Of a DNA stretch of 64,000 nucleotides, positions 1 through 64,000 are shown one piece after another; positions within the stretch are counted from its first letter, which is position 1; each line of letters begins with the position of its first letter. This stretch comes from Agarophyton chilense (lineage: Eukaryota > Rhodophyta > Florideophyceae > Gracilariales > Gracilariaceae). The DNA is taken from the NCBI GenBank assembly GCA_030374765.1, contig JARGXX010000016.1:186001-250000 (forward strand), given 5' to 3'. The notes beneath the pieces were generated by a model. The model searched no databases and was not told where the DNA came from. It worked only from the letters and a program-made list of their open reading frames with translations. A program made the position numbers and the translations under genes.

Positions 1-1
1 G

Positions 2-634
2 CGTTCACAAGCAAGACAGGTTGACATGGTGAATCAAGCCATCGGTGAAGCACATGCCATCTCTGAACGCAGTGAAGCTATCGCCAACGCCATGCGAGAC
101 CTCGCAGAAGCGGTTAGTGGACCTGACGGTGAGAAGGCAATGCAGATGCGTATTGCAGAGCAATATCTTCAAGCTTATGGTCAAATCGCCAGTGGTGGAC
201 CAAATCCACCTCCTGGACCAGACCCACGTCAAGTGGCATCGACAGTGAACGACGCAATCGGATTGTTGAACACACTAGGCCAACCCCATGGAACCGGGCA
301 CAATCCGTATATCATTCCTGAAACGAACCCCTTCGAGAACGCACCGGGAATTCACCCCCAGGAGACCAGTTCTATGATGAATGGTGCCATGATGCCGGGT
401 GCACCTGATGTACCCACAACTCTAGTTCATGAGCAACCACTCCAGTGTACGCCTTCAGGCGTTCTGACGCCGGATATGTCGCAAACTACCTCTCAACACG
501 GTGTTTGGACTTCGACGCCCGCTGCTCAAGGTGGGACAGCATACCCGCAGCCCAAGAAAGGAAAGAAAGGAGGGCTCAAATTGAACGCTGCTCAATTATT
601 GAAGGGTGCGGCAAAATTGAAGTCGGGACTGTGA
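2..634 (+). CDS. Stomatin-like (SPFH/band 7) protein, C-terminal part
   Basis: This is a partial gene: the frame is open from base 2 and the 5' end lies outside the window, so the ATG at 26 is internal. The visible part resembles the region after the SPFH domain of mitochondrial stomatin-like proteins (STOML2 type). It has an Ala/Glu/Arg-rich coiled-coil helix, with alternating charged residues and a GEAHAI step, then the typical 'MRIAEQYLQAYGQIA' turn, then a short Val/Ala/Leu helix ending near TLGQ. SPFH proteins form large ring oligomers on membranes. The last ~110 residues are unlike the family: Pro/Gly/Thr-rich and ending in a Lys-rich tail. Family is fairly sure; organelle assignment is a guess because the N-terminus is missing. 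A second, very divergent SPFH gene lies at 8972-12697. Confidence 0.7.
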   Translation, partial: RSQARQVDMVNQAIGEAHAISERSEAIANAMRDLAEAVSGPDGEKAMQMRIAEQYLQAYGQIASGGPNPPPGPDPRQVASTVNDAIGLLNTLGQPHGTGHNPYIIPETNPFENAPGIHPQETSSMMNGAMMPGAPDVPTTLVHEQPLQCTPSGVLTPDMSQTTSQHGVWTSTPAAQGGTAYPQPKKGKKGGLKLNAAQLLKGAAKLKSGL

Positions 635-1932
635 CAGTGGCCCTTTCTTCAAAGTTGGCTTTGATTCAGCCTCTTTGCTCTTGTTTGTAAGTGAAACAGT
701 ACGAAAACCGGCTTTGTGTAGTAAAAAAAATCAAGTTGTGTTTTGCAAGGAGAGGAGGGTGTGATGCCACACACGTTGCCAGCATTGTCACTTGCGTAGC
801 GGTAAAGAGATTGCTTTTTTTTTTTTTTTTTGTTTCTTTGTGCACATGCCGTTGTTGAAGAACGAGGGACTTACACAGAATGTGTAATCATCTTTGTCGC
901 TGAACTGTTGTTGAAAACTTTCCCAGCGCTATCGCGCTTGGGCTGTTCCATTTGCAGTCCACTCGATTCCCTTGAGGAGACCCATATTGTGGACTGCGCC
1001 GAGTGATGATATCGAATATTACAGGGTGCCATTCACCAAGTGCACCGCGTTGATATGAGGTTTGATTGACGACAAGAATAACGGCATGATGCTTGTGGTG
1101 GTGCAGTGTGGGAGAAAAGAGGCGAATGCATGCAGTGTATCAGTGGTGTTTATTTGAGCGGTTTGAACGTGAGGATGATCTATGAGAGAGAGACGCGTAC
1201 GAAGTGTAGCAATTCAAAAAAGAATGGGCAATGTTTGTTTGAATCATTGAAAGCTGTTGTCGAAATTGGTCAGGAATTGGTGCTAGGGTTGAAACGTTTT
1301 AGTTGCGTTGGGTTGTGGACAAAGTGCGAGAGGTGTCGTTGAATTGTGAGCGACCAGTTGCGTTAGTACGCATGATATTGAAGAAACGGGATGGGATGTG
1401 CTTGTGACTCGTGGTTCTCATACGAACGCATTTGACGGAATAAGAAACAAACTGCTGACAGAGGTGACCCATTGCGCAAACCAAGGATGGACAAAGACTT
1501 GTGATGAGCGGCGATACAAGTTTCGAGACAGCATTGGGAGTTGATGAGATAAGGAGATGTCACGAATGATGTTTATTGCGGGGTCGCGAAAGGGGGGGGG
1601 GGGGGGGTCACTGCGTATGCATGATGCATGCATGCAACGAAGGCGCGAGTACTTTTTCCATGGCGCGGTCGAAGCTAAAGAGGGGGGTCGATTTGGGTGC
1701 ATTGGAGAGGGAGCGCATCGTGTGCGTGCATCGCTTGTGTGTTGTGTTCCACGTGTGATGAACGCACTTGTCCATATTGCACTTTTTCCGTTGGCCTCGA
1801 CAGCGCACGGTGACACACACACACACACACCCAGCGCTCCACGCACGTCCACCACCCCCTTACTGCGCTTGCCCCGCTTTGAGCCACAGCCACAACACGC
1901 TTTAGATCCGCGCGAGAAGAAGCGTTTCCGCA
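635..1932. other. Intergenic region, 1.3 kb
   Basis: No supported gene. It holds low-complexity tracts: a run of 17 T at 815-831, 16 G at 1592-1607, and a CA dinucleotide tract at 1812-1830. The open frames here (for example minus 1418-2140) have tract-driven composition and resemble nothing known. The last few hundred bases before 1933 presumably hold the NAP1 promoter and 5' leader, but no clear TATA motif is seen. Confidence 0.6.
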
Positions 1933-2910
1933 ATGAGTTCAACACAAGATTCGCACTCGGAACAAGGCGAGAGTGAAGCGCTGAGTGACGAAAACCTGCG
2001 GCGACTGGCACCCGATCTGTTTGATAACGAGTCCAAAAAGACACATCTTTTGCAACTGCGAGACTTTCATCGCAGGTACGATGAGCTTTACGACGACTAT
2101 ATGATGAAGAAAATGCAGCTGGAGGAGCAGTTGATGACACAATTGAAGCCCGTGTTACAGGAGCGGAAGCTGTGTATACAGAAAAGCGGCCTTGATGACT
2201 TTTGGAGCACGGTGTTTGAGCATTGTGAAACGCTTTCAGAGAACATTACAACGCGAGACGCATTGGCTTTGAGATACCTGGAGGACGTGAGCTGCGAGGT
2301 GGCAACAAGCCAACACAAGATACGCAACAAGCCGAAATGGCCCACAGGATCGTTCATTCTGTACTTTACGTTTCGCAACAACCCGTTCTTCGAGAATCAA
2401 ACGTTGACAAAAAGCTACATCATGTGTGAACAAGACTTTGAACACGCGTCGCAAACACTGGGCTGTAGCATAAAGTGGAAAGGCGGCAAGGATCTAACGG
2501 TGAAAACGCTGCGTAAAAAGGGTCAAAACGGCAAGACGCTGGTGAAAAAACAAAAGACGGACTCGTTCTTCAACTTTTTCGACCCGCCAAAAATGGCGTG
2601 CTGTGAGGAAGATGAGGGGCGAATGGAAGAGATTGAAGAAGTGTTGGACGCGGACTTTGAGCTGGCCGAGTGCCTCAAAGACGACGTGATTCCGCGCGCG
2701 TTGCTGTACTATGTTGACGTGGCACAGGACAGCGAATGCCAAAGCGCCAACTGCGCGTGCGAGGAAGATGGGACGCATGCAGCGGAAGGGCATGCAGCGG
2801 AAGGGCATGCAGCGGAAGGGCATGCAGCGGAAGGGCATGCAGCGGAAGGGGAAGCGGCGGAAGGGGAAGCGGCGGAAGGGGAAGCGGCGGGAGTGAGGGA
2901 CAGTGCGTGA
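1933..2910 (+). CDS. NAP1: Nucleosome assembly protein 1 (NAP1) histone chaperone
   Basis: Complete single-exon ORF of 325 aa, starting at the first ATG. NAP1 proteins bind H2A-H2B, shuttle histones into the nucleus and assemble nucleosomes. Seen here: a long dimerisation helix (residues ~35-80, HLLQLRDFHRRYDELYDDYM), the FWSTVFEHCE segment (~90-99), the beta core 'GSFILYFTFRNNPFFENQTL' (~139-158), the WKGGKDLTVKTLRKK strand/basic segment (~182-196), the diagnostic SFFNFFDPP (~211-219), DFEL (241-244) and IPRALLYY (~253-260). Length is typical for a compact NAP1. The usual Glu/Asp-rich tail is replaced by a tandem HAAEG/EAAEG repeat (see 2776-2892), so acidity is lower. Family assignment is firm. 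Confidence 0.93.
   Translation: MSSTQDSHSEQGESEALSDENLRRLAPDLFDNESKKTHLLQLRDFHRRYDELYDDYMMKKMQLEEQLMTQLKPVLQERKLCIQKSGLDDFWSTVFEHCETLSENITTRDALALRYLEDVSCEVATSQHKIRNKPKWPTGSFILYFTFRNNPFFENQTLTKSYIMCEQDFEHASQTLGCSIKWKGGKDLTVKTLRKKGQNGKTLVKKQKTDSFFNFFDPPKMACCEEDEGRMEEIEEVLDADFELAECLKDDVIPRALLYYVDVAQDSECQSANCACEEDGTHAAEGHAAEGHAAEGHAAEGHAAEGEAAEGEAAEGEAAGVRDSA
2776..2892 (+). repeat. 15-bp coding minisatellite in the NAP1 tail
   Basis: Five perfect 15-bp units (CATGCAGCGGAAGGG) run from 2776 to 2850, followed by two perfect and one partial variant unit (GAAGCGGCGGAAGGG) to 2892. Translated they give five HAAEG then three EAA-type units. Because units are multiples of three, copy-number changes keep the frame. 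Confidence 0.95.
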
Positions 2911-3623
2911 TGAAGAATAACAAGCAACGGCAACAGTGGCGGAAAATCGGCCGTATGTACGTCGTGTAAGCAGGTGAAAAACACAGTGAGCGTCTCGCCA
3001 ACAAACATCCGCAAGCAGCCGCTGTTTGGTTTTTAGATGCCGCCGTCGGGCGGTTCCATGGTCCACCGTCAGCGCGGGAAGCAGCCGTCGTCACGAGGTC
3101 ATGTCAGTCAGCATGCGATGCTCTCCAACCGCCGCAGGTTTTTCAAACGAGCATCGTGCGCGCGTACACCGTCGCTGCTCTGCTGCTGCACCTGCCCGCC
3201 GCTGCCCCGCTCGCCGCTGCCCGCTGCCACCGCCGTCGCCCGCCGCCGCTGTCGCCGCTGTCGCCGCTGTCGTCGCTGCCGCCGCTGCCGCCGCTGCCGC
3301 CGCTGCTTTCCGCGCGCGCGCCGCTCTTGCGGCGCCGCTATGCACCCCGCCGCTTGCCCCACCGTCCACCCCTGTCCCGCATCGGGTCTTGTTGGAATCT
3401 CAGGTCCTGCCCATCGCTATTAAACGCGTACAACCCCCTCACCCCCTTCCCCCCACCCCTTCCCCCACCCCTTCCCCCACCCCATCCGCCTCCACTCTCC
3501 CGCTCCCGCTCCCGCTCCCACTCCCGCCTCTCTTTTCCCTCCCCCTCACAGCTTCTCCCTCTCCTCGCTCTCCCGCTAAGCTACCCTCTCAGCCTAATTG
3601 GCGCGCTCCCCGTCGTGCCCCCC
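2911..3623. other. Intergenic region with GC trinucleotide and C/T tracts
   Basis: Separates NAP1 from the zinc-finger gene. It contains a CGC/TGC-type trinucleotide tract at about 3246-3305 and a C/T-rich tract at about 3430-3600 directly before the zinc-finger start. The tracts keep several frames open on both strands (for example upstream of 3624 in the zinc-finger frame, and minus 3091-3369), but composition alone explains this. A similar pyrimidine-rich leader precedes the paralogous gene at 15411. Confidence 0.6.
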
Positions 3624-4421
3624 ATGGATCCACGACGTTCGTTTCGTTGCGATCGCTGTCCCCTGTACTTCAGCACGCCCGAGGAGTTGAACCGTCACAA
3701 GTTTCACAAACACATAATCAAGCAGTCGCCCACGCACTCGCCCTCCAGAAGTTCCACGTCCTTCTTGCATCTTCGCGACGCCGCACAGTCTTCCGCCCCC
3801 TTCAGCTCGCCAGGCAGTCGCGCATCGTTTGATTCCAGCACGCCTCCCCAGTGCGCACACTTGTCGGCACAGTACCAATGTCGATATTGCGGATTGACGT
3901 TCAGTCTACCGGTGCTTCAGGAGCATATTCGCACTGTGCATGCGCATCGCCCCCCGCCCGCCTCCACACCCTTGCCGTCCATGCGCCCCAGTTTCTCGCG
4001 CAATCAGGCAGGACCTTCCACGCCGCATTCATCGTATCGCTGCTACGCGTGTTCCAGCGTGTTTCTCAGCGAGCATGAACGAGCGCATCACGTGGCAAGC
4101 GCGCACCCCGTGGCGCAGCCACCACCACTGGGTAGTCGCAAAAGCCCGCGCTTTAGGTGTCATTTGTGCGATAAGACACTGTCCACGCAGAGCAACCTCA
4201 GAGAGCATATCAACAGTTATCATCGTAAGGAACGTCGTTATGAATGCCCTAAATGCGGGCTCAAGTTTGCTAGAAAGTCGATTGTCACAAAGCACTTGGA
4301 GAATATTCATGGAAGACAGCGACGGTATAGATGCCCCTCTTGTGATGCTACGTTTGATGAAGTAGGACCTTTTTCAAAACATTATCACCAATGCAGGGGC
4401 AGTGCATCTTCGACCAAATGA
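3624..4421 (+). CDS. C2H2 zinc-finger protein, six fingers
   Basis: 265 aa from the ATG at 3624. The upstream open frame (from 3156) is low-complexity leader, and the first finger starts eight residues after this Met. Six fingers are visible: FRCDRC...HKFHKH, YQCRYC...HIRTVHAH, YRCYAC...HHVASAH, FRCHLC...HINSYH, YECPKC...HLENIH and a terminal CPSC...HYHQC of C2HC type. Fingers 4-6 are adjacent with short KERR/GRQRR linkers, the usual arrangement for sequence-specific DNA binding; fingers 1-3 are separated by Ser/Pro-rich stretches. It is a paralogue of the gene at 15411-16691, sharing the MxPR start, the HxFHxHI end of finger 1 and the CGLTF finger 2. The target is unknown; nuclear DNA binding is inferred. 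Confidence 0.82.
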   Translation: MDPRRSFRCDRCPLYFSTPEELNRHKFHKHIIKQSPTHSPSRSSTSFLHLRDAAQSSAPFSSPGSRASFDSSTPPQCAHLSAQYQCRYCGLTFSLPVLQEHIRTVHAHRPPPASTPLPSMRPSFSRNQAGPSTPHSSYRCYACSSVFLSEHERAHHVASAHPVAQPPPLGSRKSPRFRCHLCDKTLSTQSNLREHINSYHRKERRYECPKCGLKFARKSIVTKHLENIHGRQRRYRCPSCDATFDEVGPFSKHYHQCRGSASSTK

Positions 4422-5423
4422 CAATCGTTGTAACTTGATATTATTACTACTACTTTGCTTATCATTCGTTCGAATGGGGTATGAATTCGGGCAAACACAC
4501 ACAGCGGGACAGTGACAATTGGTCCCTAAACTGCACTTGGACAAATCACGACTGCGTATCCCAACTGTGGTTGTGTTGCTTGTAATGAGCATGTGGCGGC
4601 TCTCGACTGTCGATTACAAGCTGCGGCGGTGGGTGTGATTGCGGGCGTGTGTGAGGAAGAGATTGGGGGTGTGGGTGTGGTTTCGAACGAGTGGGCAGGT
4701 GCACACTCGAGACGGCGTGTTTCTGGCACAGTCGCACGTGGCCATGTCTCACGACCACCCTGTCTTGGGTGTGATTTGGGGCGGGGCATCATCTCGAGTT
4801 GAAATTCTAGAGGCCGAGAGCCTTTCACACGCGTCAGCACATGGGTCGTTGGTATCGCAGCATAGCGTGATCGGCACGAGGAGGGAGTCACACCACGTCA
4901 CAACGGTGTGCTTTCAACAGTGGGACGGACCTGACCGCACGCAATGGGTCATCACGAAGACGGGGGGAGGGAGCGGTAGGGCGTGGTGGGGGGGGGTTCT
5001 CTACTGGAAGCATCTGCAGAAAGTTGTAAGGGAAAGGAGAAGTGGGGGGCTTGTAAGATTGCGTTGAGACGAGATTGCAGCGACAGCGAGATGAATGGGC
5101 TGTAAAAGATTCACAACAACAAAGGGTACACATGTGATATCTGTGACATGCCACGGATGTGGTAGTACGTTTGCACGGAAACGGGCAAACTACACGGCGT
5201 ATCGTATGTATGAAATAGATTAGATATGGACCAATAAAAAGTCAGGACGTCCATTTGAGGAAAAGGAGTACGAGAGCGTCCGTACAGTGCCATTGAGCAG
5301 TTCGCAAATCCCATCGTGCCTCAGCCTCTGTAGTGGACAAGCAGCGTCGCTGAGTGTTGCACGCATTGCTTGCTAGCTAGCTAGCTAGCTAGCCCTTAAC
5401 CTAGATACAATTGCCCTGCGAAG
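4422..5423. other. Intergenic region, 1.0 kb
   Basis: Between the zinc-finger gene and the methyltransferase gene. No supported ORF. It carries several G-rich stretches (for example 4972-4997) and a CTAG repeat just before the downstream gene. Confidence 0.55.
5373..5393. repeat. CTAG tetranucleotide microsatellite
   Basis: About five head-to-tail copies of the self-complementary unit CTAG, ending ~30 bp before the start codon at 5424. It probably lies in the 5' leader or core promoter of the methyltransferase gene. Confidence 0.9.
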
Positions 5424-6320
5424 ATGACGCCTCACAGCGCCGCGGCTCGTGCGCCGAGCAAGTCAACGCTGGCGGTGCGCGTGTCTTACCCCCTGGAGCC
5501 CATGAGAATTCGGTATGAGGTGTTTGTGCCTATCGACGACCACTCGCAACCGCATACTGCCCCGTTGTCCTTCAGCGCCACCACCATCCTCGACGCCCTC
5601 AACCATGTCCTTTCCACAAACTATGACCCCTTTGTGTATGATGAACATCGCCAGCGTTTTGTGTCGCTACGCCAGCTGGCTGCCACTCAGGTCCTCGCGT
5701 CTCACGACCCACACGATGATCAGAGCAGTTTGTTTCCTTGCGTGCACGTCAAGTTGATTGAGCGCACCACCTCTACAACCCCGCCCTCCCACCTGGCAGA
5801 ACGACTGTCTTGCGACTCTGGAAACACCTCGCTCAACGGCTCCTGGTTTGGAATTGGCATTATCCGCGGCAAAACCGCCAGCAATCACGGCTCACTTTGG
5901 CGCTCAGCGTTGCAGCTTGGCGCCTCACTCACCTTTACGATCGGCAAGCGCTACGACAAGAAAGTAGAAGGAAGCGCCGATATTTACAAGACGCACCGAC
6001 AAATCCCATGCATATCGTACAACGACGTAGCTTCGTTCAAGCACAATGCACCCCTGGATGCCCAGATCGTTGTGATCGAGTACGGTGGGGCTAGCCTCGT
6101 CGATTTCAAGCATCCGAAAAGGGCGCTCTATGTGCTTGGTAGTGAAGATAATGGCGTTCCGCCTGCTTTCGTGAAGAGCGCTCACTGTCATGTCTCCGTT
6201 CCTACCGCTGAGGGGCGACCAAGCAGCTTGAACGTAGCTGCAGCTGGTGCCATTGTGTTGTATGATAGATATGCCAAACTCAGTTTGAAAGACACACAAA
6301 GCGCCCAAGTTGGGACATGA
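5424..6320 (+). CDS. SpoU/TrmH-family (SPOUT) RNA 2'-O-methyltransferase
   Basis: 298 aa, single exon. The C-terminal half (~142-285) is a SPOUT methyltransferase with all three SpoU motifs: motif 1 N154-H-G-x3-R160 (the Arg is the usual catalytic residue), motif 2 YVLGSEDNG (~236-244, E241), and motif 3 SLNVAAAGAIVLYDR (~268-282, N270). Family members use SAM, bound in a C-terminal trefoil knot, to methylate ribose 2'-OH in tRNA or rRNA. The match is closest to the short, compact SpoU type often seen in proteobacteria ('FGIGI.RGKTASNHGSLWRSA'), which could reflect an organellar or bacterial origin. The first ~140 residues are an unrecognised extension (VSYPLEPMRIRYEVFVPI..., then a His/Asp-rich stretch) without an obvious transit peptide. 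The RNA substrate cannot be told from the sequence. Confidence 0.85.
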   Translation: MTPHSAAARAPSKSTLAVRVSYPLEPMRIRYEVFVPIDDHSQPHTAPLSFSATTILDALNHVLSTNYDPFVYDEHRQRFVSLRQLAATQVLASHDPHDDQSSLFPCVHVKLIERTTSTTPPSHLAERLSCDSGNTSLNGSWFGIGIIRGKTASNHGSLWRSALQLGASLTFTIGKRYDKKVEGSADIYKTHRQIPCISYNDVASFKHNAPLDAQIVVIEYGGASLVDFKHPKRALYVLGSEDNGVPPAFVKSAHCHVSVPTAEGRPSSLNVAAAGAIVLYDRYAKLSLKDTQSAQVGT

Positions 6321-6421
6321 CATTTCCTCATTCCGTACTACCTAGTATTGTATAGAGACTGACATGTCTTGGCGCTCTGATCACAAGGTTTTACTATGCA
6401 CACACTGCGAACAAACACGCC

Positions 6422-7507
6422 TCAAGCACATCCGAGCAAGCTTCGCGCCGCACGCCACCTGCGATTTCGATCGTTCACACCATTGCAGCGACTGATCACG
6501 CCTCCGCACCCATTGATTGCGACAGTGATGCGATTGAAACCACTTTGAGTACCTGCGTCGGCGTCCGAATTCCTCACACGAGTGTCCCAATACCAAGCTG
6601 CCGCCGCAAAACCACCAGATGGCATTCCAACACTCTCAGGATCATCTTCAAAGCTCCTGCCCAACGCCGCGCCAGCTCGTCGGTAATTGCTGCGTCCAGT
6701 AAGTTGGATAGGACCGCGACCCTTAAACCGCCTTCCATCGCCTGGAACAGTGTTGCCCAATGTCGTCCGTCCCTCGTACGCTGCCCCGCTTGCCAGTTCC
6801 TCAAAGTACAACAGCCCGGCCGACTCGTGTGCAATCTGTGCAACGAATGCGGACACGCGACGGCAAGTATTAATGCTGGCAAATCTCAAACTGTCCAGGA
6901 AGTACGGATACAGTGCTTTTGCTCGAGTCGTTGAGATGCCGGTAAACAGCGAAGTAAATTGAGAGAAGCTGACAATTGAATTGGATGCCCGACCCACTGA
7001 ACGAGTCTCTCGTACACAACATAGAATACTCGAGCTTCCCCAACACAAACCATTGAAAGTACCACCGGTGCATTTGGAACGAGAAATACACTGTCCTTTC
7101 AAAGAGTCGAACGGTGTGGTACACGAGCCGAGAGATGCAGATGTATCGGGCGCGTCAGGAAGGAATTGAACCACTGGGGTTGTTGCGGGAGGTGCTGCAA
7201 TGCAGCACTTGATATTGGCCGGTCCAGGACATAAACCGCTTCGAGCACTTCCTGAACAAGTGGATTGCAACTTGCAGACACCGTTGACGCTGGAACAACG
7301 CGAGGCGGTTACACCGCCTGGAGACGGACAGCATCGGATGTTTGCACCACCGGGGCATAGATTACTAAGTGTGGAACTTGTGCACGAGTAGGTTTCCGTG
7401 TCGATGCATGTTCCCCTTGCACATGGTTCCCATTCGCCGATCAGGGCTTGTGCGCTGCAGATAAAGCCGACAACTAGGAAAGAGAAGAAGGAGACGGACG
7501 CATACAT
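6422..7507 (-). CDS. Secreted GH19 chitinase-like enzyme with three six-cysteine modules
   Basis: 361 aa. Residues 1-21 are a clear signal peptide (hydrophobic SFFSFLVVGFICSAQA). Three repeated modules follow, each with six Cys ending in a CC pair: C29/34/42/51/59/60, C71/78/84/93/101/102 and C129/140/146/155/163/164, with the shared core 'GLCPG...I.CC' (module 3 has GLCWG). Similar small Cys modules occur beside secreted wall hydrolases of fungi and protists and may bind glycan. Residues ~178-361 form a GH19 domain: QIAHESAG (E228, proposed general acid), a second Glu pair at 236-237, GNTVPGDGRRFKGRGPIQLTG (~251-271) and AAAWYWDTR. GH19 enzymes cleave beta-1,4-GlcNAc polymers; this loop-poor form resembles phage/bacterial endolysin-type members, so peptidoglycan is also possible. 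A role in defence or wall turnover is inferred. Confidence 0.87.
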   Translation of the reverse strand: MYASVSFFSFLVVGFICSAQALIGEWEPCARGTCIDTETYSCTSSTLSNLCPGGANIRCCPSPGGVTASRCSSVNGVCKLQSTCSGSARSGLCPGPANIKCCIAAPPATTPVVQFLPDAPDTSASLGSCTTPFDSLKGQCISRSKCTGGTFNGLCWGSSSILCCVRETRSVGRASNSIVSFSQFTSLFTGISTTRAKALYPYFLDSLRFASINTCRRVSAFVAQIAHESAGLLYFEELASGAAYEGRTTLGNTVPGDGRRFKGRGPIQLTGRSNYRRAGAALGRSFEDDPESVGMPSGGFAAAAWYWDTRVRNSDADAGTQSGFNRITVAINGCGGVISRCNGVNDRNRRWRAARSLLGCA

Positions 7508-8971
7508 GCTTTGGGCGATTGAAAGCTGGGATATTAGATATTTAGATGTGAAGTAGCTGTGGCGCGAACTGATTGTCGCGACTCGATCGACGAAATCGAT
7601 CTGATTAAAGTTCCTAAATAGGGACTATGCTGGAGGGGGTTCTAAAGATAGTGCGACGGAAAAGGACGGGCGGTAAGGAGGGTCGAGCGCACATTGGAGA
7701 CAAACCTGCCTCGTTGCCTCGGTGGAAGGGTTTGAGCGCTGCGAAAGTGGCGGTTTTGTGGTGGGTAAATGTGTGCGTGTAGTGGGAATGCTCATGTGGA
7801 ATTGTTGCTGAATCGCGTTGTAATCGTGATTTTGCACACTCGACATAATTGGTGAGCGTCGCTGTTAGGGCTTTTATCGCATTCCAAGTGGCTGTTGTTT
7901 TGTGAGGCAGGGTATTTGAATGGTGTGCGATGAAGTAAGCAAGCACTTGAAAGAGGTTCTACTTTTTGAATGAATTGCAGTTTTCGAGAGAACCCGGCAG
8001 GGGGGAAAGGGGGGGGGGGGGAGGGGTTTCCCACCTTGCATGCTTGCCGTAAGTGGAACGCATGAGGCGGGAGAGGAAACGACCTCTGCTCTTGAGAGAT
8101 GCGATGGCGGGCGTGATATATTGCACCTTGCAGATAAAGTGCAGCTATATCTGGCAGAGTGCAGCGATATAGCGCTCGAATGTTAGTGACGAGCCGCGCA
8201 AAGGACGTTTGCGGTATAATAGGTTTGCCTCGTAGGTTTGCGTTGCAATTTGCCATCAGGTGCGTTCAACATCACATAGTGGTGTTGTAAAAGAAGGCAC
8301 GGCGCCAGCACGAGGCGGTCGGAGCGGGAAACGTGCAGCGAAAGGGCGGAAGCAAGCGGTAGACATCCACGCCGTGCCAAGCATCAACCACAGCACGGTG
8401 GAGCCCCAAACGCACAGAACACGCGTCTACAACAGGAGCGGGGCGGTGAATGCCGACGTGCGCAAGCAACGGAGAAACAAGCACCCCGCAGCGCAATCTC
8501 GCCGTTGAGGTAGCCCCCTTTATCAACAACAAACGCTCTCTCGCGACGAAGACACACCGCATCCCAAGCGCCGCAGCCGTAACGCCCAGAAACAGCATTT
8601 CCAATCAATGAGCGCGTAGCGCGGCGGTCGTGCGCAAGCGGCGTGCGGCAGCGGAAGGGCATGGTCGGCAGTCGTCGGCTCGCGCGCCACGTGTCCAGCG
8701 TGAAGGAGCCACGAGCACGCTTCGCCACCGCACGCACGACAGCTGACCTGGCAAGTTGCCGTCGGTACAACGCGTGTCCGTTTGCGTTTGGCGCACACAA
8801 GTCATCGCCGCCCCGTTCGCTCGCGCCACGCCCCGAAACGTTCACCCTCTTCCGCACCCACCCACCATCCACCCCCTCTCACCGTCGCCCGCTCCCCGCC
8901 GCATCATCGCCCCGCAATATCACCGCCCCACTCGCACTCCCGTGTCAAACCCTCTTTGGCGCGTTTCAAGC
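7508..8971. other. Intergenic region between divergent genes
   Basis: Lies between the divergently transcribed chitinase (minus) and SPFH-SR (plus) genes and so should hold both promoters. It includes a purine/G-rich run at about 8001-8026. Open frames on both strands between 8260 and 9000 are GC-composition artefacts. The frame of the downstream gene is open from 8756 but has no ATG before 8972. Confidence 0.55.
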
Positions 8972-11900
8972 ATGTCTTCCGCATCCTCGCGCCGCTCTTC
9001 ATTAACCAGACCGCTCCCGCGTCTGTCCACCGCCTCCCCACCCCCGACCACAGTGTACGTCGTTGAGAGGTTAGGAAGATTTCATCGACTTCTGCATTCG
9101 TCTCCCGCAACGTCCGCCCCCCTTCCTCTTTTTGACAAGGTTGTCGCCGCCTATACCACCAAAAAAGTCCGACAATCCGCCCCGCACCCCGGCATCGTTG
9201 CCTCGCTCTCCTCGCGCTCCAGAGTTCACGTTCTCGCCAACTGGACCCTACGTCTGGCCGACGCAAAAAAACTGGCGTACCGTGTGGAAGACGTCGATCG
9301 CTGCGTGCAGCTTTTGGTGGCCGTGCGTGTGCGAGAAAGCACCGTACATCTACAGCATGCACCCCGATCCACCGCCCAGCTGGAACAGCTTTCCGAAGCT
9401 ATTCGTTCCGCTGTTGATCAGACAGCCCTCAAGTTTGGCGTGCGCTGTCTATCCTTCTCAATCCTATCCGTAACGCCCGTCGATGTACCACGCCCGCAAC
9501 CGCATGACTCCTTCCGCTCGCAGCTATCAGAGCTGCCACTCACACCCAGCGCCCCGCTTGCACCCGCACCGCATGTTGATGCCGTGCTTCCGGAGGTGCC
9601 CATGGACAGATATACAACGCCGCAATCTTTATATATTCCCGATGGTATTCCCTTTCACTATCCACAACAACCCAGCCCACAAATGCCTGCGTTGCAACAT
9701 TCTCATCCATACATGTTTCCAGTACTAACCGCGCTCCCTCCAATGCAGTTGGAGGCACCTACTTCGGTCAACCTGCGGGCGCTACCCGCTCCGGAATATG
9801 GCCCGCCTGTGGAACATACCCTTGCGCCAGCACCAGCCTTGCCGGGCGTGCCACGCCCATCATCGTACGAGTTCCGCCCGCAGTTCCCCCCGTTGGTATG
9901 GCCCCAACCACCGGAAGAGCACCAAATCAGAGGGTCTTCCGATTCGCTTGACCTCCCGGTTCCGGTGCGTTCAACGCACAGCTCAGCACCTCTTGTGTCA
10001 CAGCTGTCGACTGGCGCAGACGGAGAGCTTGTGGAGCCACAAGCGAGAAGGCGAGCGTTTTCGGAGCCTAACATTGCACATGACCGCCAGCTGTCGAGGC
10101 CCAAGCTGCCGGTCGTGCCTCAGGAGGCTGTCGGGCAAGAGCATGCCACTGACCCTAATAGCCCCGTGGAACCGCGCTCTTCGTCGCTTGAGCCTCAGTC
10201 TTCTCCAGAGGCCACAACGTCAACTGAGCAGCCCGCCATTGGTGAGGCGTCGCGCGAAGTGACGACGAGCAGCGTTTCACAGGGACCACGACAGGGTTCG
10301 GTATCCGCGGCATCCGCCCCAGTGGCACGAGAGGTGGAACGAGAAGCAAAGCCAACGCCGCCCACCACAAAAGCCCGTAAGCCATTGCGTGCACCTCCGT
10401 CGTCACCCGTTTTACCGGCCCTTTTGGGCGAAAGCGACACTTTTTCAATACTGTTGTCGCGAGCACTTGGCGAAATGCTGGAAGACCCTACCGTGGAATG
10501 CATTTCTCCGGACAAAACTCTTCCTCGCGAACCGGAAGAGTTTTCTCCTAATATTGCCAAGTACTTGAATGAACTGCCTCCGACCCCCGCGCACCAAGTA
10601 CCATCGAGTGAAAGTTCGGACCCTTGTGATACTGTAGCTGGGAAACCACTCCCGCTAGAGACCAGGATTCCGGGGTTGTCTGATCAACCTTCGACGGACG
10701 AAGGTGAAGCAGGCTTGGAGGAGCAGTTGGACGGCGAAACGGCACGTTACCTCGAGGTACCAAATGACTCGGTGCTGACCCTTCCGCCTGTTTCTGCACT
10801 AGGTGCTGCCTCGATTGCAGCTGCGGCAGCCACGGCTGCAGCAGTGGCTAAGCTCGTTGTTGTCGACAATCATAGTGATGACCCGCCATCTTCTCTCGAC
10901 AACACGGTCCAAGCTACGGAGGCTCCGCTTGTTGCGCCCGTCACGGAGCAATCAAGGGAAGTCGTCCCCGATGCCAATTTAGCAGAGGTGTGGTCTGATG
11001 CAAAAGAAGACTTTATCGCGCTCCCGGACTCTGCGTTGGGGAACAAGATTGGCCCTGCTATTGTCTCTCCACTGGCGGTTACACCCCTGCCCCCTGCAGT
11101 GGGAAGCACTGCAGATTCCGCGTTGCTACCTCTAAATGAGCAAGTCGAGGCAGAGGAGGAGGAAGAGAACTCGTCCACAGAAGCTGTTCACGACGAGGAC
11201 TTGTCGGATTTAGATGGGGGGGAGAGTGAGCGAAAATGGCGATCCTGGGAGCGCAATAAGAGTCCGAAGGGGACTGGATCGTTGCTAGGCTCCGTTGTTG
11301 GGAAAACAGAACGGGCATTTCGGTCTGCGGGAGGATCTCTCGCTTCAGACATTATCGACGGACCCATGCGCCTCATCAATGCTCGCTCGAACACCCCGCG
11401 CATCAAAGACTCCTCCTCCGCCTCCAGTTCGAAGAGCTCGAGACTTCGATTCCCGAAAGTTCTATCTCCCCGTAGGGAGAGAAAGAAGGCTGTAGCGAAG
11501 GACGAGCTGGAGGAGCGGCTTGCTCGCGACATGGGCAAGGCGGGTGGGAAGCGAAGGGATGAGGGCGACCAATGGGAGTCGATGAGGGACGGCAAGATGC
11601 AACGCGACCGCTTACACGGGGAAGATACGCAGGAGTGGGGGGAGCAAGTGCAGCGATCGCGACTGTTAGACGAGCTGGACGGAATCAGCCGCGCGCCGCG
11701 TGAGGCCATCGAAAAACAGGATGACGATTCGACAGACGGGGGTAGTTTAGACATGTGCATGGACGACGGGTCGGACTCTGAACGTGCGACTTTTGACGAT
11801 GCGGCGCTTGCCAGAGGTGAAGCATATTCACGTCAAAAGCGATCCTCCAAGTCGTCTTCATCGCCCCGTCGAAGGAGTCATCGTCGCCGCGACCGCTACG

Positions 11901-12697
11901 AGTCTGCCGAGTATGAGTCTGATTCTTCATCAGAGTGCGCCTGTGAAGATTGTGGCCACCGCCGCGCAAGGGACGAGGAAGACTACGGGTCTGGGCGTAG
12001 CACTCGAAGAAGTCGGCGGAGTAAGTCTCGTAGTCGTTCTCGCAGCGCTGACTATGACGATGAAGACGAGCTTGAGTCCAATTATAGCCATCGCAGCTCG
12101 TCGTCGAAGAGTCGCAGTGGCGGTCGGCACAGACGCTCGTCCAACGAACGAGAATTGGATGATCGCTCCTCCTCCCGTAAAGATCGTCAGCGGAGTAGGA
12201 AGCACGGGTCGCGCGACAAGAGCGTCGACAAGGAGCGCTCATCGTCGAAGAGAAGTCGAGGCTCTGAGAGCAAATCGTCGCACACGAGAAAACATTCGAG
12301 TTCTCGAAAGTGGTCTCGGGATATCGACGGCGAAAAGCGGCACAAGAGCTCGAAAGGCCGGTCAAAAAGAAGGCACGAAGACTTTGTGGCTCCCTCAACC
12401 GAACTGTACTACCCACACCAGGATGCGCGGCCGATCAAGTCGATTTACCGACACCGGCTGCCATACTCGGACTCGGAGGAAGAAAACCCGATTCCGTGGT
12501 ACTGTGAGGGTCAATCAGAAGCCGAGGACACGGGCGCGGATGAGCATCCGCGGCGGCAATTGGATGACGGGCGACGAGGGGCCAATGTGAACCCTATGAA
12601 ATACTCGAGTTATGGGAGCCGCGACCGGAATGGGCGACGCCGGCGCGCGTACCACAATCGATCAGTGCACTTTTTGTACGACAACTTGAGGCGATAG
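8972..12697 (+). CDS. Divergent SPFH (stomatin-like) domain fused to a long disordered SR-rich tail
   Basis: 1,241 aa from the first in-frame ATG. Residues ~27-170 read as a diverged SPFH/band 7 domain: VYVVERLGRFHRLL, then LFDKVV, a VHVLANWTLRLADAKKLAYRVEDVDRCVQLL segment matching the 'tv.v...v.YRv.D' part of stomatins, and SEAIRSAVDQTALKFGVRCLSFSI matching the helix-strand that closes the domain. The rest is disordered. It runs Pro-rich (~170-350), Ser/Pro/Glu (~350-620), an Ala-rich patch near residues 612-630, acidic (~660-760), then an Arg/Ser region (~950-1140) with many SR/RS dipeptides as in splicing factors. No transmembrane segment is evident. SPFH domains scaffold membrane microdomains; SR tails normally act in nuclear RNA processing, so the combination is unusual. 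The SPFH call is by eye from pattern similarity. Confidence 0.6.
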   Translation: MSSASSRRSSLTRPLPRLSTASPPPTTVYVVERLGRFHRLLHSSPATSAPLPLFDKVVAAYTTKKVRQSAPHPGIVASLSSRSRVHVLANWTLRLADAKKLAYRVEDVDRCVQLLVAVRVRESTVHLQHAPRSTAQLEQLSEAIRSAVDQTALKFGVRCLSFSILSVTPVDVPRPQPHDSFRSQLSELPLTPSAPLAPAPHVDAVLPEVPMDRYTTPQSLYIPDGIPFHYPQQPSPQMPALQHSHPYMFPVLTALPPMQLEAPTSVNLRALPAPEYGPPVEHTLAPAPALPGVPRPSSYEFRPQFPPLVWPQPPEEHQIRGSSDSLDLPVPVRSTHSSAPLVSQLSTGADGELVEPQARRRAFSEPNIAHDRQLSRPKLPVVPQEAVGQEHATDPNSPVEPRSSSLEPQSSPEATTSTEQPAIGEASREVTTSSVSQGPRQGSVSAASAPVAREVEREAKPTPPTTKARKPLRAPPSSPVLPALLGESDTFSILLSRALGEMLEDPTVECISPDKTLPREPEEFSPNIAKYLNELPPTPAHQVPSSESSDPCDTVAGKPLPLETRIPGLSDQPSTDEGEAGLEEQLDGETARYLEVPNDSVLTLPPVSALGAASIAAAAATAAAVAKLVVVDNHSDDPPSSLDNTVQATEAPLVAPVTEQSREVVPDANLAEVWSDAKEDFIALPDSALGNKIGPAIVSPLAVTPLPPAVGSTADSALLPLNEQVEAEEEEENSSTEAVHDEDLSDLDGGESERKWRSWERNKSPKGTGSLLGSVVGKTERAFRSAGGSLASDIIDGPMRLINARSNTPRIKDSSSASSSKSSRLRFPKVLSPRRERKKAVAKDELEERLARDMGKAGGKRRDEGDQWESMRDGKMQRDRLHGEDTQEWGEQVQRSRLLDELDGISRAPREAIEKQDDDSTDGGSLDMCMDDGSDSERATFDDAALARGEAYSRQKRSSKSSSSPRRRSHRRRDRYESAEYESDSSSECACEDCGHRRARDEEDYGSGRSTRRSRRSKSRSRSRSADYDDEDELESNYSHRSSSSKSRSGGRHRRSSNERELDDRSSSRKDRQRSRKHGSRDKSVDKERSSSKRSRGSESKSSHTRKHSSSRKWSRDIDGEKRHKSSKGRSKRRHEDFVAPSTELYYPHQDARPIKSIYRHRLPYSDSEEENPIPWYCEGQSEAEDTGADEHPRRQLDDGRRGANVNPMKYSSYGSRDRNGRRRRAYHNRSVHFLYDNLRR

Positions 12698-13053
12698 CTC
12701 GTGTGGCATTAGGTTTGGTGACAAGAAGGAGCTCTAGTAGAGCGAAAAAGGACGGCTTTGTGGCATCTTTGCGGTGCCAAAGTCGCAGCTTTGCGGCGGG
12801 TTACTCTTAGCACATTTTGTTTCCCGTACCTACGAGTCGCGATAAGTGAAGTTGCGTGGCGCAATGACTTGTGGTTTTTTGGGGGCGGATGGCTGGGCGT
12901 GTAAGTTTTTTCTTTATTGTGTATACAACAACAACAATAGACGGAATGTGTAGATAAAAAAGGTGTTGTTTCTATCCTTCTTGACTTGTAGATACATTGA
13001 TGTTTTAAAGCCCACCACACTGTTCCGATGAAGAAAGCAAGCCACAAGGCCGC
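12698..13053. other. Convergent intergenic spacer
   Basis: About 356 bp between the 3' ends of the SPFH-SR gene (plus) and the nitrite reductase gene (minus). It should carry both polyadenylation regions. A/T-rich stretches occur at 12905-12970. No ORF of substance. Confidence 0.55.
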
Positions 13054-14853
13054 TCAGAGCCTGCGCGTAGCGCCGAAGCGCTCAACCAAAATGTCCGCCA
13101 ACACGGGCACGAGGTGCTCGCTTGTGGCCGGCACGCCCTTCATGATCTCCTCGCCAAGGCGCGCTTCCTCACCGATGAGACCGCCCACAAACACACGCAC
13201 GCCCTCCACTGCCTTCCCGTCCAGGCGGGCGGGGCAGCCCATGAGCCCGATGTCGGCCACTTGCACCTGTCCACAGCTGTTTGGGCAACCAGTCCAGTGA
13301 ATGCGCACGTCGCGAGGCACGTGCACGGCGCGCTCCAGCTCGTCGGCTAGAGCAATGGCGCGATTCTTGGTCTCGATGAGCGCCAATCCACAGAATTGTG
13401 CGCCCGTGCACGACACCAAGTTGCCTGTGATGCGTCCCGGATGAACGGCGAACTTTTCAAAGATAGGTTCCTTGAGCATGTTGGGCACGAGGTCGGTGGT
13501 GACGTTGGGGAAGATGACGTTCTGCTCCACGGTGAGGCGCAGTTCGCCGGCGCAGTACTTGTCGGCGACGGCGGCGAGCGCCTCGATGTCGGGCACATGG
13601 AGTCGGCCGGCCGGCACGCATGCGCCCACCCAGCTGAGGCCGGGTTGTTTCTGGGCGTGCACACCGAGCACGTTTCGTCGCGGGACGGGCGTGGCATACG
13701 ACTCGTCGCCACGCATGGCGCGCTGTAGCTCGGTGTGCATGGCACTTTGAATCTGGGCGCGAAAGGCGTCCATGCCGAGTTGATCCACCATGTACATGAG
13801 GCGCGTGGCTTGACGAAGCTTTCGATCGCCATTGTCTCGAAACCACAGCAGAACGGTTTCGCAAAACCGCACCACTTGTGACGGCGGCAGCCACACGTCC
13901 ATGGAAATGGCCTCTTCGTTGCGTTTGATGGAGAAAAAGCCACCGATGACGACGTTGAAACCAATTTGGTGCGTTTGGTCGTGCGGGATGGGCACCAAAC
14001 CAATGTCATTGATGTGGGTGTGGGCAAAATCGTCCCTCGAACCCGACACGGCGATGTTGAACTTGCGTGGGAGATTGGTCAGTTGTGGACGGCCCTTGCG
14101 GTTGTTGGTGATCATGTCGTTGATTTGGTGGCACAGGGGGCGCGTGTCGATGAGTTCCACGGGGTCAATACCTGCGATGGGGCTTCCCACCATGTTTCTG
14201 ACGTTGTCCATGCCGCTCATGTAGCTGGTGAGCCCATGGTGGTAGAGCCCGTCACACACGGCAGCGGCATCATCCAAAGTGATTCCACGGAGCTGGATGT
14301 TCATCCTGGTGGTGATGTCCGCACAGCCTTGCTCGGCGTAAGGGCGGAGCACAGCGGCAAAGTAACGCAGTTGAGAAGAGGACAGAATGCCGTTTGGAAC
14401 CTTAAGTCGCATCATGAAGCGACCCGGGGTCCTCTTGCGGCGGTGAAAGAGACCGGCCCACTTGAGACGCACGTCAATGTCATCCACATGAATATCCTGC
14501 CACGAGGTACGCCCCTCTCTGAGCAAAGCAGCCAGCTCATGGATCTCGGACCACATAGCAGAGCCGTCCTTCTCAAGCTTTAGCTTCTCAAACTTATTTC
14601 CTTTCTTTGCGCGCTCCAAAGCATCTGGTGATAGATAACGATCGCCGCCAAGGTTGTGTTCACCATCCTCGGGCGCACGCAGTGCGACGCACGAAACGTG
14701 ACGCCGCAACGGCACAAGCGAGAGCGACGTATCCAACGAGTGGCGCTGCAAGAAGCGACGCGACGGGGCGAGACGCGGCAGTGGCGACGACAGCGATGGC
14801 GACGGCGAGCAGCAAGGCACCGCAAACGGCGCGACAAAAGACATGACTGACAT
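13054..14853 (-). CDS. NIR: Ferredoxin-nitrite reductase, plastid-targeted
   Basis: 599 aa from the ATG at 14853 (a longer frame begins only with TTG). It reduces nitrite to ammonium with six electrons from ferredoxin in the plastid stroma, the second step of nitrate assimilation. The N-terminal ~55 residues are Ser/Pro/Arg/Leu-rich and almost free of acid residues, as in a plastid leader. Then come two ferredoxin-like half domains (GRFMMRLKVPNG...ITTRMNIQLRGI; GRLHVPDIEAL...LTVEQNVIFPN), each followed by a siroheme/Fe-S domain. The four cysteines that bridge the 4Fe-4S cluster and siroheme are present: C482-x5-C488 in SCTGAQFCGLA and C523-x3-C527 in WTGCPNSCGQ. The ending VADIGLMG supports nitrite over sulfite reductase. 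Length fits the family. No nitrate transporter or reductase gene is adjacent. Confidence 0.94.
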   Translation of the reverse strand: MSVMSFVAPFAVPCCSPSPSLSSPLPRLAPSRRFLQRHSLDTSLSLVPLRRHVSCVALRAPEDGEHNLGGDRYLSPDALERAKKGNKFEKLKLEKDGSAMWSEIHELAALLREGRTSWQDIHVDDIDVRLKWAGLFHRRKRTPGRFMMRLKVPNGILSSSQLRYFAAVLRPYAEQGCADITTRMNIQLRGITLDDAAAVCDGLYHHGLTSYMSGMDNVRNMVGSPIAGIDPVELIDTRPLCHQINDMITNNRKGRPQLTNLPRKFNIAVSGSRDDFAHTHINDIGLVPIPHDQTHQIGFNVVIGGFFSIKRNEEAISMDVWLPPSQVVRFCETVLLWFRDNGDRKLRQATRLMYMVDQLGMDAFRAQIQSAMHTELQRAMRGDESYATPVPRRNVLGVHAQKQPGLSWVGACVPAGRLHVPDIEALAAVADKYCAGELRLTVEQNVIFPNVTTDLVPNMLKEPIFEKFAVHPGRITGNLVSCTGAQFCGLALIETKNRAIALADELERAVHVPRDVRIHWTGCPNSCGQVQVADIGLMGCPARLDGKAVEGVRVFVGGLIGEEARLGEEIMKGVPATSEHLVPVLADILVERFGATRRL

Positions 14854-15410
14854 GCAAGCAGCGAGCAGCAAGCAGCACGCAGAAGCACAAAGACGTGGTT
14901 GACGCGGGCGCGCGAGCGCGCGAGCGCCCGCAGCGCGACTTGTTTCTCAGACAAGACGCGGCGGCGGGGCGACATGTGCTCCACGCAACGAGCGCGCTGG
15001 CGTGCGTGAGTGTGACGCCGACACACACGTAAAAAGTATGCGAAAAAGAGGCGGCGCGCGACGCGTCGCACACGCCGTTGCGACAGGGTGTGTGTGGGTG
15101 TGTGGGTGTGTGCGCTTGTAATTCGAATTGGACGGCGGCTCAAGTAATGGACAAATTGTGACGCTCGAGCTGCGGAGCGTTCGGTCAAACACGACGATGG
15201 CGGTCTCGCGCGTGGCGCGCGCGTGAGTTGCACCCACCGCATCCACATTTCATTCCACTTTGACTCAGCTCGCCCGCCCCCCCCACCCCTAACCGTCTTC
15301 ACCGTGATGCAATTTCTCCCTCCCACCTCCCCTCCCCATCTTCCGCCGCTATTACAATATAATATACCACTCCCTCAATGCCCACCCCGCTCTCCCCCTC
15401 GCCCTTTGCA
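14854..15410. other. Divergent promoter region (NIR / zinc finger)
   Basis: Roughly 560 bp between the divergently transcribed nitrite reductase and second zinc-finger genes. It holds a GT-rich stretch near 15085-15115, a pyrimidine-rich tract at about 15265-15350, and a TATA-like element at 15350-15368. The open frames here on both strands are uninformative. Confidence 0.5.
15350..15368 (+). promoter_or_regulatory. TATA-like element upstream of the second zinc-finger gene
   Basis: An A/T-only island (TATTACAATATAATATACC) stands in very GC- and C-rich surroundings. If it works as a TATA box, transcription would begin about 25-30 bp downstream, after the ATG at 15378 but before the ATG at 15411. 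This supports the latter as start codon. Inference from position only. Confidence 0.4.
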
Positions 15411-16691
15411 ATGTCTCCCCGCTGCACGCGATGCGCCAAGCCTTTTCCAAACAAAAACGCCCTCAATCGACACATCTTCCACCATCACATTGTCACATCC
15501 TCTCCACCGCCCTCCCCAGTGCGACACACCTTCCCCGATTTCCTGCTAAATCCACTGCCAACCCCAACTCCGCCTTCACAACCAACGTTTGTACCACCAT
15601 CACCAAAACATCATCTGCCGCCGCAATCCCGTCCGCAACTAACCGCCGCACCAACTCCCCCTCAACCACCGCCCCCACCCCAACTCTCACTACAAACCCC
15701 CCCACGAACCCCAACTCCAACAACAACCCTGCCTTCACCAACTCCCACTCCATCACCGCTTCCACCACACCCCTCGTGGCACACCCCACGACCGCCCGCA
15801 CCACCACCGCCCTCACGACCACCGCCCTCACGACCACCGCCCTCACGACCACCCCCACGACCGCCGCCCGAACGACTACCGCCCTCACGACCACCGCCCT
15901 CACGACCACCGCCCGAACGACTACCGCCCGAACGACTACCGCCCGAACGACCACCGCCCGAACGACCACCGCCCGAACGACCACCGCCCGAACGACCGCC
16001 GCCCGAACGACCGCCGCCCGAACGACCGCCGCCCGAACGACCGCCGCCCGAACGACCGCCGCCCTCACAACTTTCTCGTCGCCCTCCTCCGCAGCCATTG
16101 CACCCACCAACCCACCCGTACCTAACAACCCCTACACAAAACACTACAAATCGCCACCACCACCACATCCCAGGCCATCCAAACAACTCCCGCCGTCGCA
16201 CAGCTCAATGTCGCATTTGCGGCCTCACCTTCACTTTAGACAAGTTACAAATTCACCTTCGAACTGTTCACTCCGACGCCAATGACCGGGGTAAAAAGTA
16301 CGCCATCCGCACTCCGTCCTTTCATCGACATACTGCGTCTGCGCCCGCCCCGCCACCCTCAGGTCCAAGTTCCTCCAAGGCCGCCGTCGTCATGAGGCGC
16401 TACCCGTGCGAGGTTTGTGGTCAATCTTTTTCCACCACCAGCATTCGTAACCAACACGTCAGAGACACCCATCAAAAGATACAGATTCATGAATGTCGCA
16501 AGTGTGGAACCAGATTTACCAGACACAGCAGCCTAGTAGATCATATGAACAACACTCACGGCAAACATGGAGGTGGCAAACCGTTCAGATGCCAGTGGTG
16601 TGACGCTGGTTTTGGCAAGAAATGGATTCTCGTGGATCACAAGAGTACTTGTCGAAAAAGGGCCGGCAGGTTTTTTTCGAAGAAACGCTGA
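15411..16691 (+). CDS. C2H2 zinc-finger protein with a long Pro/Arg/Glu repeat linker
   Basis: 426 aa from the ATG at 15411. This start gives MSPRCTRC, matching MDPRRSFRCDRC of the paralogue at 3624; an in-frame ATG at 15378 would add 11 residues. Five fingers: CTRC...HIFHHH, CRIC...HLRTVHSD, YPCEVC...HVRDTH, HECRKC...HMNNTH and FRCQWC...HKSTC (C2HC end). They align with fingers 1, 2, 4, 5 and 6 of the paralogue, whose third finger has no counterpart here. Fingers 1 and 2 are separated by ~240 residues of Pro-rich sequence built largely of PPPER/PPPSR units (see 15793-16072). The last three fingers form a compact C-terminal array, probably the DNA-binding part. Targets are unknown. Confidence 0.8.
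   Translation: MSPRCTRCAKPFPNKNALNRHIFHHHIVTSSPPPSPVRHTFPDFLLNPLPTPTPPSQPTFVPPSPKHHLPPQSRPQLTAAPTPPQPPPPPQLSLQTPPRTPTPTTTLPSPTPTPSPLPPHPSWHTPRPPAPPPPSRPPPSRPPPSRPPPRPPPERLPPSRPPPSRPPPERLPPERLPPERPPPERPPPERPPPERPPPERPPPERPPPERPPPERPPPSQLSRRPPPQPLHPPTHPYLTTPTQNTTNRHHHHIPGHPNNSRRRTAQCRICGLTFTLDKLQIHLRTVHSDANDRGKKYAIRTPSFHRHTASAPAPPPSGPSSSKAAVVMRRYPCEVCGQSFSTTSIRNQHVRDTHQKIQIHECRKCGTRFTRHSSLVDHMNNTHGKHGGGKPFRCQWCDAGFGKKWILVDHKSTCRKRAGRFFSKKR
15793..16072 (+). repeat. 15-bp coding minisatellite (PPPER/PPPSR units)
   Basis: About eighteen head-to-tail 15-bp units related to CCACCGCCCGAACGA, with CCCTCACGA and GAACGACTA variants, inside the zinc-finger linker. Because unit length is a multiple of three and the units lack stops, several frames on both strands stay open, producing spurious Thr/Ala-, Val/Arg- and Gly-rich reading frames. 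Confidence 0.9.
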
Positions 16692-17974
16692 CACATTTTC
16701 ATGTGTCATTCGTTTGCATCCTTGTATCTGCCCTCGTACTGTACCCATCACAACTCCCAACATCTCTCTAGCTAGCCAAGTTAGATAGCAGGTACCGAAC
16801 GTAGGAGATACACACACACACACACACACACATGCTCACTGCGATTAGCCATTGTCTCGGAGTAAGGACACTGCAGCAGAATCGCGTCGGTGTCACATTC
16901 ATTTCACAGTATTTGCAGTGCACTGCAACGATTTGTATAAACATGTACATATTGTACACCAAGTAGCTAGATGCGTTTTGTCAACTCCAAGTCACACGAC
17001 TGAAAATGAAGAATCCCTGTAGCACAGCAGCATGTCAGTCCACAGTGATGCTTCATCATGCGTAGCTGTATGACGTTTAAGTCGAGTCGAGTCAGCAATG
17101 CTCACGTCTTCAACCCGTGTCGCAGAAACTAAAACCTGCCCGTCCGCATCCCAGCAAAATGCACTTAGCGGTATTCACACCGGGCCACAACAGTCCGCAA
17201 AAAAAAATTCGCACGAGCCGTTCCACTGAATCGGCCGCCAAGCGAATTGCAATCGCGCAACGACATCAATTCACAACGTATGATGTCACAACGTATGGTG
17301 TCACAACGTATGTGCGTCTCGACGCGGAGATTTGCATGTGGAAGGAATGTGGTACTCGGTGCCTCACACGCACACCGCTGTCTGCTACCAGTAGTGTTTC
17401 GCCGTTGAAACTTGCGCCAGTTGGCCGGTGAGTTGGTAGTTGCACGGGTGAGTAATAGTTTCTTGAGCAGCCGACAATTAAGAGTGGCCATTAACGGTCG
17501 GCGCAGAGCTCACCTCGACGCTATTGTGGCAAGTGAAGAGCGGTCGTGGTGGTTGGATGATCTCAACTGAGCTCGACGAAGCAAGGCGAGCACCAGCAGT
17601 CAACGTGCGCACGTTGAGCGTCAGCGTGTGTGCGAGTTTGCTCCAATTTTTTGGCACTGCGTTTGTCAGCCACCGCGCCCGCGTGACTCAAAAATCGACA
17701 AGTCAACACGCGCCAAAACTGCAGCTGGACCTCCACCGTGGAGCGCCGCAACGACGATCCGTGTCTGGAAGCCGACGGTTGGCGCCCCACTTTAGTGCGC
17801 CCCTGCCCGCCCCGCTTCCCTTCCTTCCAAGTCCCGCCCTTCCCCAACCCAACTTCGCCCTTCTCTGTGCAATTTCTAATCTCGCGGTTACATGGATCAA
17901 CGCTTGCTCTCCGCAAAAACTGCATTGTACCTTCTACACGTACCACCTCTCCCACCTAACATTTCTATAACATT
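16692..17974. other. Intergenic region, 1.3 kb
   Basis: Between the zinc-finger gene and THOC2. It includes a CA tract at about 16810-16832 and a 3x15-bp tandem repeat at 17271-17315. Open frames at 17117-17431 and 17524-17970 lack recognisable features, and the latter lies in what should be the THOC2 leader. No RNA gene was recognised. Confidence 0.55.
17271..17315. repeat. Three tandem 15-bp units
   Basis: Three copies of TCACAACGTATGNTG in tandem (17271-17285, 17286-17300, 17301-17315), nearly identical, in the region upstream of THOC2. They could be a simple repeat or clustered binding sites; nothing decides between these. Confidence 0.85.
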
Positions 17975-20900
17975 ATGACTCTCCCCGACGACTGTGTGGC
18001 CCCCAGCCAATCCGTCATCTCTCTCTTCGAATCTGTCATCAACTCCTCCTCTCCGACTAATGTTTCGAAGATTGTCACCGAAACCCGCAACCTTCAGCTC
18101 GATTCAGCCTCTCTCGCCAACGCGATTTCTCTCTTTCTAAACATACTCAAGCCCCCGACTGCCTCCGACCCCAACCCTTCTCGCCTCGCCATCTTCCGCT
18201 CAGTCGTCGACGCGCTTCTCTCATCCGGGTTTCTCTCAAACGAAGAGCTTCTGCACGCCTTGGACCAACACGCGTTGGCGATTCTCCACCCCGAAGCCAA
18301 ACACGCCTTTGAGGAAAAGCGAGTGCGAACAAGGATGTGGTTCACACAAACGCGCTATCACCTCTTCCGCGAGGAGTCCGAAGGCTACTCCAAGATGATA
18401 AGCCTTCTTTTCGACTGCATACAGCGCCCGGAGCAGATGACGGTCGAGGCCGCCGTCCCCAAGTGCATGCAGCTCATCTCGCGTTTCAACCTCACGTTTA
18501 ACAAGGTCACTGAGCTTGTCATCGGTGCAGCGGCCGAGTTCATGGACCCTCTGTTGTCGAAGAGCGCGTCTATGCCAATCGACCACCGCCTCCCCCCTCA
18601 TCTCAAGGCCCTGCTGGCCGTCTTCCCGGGGAATCACATCTCCACCGTCGTGGGCGCGATGCTGCAGTTGTTCCACGCCCCACCCAATTCTGCACAGCTC
18701 GCTCCCTCCGCGACCGAGCCGGAAATTGAGCAACCGACTCCCGCCGCCCTACTCGCCACTGTTGCCGTATTAATACGGGAGAAACACATGACCGTCGCTG
18801 ATGTTTGGGGTTACATGTCGCCCATGAACAATGAGGTCTTCAACCAACGCTTCTTGGAGTTCGAAAAGCATCTCATGGAACTCTCTCGCGAGGTGTCATC
18901 GGCGAAGCTCGGCAAGCGCGATATCGGAAACGAGCGATTGAAACCGGCGCCGAACGGACGAGGAGCTAGCGATCGCGACGTGTTCAGCAAATACTCCTTT
19001 GTGGATGCTGGACCGTTGCCCCGGTTTGTATCGCAGAAGCTCCAGTTCATCAACATGCTGGTAGGTCTGGGGAGATGGGATGATGCAATATCTGCCATCC
19101 TTTTATTGCAGGTCGGCAACGTGCAGATTGATATTGCTGCCCATCCGGACATGGCGCACACCCTAACGTCATTGGCCGAAGTCTTGTTGCAACCCCTGTT
19201 TCACAAGACGCACCCCAGTTTGTACCATCACGCCGAATCAGTCACTGAGGCGCTGCATCAGCTGGGGGGAAGGGAGAATGGGTGTCCTGTGCCGCTGGAC
19301 ACGGTTGAGCAGCTGGTATCAGCTGACCCAGATGGACCTGGCGCGGTCGTGCGCCAAATACTAACAGTGCTTGGACCGCACGCGCGACATTCCCCACGGC
19401 TGCTCTTTGCCCTCTGTCGTGTTTTGAAGGGGCGGAGGGAGAAGGAGGCGAACGACATCATGCGCGAAGTGATCCTTCCGGCCTTCTCTCTTCTTCAGTC
19501 AAACACGGGGTTGGCCAACGCCATTTGGGATGTGCTGAAGGAGCTGCCCCACACCACCCGATGGAAGCTGTACGGGTATCTGCAAGACGATGTGCAGAAG
19601 ACCTGTGCAGTATACAAGGTGGTGGCAGAACGTGCTTCATACGAAATGAAGTACTTGTTGAAGCGGCTCACGGTCGACAACGCGAGCACGTTTTTGACTT
19701 CGGTTGCGAAGCTGACTACCGGGCAAGCTCTACCAGCTTTTAATGCAACACTGGACAGAGTTCAAGGCTACCCAGCTGACAGGGTCACCATTTCTCCCGT
19801 AATTGAAGCTTGTCGGAATTGTACCAACCTCGCGATCGACATGTTATTGTATTTGCTTTTGGATCGGATGTCCAATTCGGAAAGGAATCGTCTGAAGGAA
19901 GATGGTGTGAACACAGCGCAATGGTATGCTACCCTATCCTTGTTCCTCGGTATCGGCCTTAGGAAGCTACCAGTAACTTCACAGCAGATTGATGCCGTTC
20001 TTGGCTTTCTGTACACGAAGCTCGTTGTATACGAGGAGGCACTGCTTATGACTGTCCTAAGTGATATTATCAGATGCGTGTCAGATATCGAAACGGATAT
20101 TACCGTCACCACAAGGCAAGCGCAAGCAAAAGGCGGCGGAAAGTACCTCCGGGAAATCGTTTCTGGCTTTTGGGATTGCCTAAAACCTGACCCGCAGTTC
20201 GTCGGGAAAACAATTGATTTCAAGACGGAGCGAGAGCGAAGAGTTTCAACGATTGCTCTCCAAAAAGCATTTGAACGCTCGGGGCTGCATGGACCCATCG
20301 CTATGGTTTTAGGACAGTTCATCAAGAGCACTATCTACCAAGAAGAAGTGCGCTCTATGCCAGTCAAGCTCGGAGCAAATATAGTCGACATGGCCAGAAC
20401 CACCCTAATCCAGCTCTGCAAGTTTTTGGACTTTTCCCCGGTTGGTGTTAGAGAATCTGTTGTGGATCGAAGGAAGTTATGGAAGCCGTTTCATGACATG
20501 GGTATGACACAAATGATTACCAAACTGAACATACCCACGTCTGCCGCAGTCGAGATAATGGGACCCACCCTGAACTTTCTGGATGATGAAGACTCTTCTG
20601 GGAGCGTAAACGAAAGCGCCTCTGTATCAAAAGACAAACCAGATGGTCCTGACAACGACAAGCTCTCGAAGGATGCAGAGGCAGATGCCATGATCATCGA
20701 CAACGAAACTGGTCATAACCGACCTGATGTGCTTCAGTTTGGTTCTGTAATCTCCGAAAAGATGAACGGGGTACTATCGCCTTATCTAATACGCTCGTTT
20801 TGGACACTGCAAATGAGTGAAGTTTCCGTTCCCACCAAGCTCTATGATAGTGAAATCAAGCGGCTTGTGTCCGTGAAGGCGACATGGGAGAAACAATCTG

Positions 20901-23284
20901 ACATCTTTCATCGTCATGGGCACGTGGAGATGGATCGCGTGAATAGAGTTGACATGGAGCTTCGTAGAATTAGAGAATATGTGGAACAATTGCAGAAAGA
21001 ACGCGAGGTTGTGCTACGAAGGAAGTCGCGGATTCGAGAAGAGTTATCATCGAACAAGGCGAAGTTTTCTCTTCTCCCAAACTCTGGGACAGATTCGAAA
21101 GGAACAGTAATAGCATTCATCCAAGAATGCGTGTTACCAAAATGCAAGCTTTCTATTCCGGACGCAATATTCTGTGCTCGATTCGTTGATATGCTTCTAG
21201 AATTGGACATTCCGGCTATGGTTTACACTGAATACTTTGAGATATTTCTGCAAATCGTCCCTCTTGTCTTGCGTGGTTGCTCTGAGAAGGAGGCTCTAGG
21301 CCTCTCTGCACTTGTCAGAGAAGTTTTAGGCACGATGGAAAGATGGAGAAGTAATCGAAAAGTGTTCGAAACAGAAGCGGCTGAAACGAAAATCAATGGC
21401 TTCCAAGAATCTAAAGATGGGGAGAGCAAGGAACCGATGCGACACGAACGGTTTTGTCAATGGCTGTTTGACATTCACGACAGGCTGACAAACGGACTCT
21501 TTGACGTTCTCGCAAGTAATGAGTATCTTCACCAGCGGAACTCTCTGTCCTTATTGGCGAGCGTCATCGACGTATACCCAAAAGTGGTTGAACATGCTGC
21601 AAAGATTGAAGTGCAAATCAAAGAGCTATCGCAATCGAATCTTGAAGACTTGAAGTTAGTTTCCAATGGAGTTCTAGCGAGGCTTCAGGCCGGTAAAGCA
21701 AAGCGGCTACCAAAGCATATCTTCACTTTACAGCCATCCGCTGCCGCGGCAGATGTCAGGAATAGACAGTCTCTTGTACCCAGTGGAAAAGGAAAAGCAA
21801 CTGAGAGCGATACCGGTGGAGCTCAAATTCGCAACAACTCAGGAAACCCATCGGTCAAGCTCGCTAATGGGGAACGCAATAAAGCAGGAGAAAATGAGTC
21901 AAGGCGGGAACCACCTACCAGTAAAGGCGTTGTTGCCAAGCAAGAACCAGTGAAGCTTAATCCGGCGGCAAAAGAGTTTGTACCAGATCAAAACGCAACC
22001 GACAAGAAAGATGGGACGAGCTCTAGCAGCGGGAAGAGAAGTCGGGAAGAAGATACGGCCGGAAACGCAGATGCTGCAAAGCACGGTCAAGCAGAAGGGC
22101 CACCACCAGAAAAGAGGCCAAGAGCTCCCGAAAAAGGGCCGCAGATATCATGTGGCGCAAGCAGTGAAAGACGGAACGATGGGACACAGTCGGCAACCAG
22201 AGATACCAATAGCGATAGACGAACTGCGCCAAACAGGCCAGGTGCAAGACGAGGCGAGGGAAACAGCAGATCGCCGTCAGACCGCGGTATATCTGGCGGC
22301 AAACCACGCAACAGTTCGGACTATAGTTACGGACGTGATGGGAATCGCCCTCCTATTGGCAGGTATGAAAACAATGGGAGAGCAATAGGACCCGGCAATG
22401 GACGAGATGATCGCAAGCTACCACACCAGGATGGGCGAAGAAAAAGCGGGGATCGAATGCCCGAACTGTCTCGCGGAAGTTCTGGAAGTGGAAGACCTCT
22501 GCCACCGAAGCGTGCTCCCGTAGATGATGGAAAGAGACTTGGTCTGAAAAATGAACCGAGACGTGGCATGGATGGCGACAAACGCGAATATGGGAGACCC
22601 AACAATGCTGCCGACCAAAATGATCTTTCGAACAAAGGAATTCATCCCCCAAGAAATGTAAGGAATAGGGATAATAATAGCCGCGACAGAGAAGGACGAT
22701 CGCCTAGGGATTCTCTGCGAACAGATAACGAAGGAGCTCGGCGGAGGGACCACATGGGCCGATATGACTATGGAAACGGTAACAATGTACGCGGCGGTCT
22801 TGGAGATTATAATCGCGGACCCGATGGACGGCCGAACGATGGGAAGGGACCTGGTGAGCATGGGCGCGACATTGGACCAGAAGGTGGTTCAATGAAGCGG
22901 CGACGAGAATACGGACAAAGTCGTGGCGGGTATTACGACGGGGAAGGGCACCGCGGAAAACGCTCTCGCATTGACGACGGCGACAAACGATACGGAAGCG
23001 GATCGAATGATGGGCGGTACGGACGTGCGGGCGGACAGCGGGAATACTCTGGTATGGGTTCAGCTCCGGGTTGGATTGATGATCGGAGAGGGGATGATCG
23101 CAGACGGGATGGACGTGATGGCGGAGCCCCTCCAGTCGGTTGGCAGCCCCGCGGAGGAGACAGAGAGTTTGATCGGAGACGGGATGATAGGGATGATGGG
23201 TATGACCGACGGGACGAGAGGGGAAGGGGCGATCGCCGAGACCGGCGGAACCGCATGGGCGGCATCGGAAGGCGACGCGGATAG
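17975..23284 (+). CDS. THOC2: THO complex subunit 2 (THOC2/Tho2)
   Basis: 1,769 aa in one uninterrupted exon from the first ATG. THOC2 is the scaffold of the THO/TREX complex, which couples transcription to mRNA packaging and nuclear export and limits R-loops. The N-terminal ~900 residues are helical-repeat sequence as in the family. The conserved Tho2 C-terminal domain lies at ~918-1250: IRSFWTLQMSEVSVPTKLYD, a charged coiled coil (VEQLQKEREVVLRRKSRIREE), FIQECVLPKCKLSIPDAIFCARFVDML, a KWH-like CQWLFDIHDRLT and SLLASVIDVYPKVVEHA, all in the order seen in animals and fungi. The last ~500 residues are disordered: Lys/Glu/Pro, then strongly Arg/Gly/Asp-rich (RGD, DRR and RGG-like), comparable to the nucleic-acid-binding tail of yeast Tho2 but longer. 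Confidence 0.92.
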   Translation: MTLPDDCVAPSQSVISLFESVINSSSPTNVSKIVTETRNLQLDSASLANAISLFLNILKPPTASDPNPSRLAIFRSVVDALLSSGFLSNEELLHALDQHALAILHPEAKHAFEEKRVRTRMWFTQTRYHLFREESEGYSKMISLLFDCIQRPEQMTVEAAVPKCMQLISRFNLTFNKVTELVIGAAAEFMDPLLSKSASMPIDHRLPPHLKALLAVFPGNHISTVVGAMLQLFHAPPNSAQLAPSATEPEIEQPTPAALLATVAVLIREKHMTVADVWGYMSPMNNEVFNQRFLEFEKHLMELSREVSSAKLGKRDIGNERLKPAPNGRGASDRDVFSKYSFVDAGPLPRFVSQKLQFINMLVGLGRWDDAISAILLLQVGNVQIDIAAHPDMAHTLTSLAEVLLQPLFHKTHPSLYHHAESVTEALHQLGGRENGCPVPLDTVEQLVSADPDGPGAVVRQILTVLGPHARHSPRLLFALCRVLKGRREKEANDIMREVILPAFSLLQSNTGLANAIWDVLKELPHTTRWKLYGYLQDDVQKTCAVYKVVAERASYEMKYLLKRLTVDNASTFLTSVAKLTTGQALPAFNATLDRVQGYPADRVTISPVIEACRNCTNLAIDMLLYLLLDRMSNSERNRLKEDGVNTAQWYATLSLFLGIGLRKLPVTSQQIDAVLGFLYTKLVVYEEALLMTVLSDIIRCVSDIETDITVTTRQAQAKGGGKYLREIVSGFWDCLKPDPQFVGKTIDFKTERERRVSTIALQKAFERSGLHGPIAMVLGQFIKSTIYQEEVRSMPVKLGANIVDMARTTLIQLCKFLDFSPVGVRESVVDRRKLWKPFHDMGMTQMITKLNIPTSAAVEIMGPTLNFLDDEDSSGSVNESASVSKDKPDGPDNDKLSKDAEADAMIIDNETGHNRPDVLQFGSVISEKMNGVLSPYLIRSFWTLQMSEVSVPTKLYDSEIKRLVSVKATWEKQSDIFHRHGHVEMDRVNRVDMELRRIREYVEQLQKEREVVLRRKSRIREELSSNKAKFSLLPNSGTDSKGTVIAFIQECVLPKCKLSIPDAIFCARFVDMLLELDIPAMVYTEYFEIFLQIVPLVLRGCSEKEALGLSALVREVLGTMERWRSNRKVFETEAAETKINGFQESKDGESKEPMRHERFCQWLFDIHDRLTNGLFDVLASNEYLHQRNSLSLLASVIDVYPKVVEHAAKIEVQIKELSQSNLEDLKLVSNGVLARLQAGKAKRLPKHIFTLQPSAAAADVRNRQSLVPSGKGKATESDTGGAQIRNNSGNPSVKLANGERNKAGENESRREPPTSKGVVAKQEPVKLNPAAKEFVPDQNATDKKDGTSSSSGKRSREEDTAGNADAAKHGQAEGPPPEKRPRAPEKGPQISCGASSERRNDGTQSATRDTNSDRRTAPNRPGARRGEGNSRSPSDRGISGGKPRNSSDYSYGRDGNRPPIGRYENNGRAIGPGNGRDDRKLPHQDGRRKSGDRMPELSRGSSGSGRPLPPKRAPVDDGKRLGLKNEPRRGMDGDKREYGRPNNAADQNDLSNKGIHPPRNVRNRDNNSRDREGRSPRDSLRTDNEGARRRDHMGRYDYGNGNNVRGGLGDYNRGPDGRPNDGKGPGEHGRDIGPEGGSMKRRREYGQSRGGYYDGEGHRGKRSRIDDGDKRYGSGSNDGRYGRAGGQREYSGMGSAPGWIDDRRGDDRRRDGRDGGAPPVGWQPRGGDREFDRRRDDRDDGYDRRDERGRGDRRDRRNRMGGIGRRRG

Positions 23285-23990
23285 GCGTTTTGACTTGAGT
23301 ATCTGTAGTACTTACTGTGACTTAAATGTAAGGTTCGTTTTTATTACGAACAGTAGATTGCCAGCTGTTTTCCTGCGAGACGTTCCGCGAGACACTCCGC
23401 AGAGGTCTTCCTCAGATGGAAAAGTATCGAGACTTACTATTACGATGACGATTTTGGCGGATGTCCGATAACAACCCCGCGGTGTGCAAATTTCGCACTA
23501 CGAAAGTATCCTTATGAGAAACTGATTGGAATTTCAAGGAACGCAGAAGAGGATTTATTTAAGGCGGTCGATTGCCGGCAACGGTGTGCTCCCTTCGTCG
23601 TTAAGCACTGGATCTTCGGACGCAGCTGGTCTTTCTGAGACCTTCTGTGTGCACCCCTCAGCTCAGCTTGGGTGCACGAAAGGATCAGATACTTTCTACC
23701 TTTCACCCTTTCACACTTGGCCAAATAATAATGGGATAACTTGGCGCCTTGGCCTGGAGGCTGCGGGTGATGTTTGCATATGTGACGCTTCAATTGGCTG
23801 ACTGCATGATCTTTAGGTCGCGTTCCTTCAAAGCCCGTGGCAAATACAATTGTAGGTTACACTAAGCAGCCTGAAAGTGAATAGAAACGAGGAATTAGGA
23901 GTTAATCACCAAGAGGCACCCCGTCATGAATTACCCAAAGTTTGGACTCCAACGGCAGACAGCATCTTTCACGACGAGCTCTCTTAGAAT
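23285..23990. other. Convergent intergenic spacer, 0.7 kb
   Basis: Between the 3' ends of THOC2 (plus) and the zinc protein gene (minus). No supported ORF; the two ~90-codon frames at 23512-23801 lie opposite each other and have no recognisable features. Confidence 0.55.
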
Positions 23991-24563
23991 CTAAGAGTCA
24001 TTTGTGCAAGCCATGCATGTGAGATATCCACTTCCCAAACACCGCTTGCAAACCTCGTTCTCTGCAGGGACGTGAGCATTGTTTTCCAACCATGCCATCT
24101 TCGCTGATCGAACCTGTTCCACGCTTTTCCCTCCAATCATCGCCTGGTCACCCTGTTTCATATCGACACTCTCCTTGGTATCAAAGAAAACAGCGCCACC
24201 ACTCATTCGCGCAATCATGCGCTTGGTAGCAAGCACCCGTTTGTGAACACTCAGCCCCCCGCACTGGGAACATTTCAACTTGCCAGTCCCATTACATACC
24301 CTGCATCGCTCCTTCCACGTGCAGTTTCTGGCGTTGTGCCCGGTCTGTCCACACTGGCTGCACCGTTGTTTGTACCATAGCGATGGTCCCGACGAGCAGT
24401 TGCGCACGTTGTGTCCAATCTTTCCACACTTGGAACAGCGGTATATACGCGTTGCGGAACTGCGCGTCTTGCATGATCGCGTCTCATTGCTGGCGCTTGT
24501 CGCGCCTGTTTGTTGCGATGGCGTTGACACTGGTGTGGGTGTGAACGACGGTACTCGCGACAT
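23991..24563 (-). CDS. Zinc-knuckle plus CxxCxGxG zinc protein
   Basis: 190 aa from the ATG at 24563 (the frame extends upstream only to a GTG). Residues 1-40 are Ser/Thr-rich and basic. Two CCHC zinc knuckles follow: C43-x2-C46-x4-H51-x4-C56 (CSKCGKIGHNVRNC) and C68-x2-C71-x4-H76-x4-C81 (CSQCGQTGHNARNC). Next is a DnaJ-type half cluster, CRVCNGTGKLKCSQCGG (C87, C90, C98, C101), and at the C-terminus a second half, CKRCLGSGYLTCMAC. The two CxxCxGxG halves could jointly bind zinc as in BSD2-like chaperone-type proteins, while knuckles usually bind single-stranded RNA or DNA. I know no named family with this order. The Ser/Thr/Arg-rich N-terminus could be a plastid leader, but this is weak. It is the last host-type gene before the repeat-rich region. 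Confidence 0.7.
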   Translation of the reverse strand: MSRVPSFTPTPVSTPSQQTGATSASNETRSCKTRSSATRIYRCSKCGKIGHNVRNCSSGPSLWYKQRCSQCGQTGHNARNCTWKERCRVCNGTGKLKCSQCGGLSVHKRVLATKRMIARMSGGAVFFDTKESVDMKQGDQAMIGGKSVEQVRSAKMAWLENNAHVPAENEVCKRCLGSGYLTCMACTNDS

Positions 24564-25652
24564 TTTCGCGAAGGAGATTACGGGCCGCACTGCGCCTTCG
24601 GACACATATGAGTGTGAGATATTTACGCCTGACCCGAATCACTTGAAAAAACGTGACCCCAATTTGTGAAAATAGCATGTTTTCACCCGAGTGCACCCAC
24701 ACACATTGCGCAACACGCACCAAAAACGGCATCTCGTGTGAAGGGGGGGCCTAAATACGGGACACTTGGACTAGCATACAGTACATGAACCGCTTCTCGT
24801 GGTCCAATCAAGTTCCTTCTAAGAACGTGGAGAGGCCACACATCTCTTTCAGTGTGCATGTCAGGCTGACAGTGGTACTTGCGTCAGAGGCCCGCTTGGG
24901 CCGCACTTGTGGACCACATAGGTAGTTAGAATTTTACTTAAGCTCCTAATGAGCTCGCTAGTGATCTGACCCATGTGGGAGACAAGACACAAGGAATAAA
25001 GAAGATAAGCAGTTAAGGTAACACGATTGTTCGTGCCCGGCTGCGTACAGAGGCTGTTGTCAGCTCTGGTCTTCTACATCCTTGTTCTTACAACTTATCC
25101 TACGACCTTCCAGGTTTTCTATCGATACCGTGCCGGACCGCGCTTACCGCCGTGCCGACGCAAAGGACCCGCCAGCAAAGAGATCGTCATTCAAATTCCA
25201 GAATTTGAAACAAAACGCCTTTCCAACGGGTGGTTCAGGTAGGAAACACTATCTAGCCGTCGTCCTATCGTGGCAGCGTCACGCAGTAGAACCATCGTAG
25301 AGCGCGTGCGAAATCAGAAAGCGGGACAATGTAACCCTCATAGAGGCTAAATGCGACAAAAGGCCAAATTTGACAAGCAATCCTGAGCCAGCCGGTCCCA
25401 ACTCGGAGTCTCCTTCCATCACCATATTCTCTCAGTATCGCCCTTTCCATCACCCCTCTACGTTACCGCAAACATTAGAGAGTGGAGTGCAAACCATATT
25501 TTGCCATGCCGGAGTCCATGCGTCGGCAAACTGCTCGACGCAAAGGAGGTGAGAAATGCCATGAGAGAGCGTCCGCAGCTCGCCAACACGCAGTTACACT
25601 CCTTCGGCAGAAAAAACTGGTCTTTCTCATTGTGTAACAGTGCAGTTTTTCA
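24564..25652. other. Edge of the gene island; no gene seen
   Basis: Base composition falls from GC-rich to roughly balanced in this kilobase. Short ORFs (for example 25027-25242) show no recognisable protein. Part of it may be the 5' untranslated or terminal region of the transposon remnant that follows, but no terminal repeat was identified. Confidence 0.5.
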
Positions 25653-27116
25653 ATGACAATATTTTATCGCCTACGCAGAGCTCTAATCAATAGGAATAGA
25701 GCAATATTATCTAAACTGCTTGACCCCATCAAACACCATGCTGGAAAGCAAACAATCTTGTCTCGTGCCGAAGAAAATATGATAGTTGAGCGTGTCAAAC
25801 ATTCTGCAGAGCGCAGTTTCGCCCTCGACGCCAGACACATGAAGCAATACATGGCACAAATAGCCAATGATAGACGCAAAACCTACAAGAACTGCGTTCC
25901 ATCCGATGCAGCATTAAGGTCCCTTCGGTCAAGAAAACCAAAAATTACATACCGGAAACCAGAAAACAATGCCCACACGTACTTCGCTGGAGAGCAAGTA
26001 GATCATGTTCAGATACTTGTAGATCATTTGAAAGACCTAAAGAAGAAACATCCTAGCATTTTTCAAGACCCCAGCCGCGCATAGAACCTGGACGAAATCG
26101 CCGTTAATTCCAAGTATGGAAAACGGGTCAAGGTCTCCACAACTGCTTACTCCAATCTAAAAGAGAGACGTCACAACATCAAAGACAATGGTGCACATCT
26201 CACAGCCGTCATTATTGCCTCAGCATCTGGGTTCGTTGCACAACCTTTCTTTGTAGCGGCTGGGAGAAAAGTCTTGTCGAGCTGAAAACTGCCAATTACT
26301 GCTGATATAAAAGCCGTACCGCCACACTCTCTTCATTGGATGACATCTTTCGAATGAATTACCGGGAACACTCGAGTAGTTTGTTATAATAAGAGATCGA
26401 TGACTAGGGAAATAATTCCCGAACTCATGGCTCATTTCAACCAATTTTGCAAACATTTGGTGGACGATTTCCTTTTCTTACTGCTTCTCATACATATTCA
26501 TAGCTCTCAAAAAGGCGACTAGTGGATTCGGTACTGCCAAGAGGCCAATATTCTATTTTTCCAACTTCCAGCCAACACCTCTCCTTTTCTGCAACCTTGT
26601 GACGCTCACATCAACAAAACTTTCAAGGAAACAACCAGAGAGGTCAGAGACATGCTACAACAAACCGGATTATACAGCTCGGCAAACATTTCCTTCAAAT
26701 TGAAACTTGCTGTCGCCGGAGCTTTGGCTCTCACCTCAGGTTTGTGGCCGATGAACTTTCAATTCTTCGAAAGTTTGCTAAAGAGACTCAGAGACTCCCG
26801 TAGAGTCTCAGATTGTGACCCAACCTCGAGTACAAACGTGTCGACGATGAATCTTAGAAAGAGTGATAGAGTCGTGTACGCGAGATTTAAGGATATTATT
26901 GAGAACGAAAAGTGTCCCACTGTCTGCAGGCGTTGCTCTTGTCGAACAAGCTCTGCAAAAAAGTCGCTAAACGCATCGAATTTTGTAATATACCACTCCG
27001 CTAAAGGTCTCGATCTGTGTAATGAGGAACAACGCTGTTTGTTCATCCGGTACACCTGCTCAATTTTTGACGAAGCGCAAAGTGTTGAAGAATATTATCA
27101 ACTTGAACCCTGCTGA
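25653..27116 (+). pseudogene. Decayed pogo/Tigger-like DNA transposase (DDE_1, CENP-B type)
   Basis: One reading frame carries transposase signatures for 1.46 kb but is broken by stops at 26082 (TAG), 26283 (TGA), 26355 (TGA) and 26520 (TAG). The N-terminal part has a helix-turn-helix region (LSRAEENMIVERV... to KKHPSIF). After the first stop comes NLDEIAV, corresponding to the first catalytic Asp of DDE_1 transposases, then RRHNIKDNGAHLTAVIIASASG and QPFFVAAG, and later a CQEANILFFQLPANTSPFLQP block matching the 'LPPNTTH.LQPLD' region around the last catalytic Asp. The C-terminal part (from 26652) continues in the same frame. No terminal inverted repeats or TA target duplication were located. 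It is an old inactive copy. Confidence 0.72.
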
Positions 27117-29452
27117 GAAGCGAAGAGCACGTATGGCGCAAACAAATAAAAGAGGTGGACTTGAAGACACTGGTTTAACTCTGAACATTCGGGAAAGCAA
27201 TGACGGAGATGAAATTGATGACGTCCCCTTGTTGGATCTTTGGAGGAGGAGGAACCAGATGTTCAACGGCGGTGGGAAGGAAAAAATATTGGCAGCAGAT
27301 GCCGCACCGGCGCTACTGGGCTTGGCTTATCGACGAGAATGACATAAGTAGGTCAGCGTGGGTAGAGGAAGGTTTGTAAAATTAGGCCTTGTATGCTTTT
27401 CAGAGCTGTTTGTGTAGGACAACGCTTGGAGCGGAGACACCACGAAGATGTTCGGGATCTTCCTCTCTTGAGAGACACGCTCCAGGCGGAGGAGACGCGT
27501 CCCAGCGGAGCACAGAAACAGAGCCACTCTGGAAAGGCACGACGAAGTCAGGTGTAAGACCGAGGCCAATCCGGTGGGATATACCTAGAGTCTTTGGGTG
27601 GGCACGGCACAGTCCGGGGTGTGACCAATCCTAGGCGGAGCGGTACCACGGCGATTGTCGGAAAAGGAGCGAGGAAACACTCGTATGAGGTGGACGAGCG
27701 AGGTGAGTGAGGCGGTCACTCACGAGAGCCAAAAAGAAGAACAAGAGGAAAACGGGGGCGAAACCCTATACAGAGGCGAGACTACGACAAGTGTCGGCGA
27801 TTTAAATATGAACCCACGGTGGTGGTAGCACTCTGGTTGACAGAGGGTTGGATGAACTAACGTGCAACGGGCGCTGAGGCAGTATGCGGTCAAGGCGCGC
27901 CGAAGGCGAAAATTTCAGAGCCAAGACTCCCTCCTTGGGATCTCCCAAGAGGGTGTTTACTGGGGAGCAGTGCTCAACCTCCTAAGTAGTGTGGTGCGCG
28001 GCCCCTGACAGTGGGCGCGCCCCCGAAAATTAGACACTAAATAGCGATAGCGTAGCTAAATAAATACTAAATAATACTAACCATTAGGTAGAATCTGGGC
28101 TACGTGTGGCATGCCTCGCACTCGAGCGTCGGCATCCGTGCAGTCCACGTGTTCCACCAGTGTGCACCTCCGGTCCTAACCGGCCGTCGGCACGCAATAG
28201 CGGTATAGCTTGTCATAGACCAAGCTAGTCCTCAAGCGAGCGAAATCTCTAAGTCCTGGGAAGAAACCCCATTGAACGGCATTGCCCTTCAGTTTGGATG
28301 CATAGATTTCAAAAAATCTGCAATTCTGTGTGCGTACAGTTGGGTTTGAACAGCAGCAAATCATTATCGAATGAAGCCCCCCGGGAGGGTTACCTCGTTC
28401 TCCATGTGGACCGACGATGTTCCCACTGGCCGCTCCGGGGTTTTTTACAAGTCCCGGGAGCCAGACGTGCGATATCCGACAGCACTTCGTATTGGCACAC
28501 GTGTCGTATGTTGTCGATTTTAGGATGAACACACCCTCTCTTGGCCGGCGGCAGTCGTTGTCAACACATTACAACGATAGCGGCCAAGTTGTATACAACC
28601 CACGAACGCTATCGCCGCGCCGCGCTTCACCACGTTAAACGTGCGCTTTCTAACTGCTTCGCGTTTCTACTGCGGTTTTTTGTGCTTGTTATTTCAATAG
28701 TGAAGCTCCTCGATCCAAAGATCGTTGAGTGCTTGGTGGAAGAAAGGCATACACTTTTGAACAAACAGGTGAGCAAGGACGACAATAGTCGGTCCCTTGG
28801 TCTATTGATCGCTGGGGGCTCAGTCGTCCAACGTAAATGAAAGCTAAAAAACTACAAATAGCAATAAGGCCTGGAATTCTCACGCGACAGCGACAAACAC
28901 ATATTTCCTAAAGCCACCGACGTCCTTACGCGATGGAGAAGTTGAAAAGATGATGAAACGATGCCAAGTAAGCCTTATTTCAGCGGCAAAGAGTGCTCCC
29001 GCTCCATCCTGGTATCAGTTGCCAGACGGCAACTCGTTCCTCGTGTAGCACGGTAGAGTACTTGTGATGCAACTAGACCGAGTAAAAGGGTCTCAATATG
29101 CGACATTTCCGGAAGTTGCTACAGGGCTAATCAGTCGCTCATACAACTTCTATTCTATGATAAACGCCATGATCAAGAAAACTTTCCAAACCATGAGCGC
29201 AATGATTCTGCGTCCAAAACGGATTAAACCAGAGGTTCTTCACTACACGACGTAGTGATAATTCGTTTGAAATCTAGTTATTCTTTAAACCTATATAGTT
29301 ACCCTATTGAAAGCCTTATAAAAAAAGGGGAACATGGAAGAGGATTTAAGGATTAGTAGAGCTGAAATCGGTGGGTGCGAAAGGTATCTTCTCGAAAACT
29401 TCGATGGAGATAGTACACTTTTTCGCACCCACATTTCGCCAGTCTTGGAAGT
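27117..29452. other. Repeat-derived region without a recognisable gene
   Basis: Includes a purine-rich, GC-rich stretch at about 27600-28020 with a hairpin-forming sequence at about 27931-27955 (TTGGGATCTCCCAA core), and several short frames on both strands. None shows a known domain. It may be the untranslated part of an element; the type cannot be told. Confidence 0.45.
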
Positions 29453-30019
29453 TTGACTGTCCTAAAATGGTGCTTTGAATGTCCCAATCGTTTTCTCGAC
29501 CATGTTACAGCTAATCAGTACAATCTTTACGAAGATAGAACTGATTCTCAAGAGTGGGGCGTTGACATCGTGATGTTCATCCTTACGGACACGGTGCTAC
29601 GGGTAAGTAACGGTGTGCGTCGCTATGGTGGGCCCCAATACTACGCACAGAACCACAACGAGCATAATGACGACTGGTATTCAATCCAGTTCCATTCGCT
29701 TACCGGCGACGGCTTAGTGAACGCCCTTGGCGACCAGGGGATATGGAACGGAAGAATTCAATATAACTTAGAACATGAAACACTGACCAATTCGAAGTGC
29801 ATAAAAGTTATCCGGGATAAGAATGTGTTGGATGCGCTAGATCACTACTGCGTTCGATATCCGTGTGTTCCAGTTCTTGTATCCAGTTCTGGCTCTCGTT
29901 CTCGTACTTCCAACTCCGCACGTTATGAATTTCAAGAGAGGGGCATGCTGTCGTGCCGTTCTGACAACATGTGCTTGCAATCTTTACTTGAAAATGGTAT
30001 CTCGTGCGAAATAGATTAA
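29453..30019 (+). CDS. Unrecognised ORF in the repeat region
   Basis: 188-codon open frame (TTG at its start; possibly a fragment of something longer, as the frame just upstream, ~29335-29452, also reads as protein-like). The sequence (YGGPQYYAQNHNEHNDDWYS; YNLEHETLTN; LDALDHYC) is not low-complexity and looks like real coding sequence, but I do not recognise a family. It stands between transposon remnants and is probably part of a mobile element. It could also be a captured host fragment. Confidence 0.35.
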   Translation: MTVLKWCFECPNRFLDHVTANQYNLYEDRTDSQEWGVDIVMFILTDTVLRVSNGVRRYGGPQYYAQNHNEHNDDWYSIQFHSLTGDGLVNALGDQGIWNGRIQYNLEHETLTNSKCIKVIRDKNVLDALDHYCVRYPCVPVLVSSSGSRSRTSNSARYEFQERGMLSCRSDNMCLQSLLENGISCEID

Positions 30020-30419
30020 CAGTATGCTGAAAACATTTTTCTACGCCCATAGTTATCACACATGATATCTTTCGGCAGAGCGGTACATTCAGTGAACGAT
30101 AAATCCAAGCGCGTTATCTTGGAGCGAGTTCACTTCGATGTGGACAAGCACCACTCGTGGGTAGGTTAGTTTCTTACGCACACGTCCGGAGTATTTCTAC
30201 CTCGACTACGGGCCTCGAACGTCGATCATGTCATACGCGTTGAAGTTGATCGCAGACAGATCCGCGATGCCGTGGAGCAGTTTCCAAGGCGTATTTGTGA
30301 GGACTCCCTGAAGTGCTGCGTCGGTAATTCTCGAGAGTTCCAACGCATACTTGAAATGAGGAAGGTAAAGGAGGTCAAGATAGGAAGGGGAAGAAACAGG
30401 AAGGGGCCGGATAAGAGGC

Positions 30420-30890
30420 ATAAGAAGCGCATGCGGAGCGCCAAATATTCCGATTGTATGAATTCAGATACCGGTTTGGCGTCATTGAATATATCTTGTG
30501 ATAAACACCCCGATACTAGTACATCGTGAAGTCTCCTATACATGACCAAGTTGCGCTTGGTCAAGGAATCAGCTAGATTACGAGTTTCACTTATCCACTG
30601 TAGTACAGATTTTGCACCGGCTTCGAATGAGTCCGTGAGTCGAGCCACTGGAGGGCGTAGACGATAGTCTCTTCCTTCGTGTAGCTTTGTAGTGCTGGAT
30701 TACATTCCACTAGAGTCAACGGTTGAAACGAACGGAAGGTCTGACTTTGAACTGTACACTTCTTTGATGCACGACGCCAAGAGAGCACCTCGATCGGCGG
30801 ATAATGCAGCAGATAGAATATCAGCGCCCATGGCATTGAAGGACACACGTGCTTGATTCGAACTCGGCCATTAGCGCATGGTACACAGCC
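30420..30890 (-). pseudogene. Copia-type RNase H remnant
   Basis: Read on the minus strand: a GADILSAALSADRGALLASCIKE-like helix, a VDSSG motif (the conserved 'DS.gLyd' of copia RNase H) interrupted by a TAA, then HEGRDYRLRPPVARLTDSFEAG and QWISETRNLADSLTKRN, which is the characteristic C-terminal 'W....NLAD.LTK' of Ty1/copia RNase H. The active copy would form the end of pol. Confidence 0.75.
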
Positions 30891-31039
30891 GCCTAACCCC
30901 ACACTGGCAGGAACATTCCGGATATGTATCCTGTATGGCCATAAGACATTTTCTTTGGCTTGTCTCAGAAAATGCCAAAAGCCTTGGGGGCATATGGAGG
31001 CTGTGTGGATCAGCGTAGTGTATGACTGGGGTAATAGTT

Positions 31040-31530
31040 CTCAACTCTTTCGACACTGAGTTCGCCAAATTAAATCGGAAACGCGGAGCATTCCAACACG
31101 TTGCTGCGAATAACTTGCGGTGAACGCCGCCTGTGGGAGTACTCCGTGACCAAGGTAGTTGAGTGCTATCTTTAAGCCGAGGAAGGATGACCGTTCATCA
31201 GCGGTGCGTAGGTCACTGGACTGTTTTCGGCAAACTCGAGTGATCCCAAGCCTAAAAGAATTTCGGGCGTTCTTCACGAGTCGCGCACGGGGCCAAATAT
31301 TTCGAACACACAAAAAGTAACGATTTCTTGAGATGCAGCTACCCTGTGCAGCCAGCATGTGGAGAGCAAAATCATAAAAATTTGCCACTTGGTAAATGTT
31401 AAAAACTGAATGTCCTCTGTACGTCCAGTATATGACGACGAGGACTTTTTAAGGCAAGTACAGGGTATCGGCTTTGTACAAGTCGCACGCCGAATTATTT
31501 TACACGTCTTTCGATGGAGGAGTGCATTCA
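31040..31530 (-). pseudogene. Copia-type reverse transcriptase remnant
   Basis: In one minus-strand frame: CDLYKADTLYLP, a stop, then VLVVIYWTYRGHS at the place where copia RT has its YVDD box (here the catalytic Asp pair is lost), QVANFYDF, and SSFLGLKIALNYLGHGVLPQAAF matching the 'rFLGl.I....G..l.Q..Y' step. Several stops; no longer functional. Confidence 0.6.
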
Positions 31531-33793
31531 TTCCATGATAAATGGCTTCGAATTAGCGGACACCATTGAAGACTTTCTAGAAAAAGCTCAGAACACCGAA
31601 GTGGTCCAGAATTAACTTGGAGACGTAACTATTGGGGAAGTTGTATGTGATGGTTGTAAATGCCTTGATCATATGTCCCGACAAGCTGGGATTCTTTCGT
31701 TCGGTGTCCATATGTTTGATTGCCTCCGTCTCCTCTCGACGTTCTATTTAATTCAACGGAGTGGATTTGCTAAGAAGTAGAGAAGGCTTTAAGGTCTCGA
31801 AATCCAAGGTACGAAAAATGTCCTATATTGGGACGAGACTTTGTCTCTGCGGTGGACGTGTATGAGCGCGGGGGATCAATTGGAAACGGAGCTTTGGGCG
31901 ATCTACTAACGAGATGTTGACAACCACTTTGCAGTGTTAAAATATACCTTCTCGATTTATAATTATTAATATAGTGTTTTTTTAGTTTACTAGAGTAGTA
32001 GATTGGCCACCTGAAACTGTCGCCAGTGCAGGAAAGGTCTCTAACATTAGGTCGGGGACTAGGCCTTGCTGGCACCTCTCGGGTGATCTGGTGAGTGCAT
32101 TTCACTGCATATAGGGCATTGCACCTCCCTTACTTCAGTCTGATAGAGACATGTACCACTTTAGATACAGTTTTAGAATTTGGGCAACGGTTTGCTAAGT
32201 ACCATACAGGTTTTGCCGGGCATCGGAGGCTACCACCGACTACCCACTCAGTATAGGCTAGTTTCCCCGCCGTTTGCCGAAGCAATTTTTAGCAGTTACC
32301 TGCTACCATCAAAGTTTGTTTCGTTTACCTTCTAATAGTGATCCATAGTGCGCTCTCGAAAAAAAGACGACAGCAACCCTCGAGGGGGTTGTAAGACAAC
32401 AAGTAATGACCGAGTTCTTCTCAAGGAAAAAAAACGAAGAACTGTCGTTTTGCTTTGCATCCCGACAAAATACACAAAAATGGAACAAGGGGGGAACTTC
32501 TTGATTTCTTTAAAGAAATTGACGAAAGCATAAATAGGTTGACTAAATCCGAGAATGTGGTGAAATAAATTGTTATTTTTGGGTCCCACTCTAGAATGCT
32601 AATCAGTCCTCGTATCGACGAGGACGGAGCTCGTTTTCCCGGGCAACTGGCGTTGTTCATTGCTTCAGCCAAGACGACTATCCATAAATTACATTAAAGT
32701 AAGAGCACACAAGTCCATGTTCAATGGCTGCACAGATGCTTTTAGAATCATATATCAGAGACTGAACCAGGTTGACGTCGTCATGGGATCAAAAGCCTTT
32801 AAACTCTTCACTCTTGTGCTCGCATGTCCAGAAAAGGCTATCAATTTCAAGTGAAAGAAGTTATTAAGATACAGTTTTCATTGGCCTTTTTACTATTGTA
32901 AATGTTTACAAATGGCGTGGTAACCCTTGTATTTTAAGAAGAATACTTCATACTTAGATATGTGGTCATCGAGGACTGCCCCCGAGTCGATGGGGCCCGA
33001 TAGCGAAGAAGAAATATATTCCGAAAGATGAGTGTGTACCATATCCGTTAGATTTGACCACAAAACTCGACGCAGCAACCAATTGTCTTCGCACCATCAT
33101 ACAGGTGAGGAAAGAAATAGTGGTTCTTGACTCGAGGATAGAGAGTTTAAATTGTGTAACAGAATCCAAATCCCTTCAAAGATTTCGGTACCTCGTAGGA
33201 TGCAAGTGACCAGGAAATCCATGCCAATTCCAAGCAAGTTCTTATTTGGAGTTACTAACGCTGATCAAGATGACCAGCTTTTATCTGTAGTGTTCAGTAC
33301 AGCTCATTTTGAAGGGTGTTTACTGAGTTTTGGTTTCCCAGAGGTCTTTGAAATTAACACCGGGGTGCATCAGTAAGCATCCGTGGTACGGCTGTGGTGT
33401 GGTGGTTGATGACACCATAACATCCACGCTTAGCACACTAACTAAAAACATGTTGGACTTAAAAGCCGGGGATTGTTAGGATTCAGAGAAAGTTTCTTTG
33501 CTAAGAGGTATCCATACATTGTTTTTTTCAGACAATACAAGCGATGCCGGAAGCATATTGTACGAATTCAATTCTCATGCCCTCGTAACGTTTGAGGGAC
33601 TTTCGCAGATGGAAACATTTGTTGGTTATTCTGGATTTGATGTAGGCCGAATCATTTTTTGGGTGAGGCAGTAGTACTGGTTTAGTAATTTATTCCTCCA
33701 TATGACAGTGCAATCAAGGCGAGAATAGAGGACCACAATACATTTGAACTACTTTTAACCGGGGGCTGTAGTTATTATTAATTCTATTTCCAT

Positions 33794-34340
33794 TCCTTCT
33801 TGGTGTTAATAGAGAGTTCCAGTTTGTTTGGCGTCGTTTTCTTTCGTTTCCATGTGACCCGTTCTGTAAGTTTGTGCCACCATAACTTTGTTGACCACCA
33901 AATTTATGACAGGGGTCGTAAATATCATTGGATTCCTCGCGCTTGGGTTCATAGAAGTCTCGAGTGTAGTGCCCAAGACGACGGCAATAATAGCAGATAT
34001 TTTAGCGGCAATTTTTGTTGAACGCTGATTTGCTGCACCAAAACTTTCGTTTGCTTTTAGACTTCTTCGCCACATTTGCGTTAAGTTGAATTGAATGCAC
34101 AGCAATTAAGGTAAAGGATTGTCCCGGGTTGTTGTTTAACGGCGTATCACTTCAGCTTCACTCGCATTTACGATGTAGTCGAAATAACCGTCCTTGAAGT
34201 TCGCCATCACTTTCAAAGGCACGAAAGAATTGAGAGGAAATTGGATGAGCTCTGACTCTTTTCCTTCTTCCGAAAGCTCTTCATTAAAAATTCCAAGCTC
34301 TCCAAACGTTTTCAAAACATAATTTTTTTCCGGTTCCAAC
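33794..34340 (-). pseudogene. Copia-type gag remnant with damaged zinc knuckle
   Basis: The 34339-34136 part reads as the gag helix region (LKTFGELGIFNEELSEEGKESELIQ). Further on, in another frame, CYYCRRLGHYTRDF is a CCHC knuckle in which the last Cys is Phe, followed by a basic, Gly/Asn-rich tail. Frame changes separate the parts. Confidence 0.55.
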
Positions 34341-35232
34341 CATCATTCTTCTTATTAAGAGGGTGGGGGGTGAGGGGGTGTTCAAGCATTGAAGCAGTGG
34401 CGGATGTTCTAAACAGCTTGTGTAATAGATGAGGTATACTATCGCAGCAGTTCATTCCATTGATTCCTGTCCATTTTTATGTCGTAGCACAGAAATGTAG
34501 AAACGAGAGCGAGAGCAGAGTCACATAGGTATAGTATGATAGTGCTCTTTGTCATCACAAACTTCAGGGACCGAGATCTTATTACAATATTATCAGCATT
34601 GAACGCATCAGGACGAGGAACTACACATATAGAAAAGGGTCGTCACGGCGGATGTAGGTAGGCCAGTAGACGACAGCATAAAAAAAATCGGTGGTTACCA
34701 TCAGATTTAGATGTTTATCAAGGAGACCTCCTTATGAACTCGAAATTAGTGGCGAGGAAGAATATAAAATCTACCTGCTTAGTCGGGAAAGCGGTGAAAC
34801 TTTACCCAATACAAATACGTTTTGAAGCTTCGCGAAAAGAATTGGTCGTTCTTCGGAAGAGTTAAATACCACCAGTTCATCACCAAAGATCTTGTATCAC
34901 GTGAGAGGAGACGTATTATTCTTCTTATTGTTGACATAAGCCGGAATTGATCGATTGTGTAAGTAAAAAGAGAAACAACATTCTCGTAGTACGTCAATAG
35001 TGGCGCGTTATTGTTTGAAATCGCTTCGAAGTACCGACTACGACTATTATCTGTAACAATGATTGAAAATATACGAGATCATATACCTCATGAATTGAAG
35101 GCCAGCCCGTAATCGCGCCAAATTTTCCCCGTCAACGCTGTGGATGACGATAGTAGCACACTAGGGAAGCGCAAAGCGACGAAATATTTCAAGGTTTGAA
35201 TAAATCTCTAGTGAGAAAGATTTGTTCTAGCA
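34341..35232. other. AT-rich region, no gene seen
   Basis: Upstream (with respect to the minus-strand copia remnant) sequence that may include its leader. No convincing ORF, LTR or RNA gene. A minus frame at 34779-34997 shows no recognisable motif. Confidence 0.4.
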
Positions 35233-35742
35233 CTAGTGTCTATACGACCGATGGCCTCATGCGAAGTCATTTAGCCTCATATGAGGCCATTTTTTATTTC
35301 TTTGTAATTAAACAATAAATGCAATCTACAAGCTCTGCAGAACTGGAACAGATTGCTTAGCAACCTTCCTTTGATGGCCTCAACATTTAAAGTATGCATT
35401 ACTAGATGAATGAAAGAGACATTTCCTTTCGGCATGTTTTCTTTTGGATCGGTTTAGGCCAAAAATATTTGGTTGTTGTTTTTAGTGCGACTACCTAAGT
35501 TTGCTACTCTAAAAGTGTATCGTTTTTAAGAAGAGTATTAAAGCTCTATTTGACTAGGTTACCGAGGCTATTCGTCAGCGATAAAGATGTATGGTTTTTG
35601 TTTTTTTTTCTTCCTTTACGCTCTATATTTGAAACTTCATATCTTCAATGAATTTCAGATACTTTTCAAAATACTTTTTTGGCCTTATATGAGGCCAAGT
35701 TGGCCTCTTTTGAGGTCTGACACTCGGGCTTATAGACAGTAG
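35233..35742. mobile_element. Foldback/MITE-like element with ~70-bp inverted termini
   Basis: The left end (CTAGTGTCTATACGACCGAT..., 35233 to about 35298) and the right end read in reverse complement (CTACTGTCTATAAGCCCGAG..., 35742 back to about 35665) match over about 70 bp with gaps. Both contain the near-palindrome GGCCTCATATGAGGC (one form per end) plus extra GGCCTC subterminal copies. The ~360-bp middle is AT-rich and non-coding. This is the organisation of a non-autonomous inverted-repeat transposon, with subterminal repeats as in hAT elements. A target duplication could not be fixed. Confidence 0.55.
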
Positions 35743-36196
35743 AGCCAAAAACTATGAATACTGAAATTGGCCCAAGTATGATGGAAAGAACGACGAGATG
35801 TGAGCGTTTAAGTCGAAAATCTGTGAGAAGGCATTGTCAGTGCAAATTAGAAAATCTTTTTGAGCTTTATGGCCGTATGTCAGCCATTTTCGGATGGTTT
35901 TTAAAAGTAAATACTTTCTCTTGTCTAATAGTTATACGTTCTCACTGATGTTCGACTTAAAACTGAACGCATTTCGCCTTCATTTCCGTCATATTTAGTC
36001 CATCGCCATGGTTCATAGAGCAAAGCAAACAGGGCACCTTCTCGATATAAAAGAGCAGGCAGAGAAATGCAAAAGCAATAGACGAACAACAGCAACCGAA
36101 CGACGGAGAACATACAGTCAAAAAATCGTGAGCCTAGAAATAAAAAAGCAGGATAATAAGAAATCCCGAGCAACGAAAAGAGTGTAAGCCTAAAAG
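35743..36196. other. No gene seen
   Basis: AT-rich sequence between the foldback element and the gypsy remnant. Short frames only. Confidence 0.4.
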
Positions 36197-36320
36197 GCAG
36201 CAAACAGAGACATCCGTTGTCTTTTTGACCCCTTCCCAACCGCAAAAATGTTGGAGTCTTCTTTTGGATAAAAAGTCGGTAGTGGTACGCAGTTGTAGCC
36301 ATATGTGAATATTTTTGGTT
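36197..36320 (+). repeat. 124-bp direct repeat, left copy (LTR-like)
   Basis: Matches 38969-39092 without gaps; I count about 14 differences in 124 bp by eye (~89% identity). It lies directly before the gypsy pol remnant. Probably the remaining part of a 5' LTR, with leader, gag and most of RT deleted between it and the pol fragment. Confidence 0.75.
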
Positions 36321-38565
36321 CGTTTCGATCCATTAAATCTTGAACCCCTTCTGAATATGTACAGGCCAGAGATGGCAAGCGAAATACAGCAGTTTCTGTG
36401 TGCCGCTAATAGGATTCGGAACTCTATCCCCTATTTTTCCTGGACAGTCCAAGCTCTTCACGACTTACTGGAAAGCGCGTACAAAAAGTCCGGCAAACGG
36501 ACAAAGAAGGCAGTAGAAAAGATTTGCATCAGTGAACAGAGCACATTGTTGCTTTTGATACCGTGAAAGCTCAACTGGCAGCCGCTACCAAACTGGCTCT
36601 CCCGAAAGAAGGCTACAGGACATGTCCGTTCATGGACGCTTCCGATTCGCCCTGGGCGGCCATCTTGATTCAAACGGCTGAGTCGGATTCAAGCAAACCG
36701 ATTGAAGATTATAGGCACGAACCCATGTTTTTCTGTCTGGAGCTTTCACGGGTCCCTCCCAGAGATGGAGCGTCCCAGAGAAAGAAGGATACGCGATCGT
36801 TTAAGCCATATACCGAATGGACTGCCTAACTGCAGGAAAGACTACCTCAATATTCACAAACCACCCCAACCTTGTGTACATCTACGACCCTTACGGACAG
36901 AACCCTGGCATTGCGCCACATACAGCGAACAAACTCATGCGTGGGACCCTGAAACTTAGCGCATTCAGGTACATGATTGAACATGTCTCGGCAGAGAAGA
37001 ACGTATGAGCCGACATGCTGACCCGATGGGCCGTTCATTCAACAAGAAACAGTAACCCCGTTAAAAACAGGACGTAGAAGCGCGCTACTGGTTGCTCCAA
37101 TCAGTCCTAGTATCAACGAGGATTTCGAATGGCTTCTGGAGAAAGATATCATTTCTTCGCATATAGCCCATGCCTCCGGAGCCCCGAAAACTCTTTCATA
37201 GGAAAATCACTCATGGAGACTGGCTTCGGGGCGAATCTGGATACCGGACACTGATCATGAACTTCGTCTACGAATTTTTATATCTGCACACACAGGAAGA
37301 GGAGGGCATAGGGAATTAGTGCCAACCACCGCATCCGTATCTGAGCACTTCTGATGGAAGAAACTCAGCGAAGATGTCCAGCAATTTGTTGGATCCTTTT
37401 TTCACTGCATTGTTACAGAGTCTCGTTCTACAGTGCCCAGGGCTCATGGACACGCAATGCACGCTAGCAGGCCACACAAACTGATTCATTTCGACTACTG
37501 TTTTATGAAGAAAGGAGAGGGCGATCTTCTGTACGTTTTGATCGTCAAGGACGACTTGTCAGGATACATATAGCTTAAAAAAACAGCTGAAGCAGACGCA
37601 GAAACCACAGAAGCTATTTTTATGGACTGGTTTCCATCTTTCGACGTGCCAAAGTGCTGGGTATCGTACAAGGCAAGCCTTTAAGAACCAACTCATGAAA
37701 CAGATATCCGACGCCTTGAGAGCTCGTCACCATTTCACTTTGCCGTATTTCCCGTGGAGCAATGGATCCGTGGAGGTCGTCTGCCGTGAAATCTTGAGAA
37801 CTGCACAGGCAATATTGTCCGAGTTTAAAGTTCAGCTAAAAGCTTGGCCATCAGTACTACCTCCCATACAGTCTTCCCTCAACAATTCAACGACACGTAA
37901 ACTGAACAGAAATTTTCCTCTAACGGTCTTCACTGGCCTTCCGAGGGACTCTTCACTTTCTTTAATTGTCAAAAAATAATAAGGTCAAGAACGTCAAGTG
38001 TACGGAAAAAGAACGTAGAAAAACTGTTATCGAGGTGAAAAGGCTTCAAACATCGCTCTCTAATTTGCATAAGGATTGCGCAGAGAGGTCTAGAAAACAG
38101 AGGAAGGCATCTGTTGACGCACACAACCGTAAGACTGGCATGAGCCCCGAGATTTTTTCGAGAGGAGACTTTGTACTTCGAGATGTTTTACAGAAACAAA
38201 TTGGATCTAAAATAAATCTCGAGTGGTACGGACCCTTTCGTGTCACACTTTGCCGAGATAATTACGTTTTCGAAGTTGAAAACTTGGTTACTGGAAAGAA
38301 GGAGTGGGTACATGAACGCAGGCTGAAGTTCTTCAGAAACAAGAATTTCGAAGTCACTTAGAAAGTCAAGGACCATTTAGCCTTTCAACCAAACGAGCTT
38401 CCCACAATTGAATAATTTCAGGACATCTGAAGATGCGCTGGTGCGATCCAGATACTCGTGACGTGGAAAGGCTTTAGCAACGAGGAAACGGATTGGGTCT
38501 CAATCGAATCTTTGAAACATAACGTTCCAGTGCCGTTGAAGGAATATATTGAAGAGCGTCAATCG
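36315..38565 (+). pseudogene. Truncated Ty3/gypsy pol (RT end, RNase H, integrase, chromodomain)
   Basis: Fragments in pol order, frames changing: the RT 'thumb' (RPEMASEIQQFLCAANRIRNSIP), an RNase H region (FMDASDSPWAAILIQ; LVYIYDPYGQNPG...HTANKLMRGTLKLSAFRYMIEHVSAEKNV, then stop and ADMLTRW), an integrase core remnant (HFDYC, VKDDLSGY, LPYFPWSNGSVEVVCREILR at 37695-37979), the post-core basic/GPF-like region (WYGPFRVTL near 38223) and a chromodomain at about 38431-38560 (ILVTWKGFSNEETDWVSIESL). This resembles the oomycete/algal-type gypsy lineage rather than E1/E2. At least three frameshifts and several stops. The 5' half is missing. Confidence 0.75.
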
Positions 38566-38968
38566 TCCGGAACCCAAAGGTATCGCAGAATGTCACGTAA
38601 CATTGATCTGCAATAACCAGACAAAGCTATGTGATTATGGAGAACTGTTGATACTACGACCATTCTGGCGTCTAGTGAACCCACCGTACCTGCATCGAGA
38701 ACCTAGAGTTGCCCAAAAAGGAACTACAAATTCAGGTAGAGGGAAAATCGCGCTCGCAACCCCCGCAGGCGTTGGTGGTCTACAAAAGAGTAATAGCCCA
38801 ACCCAGAAACACAATAAATAGGCCAACCTCCAGACATAGCTGTCTGGAGGAAGGTGGCAATCTCATAGAGGGAAACATCTCTGAGAAGCCTGCTTTTTCC
38901 TTAACTTTTGCGCAGACCGCCGCCGGCCGGTCGTCCGACCCCGCCAACGCATCGTACTCGATCAACAA

Positions 38969-39092
38969 GCAGCAACCAGAGACATCTGTTGTCTTTTTGA
39001 CCACTTTCCAACCGAGAAAATGTCGGAGTCTTCGTTTGGATGAAAAGCTCGTAGTGGTACGCAGTTGTAACCTTATGTGAATATTTTTGGTT
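38969..39092 (+). repeat. 124-bp direct repeat, right copy (LTR-like)
   Basis: Right partner of 36197-36320, in the same orientation, beginning ~400 bp after the chromodomain, where a 3' LTR is expected. Flanking sequences of the two copies are unrelated. Confidence 0.75.
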
Positions 39093-41139
39093 GAGGAAAA
39101 GAAATTTAATTAAGTAGAATAAGAGAGATCCACAAATCATTTTTAATATGTCTTTGGTATGTGCGCTTAAAAGTCAAAAATAGAAAGTAGGCTCATCATA
39201 TGCGTTTGATGTCAGAGCAGGAACGTAGAGGTGCTTCCATAGTGCTTGGAAATTCGGACAGCAGAATAACTCAAGATATTCTCACAATGTAGAGAAGAGG
39301 GGTTCAGACCCTCAAAATGCACTTTTTGTTTGCCCAGTGAGAGTCACTTCGCTCGGAGGCTATGGAATAATTTGTTTGTGTGCTGAAGATGGTATAAGGC
39401 GTAATGCTCAAGTATTGATGCGTTAAAAGTGCTCCGCCTTTGGATTGCTAAAAAAACATGAAATTTAACGAAGGGAACTAAGCTTCATCATTTTGGGATG
39501 GTTTGGGACGGCGATATCTACTCTGGCCGTAATTGGTAAGGTGAAACGTACTTTTGAGGGGATGTTGACGTGTTTCGATTCGCGCTCGTTGCCGGTGAAG
39601 CAAAATGGTTGGGCACCAAGGAAATTTCCGCGCCGTATCGGATACCCCAAGCCTCTTTGACACGGTCTGGTATTCTGTATCATATAGAAGTCTCTGGTGC
39701 ACCAAGTCCCGCTTGTGGGTTGCGCTTCTAGATTTTTCTATGATGCGTGCGCGGAGTAGATGTCGCTTTCATCCAGCAGCTGTCTACTTCGAGGTCTTAC
39801 GCAGTCCGAACGCCCGCATCTTAATCCAGACTACAGTCCACTCTGGCTTGCAGTGGCACAATTTCATCCCAGTTTCGCAGCACTCTGCTTTGCAGTGCAC
39901 CTACACATCTCAGGTGTGCTTTTGGGTGGTCAATAAGAGATTTTTTTTACTTGGTTTTTTTCCAAAATATTCGGTCTCGCAACACTTTTGTATGAATAAT
40001 AGTTATTAATCGTATTAACTATGGGTTTCGAGCACTTGTACTCATTGCACCAGCGTCTTTGCCGTTGCGCCCAGTATAGGTCGCCTACCCAGACTTTTGG
40101 CTCTATATCTCACCGCGTTCATGCAGTATTCTACTTTTTCTTAAAGAGATAATGCGGAGCCTCCGAGTGCTCAATTCAATCTGTCAACTCAAATAAGCCC
40201 TGTAGTGGAGATGCGCTTTTTCAATATTGTGGAATAGTTTATATAGAAAATTTTCTCAGCTTTGCCGTGTTTATCCAGTTTTGGGCACATCTCTCTTTCT
40301 CTGTTTTTGCCTTCCATCAAAGTAGTTCCCTACCACTTGTGGCTTGCCCTGTTTTTTATTGCACTTTTCAATTCTGCAAAATAGTTTTCTTTTGCAAAAA
40401 CATAGGCAACGTTTTACAGACAGAAATCAATCCTGATTGCATGCATTTGGCGCAAGGTGCTGATGTCGGGCTTACATTTGTTTGTTTTATGCCATCTTTG
40501 CAAGTAGTTTCTTGCTGGGTTTGATTCTTTTAAAGAACCGCGAACATCTTCAGTGTGTTTTTCATTTTAAGACGTTAGACTATAATTATTTCTCTTTACT
40601 CAAAACGGTACTACGCAGTTCTTTCCCGTTTTCTTAGCTCGTTTGTGACTTGAGCCATATCGCAAATTACCCACGAAGCACTCTGTATTCTTCAACGTGA
40701 AGTAGAAGGGACTTTGCATGCTAAACAGAATAGAATAGCACTTCTTAGAATATTTTTCGACGCGAGACGCAACTGGATGGGGCTGACCAGATCCGTCTTC
40801 GTTGCGGCCCCTGCCAGTGGCTGTTTCGTTTATGATGTATAGAAACAAAACTGTTTGAATGTATAGATAGCAGTATGGATAGGTCTGTCGAACGGGCGCC
40901 ACAAGCAAGAAATCGCCGCCGGTTCTAAAACTGGTGCAAAGATATTTGCGTAGGAACAGATTTGGCCAGATCAGCATCCATCTTGGTCTCGAGTAAGACA
41001 CTTGTGTGAGTACTGTTTTGCAGAATACATAAAAAAATTACCGAGTTTTCGCGGGTTATTCCTGACAACGCTGCAATTTAGTTGAAAGCTTTGAAGGGTA
41101 CTGATCTTCTCTCGTTTGTTTGTTAACTGCCTTGTGAAA
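39093..41139. other. AT-rich repeat-sea sequence, no gene seen
   Basis: No recognisable domain on either strand. A 133-codon minus frame at 40600-41001 is the longest and has no visible motif. Probably old untranslated element sequence. Confidence 0.4.
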
Positions 41140-41221
41140 CTTGCTTGATGACATTCTTACTGGAATTAACGCTGGAGAACTTGCTCCAGTTTCCACGAGA
41201 AACAATCAAAGGACTACCTGC

Positions 41222-41663
41222 TGTTAAGGAGCAACGATAACGGTTGAGCTCTGTAAGGCGCCGGGGCCTGAGGTATCTTACAGATGCCACGTGGACCGGC
41301 CGACTTCAGCTGGGCTCATTTAGATTTTTATTTTTTTTAATTAGTGTAATAGATTAGCATTACAGTGCCAGGGAGATCCCAGCGCCTTGCCCTTGTTATT
41401 TACTTGGTTCGAGTGACGCTTCTCTCTTAGAGTAAGGGAGGCACCGTTAGGATACTAAATTACCTTTGGTACACTAGTACCACCAATTGGTATTTAAGCC
41501 ATAGTTTTCGTAGCTCCAACCTGTAGGGCTACGCAGTAATCGCCAGGCCATTGCACCAAGTACTCTGAAAGTGCCGCCGTCAATGATACGAACCTTGGAA
41601 CCCGCTCTACCACGCTACCACCGGTTGAGAGCAGTACGCTGACCCACTAGTCATTGAGTTACA
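41222..41663 (+). repeat. E2 5' LTR
   Basis: 442 bp, TGTTAAGGAG... to ...GAGTTACA, i.e. TG...CA ends. Matches 60601-61046 over its whole length with scattered substitutions and small gaps. Confidence 0.82.
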
Positions 41664-41666
41664 TTT

Positions 41667-41688
41667 TGGTTTCCAGACTTAGAATCCC
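41667..41688 (+). other. E2 primer-binding-site-like sequence
   Basis: Starts three bases after the 5' LTR with TGGTTTCCAGACTTAGAA. The same pattern TGGTNTCCNGACTTAGAAYC follows the E1 5' LTR. It begins with TGG, as a complement of tRNA CCA ends would, but the following bases do not fit a standard acceptor/T-arm. The primer (perhaps an internal tRNA region) is not identified. Confidence 0.5.
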
Positions 41689-41751
41689 TTAGGAATAATT
41701 GAAAGGACCACTGTAACAAAAAATTATCCGGATTCTAAGCTTTAATTTAAC

Positions 41752-42418
41752 TGTAGTATTCTACTATGTCGGGGAATCCGATAGGCTGATTTTTCGCGAA
41801 GTCGCGGTTGGAACTCATAAGTGAGTGATATCATCAGACTTGTGATATGAAACGGCACACCGCGTAGGATTCCATGAGGCAGGTTACATTGTTGGAATAC
41901 GTGGTATCACGAGTGGAGTGGCTTGCAACGGCACATGTAGTGGAGATCCACGTGGCTGGTTTTACTACCCTTTGTAGCTAGACGTCCATTAGGGACCATA
42001 ACCATACAGTGGTTTGGCTAAGTGGCTGACCACTGGGTATTGTTTATATATTTATTTGGGCACTCACCCTGGTACACAGTATATAGTGTACCAGAGATGA
42101 GCGCCGACTCCGAGTAAAGGAGACAACATGGGCATCATGACTATTCTGTTCCTCGCTTAGGATTCCTTAACCGGAGTTCCGGACGAGCTATAATAGGTAG
42201 TCAGCCCCCAACCACTTCAAGAGCCGTATCGTACCTACGTTCCATCAACGTTTTACAGTTGCACTGTTCACCCTTGCTGGCGAGTAGTGGCCTTACACCC
42301 CACTTCCAGCTGGCTGGTGTTATAGCTGTACCACCCCTTTTCCTTCGTCGCAAGCGACCCATCGGCAGTTCGAACGCTGTCGCAGGTGTCTGCTCTCTCC
42401 GTTAGAGCGGATATTACA
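41752..42418 (+). repeat. E1 5' LTR
   Basis: 667 bp, TGTAGTATTC...GGATATTACA, with imperfect terminal inverted TGTAGTA/TACTACA ends (perfect in the 3' copy). A TATA-rich stretch near 42043-42056 (TTTATATATTTATT) could be the LTR promoter. Confidence 0.93.
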
Positions 42419-42420
42419 AG

Positions 42421-42442
42421 TGGTCTCCCGACTTAGAACCAC
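42421..42442 (+). other. E1 primer-binding-site-like sequence
   Basis: Starts two bases after the 5' LTR with TGGTCTCCCGACTTAGAACC. It shares the GACTTAGAA core and spacing with the E2 site at 41667, suggesting both elements use the same tRNA primer. Confidence 0.5.
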
Positions 42443-42747
42443 TGTGGTCAGCTGCACTGAACAATTCGTCCCTGGAACGTGGAATCGATATCGATACTTG
42501 GAAGAAGGGGAATCACTACAGTTTTTGTTTATCGAACCACCTCCGGCAATTGCGTAATTCATCGTGGCTGGACACGTGGTCGAGAAGTCGAAGACACGAT
42601 TTGGTTCGCACCTGGACTCAGGTTTGGTCTAGGATGCCGAAGACCCGAAGCCAGTCGAGTACTGGTCGCCCCGGTCCTGCGTGACCACCCCCGAAACCGA
42701 GGATTGCCTCATCTGTTGAAGCCGGAGAGCGGCTGTATCTTCAAGCG

Positions 42748-44785
42748 ATGTCGCGCTCACGCTCGGTGAATGATGAAAGAGATCTCTCGGATGTAACGGC
42801 CCCTGTGGCAGCGGCAGTCACGGCCACCACAGAAGCCGTAGTTGACCCTGAGGTCGTCGGACCTAAAGAAGAGGATGATTTGCGCAGGGAAGTGCGTCGT
42901 CTCAAGTCTGAGTCAAGCGCTTCGCGTGTGCGCATGGTTGCGTTGGAATCGCAGATTGCTGCTCTTATCGCTGATGTCGAACAATTACGCAGTGCGCATC
43001 AAGCACTCGTTCGTCAAGACGATGGGAAGCAGGTCTCTGCATAAGTGAAAACACTACATGAGATTTGAACCATCTACTGGAGAGGTACGGGAACACGCCA
43101 GATGCGCTACCCGGCTTAACCGTGGATGTAGAGGAAGTCCTCACTCGAGTTAACCCTCGTTTAGAACGCCTGGAGGCGGCAGTTCATGCGCAGACTGCTG
43201 CTAAACCAGTCGTGCTGGAAGAGGAAAGAGTTCCTTTGAAGGAAGCTCGTTCGAAGAACTCGAAGTCACGACGTTAGAAGCGGAAGTTCGCACGTGATTC
43301 GAGTGATAAATCGTCAAGTACGGAGGGTTTCAGTTCCAGTACTGATAATTCTGATGATTCAGATACTTCAGATGACGATGACAGTTATGATGGTCATCGA
43401 AGGTCCCGATCTCGGAAGAAGAACACGTCTTCGTGGTTGATGAGAAAAAAAGGCTCACCTTACAGAGGATTGAAGGTGCTCCCGTGCACGAATCCGCTTT
43501 ATCGGAAGGTCCTGAGCTACAGGTACTACTGTCTGAAGGTGAAGAGCAAGAAGCGCTCAGGACCCGAAACCGCGAAGGTGAAGGATCACATCAAACGATT
43601 GAAGATCGGCCTTAATGATTTAACATTTGATGGGAAAACCCCCATTCTCGTTTTCGAGTTTCTCACTCGATTCGTTGCCGAAGCAGACACTGTAGAGATG
43701 AGTGAACAACAGGCATTTGTTTTTTTACCCCACTTTCTGAAGGGTTTTGCTTTAGAGCAATATCGTTCCGTATGCGGATCATTGACAGCCGATGAAGGCG
43801 GCGTTACCTCATGGCCAGAGGCGGTGCAGTATTTGCTGCGCAGTTACGCGACTTCAAACGCGATACGTCAGGCGATCCTGGATCTAAGGGATGTGACCCA
43901 AAAGCCTGAGGAGGGCGAAGCTGAGTACAGCTCAAGGCTCAACAAAGCTTCAGTCCGCTGTGGAAACGTCCACTCGACGGAGGACAAGATCACCTTGTAC
44001 ATCGACGGGCTGGACCCGAGCATCAAGTCTTTGGTAGCTCGATATCGAGAGAAGCATGGAAGAGTCTCCTTTTTGGAGTTAGTTCAGTTTGCGAAAACTG
44101 AAGGAGACGCCGCCAGAACGCGTGGTAGCCCCCGTCGTTCAGTGGCTTTTGGAACCTCAATGGGTAAGGAGAAGATCTCCGCCAGAGTTAATCAGCGCAG
44201 CAAACTGCTACATCTAAAATCTCCAGTTGACTCGCTAGATTCGTCGTTGGCACCCAAAGGGAGTGACTCGCATGAGGAGGCGGTCCATTTAATGGAATAA
44301 CGGACTCTTCTGTACCTACAGTGGATCTCCCACACTCGGAATCTCAGGACGAGGAAGCCCTAATGGCTATGGAGGGCCGTCGCCCTATGTACCGTCCCTA
44401 CACGGTGCCACCACAAAAAGGTTTTGAGAACGGGAAACCCGGATGGGTGGATACTCGCACGGCATACCGTTCACAACCTATGTTGACCAACCGTCGTGAC
44501 GGTTTGATATGTTATTCATGTTATGGAAAACACCATTTGAGTGCAGAATGCACGCTTCCTGCAAAGGATCTGAGTCGTAGCATGACGAATTATGATGCAC
44601 TCTCGGAAGAGGAAAGGAGCCGCGTACCGGCGGGCATGTATTGGAAATCCAAAAGTTGGTTTTCTCAGACACCAATGCGCCGGACGGAAAAGCCGGTTGC
44701 TCAGAATGCTGAAGTGTTACAACCCGGAACCCGGGTAGGAAGAGGCGCCTTTGAGACGAATAAGCCGGTGCAACCGGAAAACTAG
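42748..44785 (+). pseudogene. E1 gag, frame-broken
   Basis: Three consecutive frames make up the gag region. First, 42748-43044: an N-terminal basic start and a coiled coil (LRREVRRLKSESSASRVRMVALESQIAALIADVEQL). Second, about 43065-44300 with an internal TAG at 43275: an Asp/Ser-rich stretch, then a retrotransposon gag/capsid domain (FEFLTRFVAEADTVEMSEQQAF; YLLRSYATSNAIRQAILDLR; EGEAEYSSRLNKASVRCGN). Third, 44321-44785: a CCHC zinc knuckle CYSCYGKHHLSAEC (C-x2-C-x4-H-x4-C, complete). The protein would form the cytoplasmic virus-like particle that packages element RNA. Two frame changes and stops make this copy defective. Confidence 0.75.
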
Positions 44786-44826
44786 GTGAGGGATCCCCTA
44801 GGGGGTCGGCACTAGTCGATCCCGTA

Positions 44827-47800
44827 GTGCTGACCAGGGAGAGCTCGCCTCCCTGCTCCCGCACTTGGAAGCCCAAGATTCTCTTGAGGCCTCAGAAATT
44901 TCCGCCGTACGGAATCAATCCGCCGGACGGAAAGCGAGTACAGTGTGACTGTGAGTTACATCGTCCTTGGAGACGTTATACTTCTCCGTCAAAACGGGAA
45001 AGTTACCTCATGGTAGTGTCTAAAAGAACCTATAAGGTCTATGCCGACATCGGCTCTGACAAGAACCTGTTATCTCGTCGATTGACTATCCTGGACACAG
45101 GTGATGGTCCGAACTTTATACGGGAATCGGAGCTCGCTCCTTCTGACTTAGAACGTATTCGATACGGTCCTTTACCGGACATCCGGGATGCCAACAAAAA
45201 TGCTGTGAAGACACTGGGAACAGTTCGACTCGTGGTGCGTTTGGGACGCTTTGTAGCCCTAGTCGACTTCATCGTCTGTAAAACGATAGCTGCACCAGTG
45301 GTACTGGGATTTGATAATTGCAACAAGTTTGTCGAAGCCATTCGCCCGCTACGAAAAGTAGTTGAAATAGATGATGGATCAATGGTACCAATTGTTCGCA
45401 AGCCAATGGATCGTTGCTCTGAAGCACCTCCACTTCCACCATCTTTGTAATACGGAAAATCTCGAGGATGTGTCTCGCCGAGGATTCGAGTAGCGAAGAG
45501 TGCCATGCTGAAGGCGCAAACCCAAACTTGGATTCAAGTAAGAACAGAACGACACGGACTCGTGGTAATTCAACCAAATACTCGGATGTACAAATCCCGT
45601 GGATTGCTAGTCGCTAACGGCATTGTTCAGGTTGATCCTGGTAGCCCCGTTTGGATACTAGTGAGTAACTTCATCGATAACGATTATCAGATACCGAAGA
45701 ATCAGGTTGTTGCAACAGCTTTGCCTCATCCCACAGTGGTGATCCCTACTCATATTTCTACTGCAGAAGTATTGGGATTAACCCATGTCGGTGACACAGA
45801 CGAAGAACTGCAAACTCCGTCTGGAGATCAATTGCAAACGGCAAAGGATCCAGAGAGCTTGGTCGATGATCTAGACTTAGCACATGTGCCGGAACACTAC
45901 AGAACGAAGATCAGGTCTATGCTGAAGAAGTATACACCCATGTGGAGTGGAAAGCTAGGAGAGATCTCCACTACGGACCACCACATTGATTTGGTCCCAG
46001 GGTCACGACCCATCTCCCAACCACCGTACAGAACGGGACCGCGAACTCGCCAAATCGAGGAGGAGAATGTCAGTAAAATGCTGGAAGATGGAGTAATCGA
46101 AGCAGCTCAATCTGCTTGGGCCTCACCAGTGGTGCTGGTTCCAAAACCTGATGGTTCTTTACGATTCTGTGTCGATTATCGAAAACTGAACGCAGTTACA
46201 GTTCGAGATACATACCCGTTGCCTCGAATGGACGAATGTATCGACAGCTTAGGAGAAGCGAACGTGTTCACCACGTTGGACGCCAACTCTGGCTATTGGA
46301 AGGTGCCTGTAGTGGAAGAAGACCAAGATAAAACCGCATTTGCGTGTCACGCCGGTCTCTACCGTTTCAAAAGGATGCCCTTTGGCTTAACGAATGCACC
46401 GGCTACTTTTCAGCGTACTCTGGACATCTTGCTCTCAAGATACAAGCGGAAGACTTGTTTAGTCTATTTGGACGATGTGATCATCTTTTCCCAGGATGTG
46501 GAAAGCCATTTACGGCATGTCGAGGAGATCCTCAAAGCACTACAGAGCGCAGGTATCACCTTGAAGTTCAAGAAATGCGAATTTTTCGCTGGCACCGTCC
46601 GGTACTTAGAACATGTGATCAAGCCGGGACAGCTTGCCATTCAAGAGGAACAAACAGCGGCTCTCCGCGAAGTACAACCTCCGTCGACACAGAAGCAATT
46701 TCGTTCTTTCCTCGGCTTTTGCAACGTCTACCGACGATTCGTGCCGCGATACTCGCATAGAGCGGCACCGCTCAACGCAAAGCTGCGTAAAGGACAACCA
46801 GTACAGCTAAAACAATTCAAACAAGCTGAAGCGGAAGCGTTCGACACGCTGAAGACAAAGATTATTACAGCCCCAGTCTTGGCGCTGCCCATCCCCAACC
46901 TGCCATACTCAATGGATACCGACTCTAGCGAGTACCAAGTAGGGTGTGCCCTTTTTCAAACACACCCTGATGGTGAACGCAAACCCATTGGTTACTGGTC
47001 AAGATCGCTGAACGCAGCTGAGAAGAAGTATTCAGTTTCATAAAAGGAATGCCTTGCAGTCGTTTGGGCTCTAACCACATTGCGACCGTATCTTCAAGGG
47101 GAACGTTTTACCGTCAACACGGATCATTCGTCTCTACGATGGTTACTGTCCAATCCAGACCTGTCTGGTCGTCTCACACGATGGCGCTTACGCCTTTCTG
47201 AATTCGATTTCGAAGTGAAGTATAAGAAGGGATTGGCCAATGTCCAAGCTGACGCGCTATCCCGACTCAAAACACTGGGCAAAACCCAAGGCGAAATCGA
47301 TGAAGAGATACCTTGCTTCTACATGGAGACCCATTCACCATCTTTTGAAGAAGAGGAACAAGATACCCTTGATGATTATTCGGATGCAGATCCGTTCCTT
47401 GCATTAGCAGACACTGACCCTTCAGTTCAACTCGAGTGAATCTCGTGCACTGAGCTCCTCAATGAGCAACACGCCGATACGTTTTGTGCGTCGATACGTT
47501 CTCGTCTTAACAGGGGGGAGGAGCTCCCCTTTTCAATCCATTCACGAGAAATGCTGTTAAGACATGTCGAAAAGCATGATCAAATCGTGATTTCACACGT
47601 CTTGAAGATTCGAGTACTCCATCTGGCACACTACAGCAGGCTGTCTGGTCATCCAGGAAGAACGAAGTTGTTCATGACTCTAAGAAGAGATTTTTACTGG
47701 CCTACTTTGGCAATGGACTGCCATGCTACAGTGAGGTTGTGTACAACATGTGCGAAGAATCGCGTGAAGCTTTACAGGAAGCGGAAACCGATGACGTTAT

Positions 47801-48678
47801 TCCAGGCAAAAACGCCTTTACAATACGTCAGTATCGACATCCTAGGGGAATTGATTCGCTCAAGGCATGGTTATCGCTACCTATTGATTATCACCGACCG
47901 CTTCTCGAATTATCGGGATATGCCCCGTGGCACGCGCACACCCGTTAGTACAGAAATGGAACCTGAACGCAGGAAAGATGTTTTGGACTTTGGCCCCAAG
48001 GACTTGGAAACGAGTGCACGCGAAAACGCGCCGTTGTCGCTTCAGGCTGAACCGTCAGGTGAAGCGCCACTCGCTGTTCCGCCGATATCGGCTCCCATCC
48101 CTCGTGGGCAGAAAGAAGAAGAGTTATCGCCTCCTGTCGTGGTGCAAGCACCATCGTCCACCGAACAGCGGTCAGAATCGGATAAACCGAAGGAAGTTCA
48201 TCCACGAATGGAATTGAGAAGTAGCAAGAAGTACGATTCTATGGAGCCTGGAAAACAGGATAGCTCTTTGTCTGAGAAAGGTTCTCAAGGAATGAGTACA
48301 CTGCCCCTGCGGGCAGAACGACAGTTAGTCGACGAGCGAACGCTTAGCGACGCTGAGACTGCTAATACGGAGACGCTTGGGTCAGCCCTAAGGCATTTCA
48401 AACCTGTTAACAGGAGTCTCGCGCCAACAGCGAAAACATTGGGAAACGCCCCGGAATATGTTATGGATCGCATATGTGAACATGGCGAGCATGAGGATAC
48501 TAGAGAATTACTGTATCGAGTCCGTTGGTACGGTTTTCCTCCGGAAGAGGATACGTGGGAACCTATAGCTCATATCCCCCGTTTGCAACTCGTGCGGTAT
48601 CATCGAATCATGCGATTAACACTGCCAAGGGAGATCGACTCCTCGATAGTCGGGCTCATGGGCACGCCCCATTTCTAA
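44827..48678 (+). pseudogene. E1 pol: protease, RT, RNase H, integrase remnant, chromodomain
   Basis: One continuous frame with three nonsense codons: TAA 45448, TAA 47041, TGA 47437. The aspartic protease has LDTGDGPNFI (catalytic Asp codon at 45094) and VVLGFDNC. The RT (45505-46750) has FCVDYRKLNAVT, LDANSGYW, FKRMPFGLTNAPATFQ and the intact YLDD box at 46465-46476. RNase H follows (MDTDSSEYQVG..., NTDHSSLRWLL, QADALSRL), hit by the TAA at 47041. The integrase has the HHCC zinc module (LAHYSRLSGHPGRTK ... CTTCAKN) and the first catalytic Asp (codon 47836). It then jumps from ITDRFSNY straight to a disordered tail, so the second Asp and the Glu are gone. A chromodomain ends the protein (YRVRWYGFPPEEDTWEP, about 48459-48620). 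Chromodomains steer insertion to marked chromatin. Confidence 0.85.
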
Positions 48679-48921
48679 TTATGGGCTACAAAGGTAGTAA
48701 AAACTCGAAAGGCGAAAAGAAAACAAGAAATCATGAACAGGAAACGTGAAGACACGCAAGCAAAGGACATTTACTGATTATCACCTATGAAGAACTCGAG
48801 AAGCGAGAAGAGATGAAGACTAGAAGATAAGAAGAGAATTTGAAGACACGAAGTCACCGGAGTTTTATTGGTATCAAGATACCACCGCAAGGGTGTTGAC
48901 TAGGAGCCTTTTCTATGATCA

Positions 48922-50748
48922 TCAAAGAGACGTGCGAGCACGCAGGTTCGCGAAAAGCTGTGCGCGATCACCCTCAACTTGGTCCATGGGAAAGCCCGCG
49001 TCTAAGAAGAACTGCCTCAGCGGATCCAAGCCTGGATCTTCGACCGGCACTGCACTCGGTTGTTGGGTAAACCCATGACAGTACTCTTGAGCAACTCCCG
49101 CCGCTGCGGATTGATCGACGGAAGTCGCTACGCCTGCCAGCTCTGGCTCGTCCTCGTAACCGAGTTCAGCCTCAGCTCCCGGCGCTTCCTCATACGGTTC
49201 CTCTCCGTTCTCGGATGGAGTAGCATCGTACACGTATCCAGTAAGCAGGTTCGGTGGCATGTGACGCGGGTTCTCCCGAAGAAAGCGAGCCTGGTCGGAG
49301 GTGATCAACTGGCGCATCCAGGGGTCGTACCAAACGAAATCTCCAGCACTTTCTGTTCGTCCAGGAGAATGGTCGTAGTGTCTTGCACGGGTTCCGCGAG
49401 CGGATTGATCAGCTGGCACTCCAGACCAATCGACACTGTCGATCAAATCCACAAGATGGAGGAAGTCGGCATAGTTCGCACGGGATCCCAGGACAAGGGA
49501 AAGATCGAGTTCTCTCGCATACTTTCGCGCTGTGGGCGACATGTACCAAACTCTAAAGGCGTCATAAGCATCCCAAAGGAGGAAGACGGTCATCTTGGCG
49601 ATAAACTCGGTATAAACCACCGTCCAATATCCCGAGAACGGGTCGTTAACAAACGCGGACCCGATGTAGGAGATCGCCGGTGGGAGCTCCACAGGGCAAC
49701 CACGAGGACTCTCGATCGCCGCCCAATGCTACGGAATACCGATGTAGCGCCCGAAGCGCGCGTTCCGCCGGATGCGGTCAATCTCGATCATTTGATACGG
49801 CACCAAATAGCCCAAACGTGATCGAGTACGACGTTTCCAACGGAGATAATCCCAATAGGGAATGTCACGATTTCGAAGGAAGTGGAACTCCGCACGGAGA
49901 AGAGGTTGCTGAAAGCAGAGAGCTGCATCACGCACACCGCGCACACCGCGCCAACCGCTAACATCGACTTCAACGAGTGGCTCGATATACGAGTAACCTT
50001 CACCGTCGGTACGGGCTTTCCAGGTATCTAGTTCCCAGTCCTGCGGGAGGAGAACCGTACTGATGAATCGGTGAAGACGCTGGTAAATCAGCTTGGTGAA
50101 CCGCGTACGGGCTTCGGACAAGGTTTCCGTTGAATATAGCGCAATCGCGTTGTCTGGCTAAGCAATATGGCTCGCCCAGTCGTCGCTGTAAATCGCCTGT
50201 TTCGGAATACCGTCAGGAAAATACCCACCGTGTACATACTGTTGTATCAACGCGTCATCGCGGATAGCAACTGGGTCAAACCAGGGCGCTTGCGCGAAAA
50301 GTTCAACGTTGTCGAGAGGATCTCGTCCATAGAAATCCGCAGGGTGGGGGTAGCTCCGCTGAGCACGACGAGAGGGAGCTCGAATCACACGCGCAGAGGC
50401 GACGTAAGCCGCGTTCGGCATCGGAGCCACGGTTGGCTGAGGTAACGGTACCGACCGGAATCCGGTGTACGGTGTGGGGAACGAACGGTATGGACCGAGT
50501 TGAGCAGTAGACTGCGTCGCATAACCCGCAGTGTTAGACGGAGCCCCAGGAGGCACATCCTCGGAGGAGGGCTGAAACGGGTTGGACCCGGCGTTTGAAT
50601 CCATCGCGAGAGATCGAGCTGAAGAGCGGTGAGGAACAGAATGCTGTTGAGAACTGTAAGAGTTGGTCGGGCGGCGAGGAATTCGTGATGACGATGAGTA
50701 CCCGGAACACCGGTCCGACTGCGTATAAACGCTTCTTGCGTCCCCCAT
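48922..50748 (-). pseudogene. E1 antisense ORF between pol and 3' LTR (unknown protein)
   Basis: On the strand opposite to gag-pol, one frame runs 609 codons from the ATG at 50748, only 25 bp inside the 3' LTR, to 48922. It is broken only by two TAG codons (50158-50160, 49729-49731) and shows no frameshift. N-terminal ~200 residues are Ser/Pro/Ala-rich and probably disordered. The middle (~230-420) is compact and aromatic-rich (FHFLRNRDIPYWDYLRW; GYWTVVYTEFIAKMTVFLLWDAYDAF). The C-terminal ~130 are acidic and Pro-rich. No signal peptide, clear TM helix, zinc motif or catalytic motif is recognised. The middle resembles the antisense protein of E2 (58003-60050). Expression would need an antisense promoter, possibly in the LTR. 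Function unknown. Confidence 0.6.
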
Positions 50749-50762
50749 GGTTCGCGCTTAAC

Positions 50763-50772
50763 GAGGGGGGTA
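50763..50772 (+). other. E1 polypurine tract
   Basis: GAGGGGGGTA lies immediately before the 3' LTR, where plus-strand synthesis is primed in LTR elements. Called from position and composition. Confidence 0.6.
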
Positions 50773-51439
50773 TGTAGTATTCTACTATGTCGGGGAATCC
50801 GATAGGCTGATTTTTCGCGAAGGCGCGGTTTGAACTCCTAAGTGAGTGATATCATCAGATTTGTGATATGAAACGGCACACCGCGTAGGATGCCAGGAGG
50901 CAGGGTACATTGTTGGAATACATGGTATCACGAGTTGAGTGGCTTGCAACGGCACATGTAGTGGAGATCCACGTGGCTGGTTTTACTACCGTTTGTAGCT
51001 AGACGTCCATTAGGGACCATACCCATACAGTGGTTTGGCTAAATGGCTGACCACTGGGTATTATTTATATATTTATTTGGGCACTCACCCTGGTACACAG
51101 TATATAGTGTACCAGAGGTGAGCGCCGACTCCAAGTAAAGGAGACAACATGGGCATCATGACTATTCTGTTCCTCGCTTAGGATTCCTTAACCGGAGATC
51201 CGGACGAACTATAATAGATAGTCAGCCCCCAACCACTCCACGAGCCGTCTCATACCCACGTTCCATCAACGTTTTACAGTTGCACTGTTCACCCTCGCTG
51301 GCGAGTAGTGGCCTTACACCCCACTTCCAGCTCGCTGGTGTTGTAGCTCTAGCACCCCTTTTCCTTCGCCGCAAGCGACCCATCGGCAGTCCGAACGCTG
51401 TCGCAGGTGTCTGCTCTCTCCGTTAGAGCGGATACTACA
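50773..51439 (+). repeat. E1 3' LTR
   Basis: 667 bp, same length as the 5' copy with no gaps needed. Ends TGTAGTA...TACTACA are perfectly inverted. Confidence 0.93.
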
Positions 51440-51559
51440 TTAGCCCCCCAACGGACCAGAAGTACAGAAGCAACCGCCATTTTGGATGCAGGAAACACAC
51501 CGAACCGACCAGACCATGGGACTTCTACGGCAGGACCAGCTGCCATTGCAACGCTGACC

Positions 51560-53585
51560 ATGACGTTTGAACCACAGGTTGATAATGTTAGCGACCGCAG
51601 GAGCACGAGACGCCAGCTGCAAGGAGTAATGACTCCGATGGACGACCCTGAAAGGATTCGCCGAGAACCCACGGTGCCAGCGCGTTTACGAGAACGCCAT
51701 ACCAGGGCCACGTCTAGGCCAGTAACACCCCGAGGAGAACCTCGTAAGACCGAAGGGATTAGAGAGAACATTTCCGCCGTACTTGCCGACCTTCTTTGGC
51801 CTCGTCTCCGTAAGCTCTGCTCAGCCCATGTGGATGCCATTGTGAACATGCGACTCGCTACGGCGATCGCTGACCATACGAACTACCTCATTACGCAAAT
51901 CGTCACCAAGATCATGAGGTCTGAGCTATTCATAGTCTACCTCATTCACTCCGTTCAAGGAGCAGTCACCAGCCAGTCAGGAAACACGGTCCCTAAGACC
52001 ACTCAACAAGTCAACCATCCGGCTTCCGTTTGGCAACCCCGTCCCGAACCCCCACGACTGGCGGCATTACCCGCCTCTCGCCGGGAACACCATCAAGAAA
52101 ACCCAATGGAAAGAAAACCTAAAGGCCTAAGAGAGGCTCCGCGTCTACAAGAGAGACAGATTGCCCTTCTCAAATGACAATATGAGGTACAGCGACCTCA
52201 GGGCTCCATGGAGTCTGATAGAAAGATCGATCCTTAAGTCCCTCTTCCGTTAGAAAGAAAGGAAGTAACCGCAGGAGAAAGAATAACAGAAGAAGTAAAA
52301 CATGAAACCATTCGGACACGAGTGATTCCGAATCGGCCTCGACCAAAACGACGGACTCGGAAGTGGATGAGGCTGCCGTTTGAGGCCTCAAACTATTGAA
52401 AACAACGAAAGAACTTTTCTTTAAGGTTCTAGACTACCAGAATTACCGATTGGCCGAGAAGTCTCCGAGATATTCTGGTTCGGTGGCTCAAAGAGTCACC
52501 AAATAGACCAAATGGATGCAACTAGCTATTACGGACAAGTTCTTGGGTTCCGATCCCATTACTGTCCTTAGGTTTCTTAGTTTGTTCCGTACGGCCTGTG
52601 ATCAGAACGGTGCCCAAGAGGGCGCCGCTCTGTACCTTTTCCACAATTCTTCCCCACAAGACAGGCACGTGACCGAGTCGTTTCGAAGATATCTGGCACA
52701 ACTGACCTTGTGGATGCCCGAGACCGTGAGCTCCTCAGGTCATATCCCCAGGTTTTTCATTATCTCTCGGGAACCTATGCCACGGATGACATTATAATGG
52801 ATGCCCACAAGGAAGTGATATTCTTTAGGCAGAGTTCCAACATGACAGAATCGGCTTTCGCCGACGACCTATGGAAGAAGGCTTACCGATGTGGAAACAT
52901 ATTCTCCGAAAGGCGGCTCAAACTTCATTTCATTACGAAATTACTCCATGCCATTCGGACACATGTCCGCAATTACCACACGAAAAACCCACAATAATCC
53001 TTCTGACGGCTGGTCACCTATGCCAAAAGATATGGCAAAACCTACAGAACTTCCAGGCGCAATGCTGATTTACCCGAAGGACACGTAAATACATTTCGTA
53101 AACCAAACAAAGCCCATTTGGTTAGCTCAACGGAATCGGACATGGATTCATCAATCTATTATGCCGACTCGGGAGATATCCTTGCGGCTAATTTCAGTGC
53201 CCCTCCACCTGGGCACCCGTCATACACCTCCCAGGGAACTACAGCGACCACTGGATCACCTACGCCCAAGTATTCCCCCATTACACCGCGCAAGGACGTC
53301 TTTGTTCGCTCACCAAGGGCCTGCTTTCTCTGCCTTTCCAACGTCCAACCCTGTAAGTGCACGAGGTATTTTCTTGAAGACGCACGCCAACATCTCCTAG
53401 CCTTAAGGAGAGGGAACTACAAGGTGAGGAGGTCCGAAGGAATGTTTACCAGGGCACAGAAACGAGCCACAGGAACACCTGGAAGCTCCCGCTATGTCAC
53501 CCCTCCGGATACCCCAATGAAAGCCCCACAGGTCTATGCCCTTGTAGACCCCGCGGACGAACTTGAAGAGGAACCTTATCCTTAG
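51560..53585 (+). pseudogene. E2 gag, frame-broken
   Basis: The first part (51560-52177, 205 codons from the first in-frame ATG after the E1 insertion) is basic and Arg/Pro/Thr-rich. A frame open further upstream belongs to the E1 LTR and is not genuine. The capsid-like part spans two frames (52516-52797 and 52710-52997): ITDKFLGSDPITVLRFLSLF, YPQVFHYLSGTYATDD, IFFRQSSNMTESAFADDLWKKAYRCGN. The last part (53118-53585) holds a cysteine cluster, CFLCLSNVQPCKC, which looks like a decayed knuckle without the His. At least three frame changes. Confidence 0.65.
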
Positions 53586-53668
53586 GAAGAAACGGAAACC
53601 CCATCGGAAAACGTTTAGAGAGTCGACGCGAGGCAAATTCGCCCTCTTTCCGTCCATGCCTCAACCGA

Positions 53669-56600
53669 TTGGACGGTCAGAAGCCAAAGAGCTCCCCACC
53701 TACCAATAATGACCACAGCCATTGGAAAACTCCGAATGGACCAGAATTGGAACACAGTACAGACCCTGTCTGCATTTTCAGGAAAGCGAATTATAAAGAT
53801 CGAGTAACCGTGGAACTTCGTTCCAATAATTCTCGAGTGACAACAGCCATGTTGGGAACAGCCGCTGGTCCCAATTTCGTCCATCCTAAGCTACTCTTAA
53901 TTGGTTGGCAAGATTTCGTTCAGGAAAGGAAGACCCCCAGAATTACCGATGCATCACGTAGACCAATGGACATTAAAGAGATAGTACAACTTTACCTCCA
54001 GGTAGGACAATTCAAAGTCCGCACGTGGTTCCTTGTGTGTTTTAACTTGGCCACTGAGGCAGTCCTAGGGACTTCCTTTATCGATCGATACATTAAAACT
54101 ATTTATCCAGGCCTTAGGAAAGTAGCATTCTATCGCGCACCTTCCATCTCCATAACTGGTTCCGCCCAGGGCCTGAAGCTAACCGCAAACGAGCGGTTAT
54201 CTACGAAAACACGAAGTCCACTAAAGTTCCCTTGTCGAAGGCCATAACGATACCCCCGATGGCCCAAATCACTGTATCGGTCCATTCTCAGTCCAATGGA
54301 GTAGTGGAAATCCGCCCCAACAGGGCCTTTTTGATCACAATCAGCAACTTTAGAGATAAACCCGTACGGTTACCTAAAGTTACAGTGAATGGCATCACTC
54401 TACTTGCGCCTGTGGCTATTATAGAGGCCCAGATGGATAACTTTGCAACGCCAGCTCCCGACGAGGAGGTCGACTCTTGGGAGGGGACAGTCGCTATCGG
54501 CGCAGAATTCGAATCCTATAGGCCCCAGGTTCTTGATCTCCTCAGGGAATACCAGGCCATGTGGTCAGGTAGATTGGACAAATCAGAGCCACTACACACC
54601 GCATTGACCTTCAGAATGATCCTAAACCACAGTTTCAGCACCAATACCGTACAGGCCTTAAGGGTAGGGATATTGTCACCGACCAGATGGACATAATGCG
54701 CAAAGCTCACGTCATAGAGGCGGCGCCTCATAGCCGATCCGAATGGGCAGGTCCCCTTTTCCTCGTGGCGAAGAAGGATGGCTCCGTCAGGTTCTGTCTC
54801 GACTACAGGAAGCTGAACGCAGTATCCAAGAGGGACTCATACCCGATACCCCGCATGCATGACTGTCTGGATTCCTTAGGCGAAGCTGTCGTATTTACCA
54901 CACTGGACGCTAACTCCGGGTATTGGCAAATCCTTTTGGTCGAAGACGCGAGAGCGCTGACAACCTTTACCACCCATGAACGTCTGTTCGGATTTACTCG
55001 TTTACCCTTTGGTTTAAAGAATGCGCCAACAACCATCCAACGGGTAATGGACATCAACTTGTCCAGAGTCAAATGGAAGTTCGCCTTGGTCTATTTGGAT
55101 GTGGTGATAATCTTCTCACGAACCGTGAAGAAACACATTCGCCACGTGTGGAAGGTGCTAATAATCCTACAGGACGCTGGAGTAACACTGAAACTCCGCA
55201 AATGCGCCTTATTCCAGGCCTCGGTGGGCTATCTTGGTCACGTCGTCCTCCCAGGAAAACTAAAGGTAGCCACACGGACCACAAAGGCGATCCGCCAGGC
55301 TAAACCTTCCAGGACCCACACGGAACTACGATCCTTCGTGGGCTTATGCAACGTTTACCGACGAATCGTCCAAGGGTTTGCCAAGATCTCGGTCCCTCTC
55401 TACGCGATGCTGAAGAAGGGAACACCTTCGGAGTTTGAATGCCTTACCAATGACCGGTACGAGGCATTTCAGACCCTAAAGGACACATTGCTGAACCCAC
55501 CTATACTGGCTTTAGCAAAACCCAATAGGCCCTTTTTCCTGAAAACCGATGCCTCTGATGTCCAAGTAGGATGTGCACTGCTACAGGAACCGGAGTCACC
55601 GAAGAACAATCGACCTATTTGATACTGGAGCAAAACGCTCAGCAGTGCGAAACGAAACTACAGTACTACCGAAAAGGAATGTCTAGCCATCGTATGGACC
55701 GTATTGACATTAAGTCCATACCTCGAGGGAACTAGGTTTACCAATGAACAGACCACAATTCACTCCGCTGGTTACTCAATATGACCGATGCATCAAGTCG
55801 ACTCGCTCGGTGGCGCCTCAGGTAGTCCGAATATGACGACGAGATAACCTATAGGCCAGGCATCAAGCACCAGGCAGCATATGCCCTCTCGCGAATCATT
55901 ACCGACGGAACTGATGACACGCCATTGGCTGAACTCATTAATACTTCCTTAACAGATAATGGACCTCAGGGTTATAAGGAAACGGATAACTTTATGGGAA
56001 AGGTCAATGTGGATGATCCTGAGGTAAAGGAGAACGAATTATACGTATTGGACTGGGAGACAGTACCACTCAATTCGACACCACCTCAAGTTAACACGAA
56101 AGCCCCGGAGGCAAAATACCTCCTCTATATAACAATTGAGGAACTCCTACAGGCGCAGATCGAAGACGAGTAATGCAAGGAAACAGCCCAATTGGTAGGA
56201 AGCCCTGGATGCATATTCGACTATGACCTATTTGGACCACTGTGTCGCCGCTCACCGTTGGATGGAGCACTGCAGCGGGTGATACCAAGTTCACTAAGGG
56301 CGCGATTCATATACCTCGCCCATTTCCCTCGCTTGGCTGGTGACCCTGGAGGCCGACGAATGTACCAGACCCTAAGAAAGTTTTTGTACTGGCCACTAAT
56401 GGCGCATGACCTATGGCAAACCGCACGGAACTGTACATCGTGCGCATAAATCCGAGGGTTTTGCGCCAACCATCAGGCCAAATTGAAGCTTTTCCCCGCC
56501 GCAGGTCCGATGGAATTTGTTGTAACGGATATATTTGGGCATTTGCCTAAGTCTTTCCATAGGAAACAGTTTGTTTTGGTTATAACAGATAGGTTTACCA

Positions 56601-57766
56601 AACTTACCCGAACCCTACCACTAGGGAAGGTAACATCCACAAATGTCGCCAAGGCCTTCCTGTCCCACTGAGTATATTCATCTGGCATGCCAATCTATCT
56701 CCTTACGGATAACGGCAGCCAGTTTGTATCCAAATCCTTGTCACACGTTTGTACTACCTTAGGTATCAAACATGTGACCACCACGGCGTACCACCCGCAA
56801 ACCAATGGCCAGGCCGAACGCTTCAACCGCACCCTTCTGGGCCGATTGCCACAATACGTATCGGTGCACCAATTGGGCAGAGACGACTACATTGAGCCAC
56901 TGGTTTATGCTTGCAACACGCTGGTGCCCGTTTCCACAGGGAGAAAACCTTTGGATTTAACTCTAACGAGATCGCCGCCGCCGATAGCTGTTGACCTTCA
57001 GGAGTCTATTAGACGCCAGAAAATAACCGAAGGAATGAATCCTACCCTGGCGAAGCGCTACTCGCTCCGACGCATCGACCGCATTTTCCAATCGGCTAGA
57101 GCTGTACTGGCGAAAGCCCAACGGCGTTACAAGGTCAATTTCGACAAGGCCGTCTGGAACACAGCTACCTTTGGGAAAGGAGAATTGGTTTACCTAGAAC
57201 GGCCATCGAAGGACAGTGGTGAACTCGAGGACACTACGCGGAAGCTCTTACCCCGCTCTACGAGACCATACAAATTCATTAAGGCCAATCAACATACCAT
57301 TACGTTACTAATTGACGGCACACAGAACGAAGTATCTATTGGTCGGGTGACACGAGCCCACAGCTCTCCCGAATCACCAAAGTCCCAGCCCCCTGGTCCG
57401 ACGATATCGCCACGATCTCAGGTCAAGGCTCAAGTCCCGACACCCCGTAAGGCAATTCCCGCGGACCTTACTAGCCACATGGACCCGATGGTCGATGGCA
57501 ATGAAGATGATCCATCTCTCCCAACCGACTCCGATGGATTCGCCCTTCTGGACCACACTCTCCTTCCGGAGAATGAACACCAACCGGAATACGTGATTGA
57601 ATGCATCATCTCCGCCGTTCGGGGAAAAGACGGAACTATGCGCTATCGTGTCCGCTGGTTCGGCTACACACCTGAGGAAGACACTTGGCAAGAGCCTCAA
57701 ACCATTCCGGCTAATTTTATCGCCCGCTATTTTCGCAAAATCGGCAGCACGCAGCGCAACCTTTAG
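53669..57766 (+). pseudogene. E2 pol: protease, RT, RNase H, integrase, chromodomain
   Basis: Protease frame 53669-54247 has LGTAAGPNFV where active enzymes have the DTG triad; the Asp codon at 53855 is Gly. After frame changes near 54240 and 54690 comes RT (54687-55622): FCLDYRKLNAVS, LDANSGYWQ, RLPFGLKNAPTT, but YLDV at 55092-55103 in place of YLDD. A TGA at 55620 and a frame shift near 55740 break RNase H. From 55925 to 57766 one frame continues with stops at 56171, 56447 and 56669. It holds a zinc module with one ligand changed (LAGDPG against GHPG in E1), then an integrase core with all three acidic residues: Asp 56528, Asp 56708, Glu 56816, the last two exactly 35 residues apart. A GPF/Y-like module (TRPYKFIKANQHTITLLIDG) and a chromodomain (YRVRWFGYTPEEDTWQEP) complete the protein. 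Confidence 0.85.
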
Positions 57767-57795
57767 GAGGGGGCAACCATTGGCCCGAACAATAC

Positions 57796-57843
57796 CAAAA
57801 TGCCTCCCAAAACGCCTCCCAAAACGCCTCCCAAAACGCCTCC
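57796..57843 (+). repeat. Four tandem 12-bp units after E2 pol
   Basis: CAAAANGCCTCC repeated four times (57796-57807, then three identical CAAAACGCCTCC units) about 30 bp after the pol stop codon, in the spacer between pol and the antisense ORF. Confidence 0.9.
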
Positions 57844-58002
57844 CGACACGACGGTTTGCCGTAGCTCTCGCTTCAGGGAATGAAGTCAGTCCTCAGGCGT
57901 CACCTGAGAAAGACCTGAGACACTCTCAATGTTGGACGCCACCCCGGAGCACGCACGTTTGAGGAATACAGGAAGCAACTTTAGAAAAGCACAAGCATTT
58001 CT

Positions 58003-60050
58003 TTATTTGACTAAATAACAGAGGATCAACAGCCCTCGCCATGACCTCAAGATTCGCAAAAGTGCTCCGAACACCAACAGGACTGACTGGGGCGGCGCAG
58101 GAGTAACTAGGTCGTCCTCATTGGAACCTGCAGGAGCGAAACCGGGACTAAGGTCACCCGGAGAGCTTCCAGTACCAATACGACTGGCTCCAGCGAGCCG
58201 AGCACGCTTCTTCGGCGAAGATTTACCTGCGGAAGTATTGTAACCATCCGAAGCCTCCCGGTCGCTCAAATGTAGACCATACCGTGCATCCAAGTGGGCA
58301 TCAACCCTCTGGGACATCACTTGGGCATTATGCTGCAGGATATTGACCATAGCGGTATTCGGATCGTTGCTATGTTGGACATCCGTGGCGTAGCGCGCGG
58401 AGTAACGCGCCCAGGAGCAAACTTCCCTCAGGACAGTCGCAATTTTCATCAAGGCAGTGATGCCAACGGTACGGCAGACATGACGAAGATCCGCGGCTGC
58501 AGCCGTGACCGAAGCGGGAAAATGCGGCAAGGGAGAAGAAGGAGCGATGTCGACGCCCACAGTGGACGTCGGAGCCAGTGCATCACCTACAGAACTTTCG
58601 GCTTCCACAGTAACCTCGCCAGGAGAGATGTCTATTTGGGCGACGGGCGGCTCGTATTAGAGTTCATCCTGAGGAGCAGCGCCCGGAGAAGCTGGAGGAG
58701 GAGAAGCGGTCGGCAACACAACAGCGGACTCGACTGGAGGATTGACGCCCTCCACGGGTCGGACGAAGGGATCTTCACTGAAGGATTCTCCATCGCACTT
58801 AACTGCAGGAACCAACGGCGTGGCTTCCACATCAGGCTCGAAGCACAAGGGATCGATGCCAATGACCTCCGGGTAGTAGTCGGGCACATGACGCCTCGGG
58901 ATGTCCGATGGTTGATTCCTCAAAGGCTTGGCGGGATAGGCACGAGCATCGTCCCGACCCTGCAAATGTAGCTGAATCGGCGTGAATGAGTCGGTATCGT
59001 GGTCATAGCAGAGAAACCCGGGAGTCTTGCCCCACTCGACCTGTAGGACATGATCCAAAAAGGCCTTGGCCTCCTCGACGTCGAACTTGGTTTCACGAAC
59101 GATATTCTGAATTCCCAGGTTTCTTTGGAAATTGATCATGATGTCAGAGAGCGCGATTAGACGACCTCGAGAATCGAGTATGTTCTCTTCGTGCCATACC
59201 CTCCAATGCTCCGACCGGACAGTACCACGGACGCCGTATTTCGCGGTATCCAGGAAGGCCATAAGGGACATCACGCCGAACTCAACGAAGAGTACCTGCC
59301 AGGTCAACCAAGACCTTAAACCATTTTCGTCGCTCATGAGTTCAGACGAATGGTAGGACACAACGGACGGCGTGGGAAACAAAAGGAGCGGCGAGACACG
59401 CCAGTACATGGACCATTTGTTCTCATATACAAGGGGCAGCGAGAAATATAAAGGAAGACGTTTGTAGGCTCTCATGTCGTGAAACTCCACCTGGTGCCAA
59501 CAAAAGAAGAACTCCAGGGATTGACGTAAACGACCATTGGGCTCCTGCATCTCATTCCAATAGACCCTATTGGACATCCAAAACAGGCGGTCATTCTGCG
59601 GACGGAAGCACATGAGCGCCAAGAGGTTGTGACCCGTCGGAGAAAAACTCAGATGAGGCGAGATGAAGTCCGCGTATAGGTCAGAAAAGAGTTTTTTCAC
59701 CCTGAACTGATATTTGGCTTCCTCCTCGCAGCAAACGTACGGCATGTCCGCTTGGAGAAGGGTGCGACAGCGCGTCGCCGAACACGGATCCACAGGAAAT
59801 GCAACCATCGGTTGTACCACGAGACCCCACGCGCGTTCTTGCTGCCCCTCCGGAAATCGGGTATCTTTGCGAACCTCCGGGCGTTGAGATAAATAAGACA
59901 AAACCTTTGGTATTCTTCCACAGAGGACAGAAGAACGGCATGAAGCACTGCCCGCAGGTTTCGTCCGATGGAATGGTCATAGTGGTCCCCGGAACGTTCA
60001 TAAGCCACTTGGTATCCCAAGGAGCTCCCCGCTTGGTTGTTCGAAGCCAT
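58003..60050 (-). pseudogene. E2 antisense ORF between pol and 3' LTR (unknown protein)
   Basis: Opposite in strand to gag-pol. A start ATG at 60050 (MASNNQAGSS...) runs ~55 codons, then the frame changes near 59885. From there one frame continues to 58003 with a single TAA at 58657-58659. Total is about 680 codons. The middle is rich in aromatic residues (LFWMSNRVYWNEMQEPNGR; LEFFFCWHQVEFHDMRAYKRL; RSWLTWQVLFVEFGVMSLMAFLDTAKYG), followed by an acidic Pro/Ala-rich region and a C-terminal part with SPKKRAR, a possible nuclear localisation signal. Blocks EFHxMRxxxxLP and W-x-V-x-F/Y-x-E-F correspond in order to blocks in the E1 antisense protein. No known domain is recognised. Confidence 0.6.
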
Positions 60051-60587
60051 GGTGCCGCTGCCCACAGGCTGGTCTGCCAAGAAATGGATAGGAAAACCAA
60101 CAGAAACGACAAAGTGCGGAGGGAGAATAGCGTAGCCGACGCGCTTATGAGGTCACATCGCTATCGCCCGCGACCAATGGAAAAGTACCACGATGGGAAG
60201 CAAGATGACGTAATTGATTCGACCAGACTGACAGGCGTGAGCCACGATGGACGAAGCGCGGAGGGTCGCTGAAGAAAGAGCGGAGACTAAGGAAGGCCCC
60301 AATGACCGTCAGAGGAGGAAAAGCCAATGGACCATCTCGGCAACGCGACGCGAGGAATACGCCGGCGATGCACCTATGGCCAACGCACACGGTGCGCTTG
60401 AGTATCAGTCCTTAGGCAAATTAATTGCCACTCCGGTGCCAATGGTCAGCTCACGCTTCCTCGCATCCCTGCAAGTGATGAAGACGAGATGTCCCGTCGC
60501 GCCCATTGGTACTGACAGCAAATAAGTGATCGCCTCCCCTGGGTCAATCATTAGGCCATCTGGACTTCGCCGTGACGGCCGAATCCT

Positions 60588-60600
60588 AAAGAGGGCGATA
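60588..60600 (+). other. E2 polypurine tract
   Basis: AAAGAGGGCGATA directly before the 3' LTR, in the same position as the E1 tract. Decayed by one or two pyrimidines. Confidence 0.45.
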
Positions 60601-61046
60601 TGTGAAGGAGCAACGATAACTCTTGAGTCTTGAAGGCTCCCGGGACCTGAGGTATCTTACAGACGCCACGTGAACTGGCCGACCTCGGCTGGGCTCATTT
60701 AGGTACCTATTTTTTTTAAAATAGTGTAATAGATTAGAATTACAGTATCAGGTAGAACCCAGCGCCTCGCCATTGTTATTTACTTGGCTCGAGTGACGCT
60801 TCTCCCTTAGAGTAAGGTAGGCACCGTTAGGATACTAAATGACCCACTTTAGTACATTAGTTCTACCATTTTGTCTTCAAACAATCGTTTCCGTAGCTCC
60901 AACCTGTAGGACTACGCAGTAAACGCCAGCCCATTGCACCGAGTACTCTGGGAGTGCCGCCGTCAAGGATACGAATCTTAGGATCCGCTCTACCATGGTA
61001 CCACAGGTTGGGACCAGTACGCTGACCCACCAGCCGTTGCGTTACA
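60601..61046 (+). repeat. E2 3' LTR
   Basis: 446 bp, TGTGAAGGAG...GCGTTACA, partner of 41222-41663. The immediately following CCTAC forms the target duplication with CCTGC at 41217-41221. Confidence 0.82.
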
Positions 61047-61051
61047 CCTAC

Positions 61052-62865
61052 AGCCAGCGCCGTATGTATCAGACACGTTGATGAGAGTCTGTCTAGTAAC
61101 GAGCTTGTGGATATTGTGCGATCTGTATACAAATCTTTGGAAGGCGAGCCGAGAATCGCCTCAAATATAATTGAAGACATTCTTCGTGGATTGTCGGCAT
61201 GTTAGTCCGATTCTGATGAGTCTTTTTCGGCCGCCCTTGCGATCGATCTTGAATTCGTCTCTGAGACGAACCATCTTAAAGTGCGTCTAATCAGAAAGCT
61301 TTTAGACTCTCTTTGAATCTGATGTAAGAATTTCTCTGGGAGTTTCACAAAGTTTTTCTCGGCGAGGGCCAAGAAGGAAAAGACGGCCCGTAAACTCTTA
61401 CAGTTTCGGAGCTCACACATCCCTCAAACTACAGTGTCTGGCTTCTGCAGGCGATACATCGGAGATGAAATCCCCAAAAGCTTTCAACACTTCCTTCGAG
61501 AGTGGAATGCTGGTATGCTGATGATCAGGAATCCGAGGAGCTCCGGAAACCTGCGCAGTTTCTTAATGAAAAGGGTCCCCTGTTTCCATCTGGAACTGCG
61601 GCAAAAAACGTTTTGCTTCACTTGTTATCACCCACAGTCTCTTGTGAGTCTCCATCGTGTGCGAAATTCTCTGTCTCGATGTCCTCTGCCAGAAAATGCG
61701 CTCCGGCTCTGAAGTTATCTAGCCCACAACCCCCGCCCATCATTTTGTCCAAAGATGACTCTTCCTTTATCTCTGATGATTTTGACGATAAACCGGGTGC
61801 TGTTGCCGGCGCATCTGACGAGCTAAAAAATTCTGCACAGCAGCGTATACTGCCTTGTTCTTATATTTTTCCTCGCAAACCAAAACAAGTTCTGAGGCAA
61901 AGAGGGAAAGACTTTCAGGAATTCTTTAAGCTCCCACAGATCGAGGTAAATATTCCATCAGAATTATTCGCCCTTCTTCGTTATCATAAAGAAGGGCCAC
62001 AGCTTTTTAACATGGTTTGTCGCGCTAATGATCTCGAAGTTAATCTAGTTGCTTGCGATTCTAAGCTGCAACCAACTGCAGCTCGTTTGGTGAAGCCGGA
62101 ATTCCATATTGATGCCGAGTTGTCCTTTCCCCCCACTCAGCGCGTAGCACCTCGGAAAATTCGTCGGTGGATGAAGCACGGCTCAATTGTTCCATGGGTT
62201 GAATGTTTATCCGCTCGCGCAAGTCCTTCCGAGAAGGACACTTTCGACGGTTAATTATCTCGAGAAATTCCTGCCTTGGAAATGGCTCTTGCTGCCCTGC
62301 TAGTCGATTTTCACCATCTGCCTATCATATTCTCAGCTGGGATGGAGCGTCTCATTAAGCATTTGCTGGTGATTGAGGAGGCTTTGACTTTAGACAGGAA
62401 GAAAAGAGGTGATTTTTACAAAAAGAAACTCGCCTTTATGGGACTGGGTGGCGGCGCGCTTTCTTGAACCCGCCTCGTTCTCTGACGGAAACTGAGAGCA
62501 CGGACCACGCCTCCTCCTTCTTGCCTGCTTGATACTGGGGTAGTTCTACCGCAGTCGGAAGGCGGCTTGTTTTTACAATGAGCAGATTGAGGACGGGCAA
62601 CTCGATCCACCATGTAAGTGATCAGACCGACGCGGACACTGGTTTACTGGAGCGGCCGCACATACGTGAAGCGATTGCACGTACTGTGGAGTTGTATGAT
62701 GTTTGTAGATCAGTCTTCCCAGAGACTGACCCAACTTCCGGATACACCGAGGGCTTGGGAAGGGGCGACAACTGCAAACTGGATTGGATGTTAGCAGCCG
62801 TCCCTCCCTCATTCGGGGCTTGGATTGTAGATTCCGCAAAGCTTCTGCCAAAGCGGGATCTTTAA
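61052..62865 (+). pseudogene. Unidentified gag-like ORF, interrupted by E2, frame-broken
   Basis: Protein-like sequence continues through several frames: VDESLSSNELVDIVRSVYKSL (from ~61075, to a TAG at 61204), a middle section from 61434, the longest frame 61502-62254 (FQEFFKLPQIEVNIPSELFALLRYH; PTQRVAPRKIRRWMKHGSIVPW), its continuation after a stop to ~62466, and 62578-62865 (TVELYDVCRSVFPETDP; LAAVPPSFGAWIVDSAKLLPK). The N-terminal side lies left of E2 at about 41140-41221, in a frame that joins across the insertion. Helical, basic and without catalytic motifs, it could be a gag-type protein of another retroelement. I do not recognise the family. Confidence 0.45.
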
Positions 62866-64000
62866 CGTGTCACTGAACAATTTCTCATCAAATCGAAATC
62901 AGATTGGCCCTTCAAGACGGAACTTAATCGAAAAAGAATGCATTTGGGGGTTAAGAGAGGTCATTACCCTCATCAACTAAAGTGAATGAAGGAAGTCAAT
63001 ATGATCGTGTTAACGGACCCTAGAGACGGATTTATCGAGAACTCGATGCTTGAAGTCTGAAAAAAGTATGGTGAGTCGGAAAGTCTTATTTGGGGAGGTG
63101 ACAGAGCTAACCTTCTCTTCAACGAATAGGCTAGCTATACTGAGCTTTCTATACCTGATATTCTCTCCACATTGCGCTTTCCCCTGGAAAGCAGCTCATT
63201 GCAGGCTGTGATATCTCTCAATTATACAGCCGCCTTCAGGCCCCCAATTTCTTTGTCTCACTCCTCGGTTTTCCGAAAATTCGCTACTCCCTTGTCGAGA
63301 CCGATAGTACCTCCGAATACGTCTTACCATGTCTCAAATGTGTTCCTATGAAAGCCACGTTTGCAGTAGCTCTCGCGCAAGCAGTATCCGTGTCTATTCT
63401 TGAGCGATGCTATCGGGGACGCCGTTTTCCTTTGTCGGAGCTGGTCGATTCCGTTTTGAATCAATAAAAAGGTCTTCAACTATCTTATATTGATGATCCA
63501 AAGTCTGTAGGGCCCTCAGCTCATGGTGTTAACACATCGACCAACCGCATCGCAGAAACTTTAGCGCAAACCAACCTGAAGATCGAAGTCGACAAGAATA
63601 TCTATACAGCAGGCACTGAAGCAGGGTAAGCGTTGGGTCTCTGGTGGTGGACATCTGAGATCCTTGCCGTTCGTCCAAATTTGGCGGTCAAGCTTTTCGA
63701 AATAAACTCTGCAGCTCTCGCAGCTGGTTCGGTTTCGCCGCACAATATGCAGAGTATCATAGGTACCTGGACGTGCGCGTGCATACTTCGAATACCTTCC
63801 CTCTCGGTGTTTCAAACTGTTTATCATCTTGCTGTGCTTCCAAACCCCAATCTCCGTCGTATGCTCTTTCCTTCGCAATGCGCAGAGTTGTCTGCGATGC
63901 TGGGTTTCTTCCCGTTATTATGAGCCGATCTAAGCAGAGAAATCAGCCTTCGTTTATATGCTTCAGATGCTTGCACACTTGATTCCGGAGTTTGCTATGC
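62866..64000. other. Continuation of the unidentified element, no intact ORF
   Basis: Coding-like pieces continue in changing frames (for example around 63005-63060 and 63170-63290) with many stops. They probably belong to the same decayed element as 61052-62865. The window ends inside it. Confidence 0.4.

What the first reader, a model, noticed from the sequence alone, without database searches (positions are those of the whole stretch)
48922..60050. Two distinct gypsy elements share a long antisense gene between pol and the 3' LTR
E1 (48922-50748) and E2 (58003-60050) each have, on the strand opposite to gag-pol, a frame of ~610-680 codons in the same slot. E1 has just two amber codons and no frameshift over 1.8 kb, far beyond chance for a non-coding strand in an element whose gag is more broken. 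By eye the proteins share ordered blocks (EFHxxRxxxxxP; W-x-V-x-F/Y-x-E-F followed by a hydrophobic run and an aromatic/basic stretch) and a disordered, acidic/Pro-rich flank. Antisense or extra ORFs downstream of pol are known in some plant gypsy lineages, but this pair matches no family I recognise. Possible roles: a nuclear import or chromatin factor, an RNA-binding accessory protein, or a transcriptional regulator made from an antisense LTR promoter.
Basis: partly seen in the sequence, partly recalled or inferred. Interest (0 to 1): 0.88.

Follow-up and report, generated by a model that had tools for sequence, protein, structure and literature searches.

The report
Antisense third gene in seaweed retrotransposons
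Jumping genes of the gypsy type in a red seaweed carry an extra protein gene that runs backwards relative to their other genes; natural selection has kept it in several families of these elements and it resembles no protein family we could find, so it looks like a real, so far undescribed working part of the element.

Summary
E1 and E2 each carry a long frame opposite to gag-pol, between pol and the 3' LTR (E1 two TAG; E2 one TAA and a frameshift). The proteins are homologous: hhalign probability 93.7, E 2e-7; bridging relatives E 5e-11. The genome is very probably Agarophyton chilense, and E1 is nested in E2. Homologous antisense frames occur in five element families, plus a remnant in a sixth; all 3 fetched elements picked by RT alone have one. 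Of 91 antisense-frame/RT pairs, 88 are opposite and downstream. Variants private to one copy look neutral (omega 0.98); those shared by three or more copies show constraint (0.57 E1, 0.40 E2). Pol pieces and antisense proteins fall into the same two groups, so the gene is probably older than that split. No Pfam, NCBIfam, PHROGs or PDB family reached a cut-off; plant TRP28 was not found. Function is inferred: a nuclear, nucleic-acid-binding accessory protein, on weak hints. Expression is untested. Antisense genes in this slot are known in plants and a fungus; this protein family in red-algal elements appears new.

The parts
41752..42418 (+). E1 5' LTR (667 bp)
   Evidence: 95.4% identical to 50773-51439; TG...CA ends; flanks TTAAC / TTAGC, 4 of 5 bases alike
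43278..44300 (+). E1 gag frame
   Evidence: Pfam Retrotrans_gag E 1.1e-8
45451..47043 (+). E1 pol: reverse transcriptase, start of RNase H
   Evidence: Pfam RVT_1 E 4e-35
47440..48678 (+). E1 integrase zinc domain and chromodomain
   Evidence: Pfam Integrase_H2C2 6e-14, Chromo 2e-8
48922..50748 (-). E1 antisense ORF, 608 codons, TAG at 49729-49731 and 50158-50160. A second possible start at 50604 (codon 49) aligns with the first Met of P0001 and P0003 and lies near those of P0006 and P0007
   Evidence: open over 611 codons in 5 of 30 fetched copies (two of the five, L067 and L068, have the same frame); one of the five, L060, lacks the first ATG and starts at codon 49
50763..50770 (+). E1 polypurine tract GAGGGGGG next to the 3' LTR
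   Evidence: sequence, (role recalled, not tested)
50773..51439 (+). E1 3' LTR
41222..41663 (+). Probable 5' LTR of E2, separated from the E2 body by the E1 insertion
   Evidence: 85% identical to 60601-61046; TG...CA ends; the repeat is found in 29 of 30 E2-family loci; followed by TTTTGGTTTCCAGACTTAG, like E1's AGTGGTCTCCCGACTTAG
54573..55622 (+). E2 pol: reverse transcriptase
   Evidence: Pfam RVT_1 E 4e-26
56672..57766 (+). E2 integrase C-terminal part and chromodomain
   Evidence: Pfam Chromo 1.6e-6 (over cut-off), rve 3.5e-6 (below its cut-off)
58003..60050 (-). E2 antisense ORF; TAA at 58657-58659, frameshift near 59,800
   Evidence: open from ATG over 655 and 682 codons in copies L017 and L022, 2 of 30 fetched copies
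60601..61046 (+). E2 3' LTR

Best explanation
A group of red-algal Ty3/gypsy elements carries a third gene, antisense to gag-pol, between pol and the polypurine tract. Shown by computation: the frame is protein-coding and was kept by purifying selection while elements replicated; it is homologous across several element families; it lies in the same slot and on the same strand in every element where both genes could be placed with confidence. Probable: it was inherited together with pol since before those families split. [quoted passage not shown]
Against: No RNA or protein evidence was available. One sense-strand frame also shows a lowered shared-variant omega (0.54 in E1, p 0.005; 0.53 in E2, p 2e-13), so in E1 the omega test alone does not name the strand; the stops (20 shared stops in that frame in E2 against 8 in the antisense frame) and the conserved proteins in other families do. 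The structure models are poor (mean pLDDT 35 and 38). The SAP reading is weak (rmsd 6.4), missing in 3 of 5 C-terminal pieces, not supported by Foldseek or by the PDB profile search, and not seen in the E2 branch. The PKKR motif is absent from E1 and E2b, and reads KKRAP in P0009. The congruence rests on pairwise identities; no tree was built, and the E2 RT is only slightly closer to E2b (53.7%) than to E1 (51.2%).
Confidence: 0.75

Rival explanations
1. The antisense transcript, not the protein, is what matters: an antisense RNA tunes sense RNA through double-stranded RNA, and the open frame is incidental.
For: Antisense non-coding transcripts of LTR elements are described (PMC7264820, section 8). 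No expression data here.
Against: Amino-acid-level constraint (omega 0.40, stops depleted), proteins alignable across families at 20-55% identity and open proteins of 547-828 residues are not expected of a non-coding RNA.
Confidence: 0.05
2. The frame is a host gene captured once and carried as a passenger.
For: Gene capture by retroelements is known (PMC7264820, part 1 of the text, which itself argues against it for antisense ORFs).
Against: Shared variants are constrained in the element; presence across families in step with pol; three searches of 5.8 billion proteins, each scoring only the 7995-7996 candidates with most shared words, returned 7, 4 and 11 proteins, all from Agarophyton chilense, Gracilariopsis chorda or unnamed assemblies, none in a named cellular family.
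Confidence: 0.07
3. It is an envelope-like or movement protein, i.e. a membrane protein for cell-to-cell spread.
For: A hydrophobic stretch in the core (best 19-residue hydropathy 1.82 in E2).
Against: The same stretch reaches only 1.28-1.58 in E1, P0007 and P0011 and holds charged residues; [quoted passage not shown]
Confidence: 0.05
4. It is a divergent plant-type TRP28 (PF04195) antisense protein, so a member of the Retand type.
For: Same slot and strand; TRP28 is proposed to bind DNA (PMC11963269).
Against: No PF04195 match up to E 1 in any of the 23 members of A4 or in the proteins of E1b, E1c, E2b and L017; Retand is a non-chromovirus lineage, whereas E1 and E2 bear chromodomains.
Confidence: 0.05

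Closest known systems
Retand antisense ORFs with TRP28 (PF04195), flowering plants (PMC11963269: abstract, section 11 part 1 of 2, discussion read)
   Same: Ty3/gypsy; long antisense ORF between pol and 3' LTR; TRP28 in 97% of the recently active clusters; unknown function, suspected DNA binding
   Different: Non-chromovirus lineage; TRP28 domain; reported from flowering plants only. Here chromodomain-bearing elements of a red alga and a protein without a TRP28 match
Grande gene23, RIRE2, PvRetro13 (plants) and Boty (fungus) antisense ORFs (PMC7264820: part 1 of 3 of the text and sections 7 and 8 read)
   Same: Antisense ORF in the same slot; Grande product nuclear; Grande antisense transcript from a promoter upstream of gene23
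   Different: No sequence relation seen in the family searches run; those proteins were not compared directly
HTLV antisense gene in the 3' region (antisense promoter in the 3' LTR: PMC7264820; the rest recalled)
   Same: Antisense gene near the 3' end, driven from the 3' LTR, product a nuclear regulator (recalled)
   Different: A bZIP protein (recalled); no relation tested or expected
Hypothetical protein BWQ96_08668 of Gracilariopsis chorda and 'unnamed protein products' of Agarophyton chilense
   Same: Homologous proteins (G. chorda: 53% identical over 47% of the query)
   Different: Carry no function or element annotation in the listing; their genomic surroundings were not seen

Membership tests
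Ty3/gypsy chromovirus | LTRs, gag, RT/RNase H, integrase in that order | tested here: met
   E1: LTRs, gag, RT and integrase. E2: LTR pair, RT and integrase pieces (its gag was not scanned)
Ty3/gypsy chromovirus | Chromodomain at the integrase C-terminus | tested here: met
   Chromo over the cut-off of 25.1 bits in E1 (34.4) and E2 (28.3); not reported for the E1c and E2b pol frames at E 0.01, the E2b frame ending where the domain would begin
Antisense additional ORF between pol and 3' LTR (aORF-3R) | Long ORF antisense to gag-pol in that slot, in most copies, conserved like other element genes | tested here: met
   'most copies' rests on matched copies and 3 RT-picked loci only
Antisense additional ORF between pol and 3' LTR (aORF-3R) | Antisense transcription | not testable with these tools
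   no RNA data held
Retand / TRP28 | PF04195 domain in the antisense protein | tested here: not met
   not among Pfam matches to E 1 for 23 members of A4 and for E2b, E1b, E1c and L017 proteins
Retand / TRP28 | Non-chromovirus RT lineage of flowering plants | tested here: not met
   chromodomain present; red alga
SAP / Ish1 (HeH-type) DNA-binding motif | Helix-extended loop-helix of about 35 residues over the family cut-off | tested here: inconclusive
Envelope-like protein | A clear transmembrane segment in all relatives (19-residue hydropathy above 1.6) | tested here: not met
   above 1.6 in 1 of 5 proteins (E2), 1.28-1.58 in the other four

The most novel reading that the evidence does not exclude
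Red-algal gypsy elements have a standard third gene, ancestral to at least two pol groups (about 44-50% identical), encoded antisense and unrelated to the plant TRP28 genes: an independent, deeply kept invention of the antisense accessory gene in Ty3/gypsy, founding a new protein family with its own fold.
Probability: 0.55. Interest if true: 0.72.

Novelty: new variant of a known kind. Interest (0 to 1): 0.6.

Why it matters
Antisense genes of LTR elements are described mainly from flowering plants and a few retroviruses, and what those of LTR elements do is unknown (PMC7264820, PMC11963269). A further, apparently independent case in red algae, with more than two hundred scored matches, several families and a measurable selection signal, would make the question 'what does an antisense accessory gene do for an LTR element' testable by comparison, and suggests that the slot between pol and the 3' LTR repeatedly favours an antisense gene. 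It would also explain a set of 'unnamed' or 'hypothetical' proteins in Gracilariaceae annotations as element genes.

Tried and rejected
Chance open frame: rejected. By-product of a sense gene on the other strand: the wrong-frame control gives omega 1.2-2.3 for shared variants in four of the five other frames in both families; the fifth, on the sense strand, is also low (0.54 / 0.53), probably because its synonymous positions fall together with those of the antisense frame (not proved), but it holds 20 shared stops in E2. Known domain: Pfam, NCBIfam and PHROGs gave nothing over a cut-off for the antisense proteins; PDB sequence searches gave no relative (19: one xylose isomerase row at E 0.27; 20, 28, 29: none); the PDB profile search with the C-terminal alignment gave 12 chance-like rows, best E 0.012 to a SecDF fragment, no SAP protein. 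E3_binding, E 0.029 at best in 11 of 23 members, is far below its cut-off and was set aside. Viral relatives: 5 pattern matches in IMG/VR, none confirmed. Foldseek with the 560-residue model: 2 matches, best E 6.2, meaningless. The second model (core of the E2b type, pLDDT 38) was not searched for folds. Prior description in red algae: the rows listed by searches (20 of 154; 20 of 1116; 15 of 895; 12 of 27; 2 of 2; 12 of 211) hold no title or abstract start on antisense ORFs in red-algal elements; the library is partial, and the Gracilariopsis lemaneiformis genome paper was seen only as a listing.

A plain pairwise Ka/Ks over copies was not used: codon-position differences in E1 are nearly flat (0.054, 0.046, 0.058) and E2 shows the coding pattern clearly (0.143, 0.120, 0.215), because most differences arose after insertion. 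Splitting private from shared variants dealt with this. Within E1, the first 48 codons carry too few shared variants (3) to say whether translation starts at 50748 or 50604.

Full report
WHAT IS THERE. Two Ty3/gypsy elements lie in 41.2-61.0 kb. E1 (41752-51439) has 667-bp LTRs, 95.4% identical, and gag, RT, integrase and chromodomain on the + strand. On the minus strand, from ATG 50748, 24 bases from the 3' LTR, to TGA 48922, runs a frame of 608 codons with two TAG codons. E2 has RT and integrase/chromodomain pieces, a minus-strand frame from 60050 to 58003 broken by one TAA and one frameshift, and a 3' LTR at 60601-61046. A sequence 85% identical to that LTR stands at 41222-41663, in front of E1, followed by a primer-binding-site-like stretch; the same repeat is found in 29 of 30 E2-family loci. 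I read this as E1 having inserted 88 bases behind E2's own 5' LTR.

MORE THAN CHANCE. The E1 antisense frame has 2 stops in 608 codons; dinucleotide-preserving shuffles have 14.5 on average in the best of six frames and never fewer than 6 in 2000. In the genome the E1 frame has 143 scored matches and the E2 frame 96, both lower bounds. Of 30 fetched loci per family (chosen by the tool as best matches), 5 E1 copies are open over 611 codons (two with the same frame) and 2 E2 copies over 698 and 748 codons stop to stop. Stop codons private to one copy occur at the neutral rate: 35 with 34.5 expected in E1, 52 with 52.2 expected in E2.

HOMOLOGY. The window's own pieces match weakly (E 0.001, none). 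Open copies match at E 7e-5. Profiles of 14 and 13 sequences, shallow ones (Neff 1.5 and 2.0), match with hhalign probability 93.7, E 2e-7, 25% identity over 201 columns. Relatives from unnamed assemblies close the gap: P0007 (E1 type, 547 aa) and P0011 (E2 type, 769 aa) match at E 5e-11, 52 bits against at most 25 in 60 shuffles.

OTHER FAMILIES. P0006-like (E1b): at least 33 places at 67-100% identity to P0006 (list cut); L071 shows a 639-codon frame (634 from ATG) on the minus strand and the integrase C-terminal part on the plus strand in front of it. P0011-like (E2b): 14 of 58 matches form a group at 44-48% identity; L069/L070 show an 852-codon frame (828 from ATG) opposite to a 1119-codon pol. 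Elements picked by RT alone: L072 (from the RT list; a 185-residue remnant, 65% identical to E2), L073 (from; family E1c, antisense protein split by a stop) and L074 (from; same family as L073, open over 610 codons, 508 from its first ATG) all have it, 3 of 3 fetched, in the same slot and orientation.

POSITION AND STRAND. Pairing antisense-frame matches with RT matches within 8 kb: E1 63 pairs, all opposite and downstream, RT start to frame 2.7-4.5 kb; E2 28 pairs, 25 opposite and downstream, 2 with an RT 5.7-6.1 kb upstream, 1 joined to the nearer of two RTs although the other fits. 80 of 143 and 68 of 96 antisense matches had no partner in the truncated RT lists, so these counts speak for orientation, not for prevalence. 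E2b, by eye: 12 of 14 paired, all opposite and downstream.

SELECTION. Copies decay after insertion, so differences were split into those private to one copy and those shared by three or more. Private: N 605, S 234, omega 0.98 (E1); N 1109, S 381, omega 0.98 (E2). Shared by two: 0.93 and 0.86. Shared by three or more: N 39, S 31, omega 0.57, no stop where 2.6 are expected (E1, Fisher p 0.006); N 255, S 278, omega 0.40, 8 stops where 16.7 are expected (E2, p 5e-28). In E2 the core (codons 60-430) is tightest, 0.31; in E1 the last part (codons 510-608) shows none (1.07, on 10 variants). The pol 3' parts give 0.64 and 0.67 in the same test (p 0.07 and 0.08). The other frames give 1.2-2.3, except one sense-strand frame (0.54, 0.53), which carries 20 shared stops in E2. 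Caveats: recurrent mutation can mimic sharing, loci were chosen by similarity to the window copies, and L068 was left out as a duplicate of L067 (but not).

HISTORY. RT of E1, E2 and E2b are 50-54% identical, the antisense proteins 20-32%: the antisense gene evolves faster. Pol pieces are closest between E1 and E1c, and between E2 or L072 and E2b, the same grouping as the antisense proteins. The gene was therefore most simply present in the common ancestor; no tree was built. Named relatives are Agarophyton chilense and Gracilariopsis chorda; P0006 of A. chilense is identical to this genome over residues 1-363, so the window is very probably A. chilense.

COMPARISON. Antisense ORFs in this slot are an established kind in plants and a fungus. 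What differs: a red alga, chromodomain-bearing elements (E1, E2), a protein without TRP28 match and without any detected relative outside Gracilariaceae and unnamed assemblies, and a direct selection test. Hence a new variant of a known kind.

Noticed in passing
41222-61046: E1 is most simply nested in E2, 88 bases behind E2's 5' LTR; E1 LTRs are 95% and E2 LTRs 85% identical, so E1 is the younger.
   Followed up: yes
L073:3689-3925: A tandem array of GAAGAAGAAGAT-like units between pol and the antisense gene, recalling the tandem repeats that plant Retand elements bear in the same slot.
   Followed up: no
G000 C120:138479 and 144352; C34, C114 and C115 copies: Near-identical element copies as an inverted pair or on different contigs, perhaps recent duplications or assembly duplicates.
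   Followed up: partly
window 15788-16072: Short tandem repeat array, units about 78-83% alike.
   Followed up: no
window 36197-36320 and 38969-39092: A 124-bp direct repeat, 89% identical, outside the two elements.
   Followed up: no
P0014 (Gracilariopsis chorda BWQ96_08668): Annotated host 'hypothetical protein' that is homologous to the antisense protein and so may be an element gene.
   Followed up: partly
L060: An E1 copy open over 611 codons lacks the first ATG (Ile instead) and begins at codon 49, which fits a downstream start of translation.
   Followed up: partly
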